Shown: positions 1 to 40,071 of the stretch, in pieces
Layout: the number at the start of each line of letters is the position of its first letter
Numbering within the stretch: the first letter of the stretch is position 1
IMG/VR virus record: IMGVR_UViG_3300024964_000005
Span: 1-40,071 of that record
Reading direction: 5' to 3' (one strand)
DNA from: a virus
Length of the DNA: 40,071 nucleotides
Translations under genes and position numbers: made by a program
Notes under the pieces: model-generated
Seen by the model: the letters and a program-made list of their open reading frames with translations, nothing else
The model's database searches: none
What the model was told of the DNA's origin: nothing

Positions 1-4
1 CGAT

Positions 5-130
5 CCCGGCCAGCGCGCCGGCAGCCCGCAAGCAAGGAGCCCAGAAGATGGCCAAGCAGCCCACCCGCGTCCCCGGCGCACCCTCCGAAGCCGCCAGCAC
101 TCCGATCCCGGCCAGCGCGCCGGCAGCTGG
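5..130. repeat. Left copy of 126-bp terminal direct repeat
   Basis: Bases 5-130 are identical to 39946-40071. The match stops at base 4 (t here, c at 39945). The simplest reading is that the contig is circular and the overlap was kept. The repeat runs into the first gene, which would be unusual for physical terminal repeats. A 25-base stretch at 1-25 recurs at 103-127 inside the first gene and may explain why the first four bases do not match the true junction. Confidence 0.85.
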
Positions 131-278
131 CGAGGAAACCAGCAGCCTGCCGAACTCCATCGACGTCAACCCGCGCGCCATCCGTGGCCCGGTGCTGACG
201 AAGCAGGGCTGGGTCTGCCCGGACGAGGACTGGCAGAAGGCCAACCCCGCCGAGTTCCAGAAGCTGCTGCAGGGCTGA
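48..278 (+). CDS. Small late protein of unknown function, first gene of the virion operon
   Basis: A 76-residue protein. The first half is Pro/Ala/Ser-rich and probably disordered. The second half is more ordered, with a Trp-containing GWVCPDEDW segment. The start has a good ribosome binding site (AAGGAG about 10 bases upstream). It lies four bases before the next gene and is the first gene downstream of the bipartite motif at 39899-39933 once the molecule is circularised. Small proteins of this kind often precede the portal in podoviruses. No function can be assigned from sequence. Confidence 0.75.
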   Translation: MAKQPTRVPGAPSEAASTPIPASAPAAGEETSSLPNSIDVNPRAIRGPVLTKQGWVCPDEDWQKANPAEFQKLLQG

Positions 279-281
279 GCC

Positions 282-707
282 ATGTGCGACCCGGTGAGCT
301 TGATCGTGGGCGTGGTGGGCGGGGCTGTGGCGTCCAAGGCGATGGCGCCCAAGAGCGCGCCGGCTGCTGCCACTGCGACCGCGGTTGACCCTGCCGTGGA
401 GCGTGCGCAGGCCGAGGCGGAAGCCGCCCAGAAGGCGAACGCGCGCCTGGCCAATGACCAGCGCCGCCGCCGCGAGCAGGGCTCGCTGGTATCGCGCGGC
501 GCGCCGACCTACACCCTGGGCGACAGCCCGGACGCCGCCAACCCTGGCAGCCCGATCACCGGCCCGAGCGCTGGCCTCACGACCCGCAACACCAGCGCCA
601 AGCGCGCCTCGCTGATGAGCCAGGGCGGCCCGATGGTCGTTGATGGCGGTGGCGGCGGCGGGTTCTCCCGCGGCGGTGGCGGCCGATATTCCGGAGCCAT
701 CGTGTGA
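282..707 (+). CDS. Probable virion-associated protein, glycine-rich C-terminus
   Basis: A 141-residue protein. It opens with a Cys-Asp-Pro motif and a short hydrophobic glycine/alanine segment (about residues 6-20). An Ala/Glu/Arg-rich helical part follows (about 35-65), then a Ser/Gly/Pro-rich region and a very glycine-rich tail. The N-terminal layout resembles the gp14-like internal virion protein at 11260, which begins with Cys-Asn-Pro and a similar hydrophobic and helical stretch, so the two could be related. The stop overlaps the portal GTG start (GTGA). The function is unproven; a minor capsid or ejection role is inferred from position. Confidence 0.7.
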   Translation: MCDPVSLIVGVVGGAVASKAMAPKSAPAAATATAVDPAVERAQAEAEAAQKANARLANDQRRRREQGSLVSRGAPTYTLGDSPDAANPGSPITGPSAGLTTRNTSAKRASLMSQGGPMVVDGGGGGGFSRGGGGRYSGAIV

Positions 708-2341
708 TCGACTCGACCGCAGCACAGCGCATCATCGCGCGCCTCGGCGCCATGAAGTCCGAGCGCGGCCGGCACGAGTCGGTCTGGCGCGCGTGCTTCG
801 ACGTCACCTATCCCGAGCGCTCGGACGGATTCAACGGCAGCCAGGTGGACGCCACCAGCGCGCAGAGCAAGAAGGCCGAGCTGCTGGACAGCACCGCGAC
901 CGACGCGGCCCGCCTGCTCAGCTCTTCGGTCATGTCCGGCATGACGCCGGCCAATGCCGTGTGGTTCGCCATGGATGTGGGCGACGAAACCGACGACGAA
1001 CGCCGCTGGCTGGACCACGCCGCCGAGGTCATGTGGGAGGCCATCCACAGCAGCAACTACGACGCGGCCAAGTTCGAGGCCCTGCTTGACTCGGTGTGCG
1101 CCGGCTGGATGGTGCTGTACATCGATGAGGACAAGGACAGCGGCCGGCTTAGCTTCCAGCAATGGGCGCTGGGGCAGTGCTACGTGGCCGCCAGCAAGCC
1201 GGGCGGGCGCATCGATACCGTGTACCGCTGCTTCAGCCTGACCGCAGAGCAGGCCTATGTAGAGTACGGCGAGGCCTGCAGCGAGAAGATCAAGCAGGAC
1301 TGCGAGAAGAAGCCCGACACTCCGCACGAGTTCGTGCACGCGATCTATCCGCGCACCAAGCACTCGCCGAATCCGATGCTGGCCAAGAACCTGCCCATTG
1401 CCTCGGTGCATGTGGAGGTGAGCACCAAGACCCCGGTGCGCGAGTCGGGCTATCACGAGCAGCCGGTCGTCGTGCCGCGCTGGATGCAGCTGCCGAACTC
1501 TCCGTATGCCATCGGCCCGGTGTCGAACGCGCTGCCCACCATCCGCTCGCTGAATGAGCTGCTGCGGCTGGAGGCGGTGGCGCTGGCCCGTGCTGCTGCC
1601 GGTGTGTACGTGGCCGAGGACGACGGCGTGCTGAACCCGCGTTCGGTGCGCGTTCGCGGCGGCACAGTGATCGTGGCCAACTCGGTGAACTCCATCAAGG
1701 AGCTGCCGACGGGTGCCGACTTCAATGTGACCTTCAGCAAGGCCAACGAGATGCGCGGCGAGATCCGCCGCCTGTTGATGGCCGACCAGCTGCAGCCCAA
1801 GGATGGGCCGGCGATGACCGCCACCGAGGTGCATGTGCGCGTGGCGCTGATTCGCCAACTGCTGGGCCCGCTCTATGGCCGCTTCCAGGCCGAGGATCTT
1901 GCGCCCACCATCGAGCGCGTTTTCGGGCTGATGTACCGCCGCGGCCGGCCTGAGCTAGGCGGTGCGCCTGGCCCGGTGCTGATCGACGACGCGCCCGACT
2001 CGCTGGCCGGTGAGACCTTCCGCGTGCGCTACCAGTCCCCGCTGGCCCGCGCGCAGAAGCTGGAGGATGTGACGGCCATCGAGCGCCTGACCATGCTGGC
2101 CGGCACGATGGCCCAGCAGGGCAAGCCTGAGGTGCTGGACCTGATCGACGGCGACGAATCCATGCGCATTGCCGGCGACGGCCTGGGCGCACCGGCCAAG
2201 GTGCTGCGCGATGCCAAGAGCCTGGCCGCATTCCGCAAGCAGCGCGCCGAAGCCCAGCAACAAGAGCAGGCGCAAGCGCAGCAGCAACAACTTCAAACCA
2301 TGGCCGCCGATGCTTCGTTCAAGCAGGCTGCGGCGGCGTAG
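704..2341 (+). CDS. Portal (head-tail connector) protein, T7 gp8-like
   Basis: A 545-residue protein of the T7-type head-tail connector family, which forms the dodecameric portal ring for DNA packaging and the tail joint. Length and layout fit the family: an N-terminal helix with the SERGRHESVW segment, a DSTA..AARLLSS..SGMTPA region near residues 60-85, and a long central helix region ending with LMADQLQ near residue 350. The C-terminus is Gln/Ala-rich (about 500-545). The start is GTG at 704, overlapping the preceding TGA. It sits at the head of the structural operon, as in T7- and BPP-1-like phages. Confidence 0.93.
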   Translation: MIDSTAAQRIIARLGAMKSERGRHESVWRACFDVTYPERSDGFNGSQVDATSAQSKKAELLDSTATDAARLLSSSVMSGMTPANAVWFAMDVGDETDDERRWLDHAAEVMWEAIHSSNYDAAKFEALLDSVCAGWMVLYIDEDKDSGRLSFQQWALGQCYVAASKPGGRIDTVYRCFSLTAEQAYVEYGEACSEKIKQDCEKKPDTPHEFVHAIYPRTKHSPNPMLAKNLPIASVHVEVSTKTPVRESGYHEQPVVVPRWMQLPNSPYAIGPVSNALPTIRSLNELLRLEAVALARAAAGVYVAEDDGVLNPRSVRVRGGTVIVANSVNSIKELPTGADFNVTFSKANEMRGEIRRLLMADQLQPKDGPAMTATEVHVRVALIRQLLGPLYGRFQAEDLAPTIERVFGLMYRRGRPELGGAPGPVLIDDAPDSLAGETFRVRYQSPLARAQKLEDVTAIERLTMLAGTMAQQGKPEVLDLIDGDESMRIAGDGLGAPAKVLRDAKSLAAFRKQRAEAQQQEQAQAQQQQLQTMAADASFKQAAAA

Positions 2342-2350
2342 GAGAACGAT

Positions 2351-2575
2351 ATGGTGATGAACGTTTCGGGGCCGCCTTGGGTGGTGAGCATTCCCCCGGT
2401 GTCAGGGGCTGGGAATATGGCCTCCGCGGATCTAGCGACCACGGTTGGCATTCCAGGGCAGACCGTACGCCTGTCCGATGGTGACAACAAAGGCGCAATC
2501 CTGATGTGGGCCATCCCTGCCGGATCGGCGACCTACGCATGGTGCTGGTGGCTGTGGCCGCAAGCCGCCTACTGA
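2351..2575 (+). CDS. Small hypothetical protein
   Basis: A 74-residue protein of unknown function. It starts nine bases after the portal stop, with GGAG a few bases upstream of the ATG. The sequence is Gly/Pro-rich at the N-terminus and ends in a Trp/Ala-rich hydrophobic stretch (CWWLWPQAAY). It belongs to a group of four genes inserted between portal and scaffold. Its compact size and position suggest a minor virion or decoration protein, but no domain is recognised. Confidence 0.65.
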   Translation: MVMNVSGPPWVVSIPPVSGAGNMASADLATTVGIPGQTVRLSDGDNKGAILMWAIPAGSATYAWCWWLWPQAAY

Positions 2576-2599
2576 TCCACAGACCCGAAAGGACACATC

Positions 2600-2971
2600 A
2601 TGGCCGGAATGCCCGTAGAAACCGCTGCCGAGCAGCGCAATGCCCTAGCGCCCACTGCGTTCAGGGACGTATCCACCACTCGCCAGAGCGTGGCCTACCC
2701 GGGCGGCGCTCGCTCGGTGATGCTGCAATACAGGCTTCTGCCAGGCGCAACAGCGACGGCGAACCAGATTCTGCGCGTCGCACTCAACGCCTCCAGCGAT
2801 CTGGACGCGGCCGGGAAACTCTCCACCACAGGCGCCTACATCCTGCTGGCCCAGGGTGATGACCTGACGCTGATCGCGTCGGCATCAGACCCAATCTATC
2901 GCGTCGATTTCCAAACCGAGATCGCAGTCGGCACGGAAAAGACGGTGCTGCAACTGCTGGCGGGGGTGTGA
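2600..2971 (+). CDS. Hypothetical protein, possible beta-rich virion component
   Basis: A 123-residue protein starting with ATG after an AAAGGA ribosome binding site. Alternating hydrophobic residues and many Thr/Val/Ala positions suggest a mostly beta fold; the segment VDFQTEIAVGTEKTVLQLLAG at the end looks like terminal strands. Its TGA overlaps the possible GTG start of the next gene. It is neither a known capsid cement nor a known tail family that I can recognise. Membership in the portal-scaffold gene group suggests a structural role. Confidence 0.65.
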   Translation: MAGMPVETAAEQRNALAPTAFRDVSTTRQSVAYPGGARSVMLQYRLLPGATATANQILRVALNASSDLDAAGKLSTTGAYILLAQGDDLTLIASASDPIYRVDFQTEIAVGTEKTVLQLLAGV

Positions 2972-2973
2972 CC

Positions 2974-3786
2974 ATGAAACAGCTTTCCATCGGCACCAAG
3001 ACATCCGTGCCCTACAGCAACTATCTCGCGCAAGTGCCGTGCTACCAAGATGGTACGGAGTCGGTGAACCAGGCGCTCGATGTGAGCGGTAAGGGCAACC
3101 ACCTCGCGCTGTGTAGCGGCCTCACCGAAGGTGCTGCATGGGCAACACCAGGCCAGCTCGCCATCGCCTACAGCACGACCGTGGACGGGGCAGTGAAGCT
3201 CGCCGCCGCTGCGGCCAACACACTCGACTTTGATAGTGGCGACCACTTCATTTTTGCCGCTGAAGTGCAGGCCACGCTACCCGCAGCGACATGCCGCATG
3301 CTAGCCCAGGGCCAGAGCACCACGCGCTGCGGAGTCCGATTTGCCATGAAAACCTCCGGTGTGGTTTCGCCGTCCATCTGGACGCCAAGCGGGCAGCACA
3401 CCGGCACCGATAGCCAGTTCGCGCTCGGCGAGGCATCACCGACCGTCTGGAGCCAATACTTCGTCTACCTCGGCGGCAAGGCGCTCGACGGCGCTGGCAT
3501 CGTGCGCTACGCCCAAGGCCGCAACGGCACACTGGACGCCACCGTCTATCGCACCATCACGGGCGTGGGGGCCATGAACACGAACCGGCTGGATGACCTC
3601 TACGTTGGAGGCTACTTCGAGTTTGGAAATGGCAACACCCTCGCGGCCAAGTGGCGCAACATCCACATGATCCGCATCCCGGCGTCGGCGGTGGCGGACC
3701 TGCCGTTCTTGCGCGTGGCGCGTCTTGCGTCTCGTCTGGCGCGCTCGCCGAATCTTCCGGTGGCGGCGCAGGAGCTGGGCCTGTGA
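2974..3786 (+). CDS. Hypothetical structural protein, possible concanavalin-like fold
   Basis: A 270-residue protein. I chose ATG 2974, placed after a GGGGG tract; GTG 2968 is an alternative adding two residues. The sequence is beta-rich with many Gly, Thr and Ala residues. The spacing of segments such as DGTESVNQALDVSGKGNHL, FIFAAEVQA and WSQYFVYLGG recalls LamG/concanavalin-like jelly rolls. That assignment is by appearance only. It overlaps the next gene (GTGA), which carries a better supported lyase-like jelly roll, so the pair may act together as a virion appendage or glycan-binding module. Confidence 0.6.
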   Translation: MKQLSIGTKTSVPYSNYLAQVPCYQDGTESVNQALDVSGKGNHLALCSGLTEGAAWATPGQLAIAYSTTVDGAVKLAAAAANTLDFDSGDHFIFAAEVQATLPAATCRMLAQGQSTTRCGVRFAMKTSGVVSPSIWTPSGQHTGTDSQFALGEASPTVWSQYFVYLGGKALDGAGIVRYAQGRNGTLDATVYRTITGVGAMNTNRLDDLYVGGYFEFGNGNTLAAKWRNIHMIRIPASAVADLPFLRVARLASRLARSPNLPVAAQELGL

Positions 3787-4586
3787 GCTTCCTCGACGCG
3801 CGCTGGCGCAATGGTTATGCGGTCGCCGGAGACGAGACCACCATCTCCAACGGAACGCACGCCGCGGCCATCAATCGCCAGGTCAGGCCAGGCGTGCAGC
3901 CGTGCGTGCTGGGCACCGTGGATGGCGACATGGCGTTGCGCTATGACCTGTGGCCGGCTGACAAAGAGGTCGCTGGCACCATCGCCCGCGTGCAAACCGA
4001 GTTCACCACGCCGGCCTGGGTGAAGAGCATGGTGACGACGAAGTGGCTTCGTTGGCAGTTCAAGCTGCCGGAGCCGTGGACGCTCGACACCGGAAGCGGC
4101 CTGACGCTGGCAATCATCAGCATCCACGATGCGCCCGCTGTAGGCGTTAATCGAGTTGGTGCATTCACCGGCTACGTCGAGAACAATGTGTTTGTCCTGC
4201 GTCGTGGTGCGGATGCATTTGGCAGTGGTGGCGCCATCCTTACCCAGTGGCCCATTCGACCCGGGCGATGGGAAGACCTGGTGATGCAGGTAAAGCACGC
4301 GCAGGACAACACCGGCTTCATGCGTGTCTGGCGCAATCGCCGCAAGGTTATCGACATCAGCGGATCGCCCATGACATACAGCGACGACCTGGGTCCCTTT
4401 CCGAAGTCGGGCGGCCTGTATTACCCGAGTGGCTACCCGGCCATGGTCCCCAACCGCACTGTCTATGACCGCGGTATGTGCGTCAGCGATGACGCGCACA
4501 CCTTCAACAGCTTCATGGCAGCTTGCGGCGAGGCGGCGCTGGTTGAGCTGCCCTCGGTGGCGGCGCTTTCGGCTGGCGTTGCCTGA
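3783..4586 (+). CDS. Polysaccharide lyase / heparin lyase I-like protein
   Basis: A 267-residue protein with a GTG start overlapping the upstream TGA. The central and C-terminal parts resemble the heparin-lyase-I-like concanavalin fold: a KWLRWQFKLPEPW strand region near residue 85, a PGRWEDLVMQVK segment near residue 160, DNTGFMRVWRN(R)RKVID directly after, and a GLYYPSGYP turn near residue 215. In that family these elements bind or cleave acidic polysaccharide. The catalytic His/Tyr residues cannot be confirmed here, so it may be a lectin-like relative. It is the last gene before the terminator at 4609, and its position between portal and scaffold is unusual. Confidence 0.6.
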   Translation: MSFLDARWRNGYAVAGDETTISNGTHAAAINRQVRPGVQPCVLGTVDGDMALRYDLWPADKEVAGTIARVQTEFTTPAWVKSMVTTKWLRWQFKLPEPWTLDTGSGLTLAIISIHDAPAVGVNRVGAFTGYVENNVFVLRRGADAFGSGGAILTQWPIRPGRWEDLVMQVKHAQDNTGFMRVWRNRRKVIDISGSPMTYSDDLGPFPKSGGLYYPSGYPAMVPNRTVYDRGMCVSDDAHTFNSFMAACGEAALVELPSVAALSAGVA

Positions 4587-4608
4587 TTCCCATCCCCTGC
4601 CGGTGCAC

Positions 4609-4630
4609 AGCCCACTTCGGTGGGCTTTTT
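4609..4630 (+). terminator. Rho-independent terminator after the lyase-like gene
   Basis: A perfect seven-base-pair stem (AGCCCAC / GTGGGCT) with a TTCG tetraloop is followed by a T run. It lies 23 bases after the stop of the lyase-like gene and only 14 bases before the bipartite motif at 4644. It thus ends the first late transcript just before a likely new transcription start. Confidence 0.9.
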
Positions 4631-4643
4631 CACGCCCACCCGC

Positions 4644-4678
4644 GACGGGATTCCGACCACCCCCCGGCCGGACATTGC
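4644..4678 (+). promoter_or_regulatory. Bipartite late motif, copy A
   Basis: GACGGGATTCCGACC (4644-4658), 12 bases, then GACATTGC (4671-4678). Copies B (5887) and C (39899) match exactly with the same 12-base spacing, while the spacers differ in sequence; copy D (20490) keeps the left half and the spacing. This copy lies between a terminator and the start codon at 4684, so it is best read as a promoter or activator site. It has no sigma-70-like hexamers. Confidence 0.75.
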
Positions 4679-4683
4679 ACCCC

Positions 4684-4887
4684 ATGCAAGCCGCCCCCGC
4701 GCAGTACGTCCACACCTTCGACCTGACCAACGACGGCCGGGCCGTGCTGGACGATCTGGTGCGGCTGTTCGGCGGCCCGCCCTTTGCGCCGGGCCAGCCC
4801 GATCAGACGGCCTACAACTGCGGCGCCCGCGCCGTGATCGAACACATCCACGCGATGCTGGCTCAGGCCGAGCGGCCGCGCCCCTGA
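4684..4887 (+). CDS. Bbp19-like small phage protein
   Basis: A 67-residue protein resembling the small Bbp19 family of BPP-1-like phages: DGRAVLDDLVRLF, then a proline-rich turn, then a TAYNCGARAVIEHIHAMLAQA helix. The family role is not established to my knowledge; it lies between portal and capsid genes in such phages. The start codon comes only six bases after the right half of motif copy A, with no clear ribosome binding site. If transcription starts at that motif, the message would be very short-leadered or leaderless. Confidence 0.75.
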   Translation: MQAAPAQYVHTFDLTNDGRAVLDDLVRLFGGPPFAPGQPDQTAYNCGARAVIEHIHAMLAQAERPRP

Positions 4888-4957
4888 CACCCCGGGCGCG
4901 CATCGCTGCACGGCCCGGCGCGCGCTCTTGTGACCTGGCCCGCACAAGGAACACGCA

Positions 4958-5881
4958 ATGTATGTTCGACGCACCTACCGAGATGAAGCCGGGCCTGATG
5001 GCTCGCTTCCTGGCGGCGCTCCACCGGCTGCTGCACCCGCGCCCGCCACGCCCGCTCCTGATGCAGGCGCTCCTACTCCAAGTCCCGCGCCTGCGGTCAG
5101 TGCACCAGCTGCACCAGCTCCGCAGCCTGGCAGCCTCATGGCTCGAGGCGCCGCAGATGCGCCTGCTGGATCAGCACCTGCAGCAGCGCCTGCAGCAACT
5201 GGCCCTGGAGGCGATGAGCCACCCGCAGCAATCCCGGAAAAGTACCTCGTCAAGAACGAGGACGGCACGACGAATTGGGAAGCATCGGCGCTGAAGCAGG
5301 CCCAGGGCTACCAGCACCTGTCCCAGAAGCTCGGCACCGACGCGCCGCCCAAGTCGCCCGAGGACTACGCGCCCGAGCTTCCCGAGGGCATCACGCTGGA
5401 TGCACTCAAGACCGACCCGATGTTTGCCGGCTTCCTGAAGGGCGCGCACGCCAAGGGCATGAGTAACGCCCAGGTGTCGTATGCCATCGCCGAGTTCCAG
5501 CAGCGCATGACGCTGGCCGAGCAGATGTGCAACAGCCCCGAGGTGGGCGAGGCCGAGCTGCGCAAGGTGTGGCCGACCGACCAGCAGCTGCAGCAAGGGC
5601 TGGGCCAGTCCTTCCGCGCGGCCAAGGCCTTCAGCGCTGACGAAGCGCACATGCAGCGCCTCGATGCCAAGTTCGGCAACGACCCGGACTACATCCGCCT
5701 GATGGCGCGCATCGGCGGCGAGCTGGGCGAGGACACGCCGCCCGGTGGCATCACACCGGTGGAGAGCGAGACGCGCGCGCAGCTGATGGCGAGCCCGGCC
5801 TACCTCGATGCCAAGCACCCGGACCACGCCACGGTGACCGCCAAGGTGAAGGCGCTCTATGCCAAGGAGTACCCGTCCTGA
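4958..5881 (+). CDS. Capsid scaffolding protein
   Basis: A 307-residue protein placed directly before the major capsid gene. The first 90 residues are almost entirely Pro/Ala/Gly and probably disordered. The remainder is acidic and helical, with PEKYLVKNEDGTTNWEASALKQAQGYQHLSQKLG near 92-125, a segment typical of podoviral scaffolds, and a charged C-terminus (VTAKVKALYAKEYPS) of the type that contacts coat protein. AAGGA lies upstream of the ATG. Scaffolds nucleate procapsid assembly and then leave the shell. Alternative-frame ORFs over the repetitive N-terminal region are shadows. Confidence 0.85.
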   Translation: MYVRRTYRDEAGPDGSLPGGAPPAAAPAPATPAPDAGAPTPSPAPAVSAPAAPAPQPGSLMARGAADAPAGSAPAAAPAATGPGGDEPPAAIPEKYLVKNEDGTTNWEASALKQAQGYQHLSQKLGTDAPPKSPEDYAPELPEGITLDALKTDPMFAGFLKGAHAKGMSNAQVSYAIAEFQQRMTLAEQMCNSPEVGEAELRKVWPTDQQLQQGLGQSFRAAKAFSADEAHMQRLDAKFGNDPDYIRLMARIGGELGEDTPPGGITPVESETRAQLMASPAYLDAKHPDHATVTAKVKALYAKEYPS

Positions 5882-5886
5882 TCGCA

Positions 5887-5921
5887 GACGGGATTCCGAC
5901 CGGGCGGGAGCGCGACATTGC
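5887..5921 (+). promoter_or_regulatory. Bipartite late motif, copy B (upstream of major capsid)
   Basis: GACGGGATTCCGACC (5887-5901), 12 bases, GACATTGC (5914-5921), starting six bases after the scaffold stop codon. It opens a 178-base gene-free leader ahead of the major capsid gene, the most highly expressed gene of such phages, which fits a promoter or activator role. Confidence 0.75.
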
Positions 5922-5937
5922 GCGCAGACCCGCCCGG
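5900..5937 (+). promoter_or_regulatory. Long hairpin in the capsid leader
   Basis: CCGGGCGGG (5900-5908) pairs perfectly with CCCGCCCGG (5929-5937). Inside, GCGC (5910-5913) pairs with GCGC (5920-5923), leaving GACATT in the apical loop. No T run follows, so it is not a standard terminator. The rest of the leader to 6059 shows only the capsid ribosome binding site (GAGG near 6050). It may act in the mRNA (stability or processing) or as DNA dyad; it is not obvious at the other motif copies. Confidence 0.5.
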
Positions 5938-6059
5938 CATGGCAGCCGGATACCGGGTGAACAGCCCGGCAGCGCGATCAACGCCAAACGCAGTTGCTGA
6001 ACAGCGGCCCGCAAGGACACCCGCGACACAGGCGAGACAGAACCTAACGAGGTCTCACC

Positions 6060-6959
6060 ATGTCCAGCTCTCCGACTATCACCACTGCATTCAAGCAGCA
6101 GTTCCACGACACCTACATCCAGGCGCTGCAGCAGAAGGATTCCCGCTTCCAGGCCGCGATCACCGACCGCGGCATGATCGACGGCAGTTCCTTCACGACC
6201 AACAACATCGGTCTGGTCGAAGCCCGCGAAGTCACGGGCCGCTACCAGGATAAGACGGCCCAAGAGGTGGCGCACGAAACGCGCATCGCCTACATGGCCG
6301 ACTACGACATCGGCCCCATCGTGGTCGACGCCTTCGACCTGGCCAAGCTGGTCGCCGATCCGACGTACAAGTACAAGGATCTGCTGCTGGCCGCTGCCAA
6401 TCGCCGCAAGGACAAGACCATCTATCGCGCGCTGCTCGACGGCTCGCTGACCCGCACCAGCGAGGGCGGCAGCGTCACCAGCACCGCGATCCCTTCGGGC
6501 CAGCAGATCGCAGCCGGTGGTACGGGCTTCACCAAGGCCAAGATCATCCAGGCCAAGTCGCTTTTCCGCATCAACGAAGCGGACGAGTTCAACGACGAAC
6601 AGCTGTACATGGCCTATGACGGCGTGATGCTGCGCCAGCTGCTGGCCGATACCACGCTGACCAGCGCCGACTTCATGGCCGTGAAGATGCTGCAGGAAGG
6701 CAAGCTGGCCGACCGCTGGTGCGGCTTCAACTGGCTGCCCTACAACGCGCTGGACGTTCCCGCGGCCAACACCTCGCGCTCGGTGGCCTGGGCCAAGAGC
6801 TGCCTGCAGTTCGGTACTGGCATCAACGTCAAGACCGACATCAGCGAGAACAAGAACAAGCGCGGCCATCCCAACGAGGTCTACGGCTGGATGTCGTTCG
6901 GCGCCACGCGCCAGGACGAAAAGAAGGTCGTGCAGATCGACTTCGCCAACAACGTCTAA
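6060..6959 (+). CDS. Major capsid protein
   Basis: A 299-residue coat protein, identified from its position between scaffold and cement genes and from its resemblance to podoviral coat proteins of the BPP-1 type. The N-terminal TTAFKQQFHDTYIQALQQKDSRFQ region, the LADRWCGFNWLPYNAL segment near residue 220 and the KTDISENKNKRGHPNEVYGWMSFGATRQDEKKV stretch near the end are typical of this coat class. A GAGG site precedes the ATG. It has its own leader with motif copy B and, with the cement gene, is closed by the terminator at 7494. This makes a self-contained, highly expressed two-gene unit. Confidence 0.88.
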   Translation: MSSSPTITTAFKQQFHDTYIQALQQKDSRFQAAITDRGMIDGSSFTTNNIGLVEAREVTGRYQDKTAQEVAHETRIAYMADYDIGPIVVDAFDLAKLVADPTYKYKDLLLAAANRRKDKTIYRALLDGSLTRTSEGGSVTSTAIPSGQQIAAGGTGFTKAKIIQAKSLFRINEADEFNDEQLYMAYDGVMLRQLLADTTLTSADFMAVKMLQEGKLADRWCGFNWLPYNALDVPAANTSRSVAWAKSCLQFGTGINVKTDISENKNKRGHPNEVYGWMSFGATRQDEKKVVQIDFANNV

Positions 6960-6992
6960 GCCATCGGCTGACACCAACCCAAGGAGAAAACC

Positions 6993-7457
6993 ATGGCTGA
7001 ATTTGACTCCCGCCAGATCACGGCACTTGCCGGAACGCCGAAGGTCAAGGCGAACCCCTACGACCACGGCCGCATCAACTGCCTGATCGCCACCACGCCG
7101 GCCGCGGCTGCCTGGGCGCAGAACGACACCTTCGAGATCGGCACGATTCCGAAGGGCGCGCGCATCCTGCGCTCGGGCAAGCTCTGGCACGGCGCCTTCG
7201 GTGCTTCCGTCACCATGACCATCGGCCTGCGCGATGCGGCCACTGGCACGGTGATCGACGCGGCTGGCCTGCTGGCCTCGGCTTCGGTCGCCACTGCTGG
7301 CCTGGTGAAGAACATCGACACCGGCACGCTGCTGAACCAGGCGAACGGCTATGTGACGACGGCCGACCTGGTGGTGTACGCCACGCTGGCCGGCGCTGAT
7401 CCGACCGACAACATCCAGGCCGAATTCGAGATCAATTACCTGGTCCCGAACAGCTGA
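6993..7457 (+). CDS. Capsid cement protein, Bbp16-like
   Basis: A 154-residue protein resembling the Bbp16-type cement (stabilisation) protein that binds between coat subunits on the outside of the shell in BPP-1-like phages. It is Ala/Gly/Thr-rich and beta-strand-rich, with FEIGTIPKGARILRSGKLWH near residue 48, a TMTIGLRDAATGTVID strand pair and the C-terminal IQAEFEINYLVPNS. A strong AAGGAG site precedes the ATG. It is co-transcribed with the coat gene and followed by a strong terminator. Cement proteins are usually made in amounts equal to coat. Confidence 0.8.
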   Translation: MAEFDSRQITALAGTPKVKANPYDHGRINCLIATTPAAAAWAQNDTFEIGTIPKGARILRSGKLWHGAFGASVTMTIGLRDAATGTVIDAAGLLASASVATAGLVKNIDTGTLLNQANGYVTTADLVVYATLAGADPTDNIQAEFEINYLVPNS

Positions 7458-7493
7458 TGCCCGCATGGCTGGCCAACCCCGGCCGGCAGACCC

Positions 7494-7520
7494 AAGAGGG
7501 GGCCGCGTGCCCCCTCTTTT
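7494..7520 (+). terminator. Rho-independent terminator after the capsid unit
   Basis: A perfect ten-base-pair stem, AAGAGGGGGC (7494-7503) with GCCCCCTCTT (7509-7518), and a five-base loop run into a short T tract. It closes the coat-cement unit and separates it from the HNH and tail genes, limiting their expression relative to coat. Confidence 0.88.
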
Positions 7521-7536
7521 CGTTGGAGCCTGAGCA

Positions 7537-7995
7537 ATGGCGAAGATGTATGCAAGCAGCGCCGAGAAGGTGCGCATCTGGAGGGAAAACAACCCAGAGG
7601 CCCATAGGGCGCACATTGCCAGTCGTGACAAGGACGCTTTGCGAGCCGCTCAAAAAAGATGGAGGGATAAGAATGTCCAAAGAGAGCGAGCGCGCGCATC
7701 TCAATGGGCCAAGGCAAACCCGGAAGCTGTCGCGCTGTCTGCATCCAGGAGAAGGGCGCAGCACAGGCTCGCCACTCCCGCATGGGCAGACAACCTATTG
7801 ATGCGCGACATCTACAAGTTGGCATCCATCTATCGGGAATATTGCTTTCCGGTTGAGGTCGACCACATCGTGCCGCTCAAAAGCAGCACCGTGTGCGGAC
7901 TTCACACCCAGGCAAATCTTCAGATCCTTCCATCCGTGGACAACAGCAGGAAGGGCAACCATTGGTGGCCTGACATGCCGGAGACGCATACATGA
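7537..7995 (+). CDS. Free-standing HNH endonuclease
   Basis: A 152-residue protein. The N-terminal half is basic, helical and rich in Arg/Lys/Ala (RAAQKRWRDKNVQRERARAS). The C-terminal half carries the HNH core: VEVDHIVPL near residue 107, then GLHTQANLQILPSVDNSRKGN. DH and the later Asn/His residues are the expected metal-binding and catalytic positions. Such enzymes are commonly homing-type elements in phage genomes. The gene sits directly behind the capsid terminator and overlaps the tail tubular A start by four bases. Its codon and base use is visibly less GC-rich than its neighbours, which suggests recent acquisition. Confidence 0.85.
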   Translation: MAKMYASSAEKVRIWRENNPEAHRAHIASRDKDALRAAQKRWRDKNVQRERARASQWAKANPEAVALSASRRRAQHRLATPAWADNLLMRDIYKLASIYREYCFPVEVDHIVPLKSSTVCGLHTQANLQILPSVDNSRKGNHWWPDMPETHT

Positions 7996-8594
7996 GCACT
8001 ACTCCCGTATCAATTTGCTCAAACGCCCTGCTGATGTTGGGCGACAACCCGATTGCGGATTTCAACGAGGACACCGACAAGGCGCGGCTGGCCTCCAACC
8101 TGTGGGACACGGCGCGCGATTACGTGCTGCGCCGGCACCCCTGGAACTGCGCCATCAAGCGCGTGATTCTGAGCCCGGACGCCACAGCGCCGGCCTTCGA
8201 CTTCAGTGCGCAGTTCCAGCTGCCCAGCGACTGGCTGCGCACGCTGTCCATCGGCGAAGAGGGCGAGCGGCCGCGCTACCGCATCGAGGGGCGCAAGGTG
8301 CTGATGGACGAGAACGCCTGCAAGCTGCGCTACATCTTCCGCAACGACAACCCGGCCACCTGGGACGCCATGCTGGTCTGGTGCATGACGCGGGTGATGC
8401 GCTCGCTGTTCGCCTACCCGATCACGCAGAGCACCAGCCTGGAACAGCTGATCGAGCAGGAACTGGTGCAGCTGCTGCGCGAGTCGCGCGCGGTGGATGG
8501 CCAAGAGGACGAGCCCGAGGCCTTCGACGAATCGCCGCTGATCGCGGCGCGCTCCATCGGCAGCAGCGGCTATTCGCCGTACCGCGGGGGCTGA
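7992..8594 (+). CDS. Tail tubular protein A, T7 gp11-like (adaptor)
   Basis: A 200-residue protein matching the T7 gp11-like adaptor that sits under the portal. Family-like features are the N-terminal SICSNALLMLGDNPIADFNEDT, the RLASNLWDTARDYVLRRHPWNCA segment near residue 35, and FQLPSDWLRTLSI near residue 75. The C-terminus is Gly/Ser-rich. The ATG overlaps the HNH stop (ATGA), so translation may be coupled to the invading gene. The nozzle protein follows five bases later. Confidence 0.9.
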   Translation: MSTTPVSICSNALLMLGDNPIADFNEDTDKARLASNLWDTARDYVLRRHPWNCAIKRVILSPDATAPAFDFSAQFQLPSDWLRTLSIGEEGERPRYRIEGRKVLMDENACKLRYIFRNDNPATWDAMLVWCMTRVMRSLFAYPITQSTSLEQLIEQELVQLLRESRAVDGQEDEPEAFDESPLIAARSIGSSGYSPYRGG

Positions 8595-8598
8595 CAGC

Positions 8599-10818
8599 AT
8601 GCCGCGCGTCACCCTTGCCCAGACGGCCTTCACGGGCGGCGAGCTGTCGCCGCGCGTGCTGGGCCGCACCGACATGGACCGCTACCAGTTCGGCCTGAAG
8701 AAGTGCCGCAACGCGCACCCGGTCATCCACGGCGGCTTCAAGCGGCGCGCCGGCACGCTGCACGCGGCCACGGCCACCACCAGCGCGGCCAGTGGCTCCA
8801 TCCTCGTGCCCTTCGTGCAGGGCCGCAATCAGTCCTGGATGATCGAATTCGGCGACCTGACGGCCAAGGTCTACAACGCCGACGGCACGTTCTCGGGCGT
8901 GACGCTGGCCACTCCGTACACTGGCGCCACGCTGTCGCTGCTGGACTGGGCGCAGAGCGACAGCACTCTGTGGCTGTTCCACCCGACCGTGCCGACCCAG
9001 CGCCTGCAGCGGCTGGGGTCTGGCACCTGGGTGCTGAGCGCTGCCCCGTTCACGCAGGTGCCGTTCTCCGAAGTGGGGTTCGTGGCAGCAGCCTCGGCCA
9101 CGCTGTCGGCCGCGACGGTGGGTGTGGGCCGCACGCTGACCGCTGGCGCCGCTACCTTCCTCGCGTCGGATGTGGGCCGCGCCGTCACCTACGACGCGGG
9201 CATTGCCGTCATCACCGGCTACACCAGCACGACCGTCGTCACGGTGGAGATCACCCGGGACTTCCCCAGCACCAGCCTGCCGGCCAATGCCTGGACGGTG
9301 GACAGCAGCCCGCAGACCACCTGCACGCCCAGCGCCAAGGACCCCGAGGGCGCGGCCATCACGCTCACCCTCGGCGCGGCCGGCTGGCGCGCGGCAGACG
9401 TCGGCGCCATCGTGCGCATCAATGGCGGGCTGTGCCGGATCACCGGCTATTCGTCGGGCACGGTGGTCAATGCCGTGATCCTCAAGGAGTTGACCGCGAC
9501 CGTGGCCGCGCCCGCGCTGTCGTGGAGCCTGGAGCCGCCGATCTGGTCAGCGACCTATGGCTATCCCCGCACCGGCACCATCCACCAGCAGCGCCTCGTG
9601 GCGGCCGGCAATACCAAATTCCCGCGCACGGTGTGGGGCTCGGTGCTGGGCGAGCAGCTGAACTTCCAGCTCGGCACTGGCGACAGTGACGCCTTCGCTT
9701 TCACCATCGACGGCGACGACGCGACCCCCATCAGTTATGTCAGCGCAGGCCAGGACCTCGTGGCGCTCACCGAGTCGGGCGAATACAGCATGCGCAGCGG
9801 CGTGGAGAAGCCCATCACGCCCACCAATGTCCGCATCAAGCCCGAGAGCGGCCACGGCACGGCCCAGGTGCGGCCCGCGCAGGTGAACCGCGAAACCGTG
9901 TTCGTGCAGCGCGCCGGGCGCAAGGTGCGCGCCTTCGGCTACCGCTACGACTTCGACGCCTACAACAGCCCCGACATCGCAGCGCTGGCCGAGCACATCA
10001 CCTATGGCGGCATCACGGCGCTGGCCTACGCCCAGGAGCCCGAGCAAATGCTGTGGGGCGTGCGCGCAGATGGCAAGCTCGTGAGCTGCACCATTGACCG
10101 CGACCAGCAGCCCAGCGTGATCGCATGGGCGTTGCACGAAACGGACGGCACGGTGGACAGCCTGGCCATCATCCCGAATGGCGACCGCGAGCAGGCTTGG
10201 GTGATCGTGCGCCGCTTCGTGAACGGCGCCTATGTGCGCTACATCGAGCGCCTGGACGACACCTTCGCGCCGCACCTCAACGACCCGAGCATCGTCTACG
10301 GCACGACGGTGGACAGCGGCAAGGTGTTCGACAACCCGACCGGCGCCACGACTTTCAGCGTTCCGCACCTGGCGGGCAAGACGGTCGACATCGTGGCCGA
10401 CGGCTCAAAGATGCCTCGCAAGGTGGTGGCCAATGACGGCACCGTCACCATCGAGCGGCCGGGCAAGCGCGTGCTGATCGGCCTGCCGTTCTCCAGCTAC
10501 GGCACGCTGCTGACGCCCGAGGTGCAGACCGGCTTCGGCAGCGCCCAAGGCCAACCGGCGCGCACCGGCAAGACCATGATGCGCTTCCTCGACACCATCG
10601 GCGCCGTGGTGCAGAACAACGCCGGCAACAAGCAGATCGTGCCGTTCCGTCAGTTCGGCTCTGACGTGCTGGACGCGGCACCCATGCCCTTCACCGGCCT
10701 GATCGATATATCCCTGCTGGGCTGGGAGCGCGGCGACTCCGAGGTGACGGTGTACCAGGACGACCCGATGCCCATGCATGTGCTGGCTGTCGTGCGGCAG
10801 CACACCATCAACGGGTGA
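8599..10818 (+). CDS. Tail tubular protein B, T7 gp12-like (nozzle)
   Basis: A 739-residue tail nozzle protein. The N-terminal TAFTGGELSPRVLGRTDMDRYQFGLKKCRNAHPVIHGGFKRRAGT region is diagnostic of the gp12-like family in non-T7 podoviruses. Later segments such as NRETVFVQRAGRKVRAFGY and VTVYQDDPMPMHVLAVV also fit. The length agrees with the family (700-800 residues). The gene follows the adaptor gene, the standard order. The protein forms the distal tail tube and supports fibre attachment. Confidence 0.9.
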   Translation: MPRVTLAQTAFTGGELSPRVLGRTDMDRYQFGLKKCRNAHPVIHGGFKRRAGTLHAATATTSAASGSILVPFVQGRNQSWMIEFGDLTAKVYNADGTFSGVTLATPYTGATLSLLDWAQSDSTLWLFHPTVPTQRLQRLGSGTWVLSAAPFTQVPFSEVGFVAAASATLSAATVGVGRTLTAGAATFLASDVGRAVTYDAGIAVITGYTSTTVVTVEITRDFPSTSLPANAWTVDSSPQTTCTPSAKDPEGAAITLTLGAAGWRAADVGAIVRINGGLCRITGYSSGTVVNAVILKELTATVAAPALSWSLEPPIWSATYGYPRTGTIHQQRLVAAGNTKFPRTVWGSVLGEQLNFQLGTGDSDAFAFTIDGDDATPISYVSAGQDLVALTESGEYSMRSGVEKPITPTNVRIKPESGHGTAQVRPAQVNRETVFVQRAGRKVRAFGYRYDFDAYNSPDIAALAEHITYGGITALAYAQEPEQMLWGVRADGKLVSCTIDRDQQPSVIAWALHETDGTVDSLAIIPNGDREQAWVIVRRFVNGAYVRYIERLDDTFAPHLNDPSIVYGTTVDSGKVFDNPTGATTFSVPHLAGKTVDIVADGSKMPRKVVANDGTVTIERPGKRVLIGLPFSSYGTLLTPEVQTGFGSAQGQPARTGKTMMRFLDTIGAVVQNNAGNKQIVPFRQFGSDVLDAAPMPFTGLIDISLLGWERGDSEVTVYQDDPMPMHVLAVVRQHTING

Positions 10819-10822
10819 CGGC

Positions 10823-11260
10823 ATGCTGACCATCGAGACCGCCAGCGCTGCCGCCATCGAGGAACTGGCCCAGGCCATCGCCCCGGACGATGCGGCCGAG
10901 GTGGCGGCGGCCGGCATGCAGAGCGTGCACGAGGCGCTTGCGGGCGCCGATCTGCAGGCTCTGCGCTGGCATGGCCGGCTGGTGTGCCTGTTCGGCGCGC
11001 AGCCCTTCCCGGGCCGGGCCGACGTCGGCATCCCCTGGATGCTCTGCACCACAGCGCTGGCCGAGGTGCCCAGGCGAGCGATGGCCCGCATATCGCTGAA
11101 GGTGGCCAGCCTCTGGCGCCAGCAGTTCGGGCACCTGACCAACCTGATCCATCACCGCAACGAGCGCGCCATGCGCTACGTGCGCTGGCTGGGCTTCACG
11201 ATCCTGCCCGAGCCATGCGGGCCGGGCGGCGAGTTCTTCGTTTTCGAGTGGAGGCGCTGA
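10823..11260 (+). CDS. gp13-like internal/assembly protein with GNAT-like fold
   Basis: A 145-residue protein similar to the T7 gp13 family, which has an acetyltransferase-like architecture and is needed for assembly of the internal core. Visible elements are GIPWMLCTTALAEVPRRAM, FGHLTNLIHHRNERAMRYVRWLGFTI and the terminal GGEFFVFEWRR; the NERAMRYVRWLGF stretch is the typical GNAT acetyl-CoA-binding helix. ATG 10823 was chosen rather than an in-frame upstream ATG inside the nozzle gene. The stop overlaps the next ATG by one base. Confidence 0.82.
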   Translation: MLTIETASAAAIEELAQAIAPDDAAEVAAAGMQSVHEALAGADLQALRWHGRLVCLFGAQPFPGRADVGIPWMLCTTALAEVPRRAMARISLKVASLWRQQFGHLTNLIHHRNERAMRYVRWLGFTILPEPCGPGGEFFVFEWRR

Positions 11261-11787
11261 TGTGCAACCCCATGATCTTGCTCGCAGCCGGCACCACCAT
11301 GTCGGTGGTGGGCTCCATCCAGCAAGGCAAGGCAGCGCAGCGCGCGGCCGAGGCCAACGCGGCGCAGATGGAATACCAGGCCCTGGTGGAGCGCGACAAC
11401 GCCCAGGCCGAGGCCCAGCAGATCCGCCGCGACGGGCAGCGCGCCCGCGGAACCACGATGGCCAGCATTGCCATGTCGGGCGCCACCATCGGCCAGGGCA
11501 GCACGCTGGACGTGGAGCGCCAGGTGGTGCAGGACACCGAGACCGACGCCATGATGGCCATTCTCAACGGCGAGCGCCGAGCGCGCGGCCTGAACGATTC
11601 GGCCATCAACACCCGCTCCGCTGGGCGTGACGCGCGCCGCGCCGGCTACTTCAACGCGGCCACGACCCTGCTTTCTGCTGGTGCACAGGGAATGATGGCA
11701 TCGGGCTGGCGCTCTGCCGGCCCTGGCTTCAGCGGCACGCAGGCCCCGGCCCCGGTGGTCTACCGCGACGTCTACTCTGGGAGCTGA
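11260..11787 (+). CDS. Internal virion protein B, T7 gp14-like
   Basis: A 175-residue protein. A short hydrophobic N-terminal segment (MILLAAGTTMSVVGSI) precedes a long Ala/Gln/Glu/Arg-rich helix (about 20-75). A conserved-looking TMASIAMSGATIGQGSTLDVERQVVQDTETDAMMAILNGERRARG region follows, typical of gp14-like ejection proteins. In T7, gp14 is ejected with the DNA and forms the outer-membrane part of the channel. The ATG overlaps the previous TGA. The N-terminus resembles that of the protein at 282-707. Confidence 0.82.
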   Translation: MCNPMILLAAGTTMSVVGSIQQGKAAQRAAEANAAQMEYQALVERDNAQAEAQQIRRDGQRARGTTMASIAMSGATIGQGSTLDVERQVVQDTETDAMMAILNGERRARGLNDSAINTRSAGRDARRAGYFNAATTLLSAGAQGMMASGWRSAGPGFSGTQAPAPVVYRDVYSGS

Positions 11788-11788
11788 C

Positions 11789-13843
11789 ATGGCACAAATT
11801 CCGATGGGCCGTGGCCGCCAGGTGATGCCCGGCCGCGCGCCGATGCAGCAATCGACCGGCGCCGAGTTCGGCCTGGCCTCTGCGCGGGCGCTGGACAACG
11901 CCGGCCAGGCGATGCAGGGTGTGGCCACCAACCTGATGCAGCGCCAGACCAGCCTCGACATCCAGGAGGCCCAGCGCCAGGCGCAGATAGCCGAGGCAGC
12001 GCAGCGCCAGCAGGACATGCTGAAGCTGCAGCAGACCGCCGACCAGATGACCGACGCGCACGACGCGCTGACCACCGGCATCCAGAACGGCACGGTGCCC
12101 AAGGACCAGGCCGAAAAACTGTGGGGCGAGACGGCCAGCAAGATCGTTTCCGATGCCATCCCAGGCTTCCGCGAGCAGTCGCAAGACCTCGTGCGCCGCA
12201 GCCTGGAGGGGCAGGGCCTGCGCCTGGGCAACGGCGTGCGCAAGGCGATGGAGAGCAAGGACCGCGCCGACGTCACGGCCGGCATCACCCAGACGCTCGA
12301 GTATCTGCAGCGCCAGTACAAGACCGACCCGGCCAAGGCCGAGCAGCAGGCGATGCAGACGCTGGAGCAGCTGGGCCCGTTCTCCAACTTCAGCCCGGAC
12401 CAGCGCGCCAAGCTGGGCCAGACGTGGAAGGAAACCACGCAGTACACCACCGGCTTCGAGGCCATCAGCGCCGGCAAGACCGACCGCAAGGCCCTGCAGG
12501 CGGCCGAGCAGATCGTGAAGGGTCTGCCAGACCTGGACCCGCAGAAGAAGGCAGCGCTGCTGGATCGCGCCCAGGCCTACCGCCTGCACCTCGACCAACA
12601 GGACGAACTGCGCGCCGCGCGCGCCCAGCGCGAGCAAGAGCGCCGGCTGAAGGTGGCCGAGGCCGAGTTCAACACCTTCCAGGCGCTGGCCGACAAGGGC
12701 ACCGTGCTGGACCCGGCCTACATCGACCGCGCCTTGCAGGCTACCGTGGGCACGCCCTACCAGAATGGCATCGTGGCCCTGGCCAAGCAGGCGAAGGAAA
12801 CGGGCGGCATTGCGGCCCAGCCGGTGCCGGTGCAGCGACAGCTGCTGACCGAGGTGGATTCCCTGATCGCGCGCCAGGGCCGCACGCCGGAACTCGACAA
12901 GCGCCGGCAGCAGATCGAAAAGGTGCTGCAGGGGGCCGAGCAGGACATTCAGCGCGACCCGCTGCGTGCCGGCCTGGAGCGCGGTGTGATCACTGCGCTG
13001 CCGCCGCTGAACATGCAGGGCGGGCTGCAGGGCCTGGTGCAGCAGCTGGGCGAGCGGGTGGTGCAGGCTGACCGCGTGCAGACCTGGGCCGGCCGCCCGG
13101 TGTCGCCGCTCACCGCCGAGGAATCGCAGGCCGTGGGCCAGCTGCTCAAGAGCCTGCCGACCGACCAGCGCGCCAGCGGCATCGCCATGATCGCCGGCAC
13201 GATGCCTGCCCACCAGGCACAAGCGCTGGCAGCGCAGATCGACAAGCAGGACCGGCCCCTGGCCATCGCCCTGGCGTTGGGTGCCTCGCGCACGACCTTC
13301 GACCGCCCGACCTCCGAGCTGGTGCTGAAGGGCGCGCAGGCGCTCAAGGACAAGACCATCAAGGAGGAGAAAACCCCGGTGGACGGCTGGCAGGGCCGCA
13401 TCAACGCGGCGACCTCGGCCGTGTTCATGAACCCGCAGCAGGCGGAAATGACCGGCGAGGCGGCGCGCTACATCCTGGCCGGCATGGTGTCCGAGGGCGC
13501 CAGCGGCAGCGAGGACGATGTGAAGCGCGCGGTACGCCTGGCGGTGGGCGGCACGCTGGAGGAACGCAACGGCTCGCGCATCGTGCTGCCGGCCGGGGTG
13601 GAGCGCCAATCCTTCGACCAGCGCCTGAAGCAATACCCCGAGCAAGAACTGGCCTCGCAGCTGCCCGACGGCAAGGTGTACGTGCGCGGCCAGCCGATCG
13701 AGCTGGCGCAGTTCCTGACCACGCTGCCGGGCGCGCAGCTGTCCACGGTGGGCCGCGGCCGGTATGTGGTGAAGGCGGGCGGGTCGCTGGCGGCCAACTC
13801 GCGCCAGCAGCCCATCATCATTGAGGTGCCGCATGCTCGATGA
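11789..13843 (+). CDS. Internal virion protein C, T7 gp15-like position
   Basis: A 684-residue, mostly helical protein, very rich in Gln, Ala, Glu and Arg, with long predicted coiled-coil stretches (about residues 40-110 and 250-300). Position and size correspond to the T7 gp15 internal core protein that forms the periplasmic ejection channel. No catalytic motif was recognised. A GGGAG site lies just before the ATG, and the coding region overlaps the next gene by 11 bases. Confidence 0.78.
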   Translation: MAQIPMGRGRQVMPGRAPMQQSTGAEFGLASARALDNAGQAMQGVATNLMQRQTSLDIQEAQRQAQIAEAAQRQQDMLKLQQTADQMTDAHDALTTGIQNGTVPKDQAEKLWGETASKIVSDAIPGFREQSQDLVRRSLEGQGLRLGNGVRKAMESKDRADVTAGITQTLEYLQRQYKTDPAKAEQQAMQTLEQLGPFSNFSPDQRAKLGQTWKETTQYTTGFEAISAGKTDRKALQAAEQIVKGLPDLDPQKKAALLDRAQAYRLHLDQQDELRAARAQREQERRLKVAEAEFNTFQALADKGTVLDPAYIDRALQATVGTPYQNGIVALAKQAKETGGIAAQPVPVQRQLLTEVDSLIARQGRTPELDKRRQQIEKVLQGAEQDIQRDPLRAGLERGVITALPPLNMQGGLQGLVQQLGERVVQADRVQTWAGRPVSPLTAEESQAVGQLLKSLPTDQRASGIAMIAGTMPAHQAQALAAQIDKQDRPLAIALALGASRTTFDRPTSELVLKGAQALKDKTIKEEKTPVDGWQGRINAATSAVFMNPQQAEMTGEAARYILAGMVSEGASGSEDDVKRAVRLAVGGTLEERNGSRIVLPAGVERQSFDQRLKQYPEQELASQLPDGKVYVRGQPIELAQFLTTLPGAQLSTVGRGRYVVKAGGSLAANSRQQPIIIEVPHAR

Positions 13844-15899
13844 CCTGTTCCAGGCGCAGAACCTGCGCACCGCGGCCGACTTGGTGGCCCGGCCTGGCCC
13901 GGTGCCCAAGCCGCCCGGCCCCAGCTTCTCCCTCTGGTCTGCCATCACTGCCGCGCCGCGAGGTGTCGCCGCCGGCGCCGCGCAGTCGGGCGCCTTCCTC
14001 TCCGATGTGCTGGGCGCCTTTGGCCAGGCCGACGCCACCACCTACACGGGCGACCTCCTGGGCAACATGCCAGAGCAGCAGCGCAAGGAGACCGCGCAGG
14101 CCCGCCAGCAGCTCACGACACAAGGCCTGGACTTCAACAGCGAGGGCGGCGACCTGCTGCGCGGCGTGGCCCAGGGCTACGGCCCGGACCCGGCCACCGC
14201 GCATGTGGCCGAGCGCCTGGTGTTCGACTTCGCGCGCTTCGCCACCAAGGCGGTGGGTTACACCGTGGCCGGGGGCTCCATCGTCGGCCCGGCGCTGACC
14301 GGCTTCGATGAAGGCATGCAGGCGGCCAGCGACCTCAAGGCCGCGGGCGTGGACATCAACACCCGCACGGCGGCGGGCGCGGTGATCGGCACGCTGTCGG
14401 CTGCGGGCGTGGGCCTGCCGATGGCCGGGCAAACCGCGCTGGGCACGGCCGGGCTGGTCGCCGCTGGCGGTCCGCTGTCGTTCATGGGCCAGCAGGCCGC
14501 AGTGCGCAAGATCCTGCAGGATGCCGACTATTCCAAGCTGGCCGAGCAGTACGACCCATTCGACCCGGTGGGCCTGGCGGTTTCCACACTGGTGCCGGCC
14601 GCCTTCGGTGTGCACGGCCTGCGCGTGAACAAGGCCGCGGCCGCAGCCAAGGCCGCCGAGGACTTCCGCACCGGCCCGATCCCCAGCAATGAGACGCCGA
14701 CGGCCGCCGCAGCCCGCGAGGCAGCGCACCCGAGCGAAGAGCATGTGGACGCGGCGCGCACGCTGCTGGCGGTGGAGGAGCGGCAGCGGAGCAATCCCGG
14801 CCGGGCTGATGACCCGCAGGCAGTGCAGGCGCACGAAACAGCGCTGGCGCGTGCTGAAGAGCAGCTGGCGGCCGGCGAGCGGGTGAGCGTGGCGGATGTG
14901 GCGCCACGGCCTGACCCGATTGCGCGTGGCCCCGTGACTGATCTGCCGGCCTTCAAGGAATGGTTCGGCGCCTCGAAGGTGGTGGATTCGCAGGGGCAGC
15001 CGCTGGTGGTGTATCACGGCACTGGCGCATCGTTCGATCAGTTCGATACCGCTCGAATTGGCTCAGCAAACGACCCGGGCAAGTTGGGCCTGGGCTTCTA
15101 CTTCACGGAACATAGCGGTTGGGCTGACGGGTATGCCGGCAAGAGCGACGGCGCAAACGTGATGCCTGTCTATCTCGCCCTGAAAAACCCGCTTGAGATT
15201 GTGACGCGAGGGACGGGCGGCAATGTGTGGGATGCGCTGGAGGCGCTTTCTAAGCGATTTGGGATTGCCGACCCCCCCGCATTCCGAGACAAGGGGATGG
15301 CTCCGAACCCGGTTTGGGCAGAGAAGTTCACCGCTGCAGTAAAGGCTGAAGGGCATGATGGCGTGGTGCTCGATTACGCAAGCGGACAGCGCGAGTTCGT
15401 CACCTTCGACCCGGGCCAAGTCAAGTCTTCAATCGGTAATTCCGGCCGCTTCGACCCCACCAGCGGCAGCCTTACCGACCACCCTTTCACCGATTGGCAA
15501 GCGCACGTGAACGCGGCCATTGCCGACATGCGCACCGAAATGGAGGGCCAGCGAAATGCAGCAGCACCACCCCCACGCCCGGCAGCCGAAGCCACAGCCC
15601 AGCCGAAAGCAGCAGATGCGCCGGGCGCTGTCCGAGCAGCAGAACCCGCGCGAGCAGAGCCGGGGCAGGGACCAGGAGCCGCCGACGCACCGGCCCGACT
15701 GGTAGACGACGCAGCTGCTTCGCGCGTGGCGCAGATCGCGGTGGATCACCCCGACCTGATGGTGCAGCTCGACGGCATGGAAAAGCCGATGCGCCTGGCC
15801 GATGTGCTGGCCGCGGTGAAGGCCGAGGCCGACGACATGAAGCTGGACGGCGACCTGATGCAGGCGGCGGCAGAGTGCGCGCTGATGCAGGGCGCCTAG
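13833..15899 (+). CDS. Large internal virion protein with ADP-ribosyltransferase-like domain
   Basis: A 688-residue protein. Residues 1-300 look like an ejection protein, with alternating hydrophobic glycine-rich segments (VGYTVAGGSIVGPALTGF; AAGAVIGTLSAAGVGLPMAG) that could insert in a membrane. Residues about 365-540 resemble the ADP-ribosyltransferase domain of polyvalent phage proteins: VVYHGTGASFDQFD near 392, GLGFYFTEHSGWADGYA near 420, and EFVTFDPGQVKSSIGNSG at the end. The C-terminus is Pro/Ala-rich, then helical. The DNA coding for the domain is visibly less GC-rich than its flanks, suggesting an inserted module. If the protein is ejected, the domain would modify host targets at infection, as T4 Alt does. 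Confidence 0.78.
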   Translation: MLDDLFQAQNLRTAADLVARPGPVPKPPGPSFSLWSAITAAPRGVAAGAAQSGAFLSDVLGAFGQADATTYTGDLLGNMPEQQRKETAQARQQLTTQGLDFNSEGGDLLRGVAQGYGPDPATAHVAERLVFDFARFATKAVGYTVAGGSIVGPALTGFDEGMQAASDLKAAGVDINTRTAAGAVIGTLSAAGVGLPMAGQTALGTAGLVAAGGPLSFMGQQAAVRKILQDADYSKLAEQYDPFDPVGLAVSTLVPAAFGVHGLRVNKAAAAAKAAEDFRTGPIPSNETPTAAAAREAAHPSEEHVDAARTLLAVEERQRSNPGRADDPQAVQAHETALARAEEQLAAGERVSVADVAPRPDPIARGPVTDLPAFKEWFGASKVVDSQGQPLVVYHGTGASFDQFDTARIGSANDPGKLGLGFYFTEHSGWADGYAGKSDGANVMPVYLALKNPLEIVTRGTGGNVWDALEALSKRFGIADPPAFRDKGMAPNPVWAEKFTAAVKAEGHDGVVLDYASGQREFVTFDPGQVKSSIGNSGRFDPTSGSLTDHPFTDWQAHVNAAIADMRTEMEGQRNAAAPPPRPAAEATAQPKAADAPGAVRAAEPARAEPGQGPGAADAPARLVDDAAASRVAQIAVDHPDLMVQLDGMEKPMRLADVLAAVKAEADDMKLDGDLMQAAAECALMQGA

Positions 15900-16099
15900 C
15901 CGATGTGTTCCATGAACACCGCCCACATGGCCACAGCGCCGACGCCCACCACCATGCTGCCCATGATGATCCAGTACCACTTCAGGGCGTGCAGCGCGTG
16001 CCGCCATGAGCCCGAACCACCCCAGACCATCAGCGGAATGATCAGCGTCATGACGAAGATCGCCAGCGCTGTTTTGGCCGCCGTGTAGAGGTATTCCAT
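15896..16099 (-). CDS. Small antisense membrane protein, two transmembrane segments
   Basis: A 67-residue ORF on the minus strand that exactly fills a gap between two plus-strand virion genes. Its stop overlaps the upstream gene's stop (CTAG) and its ATG overlaps the downstream ATG. Two hydrophobic segments are clear, about residues 7-27 (AKTALAIFVMTLIIPLMVW) and 43-63 (WIIMGSMVVGVGAVAMWAVF). No good ribosome binding site is visible. The alternative plus-strand ORF here is unconvincing. If real, it is the only minus-strand gene in the late region and may be expressed from its own promoter, for example as an exclusion protein; that role is inference. Confidence 0.55.
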   Translation of the reverse strand: MEYLYTAAKTALAIFVMTLIIPLMVWGGSGSWRHALHALKWYWIIMGSMVVGVGAVAMWAVFMEHIG

Positions 16100-18584
16100 G
16101 CACCCGAACTGTCGCACACAACTCAGCGCCGCGCGAGTCGCCCAGGGCCGCAGCGCGCTGACCGACGCCCAGGCCGCCGCCATCGACGCCCGAATGTCGG
16201 CCACGCTGCGCCGGCTGGCACGCAACGATCCGCAGTGGCAGGGCTACAGCCGCGACCAGCGCATGGTGCTGGCTGCCCAGCAGGCCATGCAGGATCTGCA
16301 GGCCGAGGCCGCGCGCAAGATCGCCAACGCCCAGCGCCAGGCCGTCAAGACCGCCGAGACCGAAACCCGCCTGCAGGACACCCAGGCGCGGCGCGGCAAG
16401 GGGCGCAGCGACGCCCTGGTGGAGGATATGAACCGCACGCACGCCTACATCGACGGCATCAAGCGCGACAGCACCCGACACCTGTTCGACCTCATCGAGG
16501 CTGCCGACAGCACGCAGGGCGCCGGCGTCGGCCGCAAGGCGCTGATGGTGCTCTTCGACGCGCAGAATCCGGTGATGACCCGCGACCTTGCCATGGAGGT
16601 GTTCGCTCAGGGCAAGGCCGGCACCGACAACGCCGAGGCGCGCGCAGGCGCTCAGGCCTGGCTGCAGGTAACGGAGGCGCTGCGCCAGCGCTTCAACGCG
16701 GCGGGCGGCGATGTGGGCCGGCTGGACTACGGCTACCTGCCCCAGGCGCACGATCAACTGCGCGTGCTCGCCAAGGGGCAAGACGCCTGGGCGCAGAGCG
16801 TGCTGCCGCTGCTGGACCGCTCGCGCTACCTGCGCGAGGACGGCAGCCGCATGGCAGACGCCGAGGTGGTGGACATGCTGCGCGGCGTGTGGGAGACCAT
16901 CAGTAGCGACGGCCAGAACAAGAGCGCGCCGGGCGCATTCAAGGGCGCGGGCGCCAAGGCCAACCGCGGCAGCGAGTCGCGCGAGATCCATTTCAAGGAC
17001 GGCGAGGCCTATCTGGGCTACCTGCGCGACTTCGGCACCGGCTCGATGTACGACGCCATGATCGGGCACCTGGGCGGCCTGGCGCGCGACATCGGCCTGG
17101 TGGAGCGCTACGGCCCGAACCCGAATGCGCAGATGCGGCTGCAGTTCGACCTGGCCCAGCGCGCCGACGGCGGGCCGCAGCGCATCTTCGGCAACCACCC
17201 CGAGGCCTACTGGTCGCTCATCAGCGGCGCCACCGGCACGCCCAAGAGCGCGCGCATTGCGATGGTGGCCCAGCACGGCCGCAACATCCAGACCTTCGGC
17301 AAGCTGCAGGGCGCGGTGCTTTCCAGCATCACCGACCTGGGCACCTACTTCGTCACCACCGGCTTCAACAAGCTGAGCTATTGGGACGCGCTGCGCAACC
17401 TGGCCAGCGCGGGCGGCAAGGAGTCGCGCCAGTTCATGGACGCCCACGGCATGATCGCAGAAACCATGATCAGCGACCTGAACCGCTGGGCTGGCGAGAA
17501 CGTGGCGCAGACCTGGAGCGGCCGGATTGCGGCGGCCACCATGCGGCTGTCGCTCATGAACTTCTGGACCGACAGCCTGCGCCGCGCCTTCCAGATCACG
17601 CACATGGCCGGTGTGGGCCGGCTGGCGAAGACCGACTGGCCGGCGCTGACGCAATACGACCGCTGGCGCCTGGAGTCCAAGGGCATCACGGCCGACGATT
17701 GGGCGGTGATCCGCAGCGCCACGCCCGAGCAGCTGCGCGGCCAGGACATGATCACGCCCGACGGCATCTATGCCACCGGCCATGAGCGGGCCGGCGAGAT
17801 CGTGGCCAAGTACATCGGCATGCTGTCCGACGAATCCGAGGTGGCGGTGCTGAATCCTGACCTGGCCACCCGGGCGATTTCCTCATTCGGTGGCCAGCAG
17901 GCCGGCACGCTGAATGGTGAGCTGGCCCGCGCGGTGATGCAGTTCAAGAGCTTCCCCATTGCCATGATGTCGCGCCACTGGCGCCGCATGCTGGAGACGC
18001 CGCAGGGCATGGAGGGCGCACCGGTGCTGGCCAACCGCCTGGCCTACGCCGGCGCCATGATGGTAAGCCTGACGACCCTGGGCGCGATCGCCTTCCAGAC
18101 CAAGCAGCTGGTTACGGGCAAAGACCCGGTGGACATGACGACGCCGAAATTCTGGACCCGCGCGCTGGCGCAGGGCGGTGGCCTGGGCTTCGTCGGCGAC
18201 ATGTTGCTGGCCGACACGACCGAGGACCGCGGCACGCTGGACACGCTGGGCCGGGCGCTGCTGGGCCCCAGCTTCGGCAGCATGGCCGACGTGTGGGAGC
18301 TGACCAAGGGCAACGTGGACGAACTCATCAAGGGAAAGGACACGCACGCAGGCGCCGAGGCCCTGCGCTTCGCCCGCGGCCACCTGCCGCTGGTGAATCT
18401 CTGGTACGCCAAGGCGGCCATGGATCACGCCGGCCTGCAGTCGCTGCAAGAGAACCTGTCGCCGGGCTACATGGCCCGCATGCGCACGAAGGCGCGCAAG
18501 GATTGGTCGCAAGATTTCTGGTGGCAGCCGGGCACGAACATGCCCGACCGCGCGCCGAGCTTTGAACAGATTGCGGGGCAATGA
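16098..18584 (+). CDS. Largest internal virion / DNA ejection protein
   Basis: An 828-residue protein in the position of T7 gp16. The N-terminal 120 residues are helical and Ala/Arg/Gln-rich. The middle has GYLPQAHDQLRVLAKGQDAWAQSVLPLLDRSRYL near residue 210. The C-terminal half carries moderately hydrophobic helices (LANRLAYAGAMMVSLTTLGAIAF near 650; ALAQGGGLGFVGDMLLAD near 690). These regions resemble internal core proteins of BPP-1-like podoviruses. No transglycosylase catalytic motif was recognised. An AGAGG site lies seven bases upstream of the ATG. The stop overlaps the small terminase start. Confidence 0.82.
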   Translation: MHPNCRTQLSAARVAQGRSALTDAQAAAIDARMSATLRRLARNDPQWQGYSRDQRMVLAAQQAMQDLQAEAARKIANAQRQAVKTAETETRLQDTQARRGKGRSDALVEDMNRTHAYIDGIKRDSTRHLFDLIEAADSTQGAGVGRKALMVLFDAQNPVMTRDLAMEVFAQGKAGTDNAEARAGAQAWLQVTEALRQRFNAAGGDVGRLDYGYLPQAHDQLRVLAKGQDAWAQSVLPLLDRSRYLREDGSRMADAEVVDMLRGVWETISSDGQNKSAPGAFKGAGAKANRGSESREIHFKDGEAYLGYLRDFGTGSMYDAMIGHLGGLARDIGLVERYGPNPNAQMRLQFDLAQRADGGPQRIFGNHPEAYWSLISGATGTPKSARIAMVAQHGRNIQTFGKLQGAVLSSITDLGTYFVTTGFNKLSYWDALRNLASAGGKESRQFMDAHGMIAETMISDLNRWAGENVAQTWSGRIAAATMRLSLMNFWTDSLRRAFQITHMAGVGRLAKTDWPALTQYDRWRLESKGITADDWAVIRSATPEQLRGQDMITPDGIYATGHERAGEIVAKYIGMLSDESEVAVLNPDLATRAISSFGGQQAGTLNGELARAVMQFKSFPIAMMSRHWRRMLETPQGMEGAPVLANRLAYAGAMMVSLTTLGAIAFQTKQLVTGKDPVDMTTPKFWTRALAQGGGLGFVGDMLLADTTEDRGTLDTLGRALLGPSFGSMADVWELTKGNVDELIKGKDTHAGAEALRFARGHLPLVNLWYAKAAMDHAGLQSLQENLSPGYMARMRTKARKDWSQDFWWQPGTNMPDRAPSFEQIAGQ

Positions 18585-18943
18585 TGCGACCAGACCAACT
18601 TCAAAAGCTGCAGGAACTGAGCGAGCGCCTGGCCGATTCCTTCCTGCTGGAGGCCGACCCGGCAGAGTGGCCTGGAAAAGGCAAGGGGCCCGTAGACCTG
18701 ACCCAGCAGGAGCGCGGCGACCGCTACTGGTGCAAGAAGAACGCCATGGCCACGGGCGGCGTGTTGCGCTTCACGCTGGACCTGATGGGTAAGCACCAGA
18801 CCGGCAGCACGCCACCGGCCGAAGAAGACGCCGACATGGATAAGCGCATCAAGGAGGCCGAGCGCCGGGCCGCCGAAGCCACGAAGCGCGTGCTGGGAAA
18901 GGCCAAGGCCGCCTTCGACAAGAGGGTGCATGGGAAAGGTTAG
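18581..18943 (+). CDS. Small terminase subunit (probable)
   Basis: A 120-residue protein directly before, and overlapping, the large terminase gene. It starts with tandem ATGs (18581, 18584). The sequence is helical and charged, with RLADSFLLEADPAEWPGKGK, a QQERGDRYWCKKNAMATGGVLRFTLDLM core near residue 40 and a basic, Ala/Lys-rich C-terminal helix. T7-type small terminases have this size and place and recognise the packaging DNA. The assignment rests on gene order and general character. Confidence 0.72.
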   Translation: MMRPDQLQKLQELSERLADSFLLEADPAEWPGKGKGPVDLTQQERGDRYWCKKNAMATGGVLRFTLDLMGKHQTGSTPPAEEDADMDKRIKEAERRAAEATKRVLGKAKAAFDKRVHGKG

Positions 18944-20579
18944 TTTCCCCACGTTCTTCGCGCTGTGGGCCGAGGAACAGCGCTGGGACGTGCCCGACAT
19001 CCACTGGCGCGCGGTGCACTGGCTTGAGAACCGCGAGCGCCTGGCGGTGCTGCGCTGCTTTCGCGGCTTCGGCAAGTCCACGCTGCTGGCCGTCTACAAC
19101 GCCTGGCGCTACTACGACGACCCGACCTACCGCATCCTGCACCAGGGCGACCAGGACAAGACCGCGCACAAGACCAGCCGGGACACGAAGGCGGTGCTGG
19201 CGCGTCACCCTCTCACCCGCGACACCTTTGCCAACGGCATGCGTGGTGAGGCCTCTTTCTGGTGGGCGCCGGGCTCTGTGGACGAACGCAATCCGTCCAT
19301 GCAGGCGGCCGGCATCACCAGCAACATCACTAGTTCGCGCTGCGACGAAGCGCAGAACGATGACGTGGAGGTGCCCAAGAACATCACCAACCCGGAGAAC
19401 CGGGAAAAGATGCGCTACCGCCTGGGCGAGCAGGTGCACTGCATGGTGCCGGGCGCGCGGCAGCTGTTCATCGGAACGCCGCACACGCACGACTCCCTCT
19501 ACGACGAAATGGAAGCCATGGGTGCTGACTGCCTGACCATTCGCATGTTCGCCCGAGAGCACCGCATTAAGAAGGCGACCAAGCGCGAATACGCGCTGCC
19601 ATTCGTGCCCGAGTTCGTGCTGTCCGGCATCGGCAAGGGGGCCCGCGCGCTGAAGCCAGGCAAGGACTACACCATGCGCGGCCGCACCCTGGTGCTGGCC
19701 AGCGCCACGGGCGCGCTGATCGACTGCTACAGCGGCAGCAGCTGGCCCGAGCGCTTCACGCTGGAGGAGATGGAAAGCCGGCGCCAGCGCACGCGCACCA
19801 TCAACGAGTGGGACAGCCAGTATCAGCTGCACAGCAAGCCAACCCACGATGTGCGCCTGAACCCTGACCGCATGGTGCCCTACGAGGTAGAGCCGGTCTG
19901 GAAGACGGCCAACGGGCAGGCCGTGATGCTGCTGGGCGGCGTGCGCATCGTGGCGGCCAGCTGCCGGTGGGACCCATCCAGCGGAAAGCTCAAGTCCAAT
20001 GTGTCGGCCGTGGCCGTGGTACTGCAGGACGAGAGCGGCCGGCGCTACCTGCACCGCATCGTGCGCCTGACTGGCGATGTGGCCGAGTTCGACGCCGACG
20101 GCAAGACCATCATCGGCGGCCAGGTGCATCAGCTGGTGGATCTGGTGGAGTCGCTGCGGCTGCCGCGCGTAACCATCGAAACCAACGGCATCGGCAAGTT
20201 CTCGCCGGCCATCCTCAAGGGGGCGCTGAAGCAGCGCAAGCTGATCTGCGGCGTGGCCGAAGACATCAGCACCACGAAGAAGAACAAGCGCATCCTGGAA
20301 GCCATGGAGCCACTGCTGACCAGCGAGGATCAGCTGTGGGCGCATGTGTCGGTGCTGGACGGCCCTCTGCCGGCGCAGATGCGCGACTGGAACCCGGCCG
20401 TGCAGGAGCAGCCCGACGACTACCTGGACGCCGCAGCCGGCGCGGTATCCGAAACCCCCGAGCGCATCATGCGCGTCGTCGCTCCCGCTGACGGGATTCC
20501 GACCGGCACCCCGGCAGACAGTTGGCGCCCATCAAGTGGCGTGCACGAGATCGAACTAGAAACCGGGTTCATTGACTGA
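18930..20579 (+). CDS. Large terminase subunit, T7 gp19-like
   Basis: A 549-residue packaging motor. An ATPase P-loop is visible as RGFGKST at residues 45-51, followed by ILHQGDQDKTAHKTSRDTK and ITSSRCDEAQNDDVEVPKN, where DE is the likely Walker B acid pair. The region FIGTPHTHDSLYDEM near 180 is typical of the coupling motif. The C-terminal nuclease half includes TIETNGIGKF and the QPDDYLDAAAGA segment near 505 that is conserved in T7-type terminases. The 3' end carries bipartite motif copy D in frame (residues 521-532). Confidence 0.93.
   Translation: MGKVSFPTFFALWAEEQRWDVPDIHWRAVHWLENRERLAVLRCFRGFGKSTLLAVYNAWRYYDDPTYRILHQGDQDKTAHKTSRDTKAVLARHPLTRDTFANGMRGEASFWWAPGSVDERNPSMQAAGITSNITSSRCDEAQNDDVEVPKNITNPENREKMRYRLGEQVHCMVPGARQLFIGTPHTHDSLYDEMEAMGADCLTIRMFAREHRIKKATKREYALPFVPEFVLSGIGKGARALKPGKDYTMRGRTLVLASATGALIDCYSGSSWPERFTLEEMESRRQRTRTINEWDSQYQLHSKPTHDVRLNPDRMVPYEVEPVWKTANGQAVMLLGGVRIVAASCRWDPSSGKLKSNVSAVAVVLQDESGRRYLHRIVRLTGDVAEFDADGKTIIGGQVHQLVDLVESLRLPRVTIETNGIGKFSPAILKGALKQRKLICGVAEDISTTKKNKRILEAMEPLLTSEDQLWAHVSVLDGPLPAQMRDWNPAVQEQPDDYLDAAAGAVSETPERIMRVVAPADGIPTGTPADSWRPSSGVHEIELETGFID
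20490..20524 (+). promoter_or_regulatory. Bipartite late motif, copy D, inside the terminase gene
   Basis: GACGGGATTCCGACC (20490-20504) is an exact match to the left half of copies A-C. After 12 bases comes GACAGTTG, which keeps GACA and TTG of the right half. It is inside the terminase reading frame, 85 bases before the tailspike start, so it is well placed to drive the tailspike-lysis block. Confidence 0.62.
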
Positions 20580-20583
20580 GAGG

Positions 20584-20609
20584 TGCGCGCCCTCACAGCG
20601 AGGCGCGCA
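20584..20609 (+). promoter_or_regulatory. Hairpin covering the tailspike ribosome binding site
   Basis: TGCGCGCC (20584-20591) pairs perfectly with GGCGCGCA (20602-20609). The second arm includes the GG of the GAGG ribosome binding site and ends on the A of the tailspike ATG. The loop is ten bases. Such a structure would slow initiation unless opened by translation arriving from the terminase stop 5 bases upstream of the stem. Confidence 0.6.
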
Positions 20610-23008
20610 TGTCCGTCACAGCACAAACCCCCGTCAACAGCTACACGGCCAACGGCGCCACCACCGAATTCCCGTTCGCGTTCACGATCCTGGACAGCGC
20701 CGACCTCAAGGTCAAGGTGGCGGGGATCTTCAAGACCGAGGGCACCGACTACACGGTAACGGGTGTCGGCAACCCGAGCGGCGGAAGCATCATCTTCACG
20801 ATGCCCCCGGACAACGGCCTGACCGTGCAGGCCTACCGCTCCACCCGCATCCTGCGCGAGACTGACTACCAGGAGAACGGAGACCTCCCGGCCAGCACCG
20901 TCAATCTGGACTTCGACCGCCTCTGGTACGCCCTGCAAGAGCTGCTGGCCGGCCTGTTCGGCGATGCGCCGACGCCGGGCGATGCCACCGACTTGCTGGC
21001 CCGGCTGATCAACCAGGCGAGCGCGCTGGATGGCGCCGGCATCGTGGGCTACAACCCCGCGCTTTCCTATGCCGCTGGCACCGTCGGCGCCGCGCTGCGC
21101 GCCACGGCTGGCGGCCCGGGCTTCATCCGCCTGAAGGCCGACGCCGGGTGTGTGGGCGACGGCGTGGCCGACGACACGACCGCCATCCGCGCGGCCATCG
21201 CTACCGCTGCAGAGGGCGCCACCCTGGTGTGCGATGGCCTGTTCCGCATCACCGACACCCTGGTGGTGAACAAGCGGGTCAGCTTCCACTGCTTCGGCGC
21301 CGATGCGGGTATCTTGGTGGAGGTGGGCACAGCCAAGGATGGCATCGTGTTCTACGGCACGAACCCCGTCTACCTGAACGGCTTGAACGGCCTATCGATC
21401 CAGCTGAACGTCTACGGCCGGGCCAACGCCTGCCGCGATGCGGTGGTGATGAAGCGCGTCGACCGCTCGCGCATCTTCCTCAACATCCGCGCGGGCGCGA
21501 CCGACTACGGCCTGCGCATCCGCGGCTGCCTGATCAACAACTGGCACATCGAGAGCACGACCAACTATGCGCCGCCGATCAGTTCGTGGGGCACGCAGTA
21601 CCACCACATGGTCGTCGAAAACTTCGGCGTGCCGCTGGTCGCCAAAGGCACGTGCTCGATCAGCAACGCGACGCCCGCGGTGTGCACCTTCACCAGCCAC
21701 GGGCTGTCGGCAAACGACTGCGTGGTGTTCAACGGCACCGTGCCCAGCGGTGTGGTGGAGGGCAAGCCGTACTACGTGCTTTCCACCAGCCTGACCGCCA
21801 ACACCTTCAAGTTCAGCGCCACCCTGGGCGGCACCGCGGTGAACACCACCAGCAGCGCCTCGCCCACGCTCAGCACGGCCTCGCCCGTGGCCACCAACAC
21901 CAACCGCTTCTGGCTGAACCTGGAAGGCTGCCACGACGGCTACCTGCAGACGGCCATGCCGGGGGAAGGGCAGAACACCATCGCTGGCGAGATCGAGGGC
22001 CTGGCCGGCAATCCGTTGTACGTCGAAGAGTGCAAGGCCTTCCACTTCGGCGACGTGAAGATGGAGGCGAACGCGGGCAACTGCTTCATCCGCGGCGCCG
22101 AGTCGCTGCAGGTGGGCCCCGCGGTGCTCAACTACCCATCGGGCCCGGCCCTGCTGCAGCTGCGCAACTGCAAGGGCTACACCATCGACGGCTACTACGG
22201 TTCGCTGGACATCGACAACAGCAACCAGGGCGGCCGGATCGGCAATGTGGCCTCGCCGAACATCAGCAGCAACATCATTGCCGACCGATCGGCCGAGCAG
22301 AGCGCGCCCATCAGCAACGCGCTGGACACGACGGTGTTTGCGGGCGGTCCGGGTGCTTCGTCGATGGTGAACCTGTTCAGCAATCCGTACCTGGATCTGT
22401 GGGCGCAGTCGGGCAGCGGCGCACCGCCGATTGGCACGACGTCGCCGTCGGTGCTCGTGAACCGCGTCACCAGCCCGGTCTATCCGGGCAACCCGAATAT
22501 CTACAGCTGCCGCGTCACGACCGACTCGGCCACCATCAATTCCGGCCTGGTGTTGGCACCCTCGTTCAACCCGATCCAGAACGACAACTACATCAGCGTG
22601 CTGGTGCCGGTCTATGTGGCCACAGGTCAGCCCGGCGTCTCGGTGTACTTGCACGATGGCGTGAACTACCACCTGATCTTCGCCGACACCACGACGAAGG
22701 ATCAGTGGATGGAAGTGCGCGGGACCATCAAGCACATTGCGGGCAACAACTTCAAGATCTACATCGCCACCTGGAACGGCTCCGGCTATCCGTCAGGTGC
22801 ACAGTTCTACGTCGGCGGCTGCAGCATGGTCTACGGCGCGGTGCCGCCCAAGACCATCGACGACAGCGGCCGGCGCCGGGCCAACATCATCAGCGTGACG
22901 ACCTACGCGCCCGACTTCGTGGGCCAGATCGCCAAGACGGGAGCCGGCGACCTCTATATGGCCAAGGACACCTCGGCCAACACCGACTGGCTGAAGATCT
23001 CGCCGTGA
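20609..23008 (+). CDS. Tailspike with T7 gp17-like anchor and beta-helix domain
   Basis: A 799-residue receptor-binding protein. Residues 1-110 match the T7 gp17-type N-terminal anchor (TPVNSYTANGATTEFPFAFTI; STRILRETDYQENG; LDFDRLWYALQEL). Near residue 174 a pectate-lyase-like beta-helix begins (RLKADAGCVGDGVADDTTAIRAAIATAAEGATL), the usual entry to tailspike depolymerase domains. A jelly-roll-like section follows near 590-730 (PNIYSCRVTTDSATINSGL; SVLVPVYVATGQPGVSVYLHDG), then a small C-terminal domain. It probably binds or cuts a surface polysaccharide. It is followed almost directly by the lipoprotein gene. Confidence 0.9.
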   Translation: MSVTAQTPVNSYTANGATTEFPFAFTILDSADLKVKVAGIFKTEGTDYTVTGVGNPSGGSIIFTMPPDNGLTVQAYRSTRILRETDYQENGDLPASTVNLDFDRLWYALQELLAGLFGDAPTPGDATDLLARLINQASALDGAGIVGYNPALSYAAGTVGAALRATAGGPGFIRLKADAGCVGDGVADDTTAIRAAIATAAEGATLVCDGLFRITDTLVVNKRVSFHCFGADAGILVEVGTAKDGIVFYGTNPVYLNGLNGLSIQLNVYGRANACRDAVVMKRVDRSRIFLNIRAGATDYGLRIRGCLINNWHIESTTNYAPPISSWGTQYHHMVVENFGVPLVAKGTCSISNATPAVCTFTSHGLSANDCVVFNGTVPSGVVEGKPYYVLSTSLTANTFKFSATLGGTAVNTTSSASPTLSTASPVATNTNRFWLNLEGCHDGYLQTAMPGEGQNTIAGEIEGLAGNPLYVEECKAFHFGDVKMEANAGNCFIRGAESLQVGPAVLNYPSGPALLQLRNCKGYTIDGYYGSLDIDNSNQGGRIGNVASPNISSNIIADRSAEQSAPISNALDTTVFAGGPGASSMVNLFSNPYLDLWAQSGSGAPPIGTTSPSVLVNRVTSPVYPGNPNIYSCRVTTDSATINSGLVLAPSFNPIQNDNYISVLVPVYVATGQPGVSVYLHDGVNYHLIFADTTTKDQWMEVRGTIKHIAGNNFKIYIATWNGSGYPSGAQFYVGGCSMVYGAVPPKTIDDSGRRRANIISVTTYAPDFVGQIAKTGAGDLYMAKDTSANTDWLKISP

Positions 23009-23012
23009 TGCC

Positions 23013-23849
23013 ATGCGCGCCGCCCTGGTCCTGGCCCTGCTGATAACCGCCTGCGGTGGGGGCGGCTCGCCTTCGGCCAGCAGCACCAGCACCGGACCGG
23101 CGCTGTTCGGCTGGTGGGGTCTGGGCAACGGCTTCAACAACCATTTGCAGGACGGCGCGCCGGGCAACCTGGCACCCGTTCAGGGCCGCGACGTTGCCGA
23201 GACGGTGGCTCTCGTGGACGAGGCGCAGGCGATGGGCTACAAGCCCGTCGTGATGCTCTGGGCGATGCTCTGGCAAGGCCAGCCCACCCTGCGGCCCGAC
23301 TGGCGCGAGCAGCTGCAGGCCCTGCGCGCGGCGGTGGATGGCAAGGTCGTTGGGTTCTATGTGGATGATGAGCCCGGCCTGAATCACCACGCCTACGAGG
23401 ATGTGGCTGCCGTCGCCGCGGCGCTGCCGGCCGACAAGCTGGTGATGCTGTCGCTGAGCAGGCCCGAGGTCGATGCAGGCATGCCAGTGCCGGCCGCGGT
23501 CAACCTTCTGGGCGTCAACCTCTACAGCGGCCACGGCGACACGCCGGACAACGCGTGGTCCCGGCTCTCCAACCTCGCCGCGTACAGGCGCCGCATGTTC
23601 CTCAACCTCGACGCCTGGGCACCGCTCCCGCCTGGTGGCTGCAGCCAGGTAACCGAGGCCAGCCAGCGCGCCAGCGTGGCCATGAGCGAGGCCCTGCTGG
23701 CCTGGGCCCGCGGCCGCACCGATGTGCATGCCGTGCTGGCATTTCTATGGCAACGCGACACGCCCGGCCAGGTCTGCGGCGCGAGCGAGCTGCCCATCAT
23801 CAAGCAGTACCTGGCCGGCGTGGCCGACTCCATCCTGAAAGACCAGTAG
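23013..23849 (+). CDS. Lipoprotein with possible glycoside-hydrolase (TIM barrel) fold
   Basis: A 278-residue protein. The N-terminal signal MRAALVLALLITAC has a lipobox (ITA-C, lipid on Cys14), followed by a Gly/Ser linker. The mature part has barrel-like strand-helix units: YKPVVMLWAMLW, VVGFYVDDEPGLNHH with an acidic DDEPG motif near residue 117, KLVMLSLSRPEV, AVNLLGVNLYSGHG and AVLAFLWQRD. This pattern resembles glycoside-hydrolase-type TIM barrels, with the DDE acids as candidate catalytic residues. It lies between tailspike and holin with a weak ribosome binding site. A role in exclusion or surface modification is possible. Confidence 0.7.
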   Translation: MRAALVLALLITACGGGGSPSASSTSTGPALFGWWGLGNGFNNHLQDGAPGNLAPVQGRDVAETVALVDEAQAMGYKPVVMLWAMLWQGQPTLRPDWREQLQALRAAVDGKVVGFYVDDEPGLNHHAYEDVAAVAAALPADKLVMLSLSRPEVDAGMPVPAAVNLLGVNLYSGHGDTPDNAWSRLSNLAAYRRRMFLNLDAWAPLPPGGCSQVTEASQRASVAMSEALLAWARGRTDVHAVLAFLWQRDTPGQVCGASELPIIKQYLAGVADSILKDQ

Positions 23850-23851
23850 AC

Positions 23852-24232
23852 ATGCGCCACCTTCTCGCCCTCATCTTAGCCCTGGCCATGTCCAGCCCAG
23901 CAGCAGCGGCAGACGCCTCGCGCGGCCCGCTGGACTACCCGCTGAAGCAGTACGGGCTGATGCTCGGAATCGCCATTCTGGGCGGCGTGGTGAGCTGGTA
24001 CGGCAAGGTGCGCAGCGGCGCAATCCAGGCCGTCTCGGTCATGCAATTCGTCGGCGAGATCTGCACCAGCGCCTTCGCCGGGCTGCTGGCCTTCTGGGTA
24101 GCTGAGTGGGCCGGCACCCCGGCCATGCTGCAGGCAGCTCTGGTGGGAATCGCCGGGCACATGGGCACCAAGGCCATCAGCGCCTTGGAGGAATTCGCGC
24201 AGCAGCGCCTGAACCAGAAAGGCCAATCATGA
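23852..24232 (+). CDS. Holin, LydA-like (superfamily III)
   Basis: A 126-residue protein with a signal-like N-terminus (MRHLLALILALAMSSPAAAA), then three hydrophobic segments: about 34-52 (GLMLGIAILGGVVSWYG), 71-88 (TSAFAGLLAFWVAEWAG) and 92-106 (MLQAALVGIAGHMG). The C-terminus is charged and helical (SALEEFAQQRLNQKGQ). This layout fits LydA-like phage holins, which form pores timing lysis. The stop overlaps the endolysin ATG (ATGA). ATG 23852 is two bases after the lipoprotein stop. Confidence 0.85.
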   Translation: MRHLLALILALAMSSPAAAADASRGPLDYPLKQYGLMLGIAILGGVVSWYGKVRSGAIQAVSVMQFVGEICTSAFAGLLAFWVAEWAGTPAMLQAALVGIAGHMGTKAISALEEFAQQRLNQKGQS

Positions 24233-24654
24233 TCACCCTCTCCGACTACTTCATGGGCCGGCGCGAGCAGTACCCGCTGCAGTGCTCGACCGAGATCGAG
24301 CGCAACGCGGTGATGATCGTCGGCCTGGCCAATGCCTTGATGACCCAGGCCGAGACCTACGGCGTGCGCTTCCAGATCAATCCACGCACCGGCAGCTTCG
24401 TCAGCAGCGGATGGCGGCCGGCTTCGATCAACGAACAGACGCCCGGCGCGGCCGTGAACTCGAAGCATATGACCGGCCAGGCGGTTGACCTGTACGACCC
24501 TGACGGCGAGTTGGACGACTGGCTGATGACCGGGGAAGGCCAGGCGGCGCTGACGGCGATTGGGCTGTGGATGGAAAACCCGGGCTCGACCAAAGGCTGG
24601 TGCCATGTGCAGTCCATTCCACCGCGGTCTGGTAAGAGGGTGTTCTATCCATGA
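24229..24654 (+). CDS. Endolysin, M15-type D-Ala-D-Ala/L-Ala-D-Glu peptidase
   Basis: A 141-residue zinc peptidase. Signature elements are SGWRP near 60-64, SKHMTGQAVDLYD at 78-90 and GWCHVQ at 123-128. His80, Asp87 and His126 are the expected zinc ligands of the M15 family. It has no signal peptide, so it depends on the upstream holin to reach the cell wall. It overlaps holin and Rz by four bases on each side. Confidence 0.9.
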   Translation: MITLSDYFMGRREQYPLQCSTEIERNAVMIVGLANALMTQAETYGVRFQINPRTGSFVSSGWRPASINEQTPGAAVNSKHMTGQAVDLYDPDGELDDWLMTGEGQAALTAIGLWMENPGSTKGWCHVQSIPPRSGKRVFYP

Positions 24655-25004
24655 GCATCCTCTACCAGGCGCTGATCAGCCTTGCCCTGATCGTCGGCGC
24701 GTACCTCTACGGCAGGCATGACGGCAAAGCCCTGGCCGAAGGCGAGTCCGCGGTCGCAGAGCGCGTGGCGGGCACTGCTGCACTGGCTGCGCGCGAATCG
24801 GCGGCCAGTGCCATTGCCGCCATCACGGTGCGCCACACCACGATCCAGAATCAACTTGAGAGAGAGGTGCGCAATGTCCCGGTCTATACCTCTGCTGATT
24901 GCCGCCTCACTCCTGACAGCGTGCGCCACCTCAATGCCGCCCTTGCCGGCGAGGGACCGCAGCCTGGTGCTGCAGAACTGCCCGCCTCTGGCGCCTCTCG
25001 CTGA
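24651..25004 (+). CDS. Rz-like inner-membrane spanin
   Basis: A 117-residue protein with one N-terminal membrane segment (YQALISLALIVGAYLYG) and a periplasmic Ala/Glu/Arg-rich coiled-coil (about 25-75), the arrangement of Rz i-spanins. It has a short Gly/Ala/Pro C-terminus. The gene encodes Rz1 in another frame inside its 3' half. Together the pair would fuse inner and outer membranes at the last step of lysis. Confidence 0.85.
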   Translation: MSILYQALISLALIVGAYLYGRHDGKALAEGESAVAERVAGTAALAARESAASAIAAITVRHTTIQNQLEREVRNVPVYTSADCRLTPDSVRHLNAALAGEGPQPGAAELPASGASR

Positions 25005-25092
25005 CGACTCGTTCGGCGGCGTGGTGCTGAAGCTCTCCGAGGTGGCCGGGCAGTACCACCGATGCCGGGCGGCTGCTCTGGCTGATCGGTGA
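24874..25092 (+). CDS. Rz1-like outer-membrane spanin lipoprotein
   Basis: A 72-residue lipoprotein in a different frame, starting inside Rz and running past its end. The signal MSRSIPLLIAASLLTAC has a lipobox (LTA-C, Cys17), followed by the proline-rich stretch typical of Rz1 (MPPLPARD; NCPPLAP). A strong GAGAGG site precedes ATG 24874. It is the last late gene on this strand before the attachment region. Confidence 0.87.
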   Translation: MSRSIPLLIAASLLTACATSMPPLPARDRSLVLQNCPPLAPLADDSFGGVVLKLSEVAGQYHRCRAAALADR

Positions 25093-25106
25093 CGGCCTCT
25101 AGATCC

Positions 25107-25290
25107 TGTCTAACTCCAGCCCCCGCACCGTGGGGAAGAAGCTGCAAAAACGCAGATTTGCGAATTAGACAAATCGCCCGCAAACCCGCGCCAATCCTAG
25201 ATTGGCGTACTGCCTTCTAAGCAGCAGCGCAATCAGTTTTCTCCTATGAAAAGTGATGTACGCTGTCTAAGTATCGTGGTTTTTGTCTAA
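25107..25290. other. Attachment region with repeated integrase arm-type sites
   Basis: TGTCTAA occurs at 25107-25113, 25264-25270 and 25284-25290 on the plus strand and inverted at 25165-25171. CTGCCTTCTAAGCAG (25210-25224) is a perfect small hairpin whose loop equals the anticodon loop of the adjacent tRNA-Arg. Clustered short repeats beside an integrase gene and tRNA are typical of attP arm sites. The rest of 25093-25300 shows no gene. A CCCC/GGGG dyad near 25120 lacks a T run, so no terminator is claimed. Confidence 0.65.
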
Positions 25291-25300
25291 GTTTCTCAGC

Positions 25301-25377
25301 CTGCCCATAGCTCAACTGGATAGAGCAGCGGCCTTCTAAGCCGCAGGTTCCGGGTTCGATTCCTGGTGGGCAGGCCA
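25301..25377 (+). tRNA. tRNA-Arg (anticodon UCU)
   Basis: A complete 77-base cloverleaf. The acceptor stem is CTGCCCA/TGGGCAG, with D arm GCTC/GAGC, anticodon stem GCGGC/GCCGC with loop CTTCTAA (anticodon TCT), T arm CCGGG/CCTGG with TTCGATT, discriminator G and encoded CCA at 25375-25377. It reads AGA/AGG codons, which are rare in this GC-rich genome. The integrase stop on the other strand abuts the CCA, the classic arrangement for a phage that integrates at a tRNA 3' end. The complete gene may be functional or may rebuild the host gene after integration. Confidence 0.93.
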
Positions 25378-26391
25378 TCACCTCGACGGCTTCACGCGCT
25401 TGTGATACTTGCCCTCGACGTAGTGGCGGGTCATGCCTTCTGACTTGTGGCCGAGAAGCTTCTGGGCGGCCTTGATGTCTTCCTCGCCCTCGTCATCAAG
25501 CAGCGCATCCACACCGGCCCGGCCGCGCAGATCGTGGATGTTGAGGTCTTCGATGCCTGCTCGCTCGCATAGGCGCTCCCAGCTGCTGCGCAGTCCGCCG
25601 TAGGTGTACCCGGTTCCGCGTTCTGACTTCAGGACATGGCCGATCTTGTCCCCGTTCTTTCCGCAGGCCGCGATTGCAGCGCGCAGGGCAGGGGACCACT
25701 TCACCAAAAGCTTTGTGCGGCCCTGGCCCTTACCCTGGTCAAACAGTATCCCGGCGGGCGTTACATCCTGCCAGCGCAGCCGTATTACGTCGCCGATTCT
25801 CTGGCCGGTGAGCATGGCCAGCTCGATCATCTGCACCAGTGCCCGCCCATTGCGCGGCTGCTTCAGGGCTGCAGACTTCAGCGCCGAAACCTCCGCGTCG
25901 GTGACGACACGATGCCGACCAGGCGTCTTCCGGCGCGGCACGTCGTCCACGGGGTTTGCGCCGTCCCGTAGCCCTTCCAGGGCCGCAAATGACAGCACCT
26001 GGCGCAGCATGGTTCGGTGCAGGTTATAGGTTCTGGCCTGCTTGGTGAATGCCTTCAGGTATGAGGCGCATAGTGGCGTTGTCACCTGGGCCGGGCGGAT
26101 CTCGTCAAACTCGCCCGCCATGTGATCTGCGATGCGCTTCTGATCGTCCTTGGTCTTCTCTGCCGACCAGTCGCCCGACTCGACCTTGCTGTCGTACCAG
26201 CGAGAGATCACGGCCGGCATCCGATCCTTGACCACATCAGCATCAACGAAGGCGGCCAGCGCCCTGTACATGGCAGGAAGCCCGTCCTTCTCCGCGCACA
26301 GGCGCACCCATTTGTTTTCGAGTGTGACCAAGTAGTAGGCGCTGTGCTTGAGGTAGACCCTCGGCGGGAGGCCTGAGTTCTTGCGGATCAT
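25378..26391 (-). CDS. int: Tyrosine recombinase / phage integrase (tRNA-proximal)
   Basis: A 337-residue tyrosine recombinase. An N-terminal arm-binding part (about 1-60, YYLVTLENKWVRL) precedes a SAM-like core-binding domain (about 60-150) and a catalytic domain with R198 (LTGQRIGDVIRL), a Lys near 221-227, H286 and R289 (HDLRG), H315 (LLGHKS) and nucleophile Y324 (TRHYV). All catalytic positions are present. The gene ends at the tRNA 3' end, so it is the best candidate for the enzyme acting at this attP. Its ATG overlaps the stop of the DUF4224 gene (ATGA). Confidence 0.93.
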   Translation of the reverse strand: MIRKNSGLPPRVYLKHSAYYLVTLENKWVRLCAEKDGLPAMYRALAAFVDADVVKDRMPAVISRWYDSKVESGDWSAEKTKDDQKRIADHMAGEFDEIRPAQVTTPLCASYLKAFTKQARTYNLHRTMLRQVLSFAALEGLRDGANPVDDVPRRKTPGRHRVVTDAEVSALKSAALKQPRNGRALVQMIELAMLTGQRIGDVIRLRWQDVTPAGILFDQGKGQGRTKLLVKWSPALRAAIAACGKNGDKIGHVLKSERGTGYTYGGLRSSWERLCERAGIEDLNIHDLRGRAGVDALLDDEGEEDIKAAQKLLGHKSEGMTRHYVEGKYHKRVKPSR

Positions 26392-26621
26392 GCTGCTGTG
26401 CGGAGCTTTCGTTGCGACCTAAGAAGGGGCGTGTCATTGGCGGCTGGTGCTTCCCGGCCAGCGCAGACGGACTCAAAGTGTGCGCGCTCGAGCACGACAG
26501 CGCCAGCGACATTGCGGCGGGCCCTGTAGAACCCCTGCTTTCGAAGGGCCTCGAGCTGTGCGGCCGGCTGGATGTAGCCGGTCAGCTCCTTCAGTTCTTC
26601 CGGGCTGAGTGTCAGGCTCAT
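26388..26621 (-). CDS. DUF4224 family protein
   Basis: A 77-residue protein matching the DUF4224 pattern: SLTLSPEELKELTGYIQPAAQLEALRKQGF. It contains a probable helix-turn-helix and sits, as in other phages, immediately upstream of and overlapping an integrase gene. A directionality or integrase-accessory role is likely but unproven. It overlaps by four bases with the recombinase genes on both sides, so the three should be translated as a coupled set. Confidence 0.85.
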   Translation of the reverse strand: MSLTLSPEELKELTGYIQPAAQLEALRKQGFYRARRNVAGAVVLERAHFESVCAGREAPAANDTPLLRSQRKLRTAA

Positions 26622-27655
26622 GCGCTCATCCTTTCCGAGGCTGGCAATTGATCGTTGGCCGAAACCTGCTTCCACTCGCCATCTGTCAGGCCTCGGTCGT
26701 TCAGGTAGACGGCGGTCATCTCGGCATCCTTGTGGCCGAGCAAGGTCTGCACAGTGGCGGCGGCCATGCCCTCGGCGATGTAGGTCCGGGCGCTGAGCGA
26801 GCGCACCTCGTGAAGTGATGGCCACTCGTATTGCTTGTAGGCGTCCTTGCCGCAGGCCTGCACGATGAGTTCGCGGAAGCGTGCCGACAGGCTGGACATC
26901 TCGATGGGCTTGCCGTTTGCCTTGCGCAGCAGCGTGTCGCCCGGGGCGCCGATGCCGCGGCAGTGCTCGATCACCTCGCCGAGCGTCATGCCGGTGCACT
27001 GCAGGCGCAGCGTGAGCGGGATAGCCACGCGGGCGCCGGTCGGCTTGCCGGCCTTCTTTTGCTGCTCGACCCTCAAGCAGCCGTCCACCACATCATCGAA
27101 ACGCATCTTTGCCAGGTCGGCGCGGCGCTGGCCGGTGGCCAGGGCCAGCAGCAGCATCGCGGGCACCCAGCGCTGCCGGCTGTGCCTGGCGAGGTTGAGC
27201 ATGGCCTGCCATGTGTCCAGCGTCAGCCGCTTGCGCAGCCCGGGTGCCTTGGGGCGCTTGACGTGGGCGGCCGGGCTGGACTCGGCGGCGCCGTTGGCTA
27301 TGGCCTCCACGTAGCAGTCCCTTAACTCACCCAGCACGCGGACGGCGGTGTGCGGGCTCCACTGCTTGAGCGCGGTGGAGATGTCGACCGGGCGCACCGC
27401 GCGCAGCGGCATCGAGCCCCAGGCTGACTCTATGTGGTTGATCGACGTGGTGCGGTTCTTCAATGTCTGCGCGTGGTAGCCGCGCTGGCCGATGATCGTG
27501 CGGTAGGTCGCCAGCCACTCGGCCATGGTCGGGCCGTTGACCGGCGCCGGGTCGTTGGCGGCCGGCTTCGAGACGGGCTCTCCTGCGGGCAGTTGCATCA
27601 CGGCGAGCTGCTGCAGGGCCTGCTTCAGGAGCTTCTTGATCTTGCGTTTTTTCAT
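26618..27655 (-). CDS. Second tyrosine recombinase
   Basis: A 345-residue tyrosine recombinase distinct from the integrase at 25378. A basic N-terminus (MKKRKIKKLLKQ) precedes a core-binding domain (about 43-130) and a catalytic domain with TGQRRADL (R177/178), Lys near 200, HEVR (H282, R285), LLGHKD (H308) and Y317 (TAVYLNDRG). Catalytic residues look intact. The start ATG lacks a clear ribosome binding site; the longer frame upstream overlaps another gene and is unlikely. Two full recombinases in one phage is uncommon. Confidence 0.9.
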   Translation of the reverse strand: MKKRKIKKLLKQALQQLAVMQLPAGEPVSKPAANDPAPVNGPTMAEWLATYRTIIGQRGYHAQTLKNRTTSINHIESAWGSMPLRAVRPVDISTALKQWSPHTAVRVLGELRDCYVEAIANGAAESSPAAHVKRPKAPGLRKRLTLDTWQAMLNLARHSRQRWVPAMLLLALATGQRRADLAKMRFDDVVDGCLRVEQQKKAGKPTGARVAIPLTLRLQCTGMTLGEVIEHCRGIGAPGDTLLRKANGKPIEMSSLSARFRELIVQACGKDAYKQYEWPSLHEVRSLSARTYIAEGMAAATVQTLLGHKDAEMTAVYLNDRGLTDGEWKQVSANDQLPASERMSA

Positions 27656-27699
27656 GGGTGTGTGGTTGTTCTGTTCTGTCGGCAGAGGTATGGGAAACC

Positions 27700-27915
27700 T
27701 CAGAACGGCGCCGGCCCGGCAGCGTCGGAGTCCTTGCGAAGCCCGCACTTTCCGCAGATGAACTCGCCCCGTCGCAGCGCTTCCACCTCGGCCTGCAAGC
27801 GACGAAGCACGGTTAACGCCTCTTCCAGGTTCACACGGGCGCCCGAGTCCTCGTGCCAAATCAGGTCTAGTGCTGCGGCCAGCCGTTCGGCGTCCGGGGT
27901 TTTCTTGAGGGTCAT
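27700..27915 (-). CDS. Small protein with C-terminal zinc-binding CxxC
   Basis: A 71-residue protein with a GGAG site seven bases before the ATG. The N-terminal 45 residues form charged helices (DAERLAAALDLIW; NLEEALTVLRRLQAEVEALRRG). The end has FICGKCGLRKD, a half zinc-ribbon. Function unknown. It is the most promoter-distal of the small leftward-operon genes before the recombinases. Confidence 0.7.
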   Translation of the reverse strand: MTLKKTPDAERLAAALDLIWHEDSGARVNLEEALTVLRRLQAEVEALRRGEFICGKCGLRKDSDAAGPAPF

Positions 27916-27942
27916 TGCGTTCTCCGTCGGCAGGGGATGGGA

Positions 27943-28140
27943 TCAGGCGTCGGCTTCGGTTTCCAACTCGGCCTTGACGCGGACAAGCGCGTCCATCAGC
28001 CAAGCCAGGTCGGTCGCGTCAAATTCAATGCCGTGGCCGTGGCGCTCGAACTCAATCACTGAGCCCTCCAGGCGCACGGCTGACTCGACGCCGCTGTCGT
28101 CGGAGTAGCGCTTCTCGAAAGCGAGCTTGGTTGCTCTCAT
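27943..28140 (-). CDS. Small hypothetical protein
   Basis: A 65-residue acidic protein with an AAGGA ribosome binding site. The first half looks like beta strands (VESAVRLEGSVIEFERHGHGIEFDATD), the second like one helix (LAWLMDALVRVKAELETEADA). No recognised domain. It belongs to the leftward early operon. Confidence 0.68.
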   Translation of the reverse strand: MRATKLAFEKRYSDDSGVESAVRLEGSVIEFERHGHGIEFDATDLAWLMDALVRVKAELETEADA

Positions 28141-28173
28141 CGTGTCGTCCTTGGCTGGGTTCGTGGGCTTGGG

Positions 28174-28395
28174 TCAGCGAGCGTCGCGCGAGATGCGAAC
28201 CTCATTCCGGCAAGCCGCGTCCACACGGTTCGGCCGAAAGAGGGCGTAGACCATCTCTACGCTAGAGAGTCCGCCGTGAGGCTGGCAGTCGGCTTTCGCC
28301 TGCTCGTACTGGGCCGGCGTTGCAGGCGCTCTTTGGGAGTCGCAGCCGGCAAGCAGCGAGATGACCAGCAGGATGGAGATGCGAAGTGGGTTCAT
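28174..28395 (-). CDS. Small lipoprotein
   Basis: A 73-residue protein with signal MNPLRISILLVISLLAGC and a clear lipobox (LAG-C at residue 18). The mature part is small and contains two more Cys residues (ADCQPHGG; AACRNEV) that could form a disulfide. I chose ATG 28395 because the longer frame would need a TTG start. Outer-membrane or periplasmic location is expected. The role is unknown; phage early lipoproteins sometimes act in superinfection exclusion. Confidence 0.72.
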   Translation of the reverse strand: MNPLRISILLVISLLAGCDSQRAPATPAQYEQAKADCQPHGGLSSVEMVYALFRPNRVDAACRNEVRISRDAR

Positions 28396-28423
28396 GTCGA
28401 TGTCCGGCAATGAAGTATTGGAT

Positions 28424-28702
28424 TCAGGCCAGCTGGGGGTCGGCGAACGTCACCGGCACCACGCGTGCGCGGAAGCCCTGGGCGTCGATCAGTTCGCGCT
28501 TGTGCGCGACGGCGAACCGGCGCTGCGAGTTGGGCCAGACGGCGGGCAAGATGCCAATACCAGCACAAGCCAGGAACTCGCTGCCGTCGTCGCGCTTGAT
28601 GGCAACGGCCCAGCCGCGGCGCACATGACCGAGGCGACGCGGGCAGTCAGCCGCGTGGCCGCCGCGCAGGTCGCGCTCGCAGATGCCGCATTCGATGCTC
28701 AT
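28424..28702 (-). CDS. Small cysteine-containing hypothetical protein
   Basis: A 92-residue protein with a good AAAGGA site. The N-terminus has IECGICERDLRGGHAADCPRR, a CxxC...C zinc-knuckle-like pattern with a His. The rest is beta-like (GWAVAIKRDDGSEFLACAGIGILPAVW; RRFAVAHKRELIDAQGF). It overlaps the upstream gene stop (ATGA). Function unknown. Confidence 0.7.
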   Translation of the reverse strand: MSIECGICERDLRGGHAADCPRRLGHVRRGWAVAIKRDDGSEFLACAGIGILPAVWPNSQRRFAVAHKRELIDAQGFRARVVPVTFADPQLA

Positions 28703-28992
28703 GGCTGTCCTTTCAAGGTGCGACCGGCAAGGCTAGGAGCGCCACCGTGGGACGCCTGAAGATCAGCGCCGCACCACGGGCAGAAGTTGAAGATCAAGCC
28801 CTTCTGGTGCGTGCTGGTCTTGGCGCCGAACATCGTGCGAGAAGGCTTGCCGGTCTTGATGTTGGTCAGTGCCCAGGAAAAGATGCCGGTGCGCTTGGTA
28901 CTCGGCCGCGGCGGAGAGCCGTATTCGGTCGCGTTTGCCAGCGTCTTGCACGGCCTGACGTGCAGACCCTCGACGGTGCATTTGTCGGTCAT
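28699..28992 (-). CDS. Small hypothetical protein with CPWCG motif
   Basis: A 97-residue protein. The C-terminal third contains FNFCPWCGADL, a zinc-ribbon half common in small phage proteins; the N-terminal part holds C4 and C15 that could supply the other ligands. It overlaps both neighbours by four bases. Function unknown; part of the leftward operon. Confidence 0.72.
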   Translation of the reverse strand: MTDKCTVEGLHVRPCKTLANATEYGSPPRPSTKRTGIFSWALTNIKTGKPSRTMFGAKTSTHQKGLIFNFCPWCGADLQASHGGAPSLAGRTLKGQP

Positions 28993-29336
28993 GGCGTTGT
29001 GCCCTGTGAGGGGATTGAATTTCCGGTGGCCTTGGCGATGGCGGAATTCATCAGCCGAAAGGCCTCGTCACACAGGTCGATTCGTTCCCGGAAGCTGATG
29101 GCGTGATCCTTCTCGCGCTGATCCCACTCGGCGAGTTTCTGGCACGCCTCCAGCAGCTCAGGAGCGGCGGCGATCAGGCGGGCGTTGGCAAGGGCCTCGC
29201 CGGCTATGGGGCGTGCGTAGGCCAGCGCGACTAGGGTGCCCTTAGCATTCACAACCGCGATGTCGCCGTTGTGGCAGCAGCGGGCAGCCTCAGGTTTAAC
29301 CAAGAGCGGCCCCAACGTGTGCGGTGCGGCGCTCAT
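28989..29336 (-). CDS. Conserved small phage protein of unknown function
   Basis: A 115-residue protein starting at ATG 29336, overlapping the next upstream gene (ATGA). It has a beta-rich first half (DIAVVNAKGTLVALAYARPI) followed by ANARLIAAAPELLEACQKLAEWD, a pattern seen in many small early phage proteins. Its molecular role is not established. The C-terminus is helical. Confidence 0.75.
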   Translation of the reverse strand: MSAAPHTLGPLLVKPEAARCCHNGDIAVVNAKGTLVALAYARPIAGEALANARLIAAAPELLEACQKLAEWDQREKDHAISFRERIDLCDEAFRLMNSAIAKATGNSIPSQGTTP

Positions 29337-30199
29337 GACTGGCTCCCTTGTACCGGTACATGGGAACGTTCGCGGGCAAGACTCCGCTCGACAATTTCCT
29401 GCTCGGTTGTCGGCCACAGACCGACGCGGCGCATCCGTGCTTCGATCTCTCGCTCGTTTGCAGTCTCGGCAACCCATTGCCCGTAGAACCATATCGACGC
29501 GAGGATTTCGCAGATGGCGCGTTCATCCTGTACTGCGGCACATGGGACGGCATGCACCGTGGGCACAGGGGCGTCAGGAAACAACTCCTTCCATCGCTCG
29601 ATCATGTGGTCAAGCCCGCCAGTGCATGCCGCCTGGATAACGTTGCGCAGGCGGTTGATTTCAACTGCGTGGTCTGGGATGTCAGGGACCGAGCAGGGTC
29701 CGCCCATCCAGTCCTTGTCGCCACACTTCACGCAGCGCTCACCAACGTCATCCCAGCGATGTGCAGGCGCGGGGGATTGGATGCCGGGCTCGTAGACCGG
29801 GATGATGCGCAGGGCCGTGTCACGGTAGACGCCCGCGAGCGTCTTGCTGAACTGCCACTTGAACGGGCCTTCGGGGCCAGTGTGCTCGCTCAGGTAGCCG
29901 AGAGGCGTCCCCTTGGGCTGGGCCTCGAAAGCCTCAATGGCGGCGCGGTAGCTCTTGGCGTCACCGCCGAGCGCTTCGATGTAGTTCGCAGCGGCCAGGA
30001 GTTGGAAAGCGAGGTCGGGTAGCCCATGTACCTCTGCTGCCTTGGGCTGGGGCTGGGCGAGGTGCTGCTGCTCTGCCCATCGCACAGCGGCTTTCCACGC
30101 CTCGTAGGCATTGCCTCCGCCGCACGCGCACCACCCCTCCTCGATCTGCTCGTCTGTCAAAGCCACCTCTGCTGGGGATTGGGTTTGTTCGCGGCTCAT
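29333..30199 (-). CDS. Hypothetical early protein
   Basis: A 288-residue protein. N-terminal TDEQIEEGWCACGGGNAYEAWKAAVRWAEQQ is followed by helical segments, a CVKCGDKDWMGGPC zinc-like motif near residue 157, and repeated NRLRNVIQAACTGGLDHMIERWKELFP-type helices. It looks like a mosaic of small phage modules rather than an enzyme. It overlaps genes on both sides by four bases. No function assigned. Confidence 0.72.
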   Translation of the reverse strand: MSREQTQSPAEVALTDEQIEEGWCACGGGNAYEAWKAAVRWAEQQHLAQPQPKAAEVHGLPDLAFQLLAAANYIEALGGDAKSYRAAIEAFEAQPKGTPLGYLSEHTGPEGPFKWQFSKTLAGVYRDTALRIIPVYEPGIQSPAPAHRWDDVGERCVKCGDKDWMGGPCSVPDIPDHAVEINRLRNVIQAACTGGLDHMIERWKELFPDAPVPTVHAVPCAAVQDERAICEILASIWFYGQWVAETANEREIEARMRRVGLWPTTEQEIVERSLARERSHVPVQGSQS

Positions 30200-30792
30200 C
30201 CCTCAACCCCCGCAATCTCCTCCTGCGCCGCGGCGAACAGGTCGCCCGCGTCCGGGTGGTCAGCCTCGAATGCCTCCACGCTGCCGTCGATCGCCTCGGG
30301 CTTGGGCTCGGGCGCCAGCAACTGGATCTGCGCTTCCTGGCCGATCTTCATGCCCAGGCGGCCCAGGTAGGTCGCGTCCACATCCGAGGTGCTGACCATG
30401 AAAGTCAGCTCGCAGCTGCCGCCTTGGAACGGCTCTAGGTGGAACTTCTTGACCGTGCAATCGTGCAGGTCGATCAGGCCTTCGTCGTCGTCGGCAATGC
30501 CGTATTCGACGCACAGCCGCCAGCCCTTCAACTCGGGCATCTTGAGCTTGATGCGCTCCAGCGCGGTGGTGCGAAGCAGCGGCGTCACGTCCATGCCTTC
30601 CAGCTGCTCCTGGCCCTCGGGCGCGGTGTACAGCGCATGGCGCAGGCCGGGCTGCATCAGGTCAAGGATCGTGTTCGGGCCGGTGATCTTCAGGTGCAGG
30701 CTGATGGCCGGCACTTTCTCGTCGCCATGGTTCTCGGTACGGGTATTCAGGCCGGTGATGATGGCGGTGGTTTTATCGGTGATCTGGAACAT
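30196..30792 (-). CDS. Unknown protein of the recombination cluster
   Basis: A 198-residue protein with CAGGAG before its ATG. The body alternates beta strands (FQITDKTTAIITGLNTR; VPAISLHLKITGP; CELTFMVSTSD) and ends in an acidic tail (EAFEADHPDAGDLFAAAQEEI). An acidic C-terminal tail on a beta-rich domain is typical of single-strand-binding proteins, so an SSB-like role beside the RecE-like nuclease is possible. I do not recognise the family. It is the gene downstream of the 30867 protein, separated by 74 bases that hold only its ribosome binding site and a GGGCC/GGCCC dyad. Confidence 0.7.
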   Translation of the reverse strand: MFQITDKTTAIITGLNTRTENHGDEKVPAISLHLKITGPNTILDLMQPGLRHALYTAPEGQEQLEGMDVTPLLRTTALERIKLKMPELKGWRLCVEYGIADDDEGLIDLHDCTVKKFHLEPFQGGSCELTFMVSTSDVDATYLGRLGMKIGQEAQIQLLAPEPKPEAIDGSVEAFEADHPDAGDLFAAAQEEIAGVEG

Positions 30793-30866
30793 GGCAGGAC
30801 TCCTGAAATATCGGGCGGAATAAAACGGGGCTCGGGTTGTGGAAGCGGGCCCGCAGGCCCCTTGCG

Positions 30867-31598
30867 TCAGACCTTCCAGGCCAAGTCGTACAGCCGCTGC
30901 AGCTCGGCGTAGTCCTCGGCGCTCAGCACGCCGCGCGCTTCGTCCAGCACCAGGCCCGCGGTCTCGGCAGAGGTGGCGCCGTCGATGTCGTCGGTGTATT
31001 CGTTGAGGGTGCGGGCGGGAGTGGTGTTCTCTGTCTTGGCGGGGGCCTTCAGTGCAGCCACGCGCGCCGCGTAGGCCTCGCGTGCACGCTGAATCGCGGT
31101 GGCGTTCGTCAGCTTTTCAGCCAGCGCGCGCGCAGCTGCCATTGATGCCCTGTTGGTCGCAGCATCAATGGCGGCCAGCACGCGCTCAAGGGTGATGCCG
31201 CGCAGCACCTGGATGGTGTGCTGGGCCTTCTTGCCCTTGGTCAGGGTAAGCGAAACATTGATGTCGCGCTCGATGTCCGACAGGTGGCTGATGCGGATTC
31301 CGCCCACCGACATGCCGCCGTACTTCACGGCCTCATCGTTGAACAGGGTCATGGACTTGCCGACCCACTGCCGGCCGTCTTCGCCCCAGGCAAAGATCAG
31401 CACTTTTCGCATGGTCTTGCAGGGCTTGTAGGGCCGGCCGGCTTCGCCTTCGTAGTGGACGATGATGGGCTGTTCGTCGCTGCTGCCCACGCGCACATCG
31501 GTGACGGTGATGGTCAGATCGCCGCCCAGCAGTTGCTCGGCGTTGAGCTGGTCGGACTTGGGCACGATGGTGCTGCGCAAGTTGGAAACTTCATGCAT
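30867..31598 (-). CDS. Unknown partner of the RecE-like nuclease
   Basis: A 243-residue protein overlapping the nuclease gene by eight bases. Residues 1-110 are beta-rich and look like an OB-type fold (LTITVTDVRVG; IIVHYEGEAGRPYKPCKTMRKVLIFAWG; MTLFNDEAVKYGGMSVGGIRISHL). The second half is Ala-rich and helical. In this place RecE-type operons usually carry an annealing protein (RecT, Erf or Rad52-like), but none of those signatures is visible. It may be a different single-strand-binding or annealing protein. Confidence 0.72.
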   Translation of the reverse strand: MHEVSNLRSTIVPKSDQLNAEQLLGGDLTITVTDVRVGSSDEQPIIVHYEGEAGRPYKPCKTMRKVLIFAWGEDGRQWVGKSMTLFNDEAVKYGGMSVGGIRISHLSDIERDINVSLTLTKGKKAQHTIQVLRGITLERVLAAIDAATNRASMAAARALAEKLTNATAIQRAREAYAARVAALKAPAKTENTTPARTLNEYTDDIDGATSAETAGLVLDEARGVLSAEDYAELQRLYDLAWKV

Positions 31599-32475
31599 AG
31601 GTGATCTCCATTTCTTCGGGAGAATTGGTCATGTAGGAGGGGAGTGCCAGCAGCTGCATGCCGCGGGCATAGCCCGGCCACACGCCCGACTTCTGGCAGT
31701 CGGCATAGGTCTGCACCAGGGCCAGGCACTCTTCGCGGCCGAGAGACATCGCCTCGTCGTTCAGCACGTAGGTCTGGGACACGTGCGGCCATTCGGTCTC
31801 GACAGCACCGAACACGAAGGCCAGCACACGCTCACCAGTGCAGCGCTGGTAGCCATCGGAGTAGAAGGCGGCCTGGCGGTAGTAGCCCTTGCGGCCGACT
31901 TGCTTGGAAAACTCGCGCTCGCTGGCATCGCTGTATGTCTTGCCGTCGAACAAGATCACGCCGCGGCGGCGGCCGTTCTCGATCACCGGGTGCACCCAAT
32001 CGGCGCGGAACCGGCACAGCACGCCTGTAGCTTCGTCGATCCAGTAGCCAGACACCTCGGGGTCGCCCAGGCTCAGAAGTTCCGCCATGTCTGGGTTTTC
32101 GCGTACCTTTGAACGCAAGCTCTCAGCCTGCAGATAGGCGGCGTCCTTCTGGTCCTGCTGGATGCACTCCAGCCCCGGGTGCGCCTCGCTGAATTCCTTC
32201 CAGGCCTTCGTGTTCCGGTTGACGCTCGGGCCCACCGGATAGCGCTTGTCGAACTCGGCAGGCTCCAGCAGCGCGCAGTGCATCAGCGAGCCTTCGAGCT
32301 GGCCGCCCTTTGTGACTTCGGCAGGCCGGCGCGGGTCCAGCTTCTTGCCGTAGTAGTGCGCCGGGCTCTTGGCCAGCAGAGACAAGCCGCTGTTGCTCAG
32401 CCCCGGGCCCGAGTGGTAGGCCTCGTTTTCCAGGCCGTACACCAAGCCCAGCGGCATTTCGTTTCGCGCGTTCAT
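31591..32475 (-). CDS. RecE-like PD-(D/E)XK exonuclease
   Basis: A 294-residue nuclease. RecE-type landmarks are AYHSGPGLSNSGLSLLAKSPAHYY near residue 20, GSLMHCALLEPAEFDKRY near 58, RFRADWV near 154 (catalytic Asp), VILFDGKTYSDAS near 171 (Asp-x-Lys) and YYRQAAFYSDGY near 197 (Q-containing helix). These are the residues that coordinate metal in the lambda exonuclease/RecE fold. It would resect double-stranded ends for phage recombination. Start ATG 32475 overlaps the upstream small gene. Confidence 0.88.
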   Translation of the reverse strand: MNARNEMPLGLVYGLENEAYHSGPGLSNSGLSLLAKSPAHYYGKKLDPRRPAEVTKGGQLEGSLMHCALLEPAEFDKRYPVGPSVNRNTKAWKEFSEAHPGLECIQQDQKDAAYLQAESLRSKVRENPDMAELLSLGDPEVSGYWIDEATGVLCRFRADWVHPVIENGRRRGVILFDGKTYSDASEREFSKQVGRKGYYRQAAFYSDGYQRCTGERVLAFVFGAVETEWPHVSQTYVLNDEAMSLGREECLALVQTYADCQKSGVWPGYARGMQLLALPSYMTNSPEEMEITYA

Positions 32476-32576
32476 ACGATCCTTTCGATCCAGCCGGCCA
32501 CGACTTCGATCAGCCCATCCGCGCCGCTGCACAGCACGACGAAGGCCACCAGGGCGGCGTTCTTGATGCGGTCCAT
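32472..32576 (-). CDS. 34-residue membrane peptide
   Basis: A very short ORF whose start overlaps the upstream stop by one base (TGATG) and whose stop overlaps the RecE-like start (ATGA). It codes for a single hydrophobic helix (NAALVAFVVLCSG) and an amphipathic end (LIEVVAGWIERIV). The tight coupling on both sides argues that it is translated. Function unknown. Confidence 0.55.
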   Translation of the reverse strand: MDRIKNAALVAFVVLCSGADGLIEVVAGWIERIV

Positions 32577-32953
32577 CACGACGCACCCCACAGCAGCCGG
32601 GCAGCGCAAGCCAGGGACAGCATCACCACCACGGCCCAGGTGAACGTCGGTTCGCGGCGAAGCAGCCGGCGCTCGATGGCCGTCAGCGGGCCCAGGCGGC
32701 GCTTCGGTGCCGGCTCGTGCTCGAAGCCGATGCCGGACACAGCGCTGGCGGCCTCGGTTGGCGCGCTGTAGGTGCCATTGCTGTCCGCAATGACGGCGGC
32801 CACGTGCAGGCGCTTTTCCAGCATGCGGCGGTCCAGGTCTTCGCGGTCCAGCCGGCCGACGCGCACGGCGTGCTCGCCCATGTCGTCCATCATTTCGGCG
32901 CCGGTCTGCTGGTTCCACATGCGAGGGGCGGGGATGGGGTGGTCGGCGCTCAT
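32576..32953 (-). CDS. Hypothetical protein with C-terminal membrane segment
   Basis: A 125-residue protein from ATG 32953, overlapping the upstream gene (ATGA). The N-terminal part is charged and helical (RVGRLDREDLDRRMLEKRLHVAAVIAD). The C-terminus has one transmembrane segment (TWAVVVMLSLACAARLLWG), giving a tail-anchored layout. Function unknown. Confidence 0.7.
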   Translation of the reverse strand: MSADHPIPAPRMWNQQTGAEMMDDMGEHAVRVGRLDREDLDRRMLEKRLHVAAVIADSNGTYSAPTEAASAVSGIGFEHEPAPKRRLGPLTAIERRLLRREPTFTWAVVVMLSLACAARLLWGAS

Positions 32954-33345
32954 GACTCCACCCCGCTCGCCATATCGCCCGCGTGGTAGTTCGCATGGAT
33001 GGCCGACACAAAGCCCACCCACACCACAGCCCGGTGCGTGACCTGCTCGCCGCGCGCAGCAGCGGACACGATGCTCAGCAGGTCGCCAAGCGCCAGGTCG
33101 CCATGGCTGCCGGCGAAGAGGTCGGAGAACAGATCCACGACGCTCATCTGCTGCGTGCCGCCCAGCTTGTCGGCATAACCCGGCGTGCTCACCAGGGCTT
33201 TGCGCAGGTCCGGGGCCGCCAGCGCGTTACGCAGCTCGTTGGCCAGCAGGATGTAGCAGGCCTCTTGCGTGGCCTGGGCCTTCTCGATTCGGTCGGCGGC
33301 GCGGTTCTCGGCGCGGCTGACGAGGCAGGGGATGGCGGCGTTCAT
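32950..33345 (-). CDS. Hypothetical early protein
   Basis: A 131-residue, mainly helical protein (NRAADRIEKAQATQEACYILLANELRNALAAPDLRKAL; SVVDLFSDLFAGSHGDLALGDLLSIVSAA). No known domain. It overlaps genes on both sides by four bases and is the second gene of the leftward early operon. Confidence 0.7.
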   Translation of the reverse strand: MNAAIPCLVSRAENRAADRIEKAQATQEACYILLANELRNALAAPDLRKALVSTPGYADKLGGTQQMSVVDLFSDLFAGSHGDLALGDLLSIVSAAARGEQVTHRAVVWVGFVSAIHANYHAGDMASGVES

Positions 33346-33884
33346 GCTGCCACCTCATCCGCGACGCGTGCCGGTGACCACACGCCGGTTTCAACCAGGC
33401 GCAAGAAGCGCTGAGCAAACCCGTCCCTGGCAGCGTCCCTGGCAGCGGCCCTGGCAGCGTCCCAGGCAGCGTCCCAGGCAGCGGCCCTGGCAGCGGCCCA
33501 GGCAGCGGCCCAGGCAGCGGCCCTGGCAGCGGCCCAGGCAGCGGCCAACTCATCATCAGTTGCAGTGCCCTCGGCATGCTGGCGTGCAACCACGAGCGCT
33601 TGCAGGCTGCGCTCATCGGTCATCAGGTGCTTGACCGTCTCGGCGCAGTCCACTGCGAAGTGGCGCCACAGCGATGCGTGCTGGGGCTCGGCCCGGCAGC
33701 ACCACAGCGCGTCGTCGAGGCCGTTGCTTTCCAAGATCACCGAGAACGGCAAGGGCTCGTCGTCGGCCTTGGTCTTGCCCAGGTGCTTGAGCAACTTGGC
33801 CCAGCCCTCCGAGCACGGCGAGTGCTCGCGGATGCGGTTCAGGGTCGTGGTGATCGGCCCGGCTTGTGTCTCTGTATGTCCCAT
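33342..33884 (-). CDS. First leftward early protein with Ala/Trp repeat helix
   Basis: A 180-residue protein, first gene after the leftward promoter, with an AAGGGGA ribosome binding site. The first 110 residues are an ordinary folded region (LNRIREHSPCSEGWAKLLKHLGK; LPFSVILESNGLDDALWCCRAEPQHASLWRHFAVDCAETVKHLM). Residues about 115-155 are four-residue repeats of the form AAWA/AARA/AAWD/AARD, coded by a 12-bp tandem repeat. These would form a long Ala-rich helix with Trp, Arg and Asp at regular positions. Related repeats occur in other phage proteins of unknown role. Confidence 0.75.
   Translation of the reverse strand: MGHTETQAGPITTTLNRIREHSPCSEGWAKLLKHLGKTKADDEPLPFSVILESNGLDDALWCCRAEPQHASLWRHFAVDCAETVKHLMTDERSLQALVVARQHAEGTATDDELAAAWAAARAAAWAAAWAAARAAAWDAAWDAARAAARDAARDGFAQRFLRLVETGVWSPARVADEVAA
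33421..33546. repeat. 12-bp tandem repeat array inside the first leftward gene
   Basis: About ten copies of a 12-base unit, GGCAGCG(T/G)CCC(T/A) on the plus strand. Units differ only at two positions, which switch the coded residues between Trp/Arg and Ala/Asp. Copy number is likely to vary by slippage without breaking the frame. Confidence 0.88.
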
Positions 33885-33917
33885 CGCTGTCCCCTTGGGG
33901 TGGTGTCGATGGGTTGA

Positions 33918-33958
33918 ATACTCACACATGTGTGTGAGACTGTCAACACAAATGTGAG
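33918..33958 (-). promoter_or_regulatory. Leftward early promoter with operators
   Basis: On the minus strand TTGACA (33946-33941) is followed after 17 bases by GAGTAT (33923-33918), a plausible sigma-70 promoter for the leftward operon. Operator-like sites with the CAC-N4-GTG core overlap it: CTCACACATGTGTG (33921-33934) and AACACAAATGTGAG (33945-33958). They share the half-site with the three sites at 35023-35089. Confidence 0.7.
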
Positions 33959-33990
33959 CGGTTGGTGTGAGTGTCCCTAGGTTGAGGCGG

Positions 33991-34014
33991 AAAAAAGCCC
34001 GCTCGTGGCGGGCT
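33991..34014 (-). terminator. Terminator of the repressor-lipoprotein transcript
   Basis: Read on the minus strand, AGCCCGC / GCGGGCT forms a perfect seven-base-pair stem with a five-base loop followed by six Ts. It lies 18 bases after the lipoprotein stop and before the leftward promoter, so it isolates the immunity transcript from the lytic leftward operon. Confidence 0.88.
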
Positions 34015-34032
34015 CATATGGGGCGTGCTGGC

Positions 34033-34425
34033 CTACCGCTCGACCACGATAGCCTCAGCGGTGCACGTGATGCTTTCCCAGCAGTTATAGGTGGTGGTCG
34101 TGCCACGCGGATGGTCGCACTGCAGGTTTGTGATCCCGTTCGCCCCCAGTTCAAGCGCCCAGTATCTGGCCTGGGAGACTGCATTGGAGCGCGTCGCCGC
34201 GTGGTCCCATACCTTGTTCTTGCACGAGATCCCTTCCACCAGGTTCAGCACCCGGAACTTCGTGCCCTGAAGTTGGGCCTGGTTGTAGATCTGGATGGCA
34301 TCAACCGCCTGCCGCTTCTGAGGCGGAATGGTGTCCATGTCGACGACTGGAACCATGGCTCCACAGCCGGCAAGCAAGATCGCAGATAGGCCGAAAAGCT
34401 TGTGATTCTTCAAAGGTCTGCCCAT
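34033..34425 (-). CDS. Lipoprotein co-transcribed with the repressor
   Basis: A 130-residue protein with signal MGRPLKNHKLFGLSAILLAGC and lipobox (LAG-C). The mature part has several Cys (ISCKNKVWDH; LQCDHPRG; YNCWESITC) likely to pair in the periplasm. Its ATG lies inside the 3' end of the repressor gene, with GAAAGG directly before it, and a terminator follows its stop. It should therefore be expressed in the lysogen. A superinfection-exclusion or lysogenic-conversion role is inferred from this context. Confidence 0.78.
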   Translation of the reverse strand: MGRPLKNHKLFGLSAILLAGCGAMVPVVDMDTIPPQKRQAVDAIQIYNQAQLQGTKFRVLNLVEGISCKNKVWDHAATRSNAVSQARYWALELGANGITNLQCDHPRGTTTTYNCWESITCTAEAIVVER

Positions 34426-35027
34426 CCTTTCTCAGGAACGCGGAGCACAGCAACGACCTCAAGGTCGTGCGTGTCACTTCGCAGGCTTCGGTAAGCCTCA
34501 TTGAGGGCATGCGCCACCCATACTCCGGCAGCCGGCCCCTCTCTGTACTGCCTGAAATACAGGCCGCCTTGGCCATCCCGGACGATCACGCCATCACCGA
34601 AACGGGGTTCGACATCGCTCCGAAAGTACAGCTCCTCACCCTTGCGAGCCCTTGGCGCCATGGCGTCGTCAGGTGCGATCGCAAGGAAGGAAATGGAAAG
34701 CGCGCCTTTTTGGTCTTCGCTCATCAACTGCTCCCAAGTCATTGGAGCGACAGTTTGCAAGCGCGACTCGCTCATTTCATGAGCTACCCCCTCACTCAAT
34801 GGGGAGGGGTTAGCCTGATGGGTTGCTGGCACACCCTTGGCCAGCCACTCAGGTGATACCCGCAGCACACGCGCCAGGTCCAGCAAGTCGCGCGGCTGTT
34901 CTCGTGTTCCCGCTTCCCAGTTTCCGACAGCGCCCGGCGACACGCCTGCAGCGCGCGCAAGTTTGGCCTGGCTTGAAAAGCCCGCAGCGATCCTGGCCGC
35001 CTTCAATCGTTCTTGGAATGTACTCAC
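34410..35027 (-). CDS. CI-like repressor (XRE HTH plus S24-like domain, catalytic Ser replaced)
   Basis: A 205-residue protein. Residues 4-62 are an XRE-type HTH (ERLKAARIAAGFSSQAKLARAAGVSPGAVGNWEAGTREQ). Residues about 115-200 resemble the LexA/CI C-terminal dimerisation domain (APDDAMAPRARKGEELYF; FGDGVIVRDGQGGLYFRQY). Where active S24 proteins have the nucleophile Ser (usually DxSM), this one has Ala122 (DDAM), and no clear Ala-Gly cleavage site is seen. It should not self-cleave with RecA. The GTG start at 35027 lies within an operator and has no ribosome binding site, consistent with a leaderless message. Confidence 0.87.
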   Translation of the reverse strand: MSTFQERLKAARIAAGFSSQAKLARAAGVSPGAVGNWEAGTREQPRDLLDLARVLRVSPEWLAKGVPATHQANPSPLSEGVAHEMSESRLQTVAPMTWEQLMSEDQKGALSISFLAIAPDDAMAPRARKGEELYFRSDVEPRFGDGVIVRDGQGGLYFRQYREGPAAGVWVAHALNEAYRSLRSDTHDLEVVAVLRVPEKGWADL

Positions 35028-35089
35028 GGCCGTGATTTGCGCATGTTCTTGCTTCACGCTGGTGAGTGCGTTATGCTCACGACCGTGAG
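35023..35089 (+). promoter_or_regulatory. Right operators and rightward early promoter
   Basis: Three 14-base sites of form NTCAC-N4-GTGAN lie between repressor and Cro-like genes: CTCACGGCCGTGAT (35023-35036), TTCACGCTGGTGAG (35053-35066) and CTCACGACCGTGAG (35076-35089). A rightward promoter TTGCTT (35049-35054), 17 bases, TATGCT (35072-35077) is overlapped by the last two. The arrangement parallels lambda OR. Confidence 0.78.
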
Positions 35090-35106
35090 TAACGGAGTGC
35101 GCTGAT

Positions 35107-35325
35107 ATGCAAGCCCTTGAACGTGCAATCGAAGTCGCCGGCAGCGTCGTTGCCTTGGCCTCAGCCATCGGGGTCTCCGAGAGCGCGCCGCATATGTGGC
35201 GTAAGCGCGGCAACGTCCCCGCCGAATACTGCCCAGCCATCGAACGCGCCACCAAGGGCGCAGTGCGCTGCGAAGACCTGCGCCCCGATGTGGCGTGGGA
35301 CGTGCTGCGCGAGCAGGCCGCCTGA
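35107..35325 (+). CDS. Cro-like / YdaS-type DNA-binding protein
   Basis: A 72-residue protein of the YdaS/Cro type: LERAIEVAGSVVALASAIGVSESAPHMWRKRGNVPAEYCPAIERATKGAVRCEDLRPDVAWDVL. The helix-turn-helix and the following PAEYCPAIE helix are typical. It is the first gene from the rightward promoter and faces the repressor gene across the operators, the expected place for Cro. It likely represses the repressor promoter and favours lytic growth. Confidence 0.87.
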   Translation: MQALERAIEVAGSVVALASAIGVSESAPHMWRKRGNVPAEYCPAIERATKGAVRCEDLRPDVAWDVLREQAA

Positions 35326-35382
35326 ATGTCTCCGCAGCTGCAACCAGCAAAGGCACGCGCAAGCGTGGGGAGCAGCTGCATT

Positions 35383-35416
35383 GCCTCGGCCTGCAAGGGC
35401 CGGGGCTTTTCTTTTT
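35383..35416 (+). terminator. tR1-like terminator after the Cro-like gene
   Basis: GCCTCGGCC (35383-35391) pairs with GGCCGGGGC (35398-35406, one G-T pair) around a six-base loop, then TTTTCTTTTT. It lies between Cro and the next regulator, as lambda tR1 does. The remaining bases to 35496 show only the next ribosome binding site. No antiterminator gene was recognised. Confidence 0.87.
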
Positions 35417-35496
35417 CGTTGGTCGGTTCGCATGGTGTTTTTTTTACGCCGCTGAGCCGCACAACGCCACACAACGAAGTTGCGGAGGGTTGAGCA

Positions 35497-35862
35497 ATGC
35501 AGCTTGGCATACCCGTTGAAGTGAGCCCGGTCGAGATCTCGCGCGAGTCCAGCCTTGGCGGTGCGATCGGCCTGTGCGCCAAGGCAGCAGGCCTGGAGCC
35601 GAAGCAGATCCAGGACAAGCTGAAGTTCGACAAAGCCCAGTGGTCTCGCTGGGAGTCCGGCCAGGAAGGCGTGATGTGGCCAAAGCTGATCACGCTGATG
35701 GACCACTGCGGCAACGATGCGCCTCTGCTGTGGATGAACTATGCCCGCGGCTATGACCTGGCCAGCCTACGCAAGCGTGAGACCGAGTTGCAGCGCCAGG
35801 TGCGCCTGCTTACCGAGGAAAACCAGGCTTTGCGGCGCGTGATGTTGGGGGCTGCAGCTTGA
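35497..35862 (+). CDS. Probable transcriptional regulator in CII position
   Basis: A 121-residue protein with a strong GGAGG site. Residues about 20-75 look like an HTH (LGGAIGLCAKAAGLEPKQIQDKLKFDKAQWSRWESGQEGV), and the C-terminal 30 residues form a coiled coil (LRKRETELQRQVRLLTEENQALRRVML). It lies downstream of the tR1-like terminator and upstream of the replication genes, the place of CII or replication-control proteins. The exact role is not determined. Confidence 0.75.
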   Translation: MQLGIPVEVSPVEISRESSLGGAIGLCAKAAGLEPKQIQDKLKFDKAQWSRWESGQEGVMWPKLITLMDHCGNDAPLLWMNYARGYDLASLRKRETELQRQVRLLTEENQALRRVMLGAAA

Positions 35863-35987
35863 CCCACTCCGACGCCTGGAGCCAGTACGAGGCCCGCAAG
35901 GCCGCCTGGCTCGCCCAAAACCAAAACGCTACGCCCGAGCAGATCGAGCGGGCGCTGCAGAAGATCGCGGAAGGGCTGGGAATCTGA
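35859..35987 (+). CDS. 42-residue small protein
   Basis: A TTG-start ORF overlapping the upstream stop (TTGA) and the downstream ATG (TGATG, by one base). The protein is helical (DAWSQYEARKAAWLAQNQ; TPEQIERALQKIAEGL). Exact fit between the neighbouring genes supports it. Function unknown. Confidence 0.6.
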   Translation: MTHSDAWSQYEARKAAWLAQNQNATPEQIERALQKIAEGLGI

Positions 35988-36691
35988 TGAGCACCGACTG
36001 GATCAAGATGCGCTGCGACCTGCGCACCCACCCCAAGGTGGTCCGAATGGCAGGCGCATTGAATGCGGACAAGTTGCGTGTGGTCGGCGGCCTGCATGCC
36101 GTCTGGTCCATCTTCGACGCGCACTCAGAGGACGGAATCCTCGATGGCTATACCTTCAAGGCCATCGACATCGAGCTGGGCTGGAAGGGCTTCGCCCAAG
36201 CCATGAATGCTGTCGGATGGCTTGATTACGTGGATGGCCAAGGCCTCACAGCCCCCAGATTCGAAGAACACAACGGCCAGACAGCAAAGCGCCGGGCACA
36301 AGAAACCGAGCGCAAAAGGTTGGAGAGGGACGCGGAAAAGAACGCTAAGAAAGCCGGACAACTGTCCGCATCCGATGCGGACAAAAGCGTGACCAGAGAA
36401 GAGAAGAGAAGAGAAGAAGAAATACAGGAGAGACCGCGCCGCGCTTCGCGGCTGCCTGCCGGCTGGGAGCCTTCGGCGGATCTCGCCCTGTGGGCTCGCC
36501 AGGAAAGGCCGGATCTGGACCCCCTCAAGACCCTGGACCGATTCCGCGACTACTGGACCGCCAAGGCCGGGAAGGACGGCACGAAGCTCGACTGGGACGC
36601 GACCTACCGCAACTGGGTGAGGGCCGAGAAAGCCCAGCAGCACGGCAGGCCAAACGGCCACAGCGGCGATATCTTCGGGGAGGGCCAGTGA
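35987..36691 (+). CDS. Replication initiator (O/DnaT-like)
   Basis: A 234-residue protein. The N-terminal domain (about 1-100) resembles phage replication winged-helix proteins (WIKMRCDLRTHPKVVRMAGAL; LRVVGGLHAVWSIFDAHSEDGILDGYT). A highly charged linker (about 100-150) follows, and the C-terminus has FRDYWTAKAGKDGTKLDWDATYRNWVR, the DnaT/replisome-organiser pattern. The linker DNA contains a perfect dyad and a purine run resembling an origin, as in lambda O. The helicase is two genes downstream. Confidence 0.82.
   Translation: MSTDWIKMRCDLRTHPKVVRMAGALNADKLRVVGGLHAVWSIFDAHSEDGILDGYTFKAIDIELGWKGFAQAMNAVGWLDYVDGQGLTAPRFEEHNGQTAKRRAQETERKRLERDAEKNAKKAGQLSASDADKSVTREEKRREEEIQERPRRASRLPAGWEPSADLALWARQERPDLDPLKTLDRFRDYWTAKAGKDGTKLDWDATYRNWVRAEKAQQHGRPNGHSGDIFGEGQ
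36363..36423. other. Candidate replication origin inside the initiator gene
   Basis: TGTCCGCATCCGATGCGGACA (36363-36383) is a perfect dyad about one central base. Twelve bases later a 29-base run of only A and G (36395-36423, GAGAA repeats) follows. GCGGACAA also occurs at 36066-36073 in the same gene. Dyad or iterons plus an easily melted asymmetric tract within the initiator gene is the lambda-type origin layout. Confidence 0.5.
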
Positions 36692-37062
36692 TGCGCGGCC
36701 ACCAGCCCTTGATCGCCATGCGACTGCGCGGTAAGTGCCCAGCCGGCGCCGTGGTCACGGTCGGCACCGATCCGACAAAGGCCTGGGCCGACTGGCCGAC
36801 ATCGAACCCTTGGGCCGTGATCGCCCACCTCGAAATCCCCGAGCGTGACCGCTTGAGCGCGCTGGCAGCCGATCTTCGATGCCTCGTCGGCTTGGTGGTG
36901 CAGGTGGTCGGACACGACCAGGACCGCACCTCAGCCGTGGCTCAGATGGCCATGGAAGCCGGCGCAAAGCGCGTGTTCGTCTTCACCCACAACCCCCAAA
37001 CACACGCGGTGGAAGCCGCGGCGTACATCACCGAGGACATGCAGCAATGGCAGGCCTTCTAA
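36691..37062 (+). CDS. Hypothetical replication-region protein
   Basis: A 123-residue protein whose ATG overlaps the initiator stop. Mixed alpha/beta appearance (PLIAMRLRGKCPAGAVVTVGTDP; LVGLVVQVVGHDQDRTSAVAQMAMEAGAKRVFVFTH). No recognised family. The last 16 bases overlap the helicase gene. Placement between initiator and helicase suggests a helicase-loading or modulating role, which is inference. Confidence 0.7.
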   Translation: MRGHQPLIAMRLRGKCPAGAVVTVGTDPTKAWADWPTSNPWAVIAHLEIPERDRLSALAADLRCLVGLVVQVVGHDQDRTSAVAQMAMEAGAKRVFVFTHNPQTHAVEAAAYITEDMQQWQAF

Positions 37063-38003
37063 GCCCCGACGAGATTGATTTCAGCGCCCACATGCGGGCA
37101 ACCGACTGCAAGGCCAAGGTGCGCGCAGCCAGCGCGTTCACCGACGACCTGCTGGAGGCTTTCAGCGAGCGTGGCCGCAGCAAGCGTGCGCCTTCGATGT
37201 TCACCAGCAGGCTGGGCCAGAAGCTGCAGTTCCGGCCTGGCGAGGTGACGGTGTGGGCCGGCTACAGCGCGCACCGCAAGAGCACGTTTCTCGGCCAGGT
37301 CAAGGCCGAACTGATGCACCAGGGGCAGCGCTGCCTGGCCAACAGCTACGAAATGATGCCGCACCAGACCCTGGCGCGCATGGCCCGGCAGACGACAGGC
37401 GGCAACCAGATCGGTCCGACCACGCTGCAGCGCTTCATGGACTGGACCGACGGCCGGCTATGGATCTTCGACCACATGGGCCGTGTGAAGCCGGCGCAAC
37501 AGCTGGCAGTGCTCCAGTACTTTGCCGACGAACTGGAGGGCCAGCAGGCCTTCATCGACTCGATGCAGTTCGTGTGCGAGTCCGAAGAGAGCATCGACGA
37601 GCAGAAGCAGTTCATGACCGACCTGGTGCGCATGGCCATCGAGACCGGCCTTCACATCCATCTGGTCGCGCACTGCCGCAAGCCCACCGGTGGGGATGAG
37701 TCCAAGCCGCCGACAAAGCACGACATCCGCGGCACCGCAGCGATCGGCGACCAAGCGGCCAACATCGTCACGGTCTGGTACGACCGGGCCCGCCTGGTCA
37801 GGCTGGAGCGCAACCCGAGCGACGAGGCGGAACTTTCCAAACCCGCGGCTCTGGTGACGGTGGAGAAGCAGCGCAATGGCGCATGGGAAGGCCGGCTGGA
37901 ATTCTGGCAGGACGAGGCCTCCATGCGGTTCATGGACAAGCGGGGGATGCCCGTCGAACCCTGGCCGCTTGACGCGCGCGCGCATTTGGAGCTGCAGCCA
38001 TGA
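37047..38003 (+). CDS. RecA-fold (DnaB-like) replicative helicase/ATPase
   Basis: A 318-residue protein. The RecA-like core begins at FRPGEVTVWAGYSAHRKSTFLGQVKAEL (Walker A at 72-80, GYSAHRKST, with Arg where Gly is usual before Lys). QQAFIDSMQF near residue 170 is the Walker B region, followed by LVRMAIETGLHIHLVAHCRKPTGG and DIRGTAAIGDQAANIVTVW, typical of DnaB/T7 gp4-type motors. No primase domain is present. It should unwind the fork with the upstream initiator. Confidence 0.85.
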   Translation: MAGLLSPDEIDFSAHMRATDCKAKVRAASAFTDDLLEAFSERGRSKRAPSMFTSRLGQKLQFRPGEVTVWAGYSAHRKSTFLGQVKAELMHQGQRCLANSYEMMPHQTLARMARQTTGGNQIGPTTLQRFMDWTDGRLWIFDHMGRVKPAQQLAVLQYFADELEGQQAFIDSMQFVCESEESIDEQKQFMTDLVRMAIETGLHIHLVAHCRKPTGGDESKPPTKHDIRGTAAIGDQAANIVTVWYDRARLVRLERNPSDEAELSKPAALVTVEKQRNGAWEGRLEFWQDEASMRFMDKRGMPVEPWPLDARAHLELQP

Positions 38004-38569
38004 GCAAGACCCGCAACAGCAACAAGGGCATGCGCCTGCAGCGCTCGATCAAGACCGTGGACGAACTCAAGGCCCGCTGCGATGTCAACGAGTTCACTGA
38101 CTGCTGGAACTATCGCGGCTCGCAGTTCGACGGCACGCCGCATATCTGGGTGCAGCTGGACAACGGCAAGTGCAGCCAGGTCAAGGGAGGGCGAGCGGCC
38201 TACATCATCGCCAACGGTCATGAGCCGGCGCCGGGCCTGCAGGTCTATCGCTACAAGTGCCACAACAAGATGTGCGTGAACCCGGAGCACTGCAAGGCCA
38301 TGACGAAGGCCCAGATCGGCGCCCTTATCGCCAAGGAAGGCGTGCACAAGGGCAGCCCGAAATACCTCGTGTCCAACCGGATCAAGGCGCTCAAACGTGC
38401 CCTGGTGGCTCCTGACTTGGTGCGGGACATCAGGGGCAGCAGCGACAGCGTTTCCGAGTGCTCGAGGCGCACCGGGGTTGCTCACCAAACGGTGAGTGCA
38501 ATCCGCAAGGGGCAAACCTACCTGGATGCCGCCTTGAATTCCAGCGTCTTCAACTGGAGGCCAGCATGA
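38000..38569 (+). CDS. HNH-type protein with C-terminal HTH
   Basis: A 189-residue protein. CWNYRG near residue 35 and YKCHNKMCVNPEHC near residue 85 form a His-Me-finger (HNH_3-like) zinc-binding nuclease pattern. The C-terminal part (VRDIRGSSDSVSECSRRTGVAHQTVSAIRKGQTYLDA) is a helix-turn-helix. Such proteins may be homing endonucleases or early DNA-processing enzymes. It overlaps genes on both sides by four bases, so it is well integrated in the operon. Confidence 0.78.
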   Translation: MSKTRNSNKGMRLQRSIKTVDELKARCDVNEFTDCWNYRGSQFDGTPHIWVQLDNGKCSQVKGGRAAYIIANGHEPAPGLQVYRYKCHNKMCVNPEHCKAMTKAQIGALIAKEGVHKGSPKYLVSNRIKALKRALVAPDLVRDIRGSSDSVSECSRRTGVAHQTVSAIRKGQTYLDAALNSSVFNWRPA

Positions 38570-38769
38570 GCGCCGACAACGACATGCGCGACCAGCCTCC
38601 GCAGATGCAGCCGCGTGGCCAGGGCCACATGAGCCTGTTCCTCTGCGGCGAGTGCAACGGAGCAAAGCCGCTGATGGGCCGTCGTCTGCGCTTCGTGCGC
38701 AAGGTCGGCATGCGGGTGTACGTGTGCGCCGCTTGCAATGCGGCGATGTTGAAAGCGAGGGCAGCATGA
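38566..38769 (+). CDS. Small zinc-ribbon protein
   Basis: A 67-residue protein with two CxxC pairs (FLCGECNGAKP and YVCAACNAAM) spaced to bind one zinc ion. It overlaps the HNH and RusA genes by four bases each. Similar ribbons are common in phage nin-type regions. Function unknown. Confidence 0.75.
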   Translation: MSADNDMRDQPPQMQPRGQGHMSLFLCGECNGAKPLMGRRLRFVRKVGMRVYVCAACNAAMLKARAA

Positions 38770-39227
38770 TCAGCTTCACCGTCCCCGGCCAGCCCCAGGG
38801 CAAGGGCCGCGCCAAGATCGTCAAGATTGGCGGTTTCTCACGCATGGCCACGCCGGCAAAAACCGTGGCCTATGAGGGCCTGGTGGCGCACGCTGCTCAG
38901 CACGCCATGAACGGCCGGCCGCTGCTTGAAGGCCCCGTGTCCGTGCTCATGGTCATTCGCTGCCAGATCCCGGCCAGCTGGTCGCAGAAGAAGCAGCGCG
39001 AGGCCGGCGATCTCGAATCGTTCATCAGGCCCACCACGAAACCCGACATCGACAACGTGGTCAAGGCCATCTTCGACGGCTGCAACGGCGTTCTGTGGCG
39101 CGATGACGTGCAGGTGGTCGACCTCCGGGTGCGCAAGCGCTACGACTTCAACCCTGGCGTGTATGTGGAAGCGATCGAGATCCCCACGCAAGCGGCATCG
39201 ACTCAGCGAGAACTGCAGGGAGCGTAG
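38766..39227 (+). CDS. rusA: RusA-like Holliday junction resolvase
   Basis: A 153-residue endonuclease of the RusA family. The N-terminus SFTVPGQPQGKGRAKI and the core KPDIDNVVKAIFDGCNGVLWRDDVQV contain the catalytic acids (D94, D96, D113/D114) and K100. It resolves branched DNA left by recombination or replication before packaging. It is placed late in the rightward early operon as in lambdoid phages. Confidence 0.92.
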   Translation: MISFTVPGQPQGKGRAKIVKIGGFSRMATPAKTVAYEGLVAHAAQHAMNGRPLLEGPVSVLMVIRCQIPASWSQKKQREAGDLESFIRPTTKPDIDNVVKAIFDGCNGVLWRDDVQVVDLRVRKRYDFNPGVYVEAIEIPTQAASTQRELQGA

Positions 39228-39229
39228 CA

Positions 39230-39463
39230 ATGGACTGCACCGACTGCACCACCGCCTCCCAGCGCGATCACCACGGGTTCAAAGCCGGCTGCCCCGGTTG
39301 CTGCGCCAGAGCCATCTCGCGCGGCCTGAACTACTTCGAATCCCTCAAGCAGGGCCAGCAGACCCGCCGCTATCGCGCCGAGCTGCAGCAGTTCGGTATG
39401 ACGCACCAACAGGTTCTGGACGCTGCCAAGGCTGATGTGATGCGGCGGGAGGTGAAGCCTTGA
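39230..39463 (+). CDS. Small Cys-rich hypothetical protein
   Basis: A 77-residue protein. The first 25 residues hold six Cys and two His (DCTDCTTASQRDHHGFKAGCPGCCARAI), a likely zinc-binding region. The rest is helical. The ATG is two bases after the RusA stop. Function unknown. Confidence 0.72.
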   Translation: MDCTDCTTASQRDHHGFKAGCPGCCARAISRGLNYFESLKQGQQTRRYRAELQQFGMTHQQVLDAAKADVMRREVKP

Positions 39464-39612
39464 GCGTCACATGCAAGCCCGTCGGGCGCGGCAACTGGTC
39501 GCCCCTGGTGCTGACCTACGCCGGCCCGCAGATGGCGCCCTTCGTCGTGCGCGTCGGCGAGCAGTTCAACCTGGCCGGCATCGTCTGGCGTGTTTGCAAG
39601 GTGGAAGCGTGA
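39460..39612 (+). CDS. 50-residue small protein
   Basis: A TTG-start ORF overlapping the previous stop (TTGA) and the following GTG (GTGA). The sequence is beta-like (SPLVLTYAGPQMAPFVVRVGEQFNLAGIVWRVCKVEA). Exact coupling on both sides supports translation. Function unknown. Confidence 0.6.
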   Translation: MSVTCKPVGRGNWSPLVLTYAGPQMAPFVVRVGEQFNLAGIVWRVCKVEA

Positions 39613-39899
39613 ACCAGCCCAACCTCACCCTGACCCGCACGCGCCGCATCGACTGGGCGCGCATCCTCGAAAACCTGCAGAAGGCCGGCATGTCAATGCA
39701 GCAGATCGCCGACGCAGTGGAGTGCGGCAAGTCCACGCTGTACGGCTACACCAACGAGGACTTGACCAGCGAGCCGGCCTACTGGGTGGGCCACTGCCTG
39801 GTGGCGCTGTGGGCGACGAAGTGCGGCGCCAGGCTGCAGGATGTGCCGATCAAGACCGTGCAGCTGTCGGTCTCGGCGATGCTGAAGGACATGGCCTAG
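39609..39899 (+). CDS. Small HTH protein, candidate late regulator
   Basis: A 96-residue protein with a GTG start. Residues about 15-50 form a helix-turn-helix (WARILENLQKAGMSMQQIADAVECGKSTLYGYTNED), resembling resolvase/XRE-type motifs. It is the last gene of the rightward early operon, and the final base of its stop codon is the first base of bipartite motif copy C. This is the position of lambda Q or other late activators. Its link to the motif is inference from position. Confidence 0.75.
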   Translation: MNQPNLTLTRTRRIDWARILENLQKAGMSMQQIADAVECGKSTLYGYTNEDLTSEPAYWVGHCLVALWATKCGARLQDVPIKTVQLSVSAMLKDMA

Positions 39900-39933
39900 A
39901 CGGGATTCCGACCCCGACCGAGGGCGACATTGC
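39899..39933 (+). promoter_or_regulatory. Bipartite late motif, copy C (start of the late region)
   Basis: GACGGGATTCCGACC (39899-39913), 12 bases, GACATTGC (39926-39933). It lies between the last early gene and the first late gene (ATG at 39989, the same as 48). This is the position expected for the main late promoter. Confidence 0.77.
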
Positions 39934-39945
39934 GGGCACTCAACC

Positions 39946-40071
39946 CCCGGCCAGCGCGCCGGCAGCCCGCAAGCAAGGAGCCCAGAAGATGGCCAAGCAG
40001 CCCACCCGCGTCCCCGGCGCACCCTCCGAAGCCGCCAGCACTCCGATCCCGGCCAGCGCGCCGGCAGCTGG
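39946..40071. repeat. Right copy of 126-bp terminal direct repeat
   Basis: Identical to 5-130. The upstream sequence here (ending caac ccc) is the natural junction because it continues from motif copy C without a break. The true circular genome length is therefore about 39,941 bases. Confidence 0.85.
39989..40071 (+). CDS. Duplicate 5' part of the first late gene, cut by window end
   Basis: This is the start of the same gene as 48-278, seen again because of the terminal overlap. Only the first 27 codons are inside the window. It is not a second gene. Confidence 0.85.
   Translation, partial: MAKQPTRVPGAPSEAASTPIPASAPAA

Follow-up and report, generated by a model that had tools for sequence, protein, structure and literature searches.

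A bipartite motif that recurs ahead of the late gene blocks of a phage genome raises the question of what it does and which factor reads it. We addressed this question for the element located at positions 39899 to 39933 of a 40,071-nt stretch of viral DNA, hereafter called the window. The window is a complete, circularly closed genome of a temperate podovirus of about 39.9 kb, the ends of which overlap slightly: a 126-bp terminal direct repeat is found at 5-130 and again at 39946-40071. According to PHROGs, the portal gene lies at 704-2341, tail protein genes at 7992-10818, TerL at 18930-20579, the tail fibre gene at 20609-23008, and the endolysin gene at 24106-24654. The plus strand carries the replication genes as well as a repressor-like gene at 35107. 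Two different integrase genes lie side by side on the minus strand (25301-28003), the first of them next to a tRNA-Arg, a probable attP; an identical tRNA-Arg sequence occurs in a Comamonadaceae genome, suggesting that the host belongs to this family. Within a minus-strand ORF (33342-33929), positions 33398-33589 form an array of roughly twelve 12-bp repeats (CGGCCCWGGCAG). A near-identity search with the first 25 kb of the window against phage records returned no match.

Scanning the window for GACGGGATTCCGACC-N12-GACATTGC returned exact matches at 4644, 5887, and 39899, as well as a weaker copy at 20490 in which the left half is exact and the three mismatches all fall in the right half. All four are on the plus strand, as the preliminary description had reported. 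The pattern was never found in 100 dinucleotide shuffles of the window; no copy is expected by chance. These copies, hereafter A (4644-4678), B (5887-5921), C (20490-20524), and D (39899-39933), had been said to precede the scaffold block, the major capsid gene, the tailspike-lysis block, and the first late genes, respectively, and both the gene assignments and the circular closure agree with this. As the genome closes on itself, copy D does precede the first late genes: an ORF at 39989, which is position 48, followed by the portal gene. This copy begins at the third base of the stop codon that ends a helix-turn-helix (HTH) regulator gene. Copy A is followed by a plus-strand Bbp19-like ORF (4684-4887; PF25181, E=1.7e-12) and by a scaffold ORF. 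Downstream of copy B is the major capsid gene (6060-6959, plus strand, phrog_3437), and copy C, located within the 3'-terminal part of TerL, lies ahead of the tail fibre gene and the lysis genes. Copy A indeed sits between a terminator and a start codon: an intrinsic terminator (AGCCCAC-TTCG-GTGGGCT-TTTT, 4609-4630, plus strand), identified by eye and by a local scan, lies directly upstream of it, and the ATG is at 4684. Terminators directly precede four sites, copy A and the capsid sites of three relatives, under a rule that 0.4% of random positions also pass.

Searching viral contigs with the capsid and the HTH protein yielded more than 25 related loci; the capsid of the named Yersinia enterocolitica phages YeP4-YeP6 is about 50% identical. 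We collected 28 sites from 15 related records, which are not phylogenetically independent. The element consists of a 14-bp dyad, the centre of which is usually GATT, followed by 12 bp, a six-base -10-like box, and a putative start 7 bp further on in these 28 sites, except for 11 bp at one site; in some records (G004, L017, and L080) the site was placed by synteny and by eye, with the box offset left untuned save at the single 11-bp site. It recurs ahead of late genes at equivalent positions in the 15 records, the outcome that the preliminary description had proposed to look for. Three positions are shared with the relatives: between the small HTH gene and the portal block, as for copy D (8 records including the window); in the scaffold-capsid gap, as for copy B (13 records); and within the TerL 3' end, ahead of the tail fibre gene, where dyad and box are found at the place equivalent to copy C in 6 records. 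Copy A, before the Bbp19-like and scaffold ORFs, is an extra copy in the window. The exact window pattern had no match in viral contigs. A relaxed pattern based on the dyad core gave matches, and the DNA pattern scan of all viral contigs returned 14 stretches, 13 of them within this clade. The capsid profile detected no relatives in bacterial genomes, and the HTH profile was too variable for scanning. No such element was found in BPP-1, in which the Bbp19 gene is present, and none was seen ahead of the capsid gene in G007 (capsid 38% identical), Piluca, or TPWB-05. The cultured Yersinia phage YeP5 (L080) has the same arrangement as the window. Ahead of its lysis genes, YeP5 also has the dyad GGTCAGGATTCCGACC together with a strong TAAAAT box (L080:379-412); the arms of this dyad are unlike those of the other YeP5 sites.

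The geometry of the element resembles that of a promoter. Positions 2 and 6 of the box are A and T in all 28 sites (offset +27), versus a mean of 0.58 out of 28 at other offsets. The box is otherwise poor as a -10 element, with a C at the third position and without the T that is usual at the first. Seven base pairs past the box, a purine is found in 19 of 21 head and capsid sites (8 of 8 at the copy D position), with a pyrimidine at -1 in 17 of 21. In copy D, the dyad spans 39899-39912, the box (GACATT) 39926-39931, and the putative start is the A at 39938. The box of copy B is at 5914-5919 and its putative start is the A at 5926; the corresponding positions for copy A are 4671-4676 and 4683-4684, and copy C has the box GACAGT at 20517-20522. 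As the predicted start of copy A falls on or beside the ATG at 4684, this transcript may be leaderless. In the window copies A and C, and in all TerL copies, the nominal +1 is a C; the TerL copies are constrained by coding. When +1 is set at the start-like purine, the box extends from -12 to -7 and the dyad from about -39 to -26, with its centre at -32.5, the place of the -35 hexamer. No sigma-70 -35 hexamer is present at the element about 17 bp upstream of the box (the central bases are GGATTC), and a sigma-70 promoter scan of 4000-7000 found none. The earlier statement that there are no sigma-70-like hexamers holds for the -35; it needs correcting for the right half, which is not TATAAT yet keeps the key A and T of a -10 element. 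Nine genomes or contigs were scanned whole, each with its own dyad, and no dyad with box was found on the minus strand; the occurrence at random strands and places that would have spoken against a promoter was not seen.

The relative G008 (L078, about 870-920) is informative in this respect. In place of the dyad before the capsid gene, it carries TTGATG-N17-TATACT, the -10 of which is aligned to the box, and it is the only relative with a -35 hexamer at this place. At its TerL end, G008 has lost the dyad together with the last T of the box. The near-consensus sigma-70 promoter at the position of the box supports the box as a -10 element, with the dyad compensating for the missing -35. Moreover, the operator is kept before late units and is common to all copies of a genome, as is characteristic of activator-dependent phage late promoters. 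Judged from these sequence comparisons, the four-copy signal very probably switches on the virion and lysis genes. The preliminary description had also argued from the lack of a phage RNA polymerase, and we found no match to an RNA polymerase family in any of 30 window ORFs scanned. Its proposal of a late promoter used by host polymerase together with a phage factor is strongly supported by the comparison, through the 15 records, the single strand, the -10-like and start-like signatures, and the sigma-70 promoter of G008.

Which protein would read the dyad? Dyads are 96% identical within a genome versus 71% at the same site across genomes; spacers are 31-47% identical. For instance, G002 has GCCGG/CCGGC arms at three sites, and G004 has GCAGAGATTTCTGC at all three of its sites (arms GCAGA/TCTGC). 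That the dyads are alike within a genome and different between genomes points to a trans-acting protein. The candidate late activator is a 96-aa HTH protein encoded at 39609-39899 on the plus strand, from a GTG start that overlaps the upstream stop codon, by the last gene before the late region. In most records, its gene stops on the first copy or a few bases short of it; the exceptions are L012 and YeP5, with a longer gap, and G005, in which the copy overlaps the end of the gene. In G010 (L073-L075), the early genes of the window continue up to the HTH start codon (junction after p77) and are followed by unrelated late genes and an unrelated terminase module, and this switch at the HTH start indicates that the HTH gene belongs to the late module.

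The protein also changes with the dyad. The window and L010, which have the same dyad, differ at 2 of 18 residues in the HTH versus 26 of 64 outside (p=0.024), whereas G002 and L096, which have different dyads, differ at 12 of 18 HTH residues versus 15 of 72 elsewhere (p=3.5e-4); L096 was found through the DNA pattern alone. G005 and L096, both with GTCGG arms, have SKSxVI in common in their recognition helices. In a partial Mantel test given portal distance, on few genomes, the recognition helix correlates with the dyad (r=0.46, p=0.026). The whole 18-residue HTH region gave no significant Mantel correlation (p=0.22), and helix 1 correlates with the dyad better than the recognition helix does. 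The AlphaFold2 model of the protein (mean pLDDT 81.6) has a fair XRE-like fold, and its best PDB matches are XRE proteins, with weak E-values of about 0.04-0.1 and high probability. Because signal and protein change together across relatives, the 96-aa XRE-like HTH protein is probably the reader of the dyad.

We conclude with good confidence that the element is an activator-dependent late promoter for host RNA polymerase whose dyad operator is read by this protein. The preliminary description had included neither this phage factor, nor the dyad nature of the left half, nor the right half as a degenerate -10. From conservation, geometry, strand, position, concerted change of the copies, and covariation with the HTH protein, we infer binding, activation, and start sites as follows. 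The left half would be a 14-bp dyad operator at the -35 position bound by the HTH protein, and the right half a degenerate -10 (N-A-N-N-N-T) too weak to act alone without a -35 hexamer. Transcription would start at the purine 7 bp downstream of the box. Early transcription would produce the HTH protein, which would then jointly activate the four late units: portal, scaffold, capsid, and tail-fibre/lysis.

An alternative sigma factor or another host or phage factor might read the promoter in place of the HTH protein, which is a candidate factor, and the non-consensus box is compatible with this. We regard it as unlikely, since, in the records that cover it, the HTH gene is located a short distance upstream of the first copy; it is also part of the late module, as seen in G010, and encodes a protein that covaries with the dyad. 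The element could also act in the transcript, as two hairpins with GATT and GACATT loops resembling the antitermination sites put of HK022 and nut of lambda, or as a translational operator. Its confinement to one strand fits an RNA, in some relatives the left half forms a 5-bp stem whose arms are altered (GTCGG/CCGAC, GCCGG/CCGGC, GCAGA/TCTGC), and several capsid copies have a second stem around the box. However, in all four window copies the left-half hairpin keeps an A:A mismatch and has a folding probability of at most 0.02, the second stem is missing at most head and fibre copies, and the fixed N12 takes no account of stem geometry. The stable hairpins conserved in every copy that mark put or nut sites were not found, nor was a match in Rfam. 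The concerted change of the copies within a genome and the sigma-70 promoter of G008 at the same place also argue against an RNA element, which we consider quite improbable.

A dyad over the -35 would also suit a repressor, and the XRE-like fold is typical of repressors; the HTH protein or another repressor would then block polymerase at the dyad. But with no -35 hexamer and a poor -10, these promoters would be near silent without help, and the dyad-less G008 has a near-consensus promoter, which fits a dyad that makes up for a weak promoter. Negative control is very improbable. Finally, a dispersed repeat, a packaging or replication signal, or a coding coincidence (DGIPTxxxxDIA, the element's spacing being divisible by three and the copy in TerL being coding in that frame) is extremely improbable given the differing spacers, the restriction of the sites to the start of late units, the synteny, and the box signature, and the coding reading was dropped because the other three window copies lie between genes.

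An activator-dependent promoter of this kind can be compared with known late switches. In phage lambda, the last regulator gene before the late region, Q, turns on the late genes via one antiterminated promoter. In APSE, antitermination operates at the early-late junction (PMC8579659). The HTH gene is likewise the last regulator before the late region; here, however, there are several separate promoter copies and an HTH protein. The predicted fold resembles that of XRE/Cro-C1 regulators such as lambda CI, C.AhdI, SinR, and Aca1 (weak E-values, high probability), which differ in gene context; the HTH protein would have its role in late activation. Mu has four C-dependent late promoters with non-consensus -10 and -35, at which the site of a small dimeric phage activator overlaps the promoter (PMC4461284). 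The likeness lies in the four copies and in the overlap of weak late promoters with the site of a phage activator, here a candidate one. The HTH protein has no detected sequence relation to C, as the Pfam scan matched generic HTH families only and not Mu Mor/C; the operator differs, and the dyad here is centred on the -35 position. In the middle promoters of T4, an example of sigma appropriation, the MotA box replaces the -35, is centred at about -30, and lies 12 +/- 1 bp from the -10; MotA binds a non-palindromic box as a monomer and needs AsiA and an excellent -10 (PMC2988021). Common to both systems are a phage box in place of the -35 and a similar spacing from the -10. Here, in contrast, the phage box has dyad symmetry, the -10 is poor, and the protein is XRE-like; neither a MotA box (TGCTT core) nor a consensus -10 was found. 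The element would work like the Mu C or T4 MotA promoters and is a member of neither by sequence.

Copy B is associated with a further feature. The predicted start at 5926 is the first base of a conserved structured leader of the capsid mRNA of about 130 bases (5926-6059, plus strand). Its central helix shows two-sided changes in six pairs, and its covariation score is 0.226, versus 0.111 when shuffled and no more than 0.067 after sliding of the partners. A ten-leader covariance model matched YeP5 (L080; E about 7.5e-9) and L023-L026. The leader RNA is seen in the window, L023, L024, L025, L026, L067, and L080, and has no match in Rfam. In the window (5902-5937), the beginning of the leader (CCCGCCC) is the complement of the spacer of the capsid copy (GGGCGGG), and similar pairing is found in several relatives. 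RNA that reads through from the scaffold gene could thus adopt another fold than RNA initiated at the promoter.

In the open-licence literature, we found no description of late promoters or of late-gene switch-on in this podovirus group, in which the usual Q-type or polymerase-type late switch is not seen. A more elaborate scheme can be proposed only tentatively: a dimer of the XRE-like protein may replace sigma region 4 at the -35 and let host polymerase use the degenerate -10, the specificities of protein and operator may switch together so that every phage has a late-promoter code of its own, and transcription of the capsid gene may begin precisely at the structured leader, which would add a second layer of control. 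The analysis names a candidate protein, operator, -10, and start base for each late unit. The natural specificity pairs (GACGG, GTCGG, GCCGG, and GCAGA arms) provide material for following the joint change of a regulator and its full set of sites and, as YeP5 is in culture with the same arrangement, the system is open to direct test.
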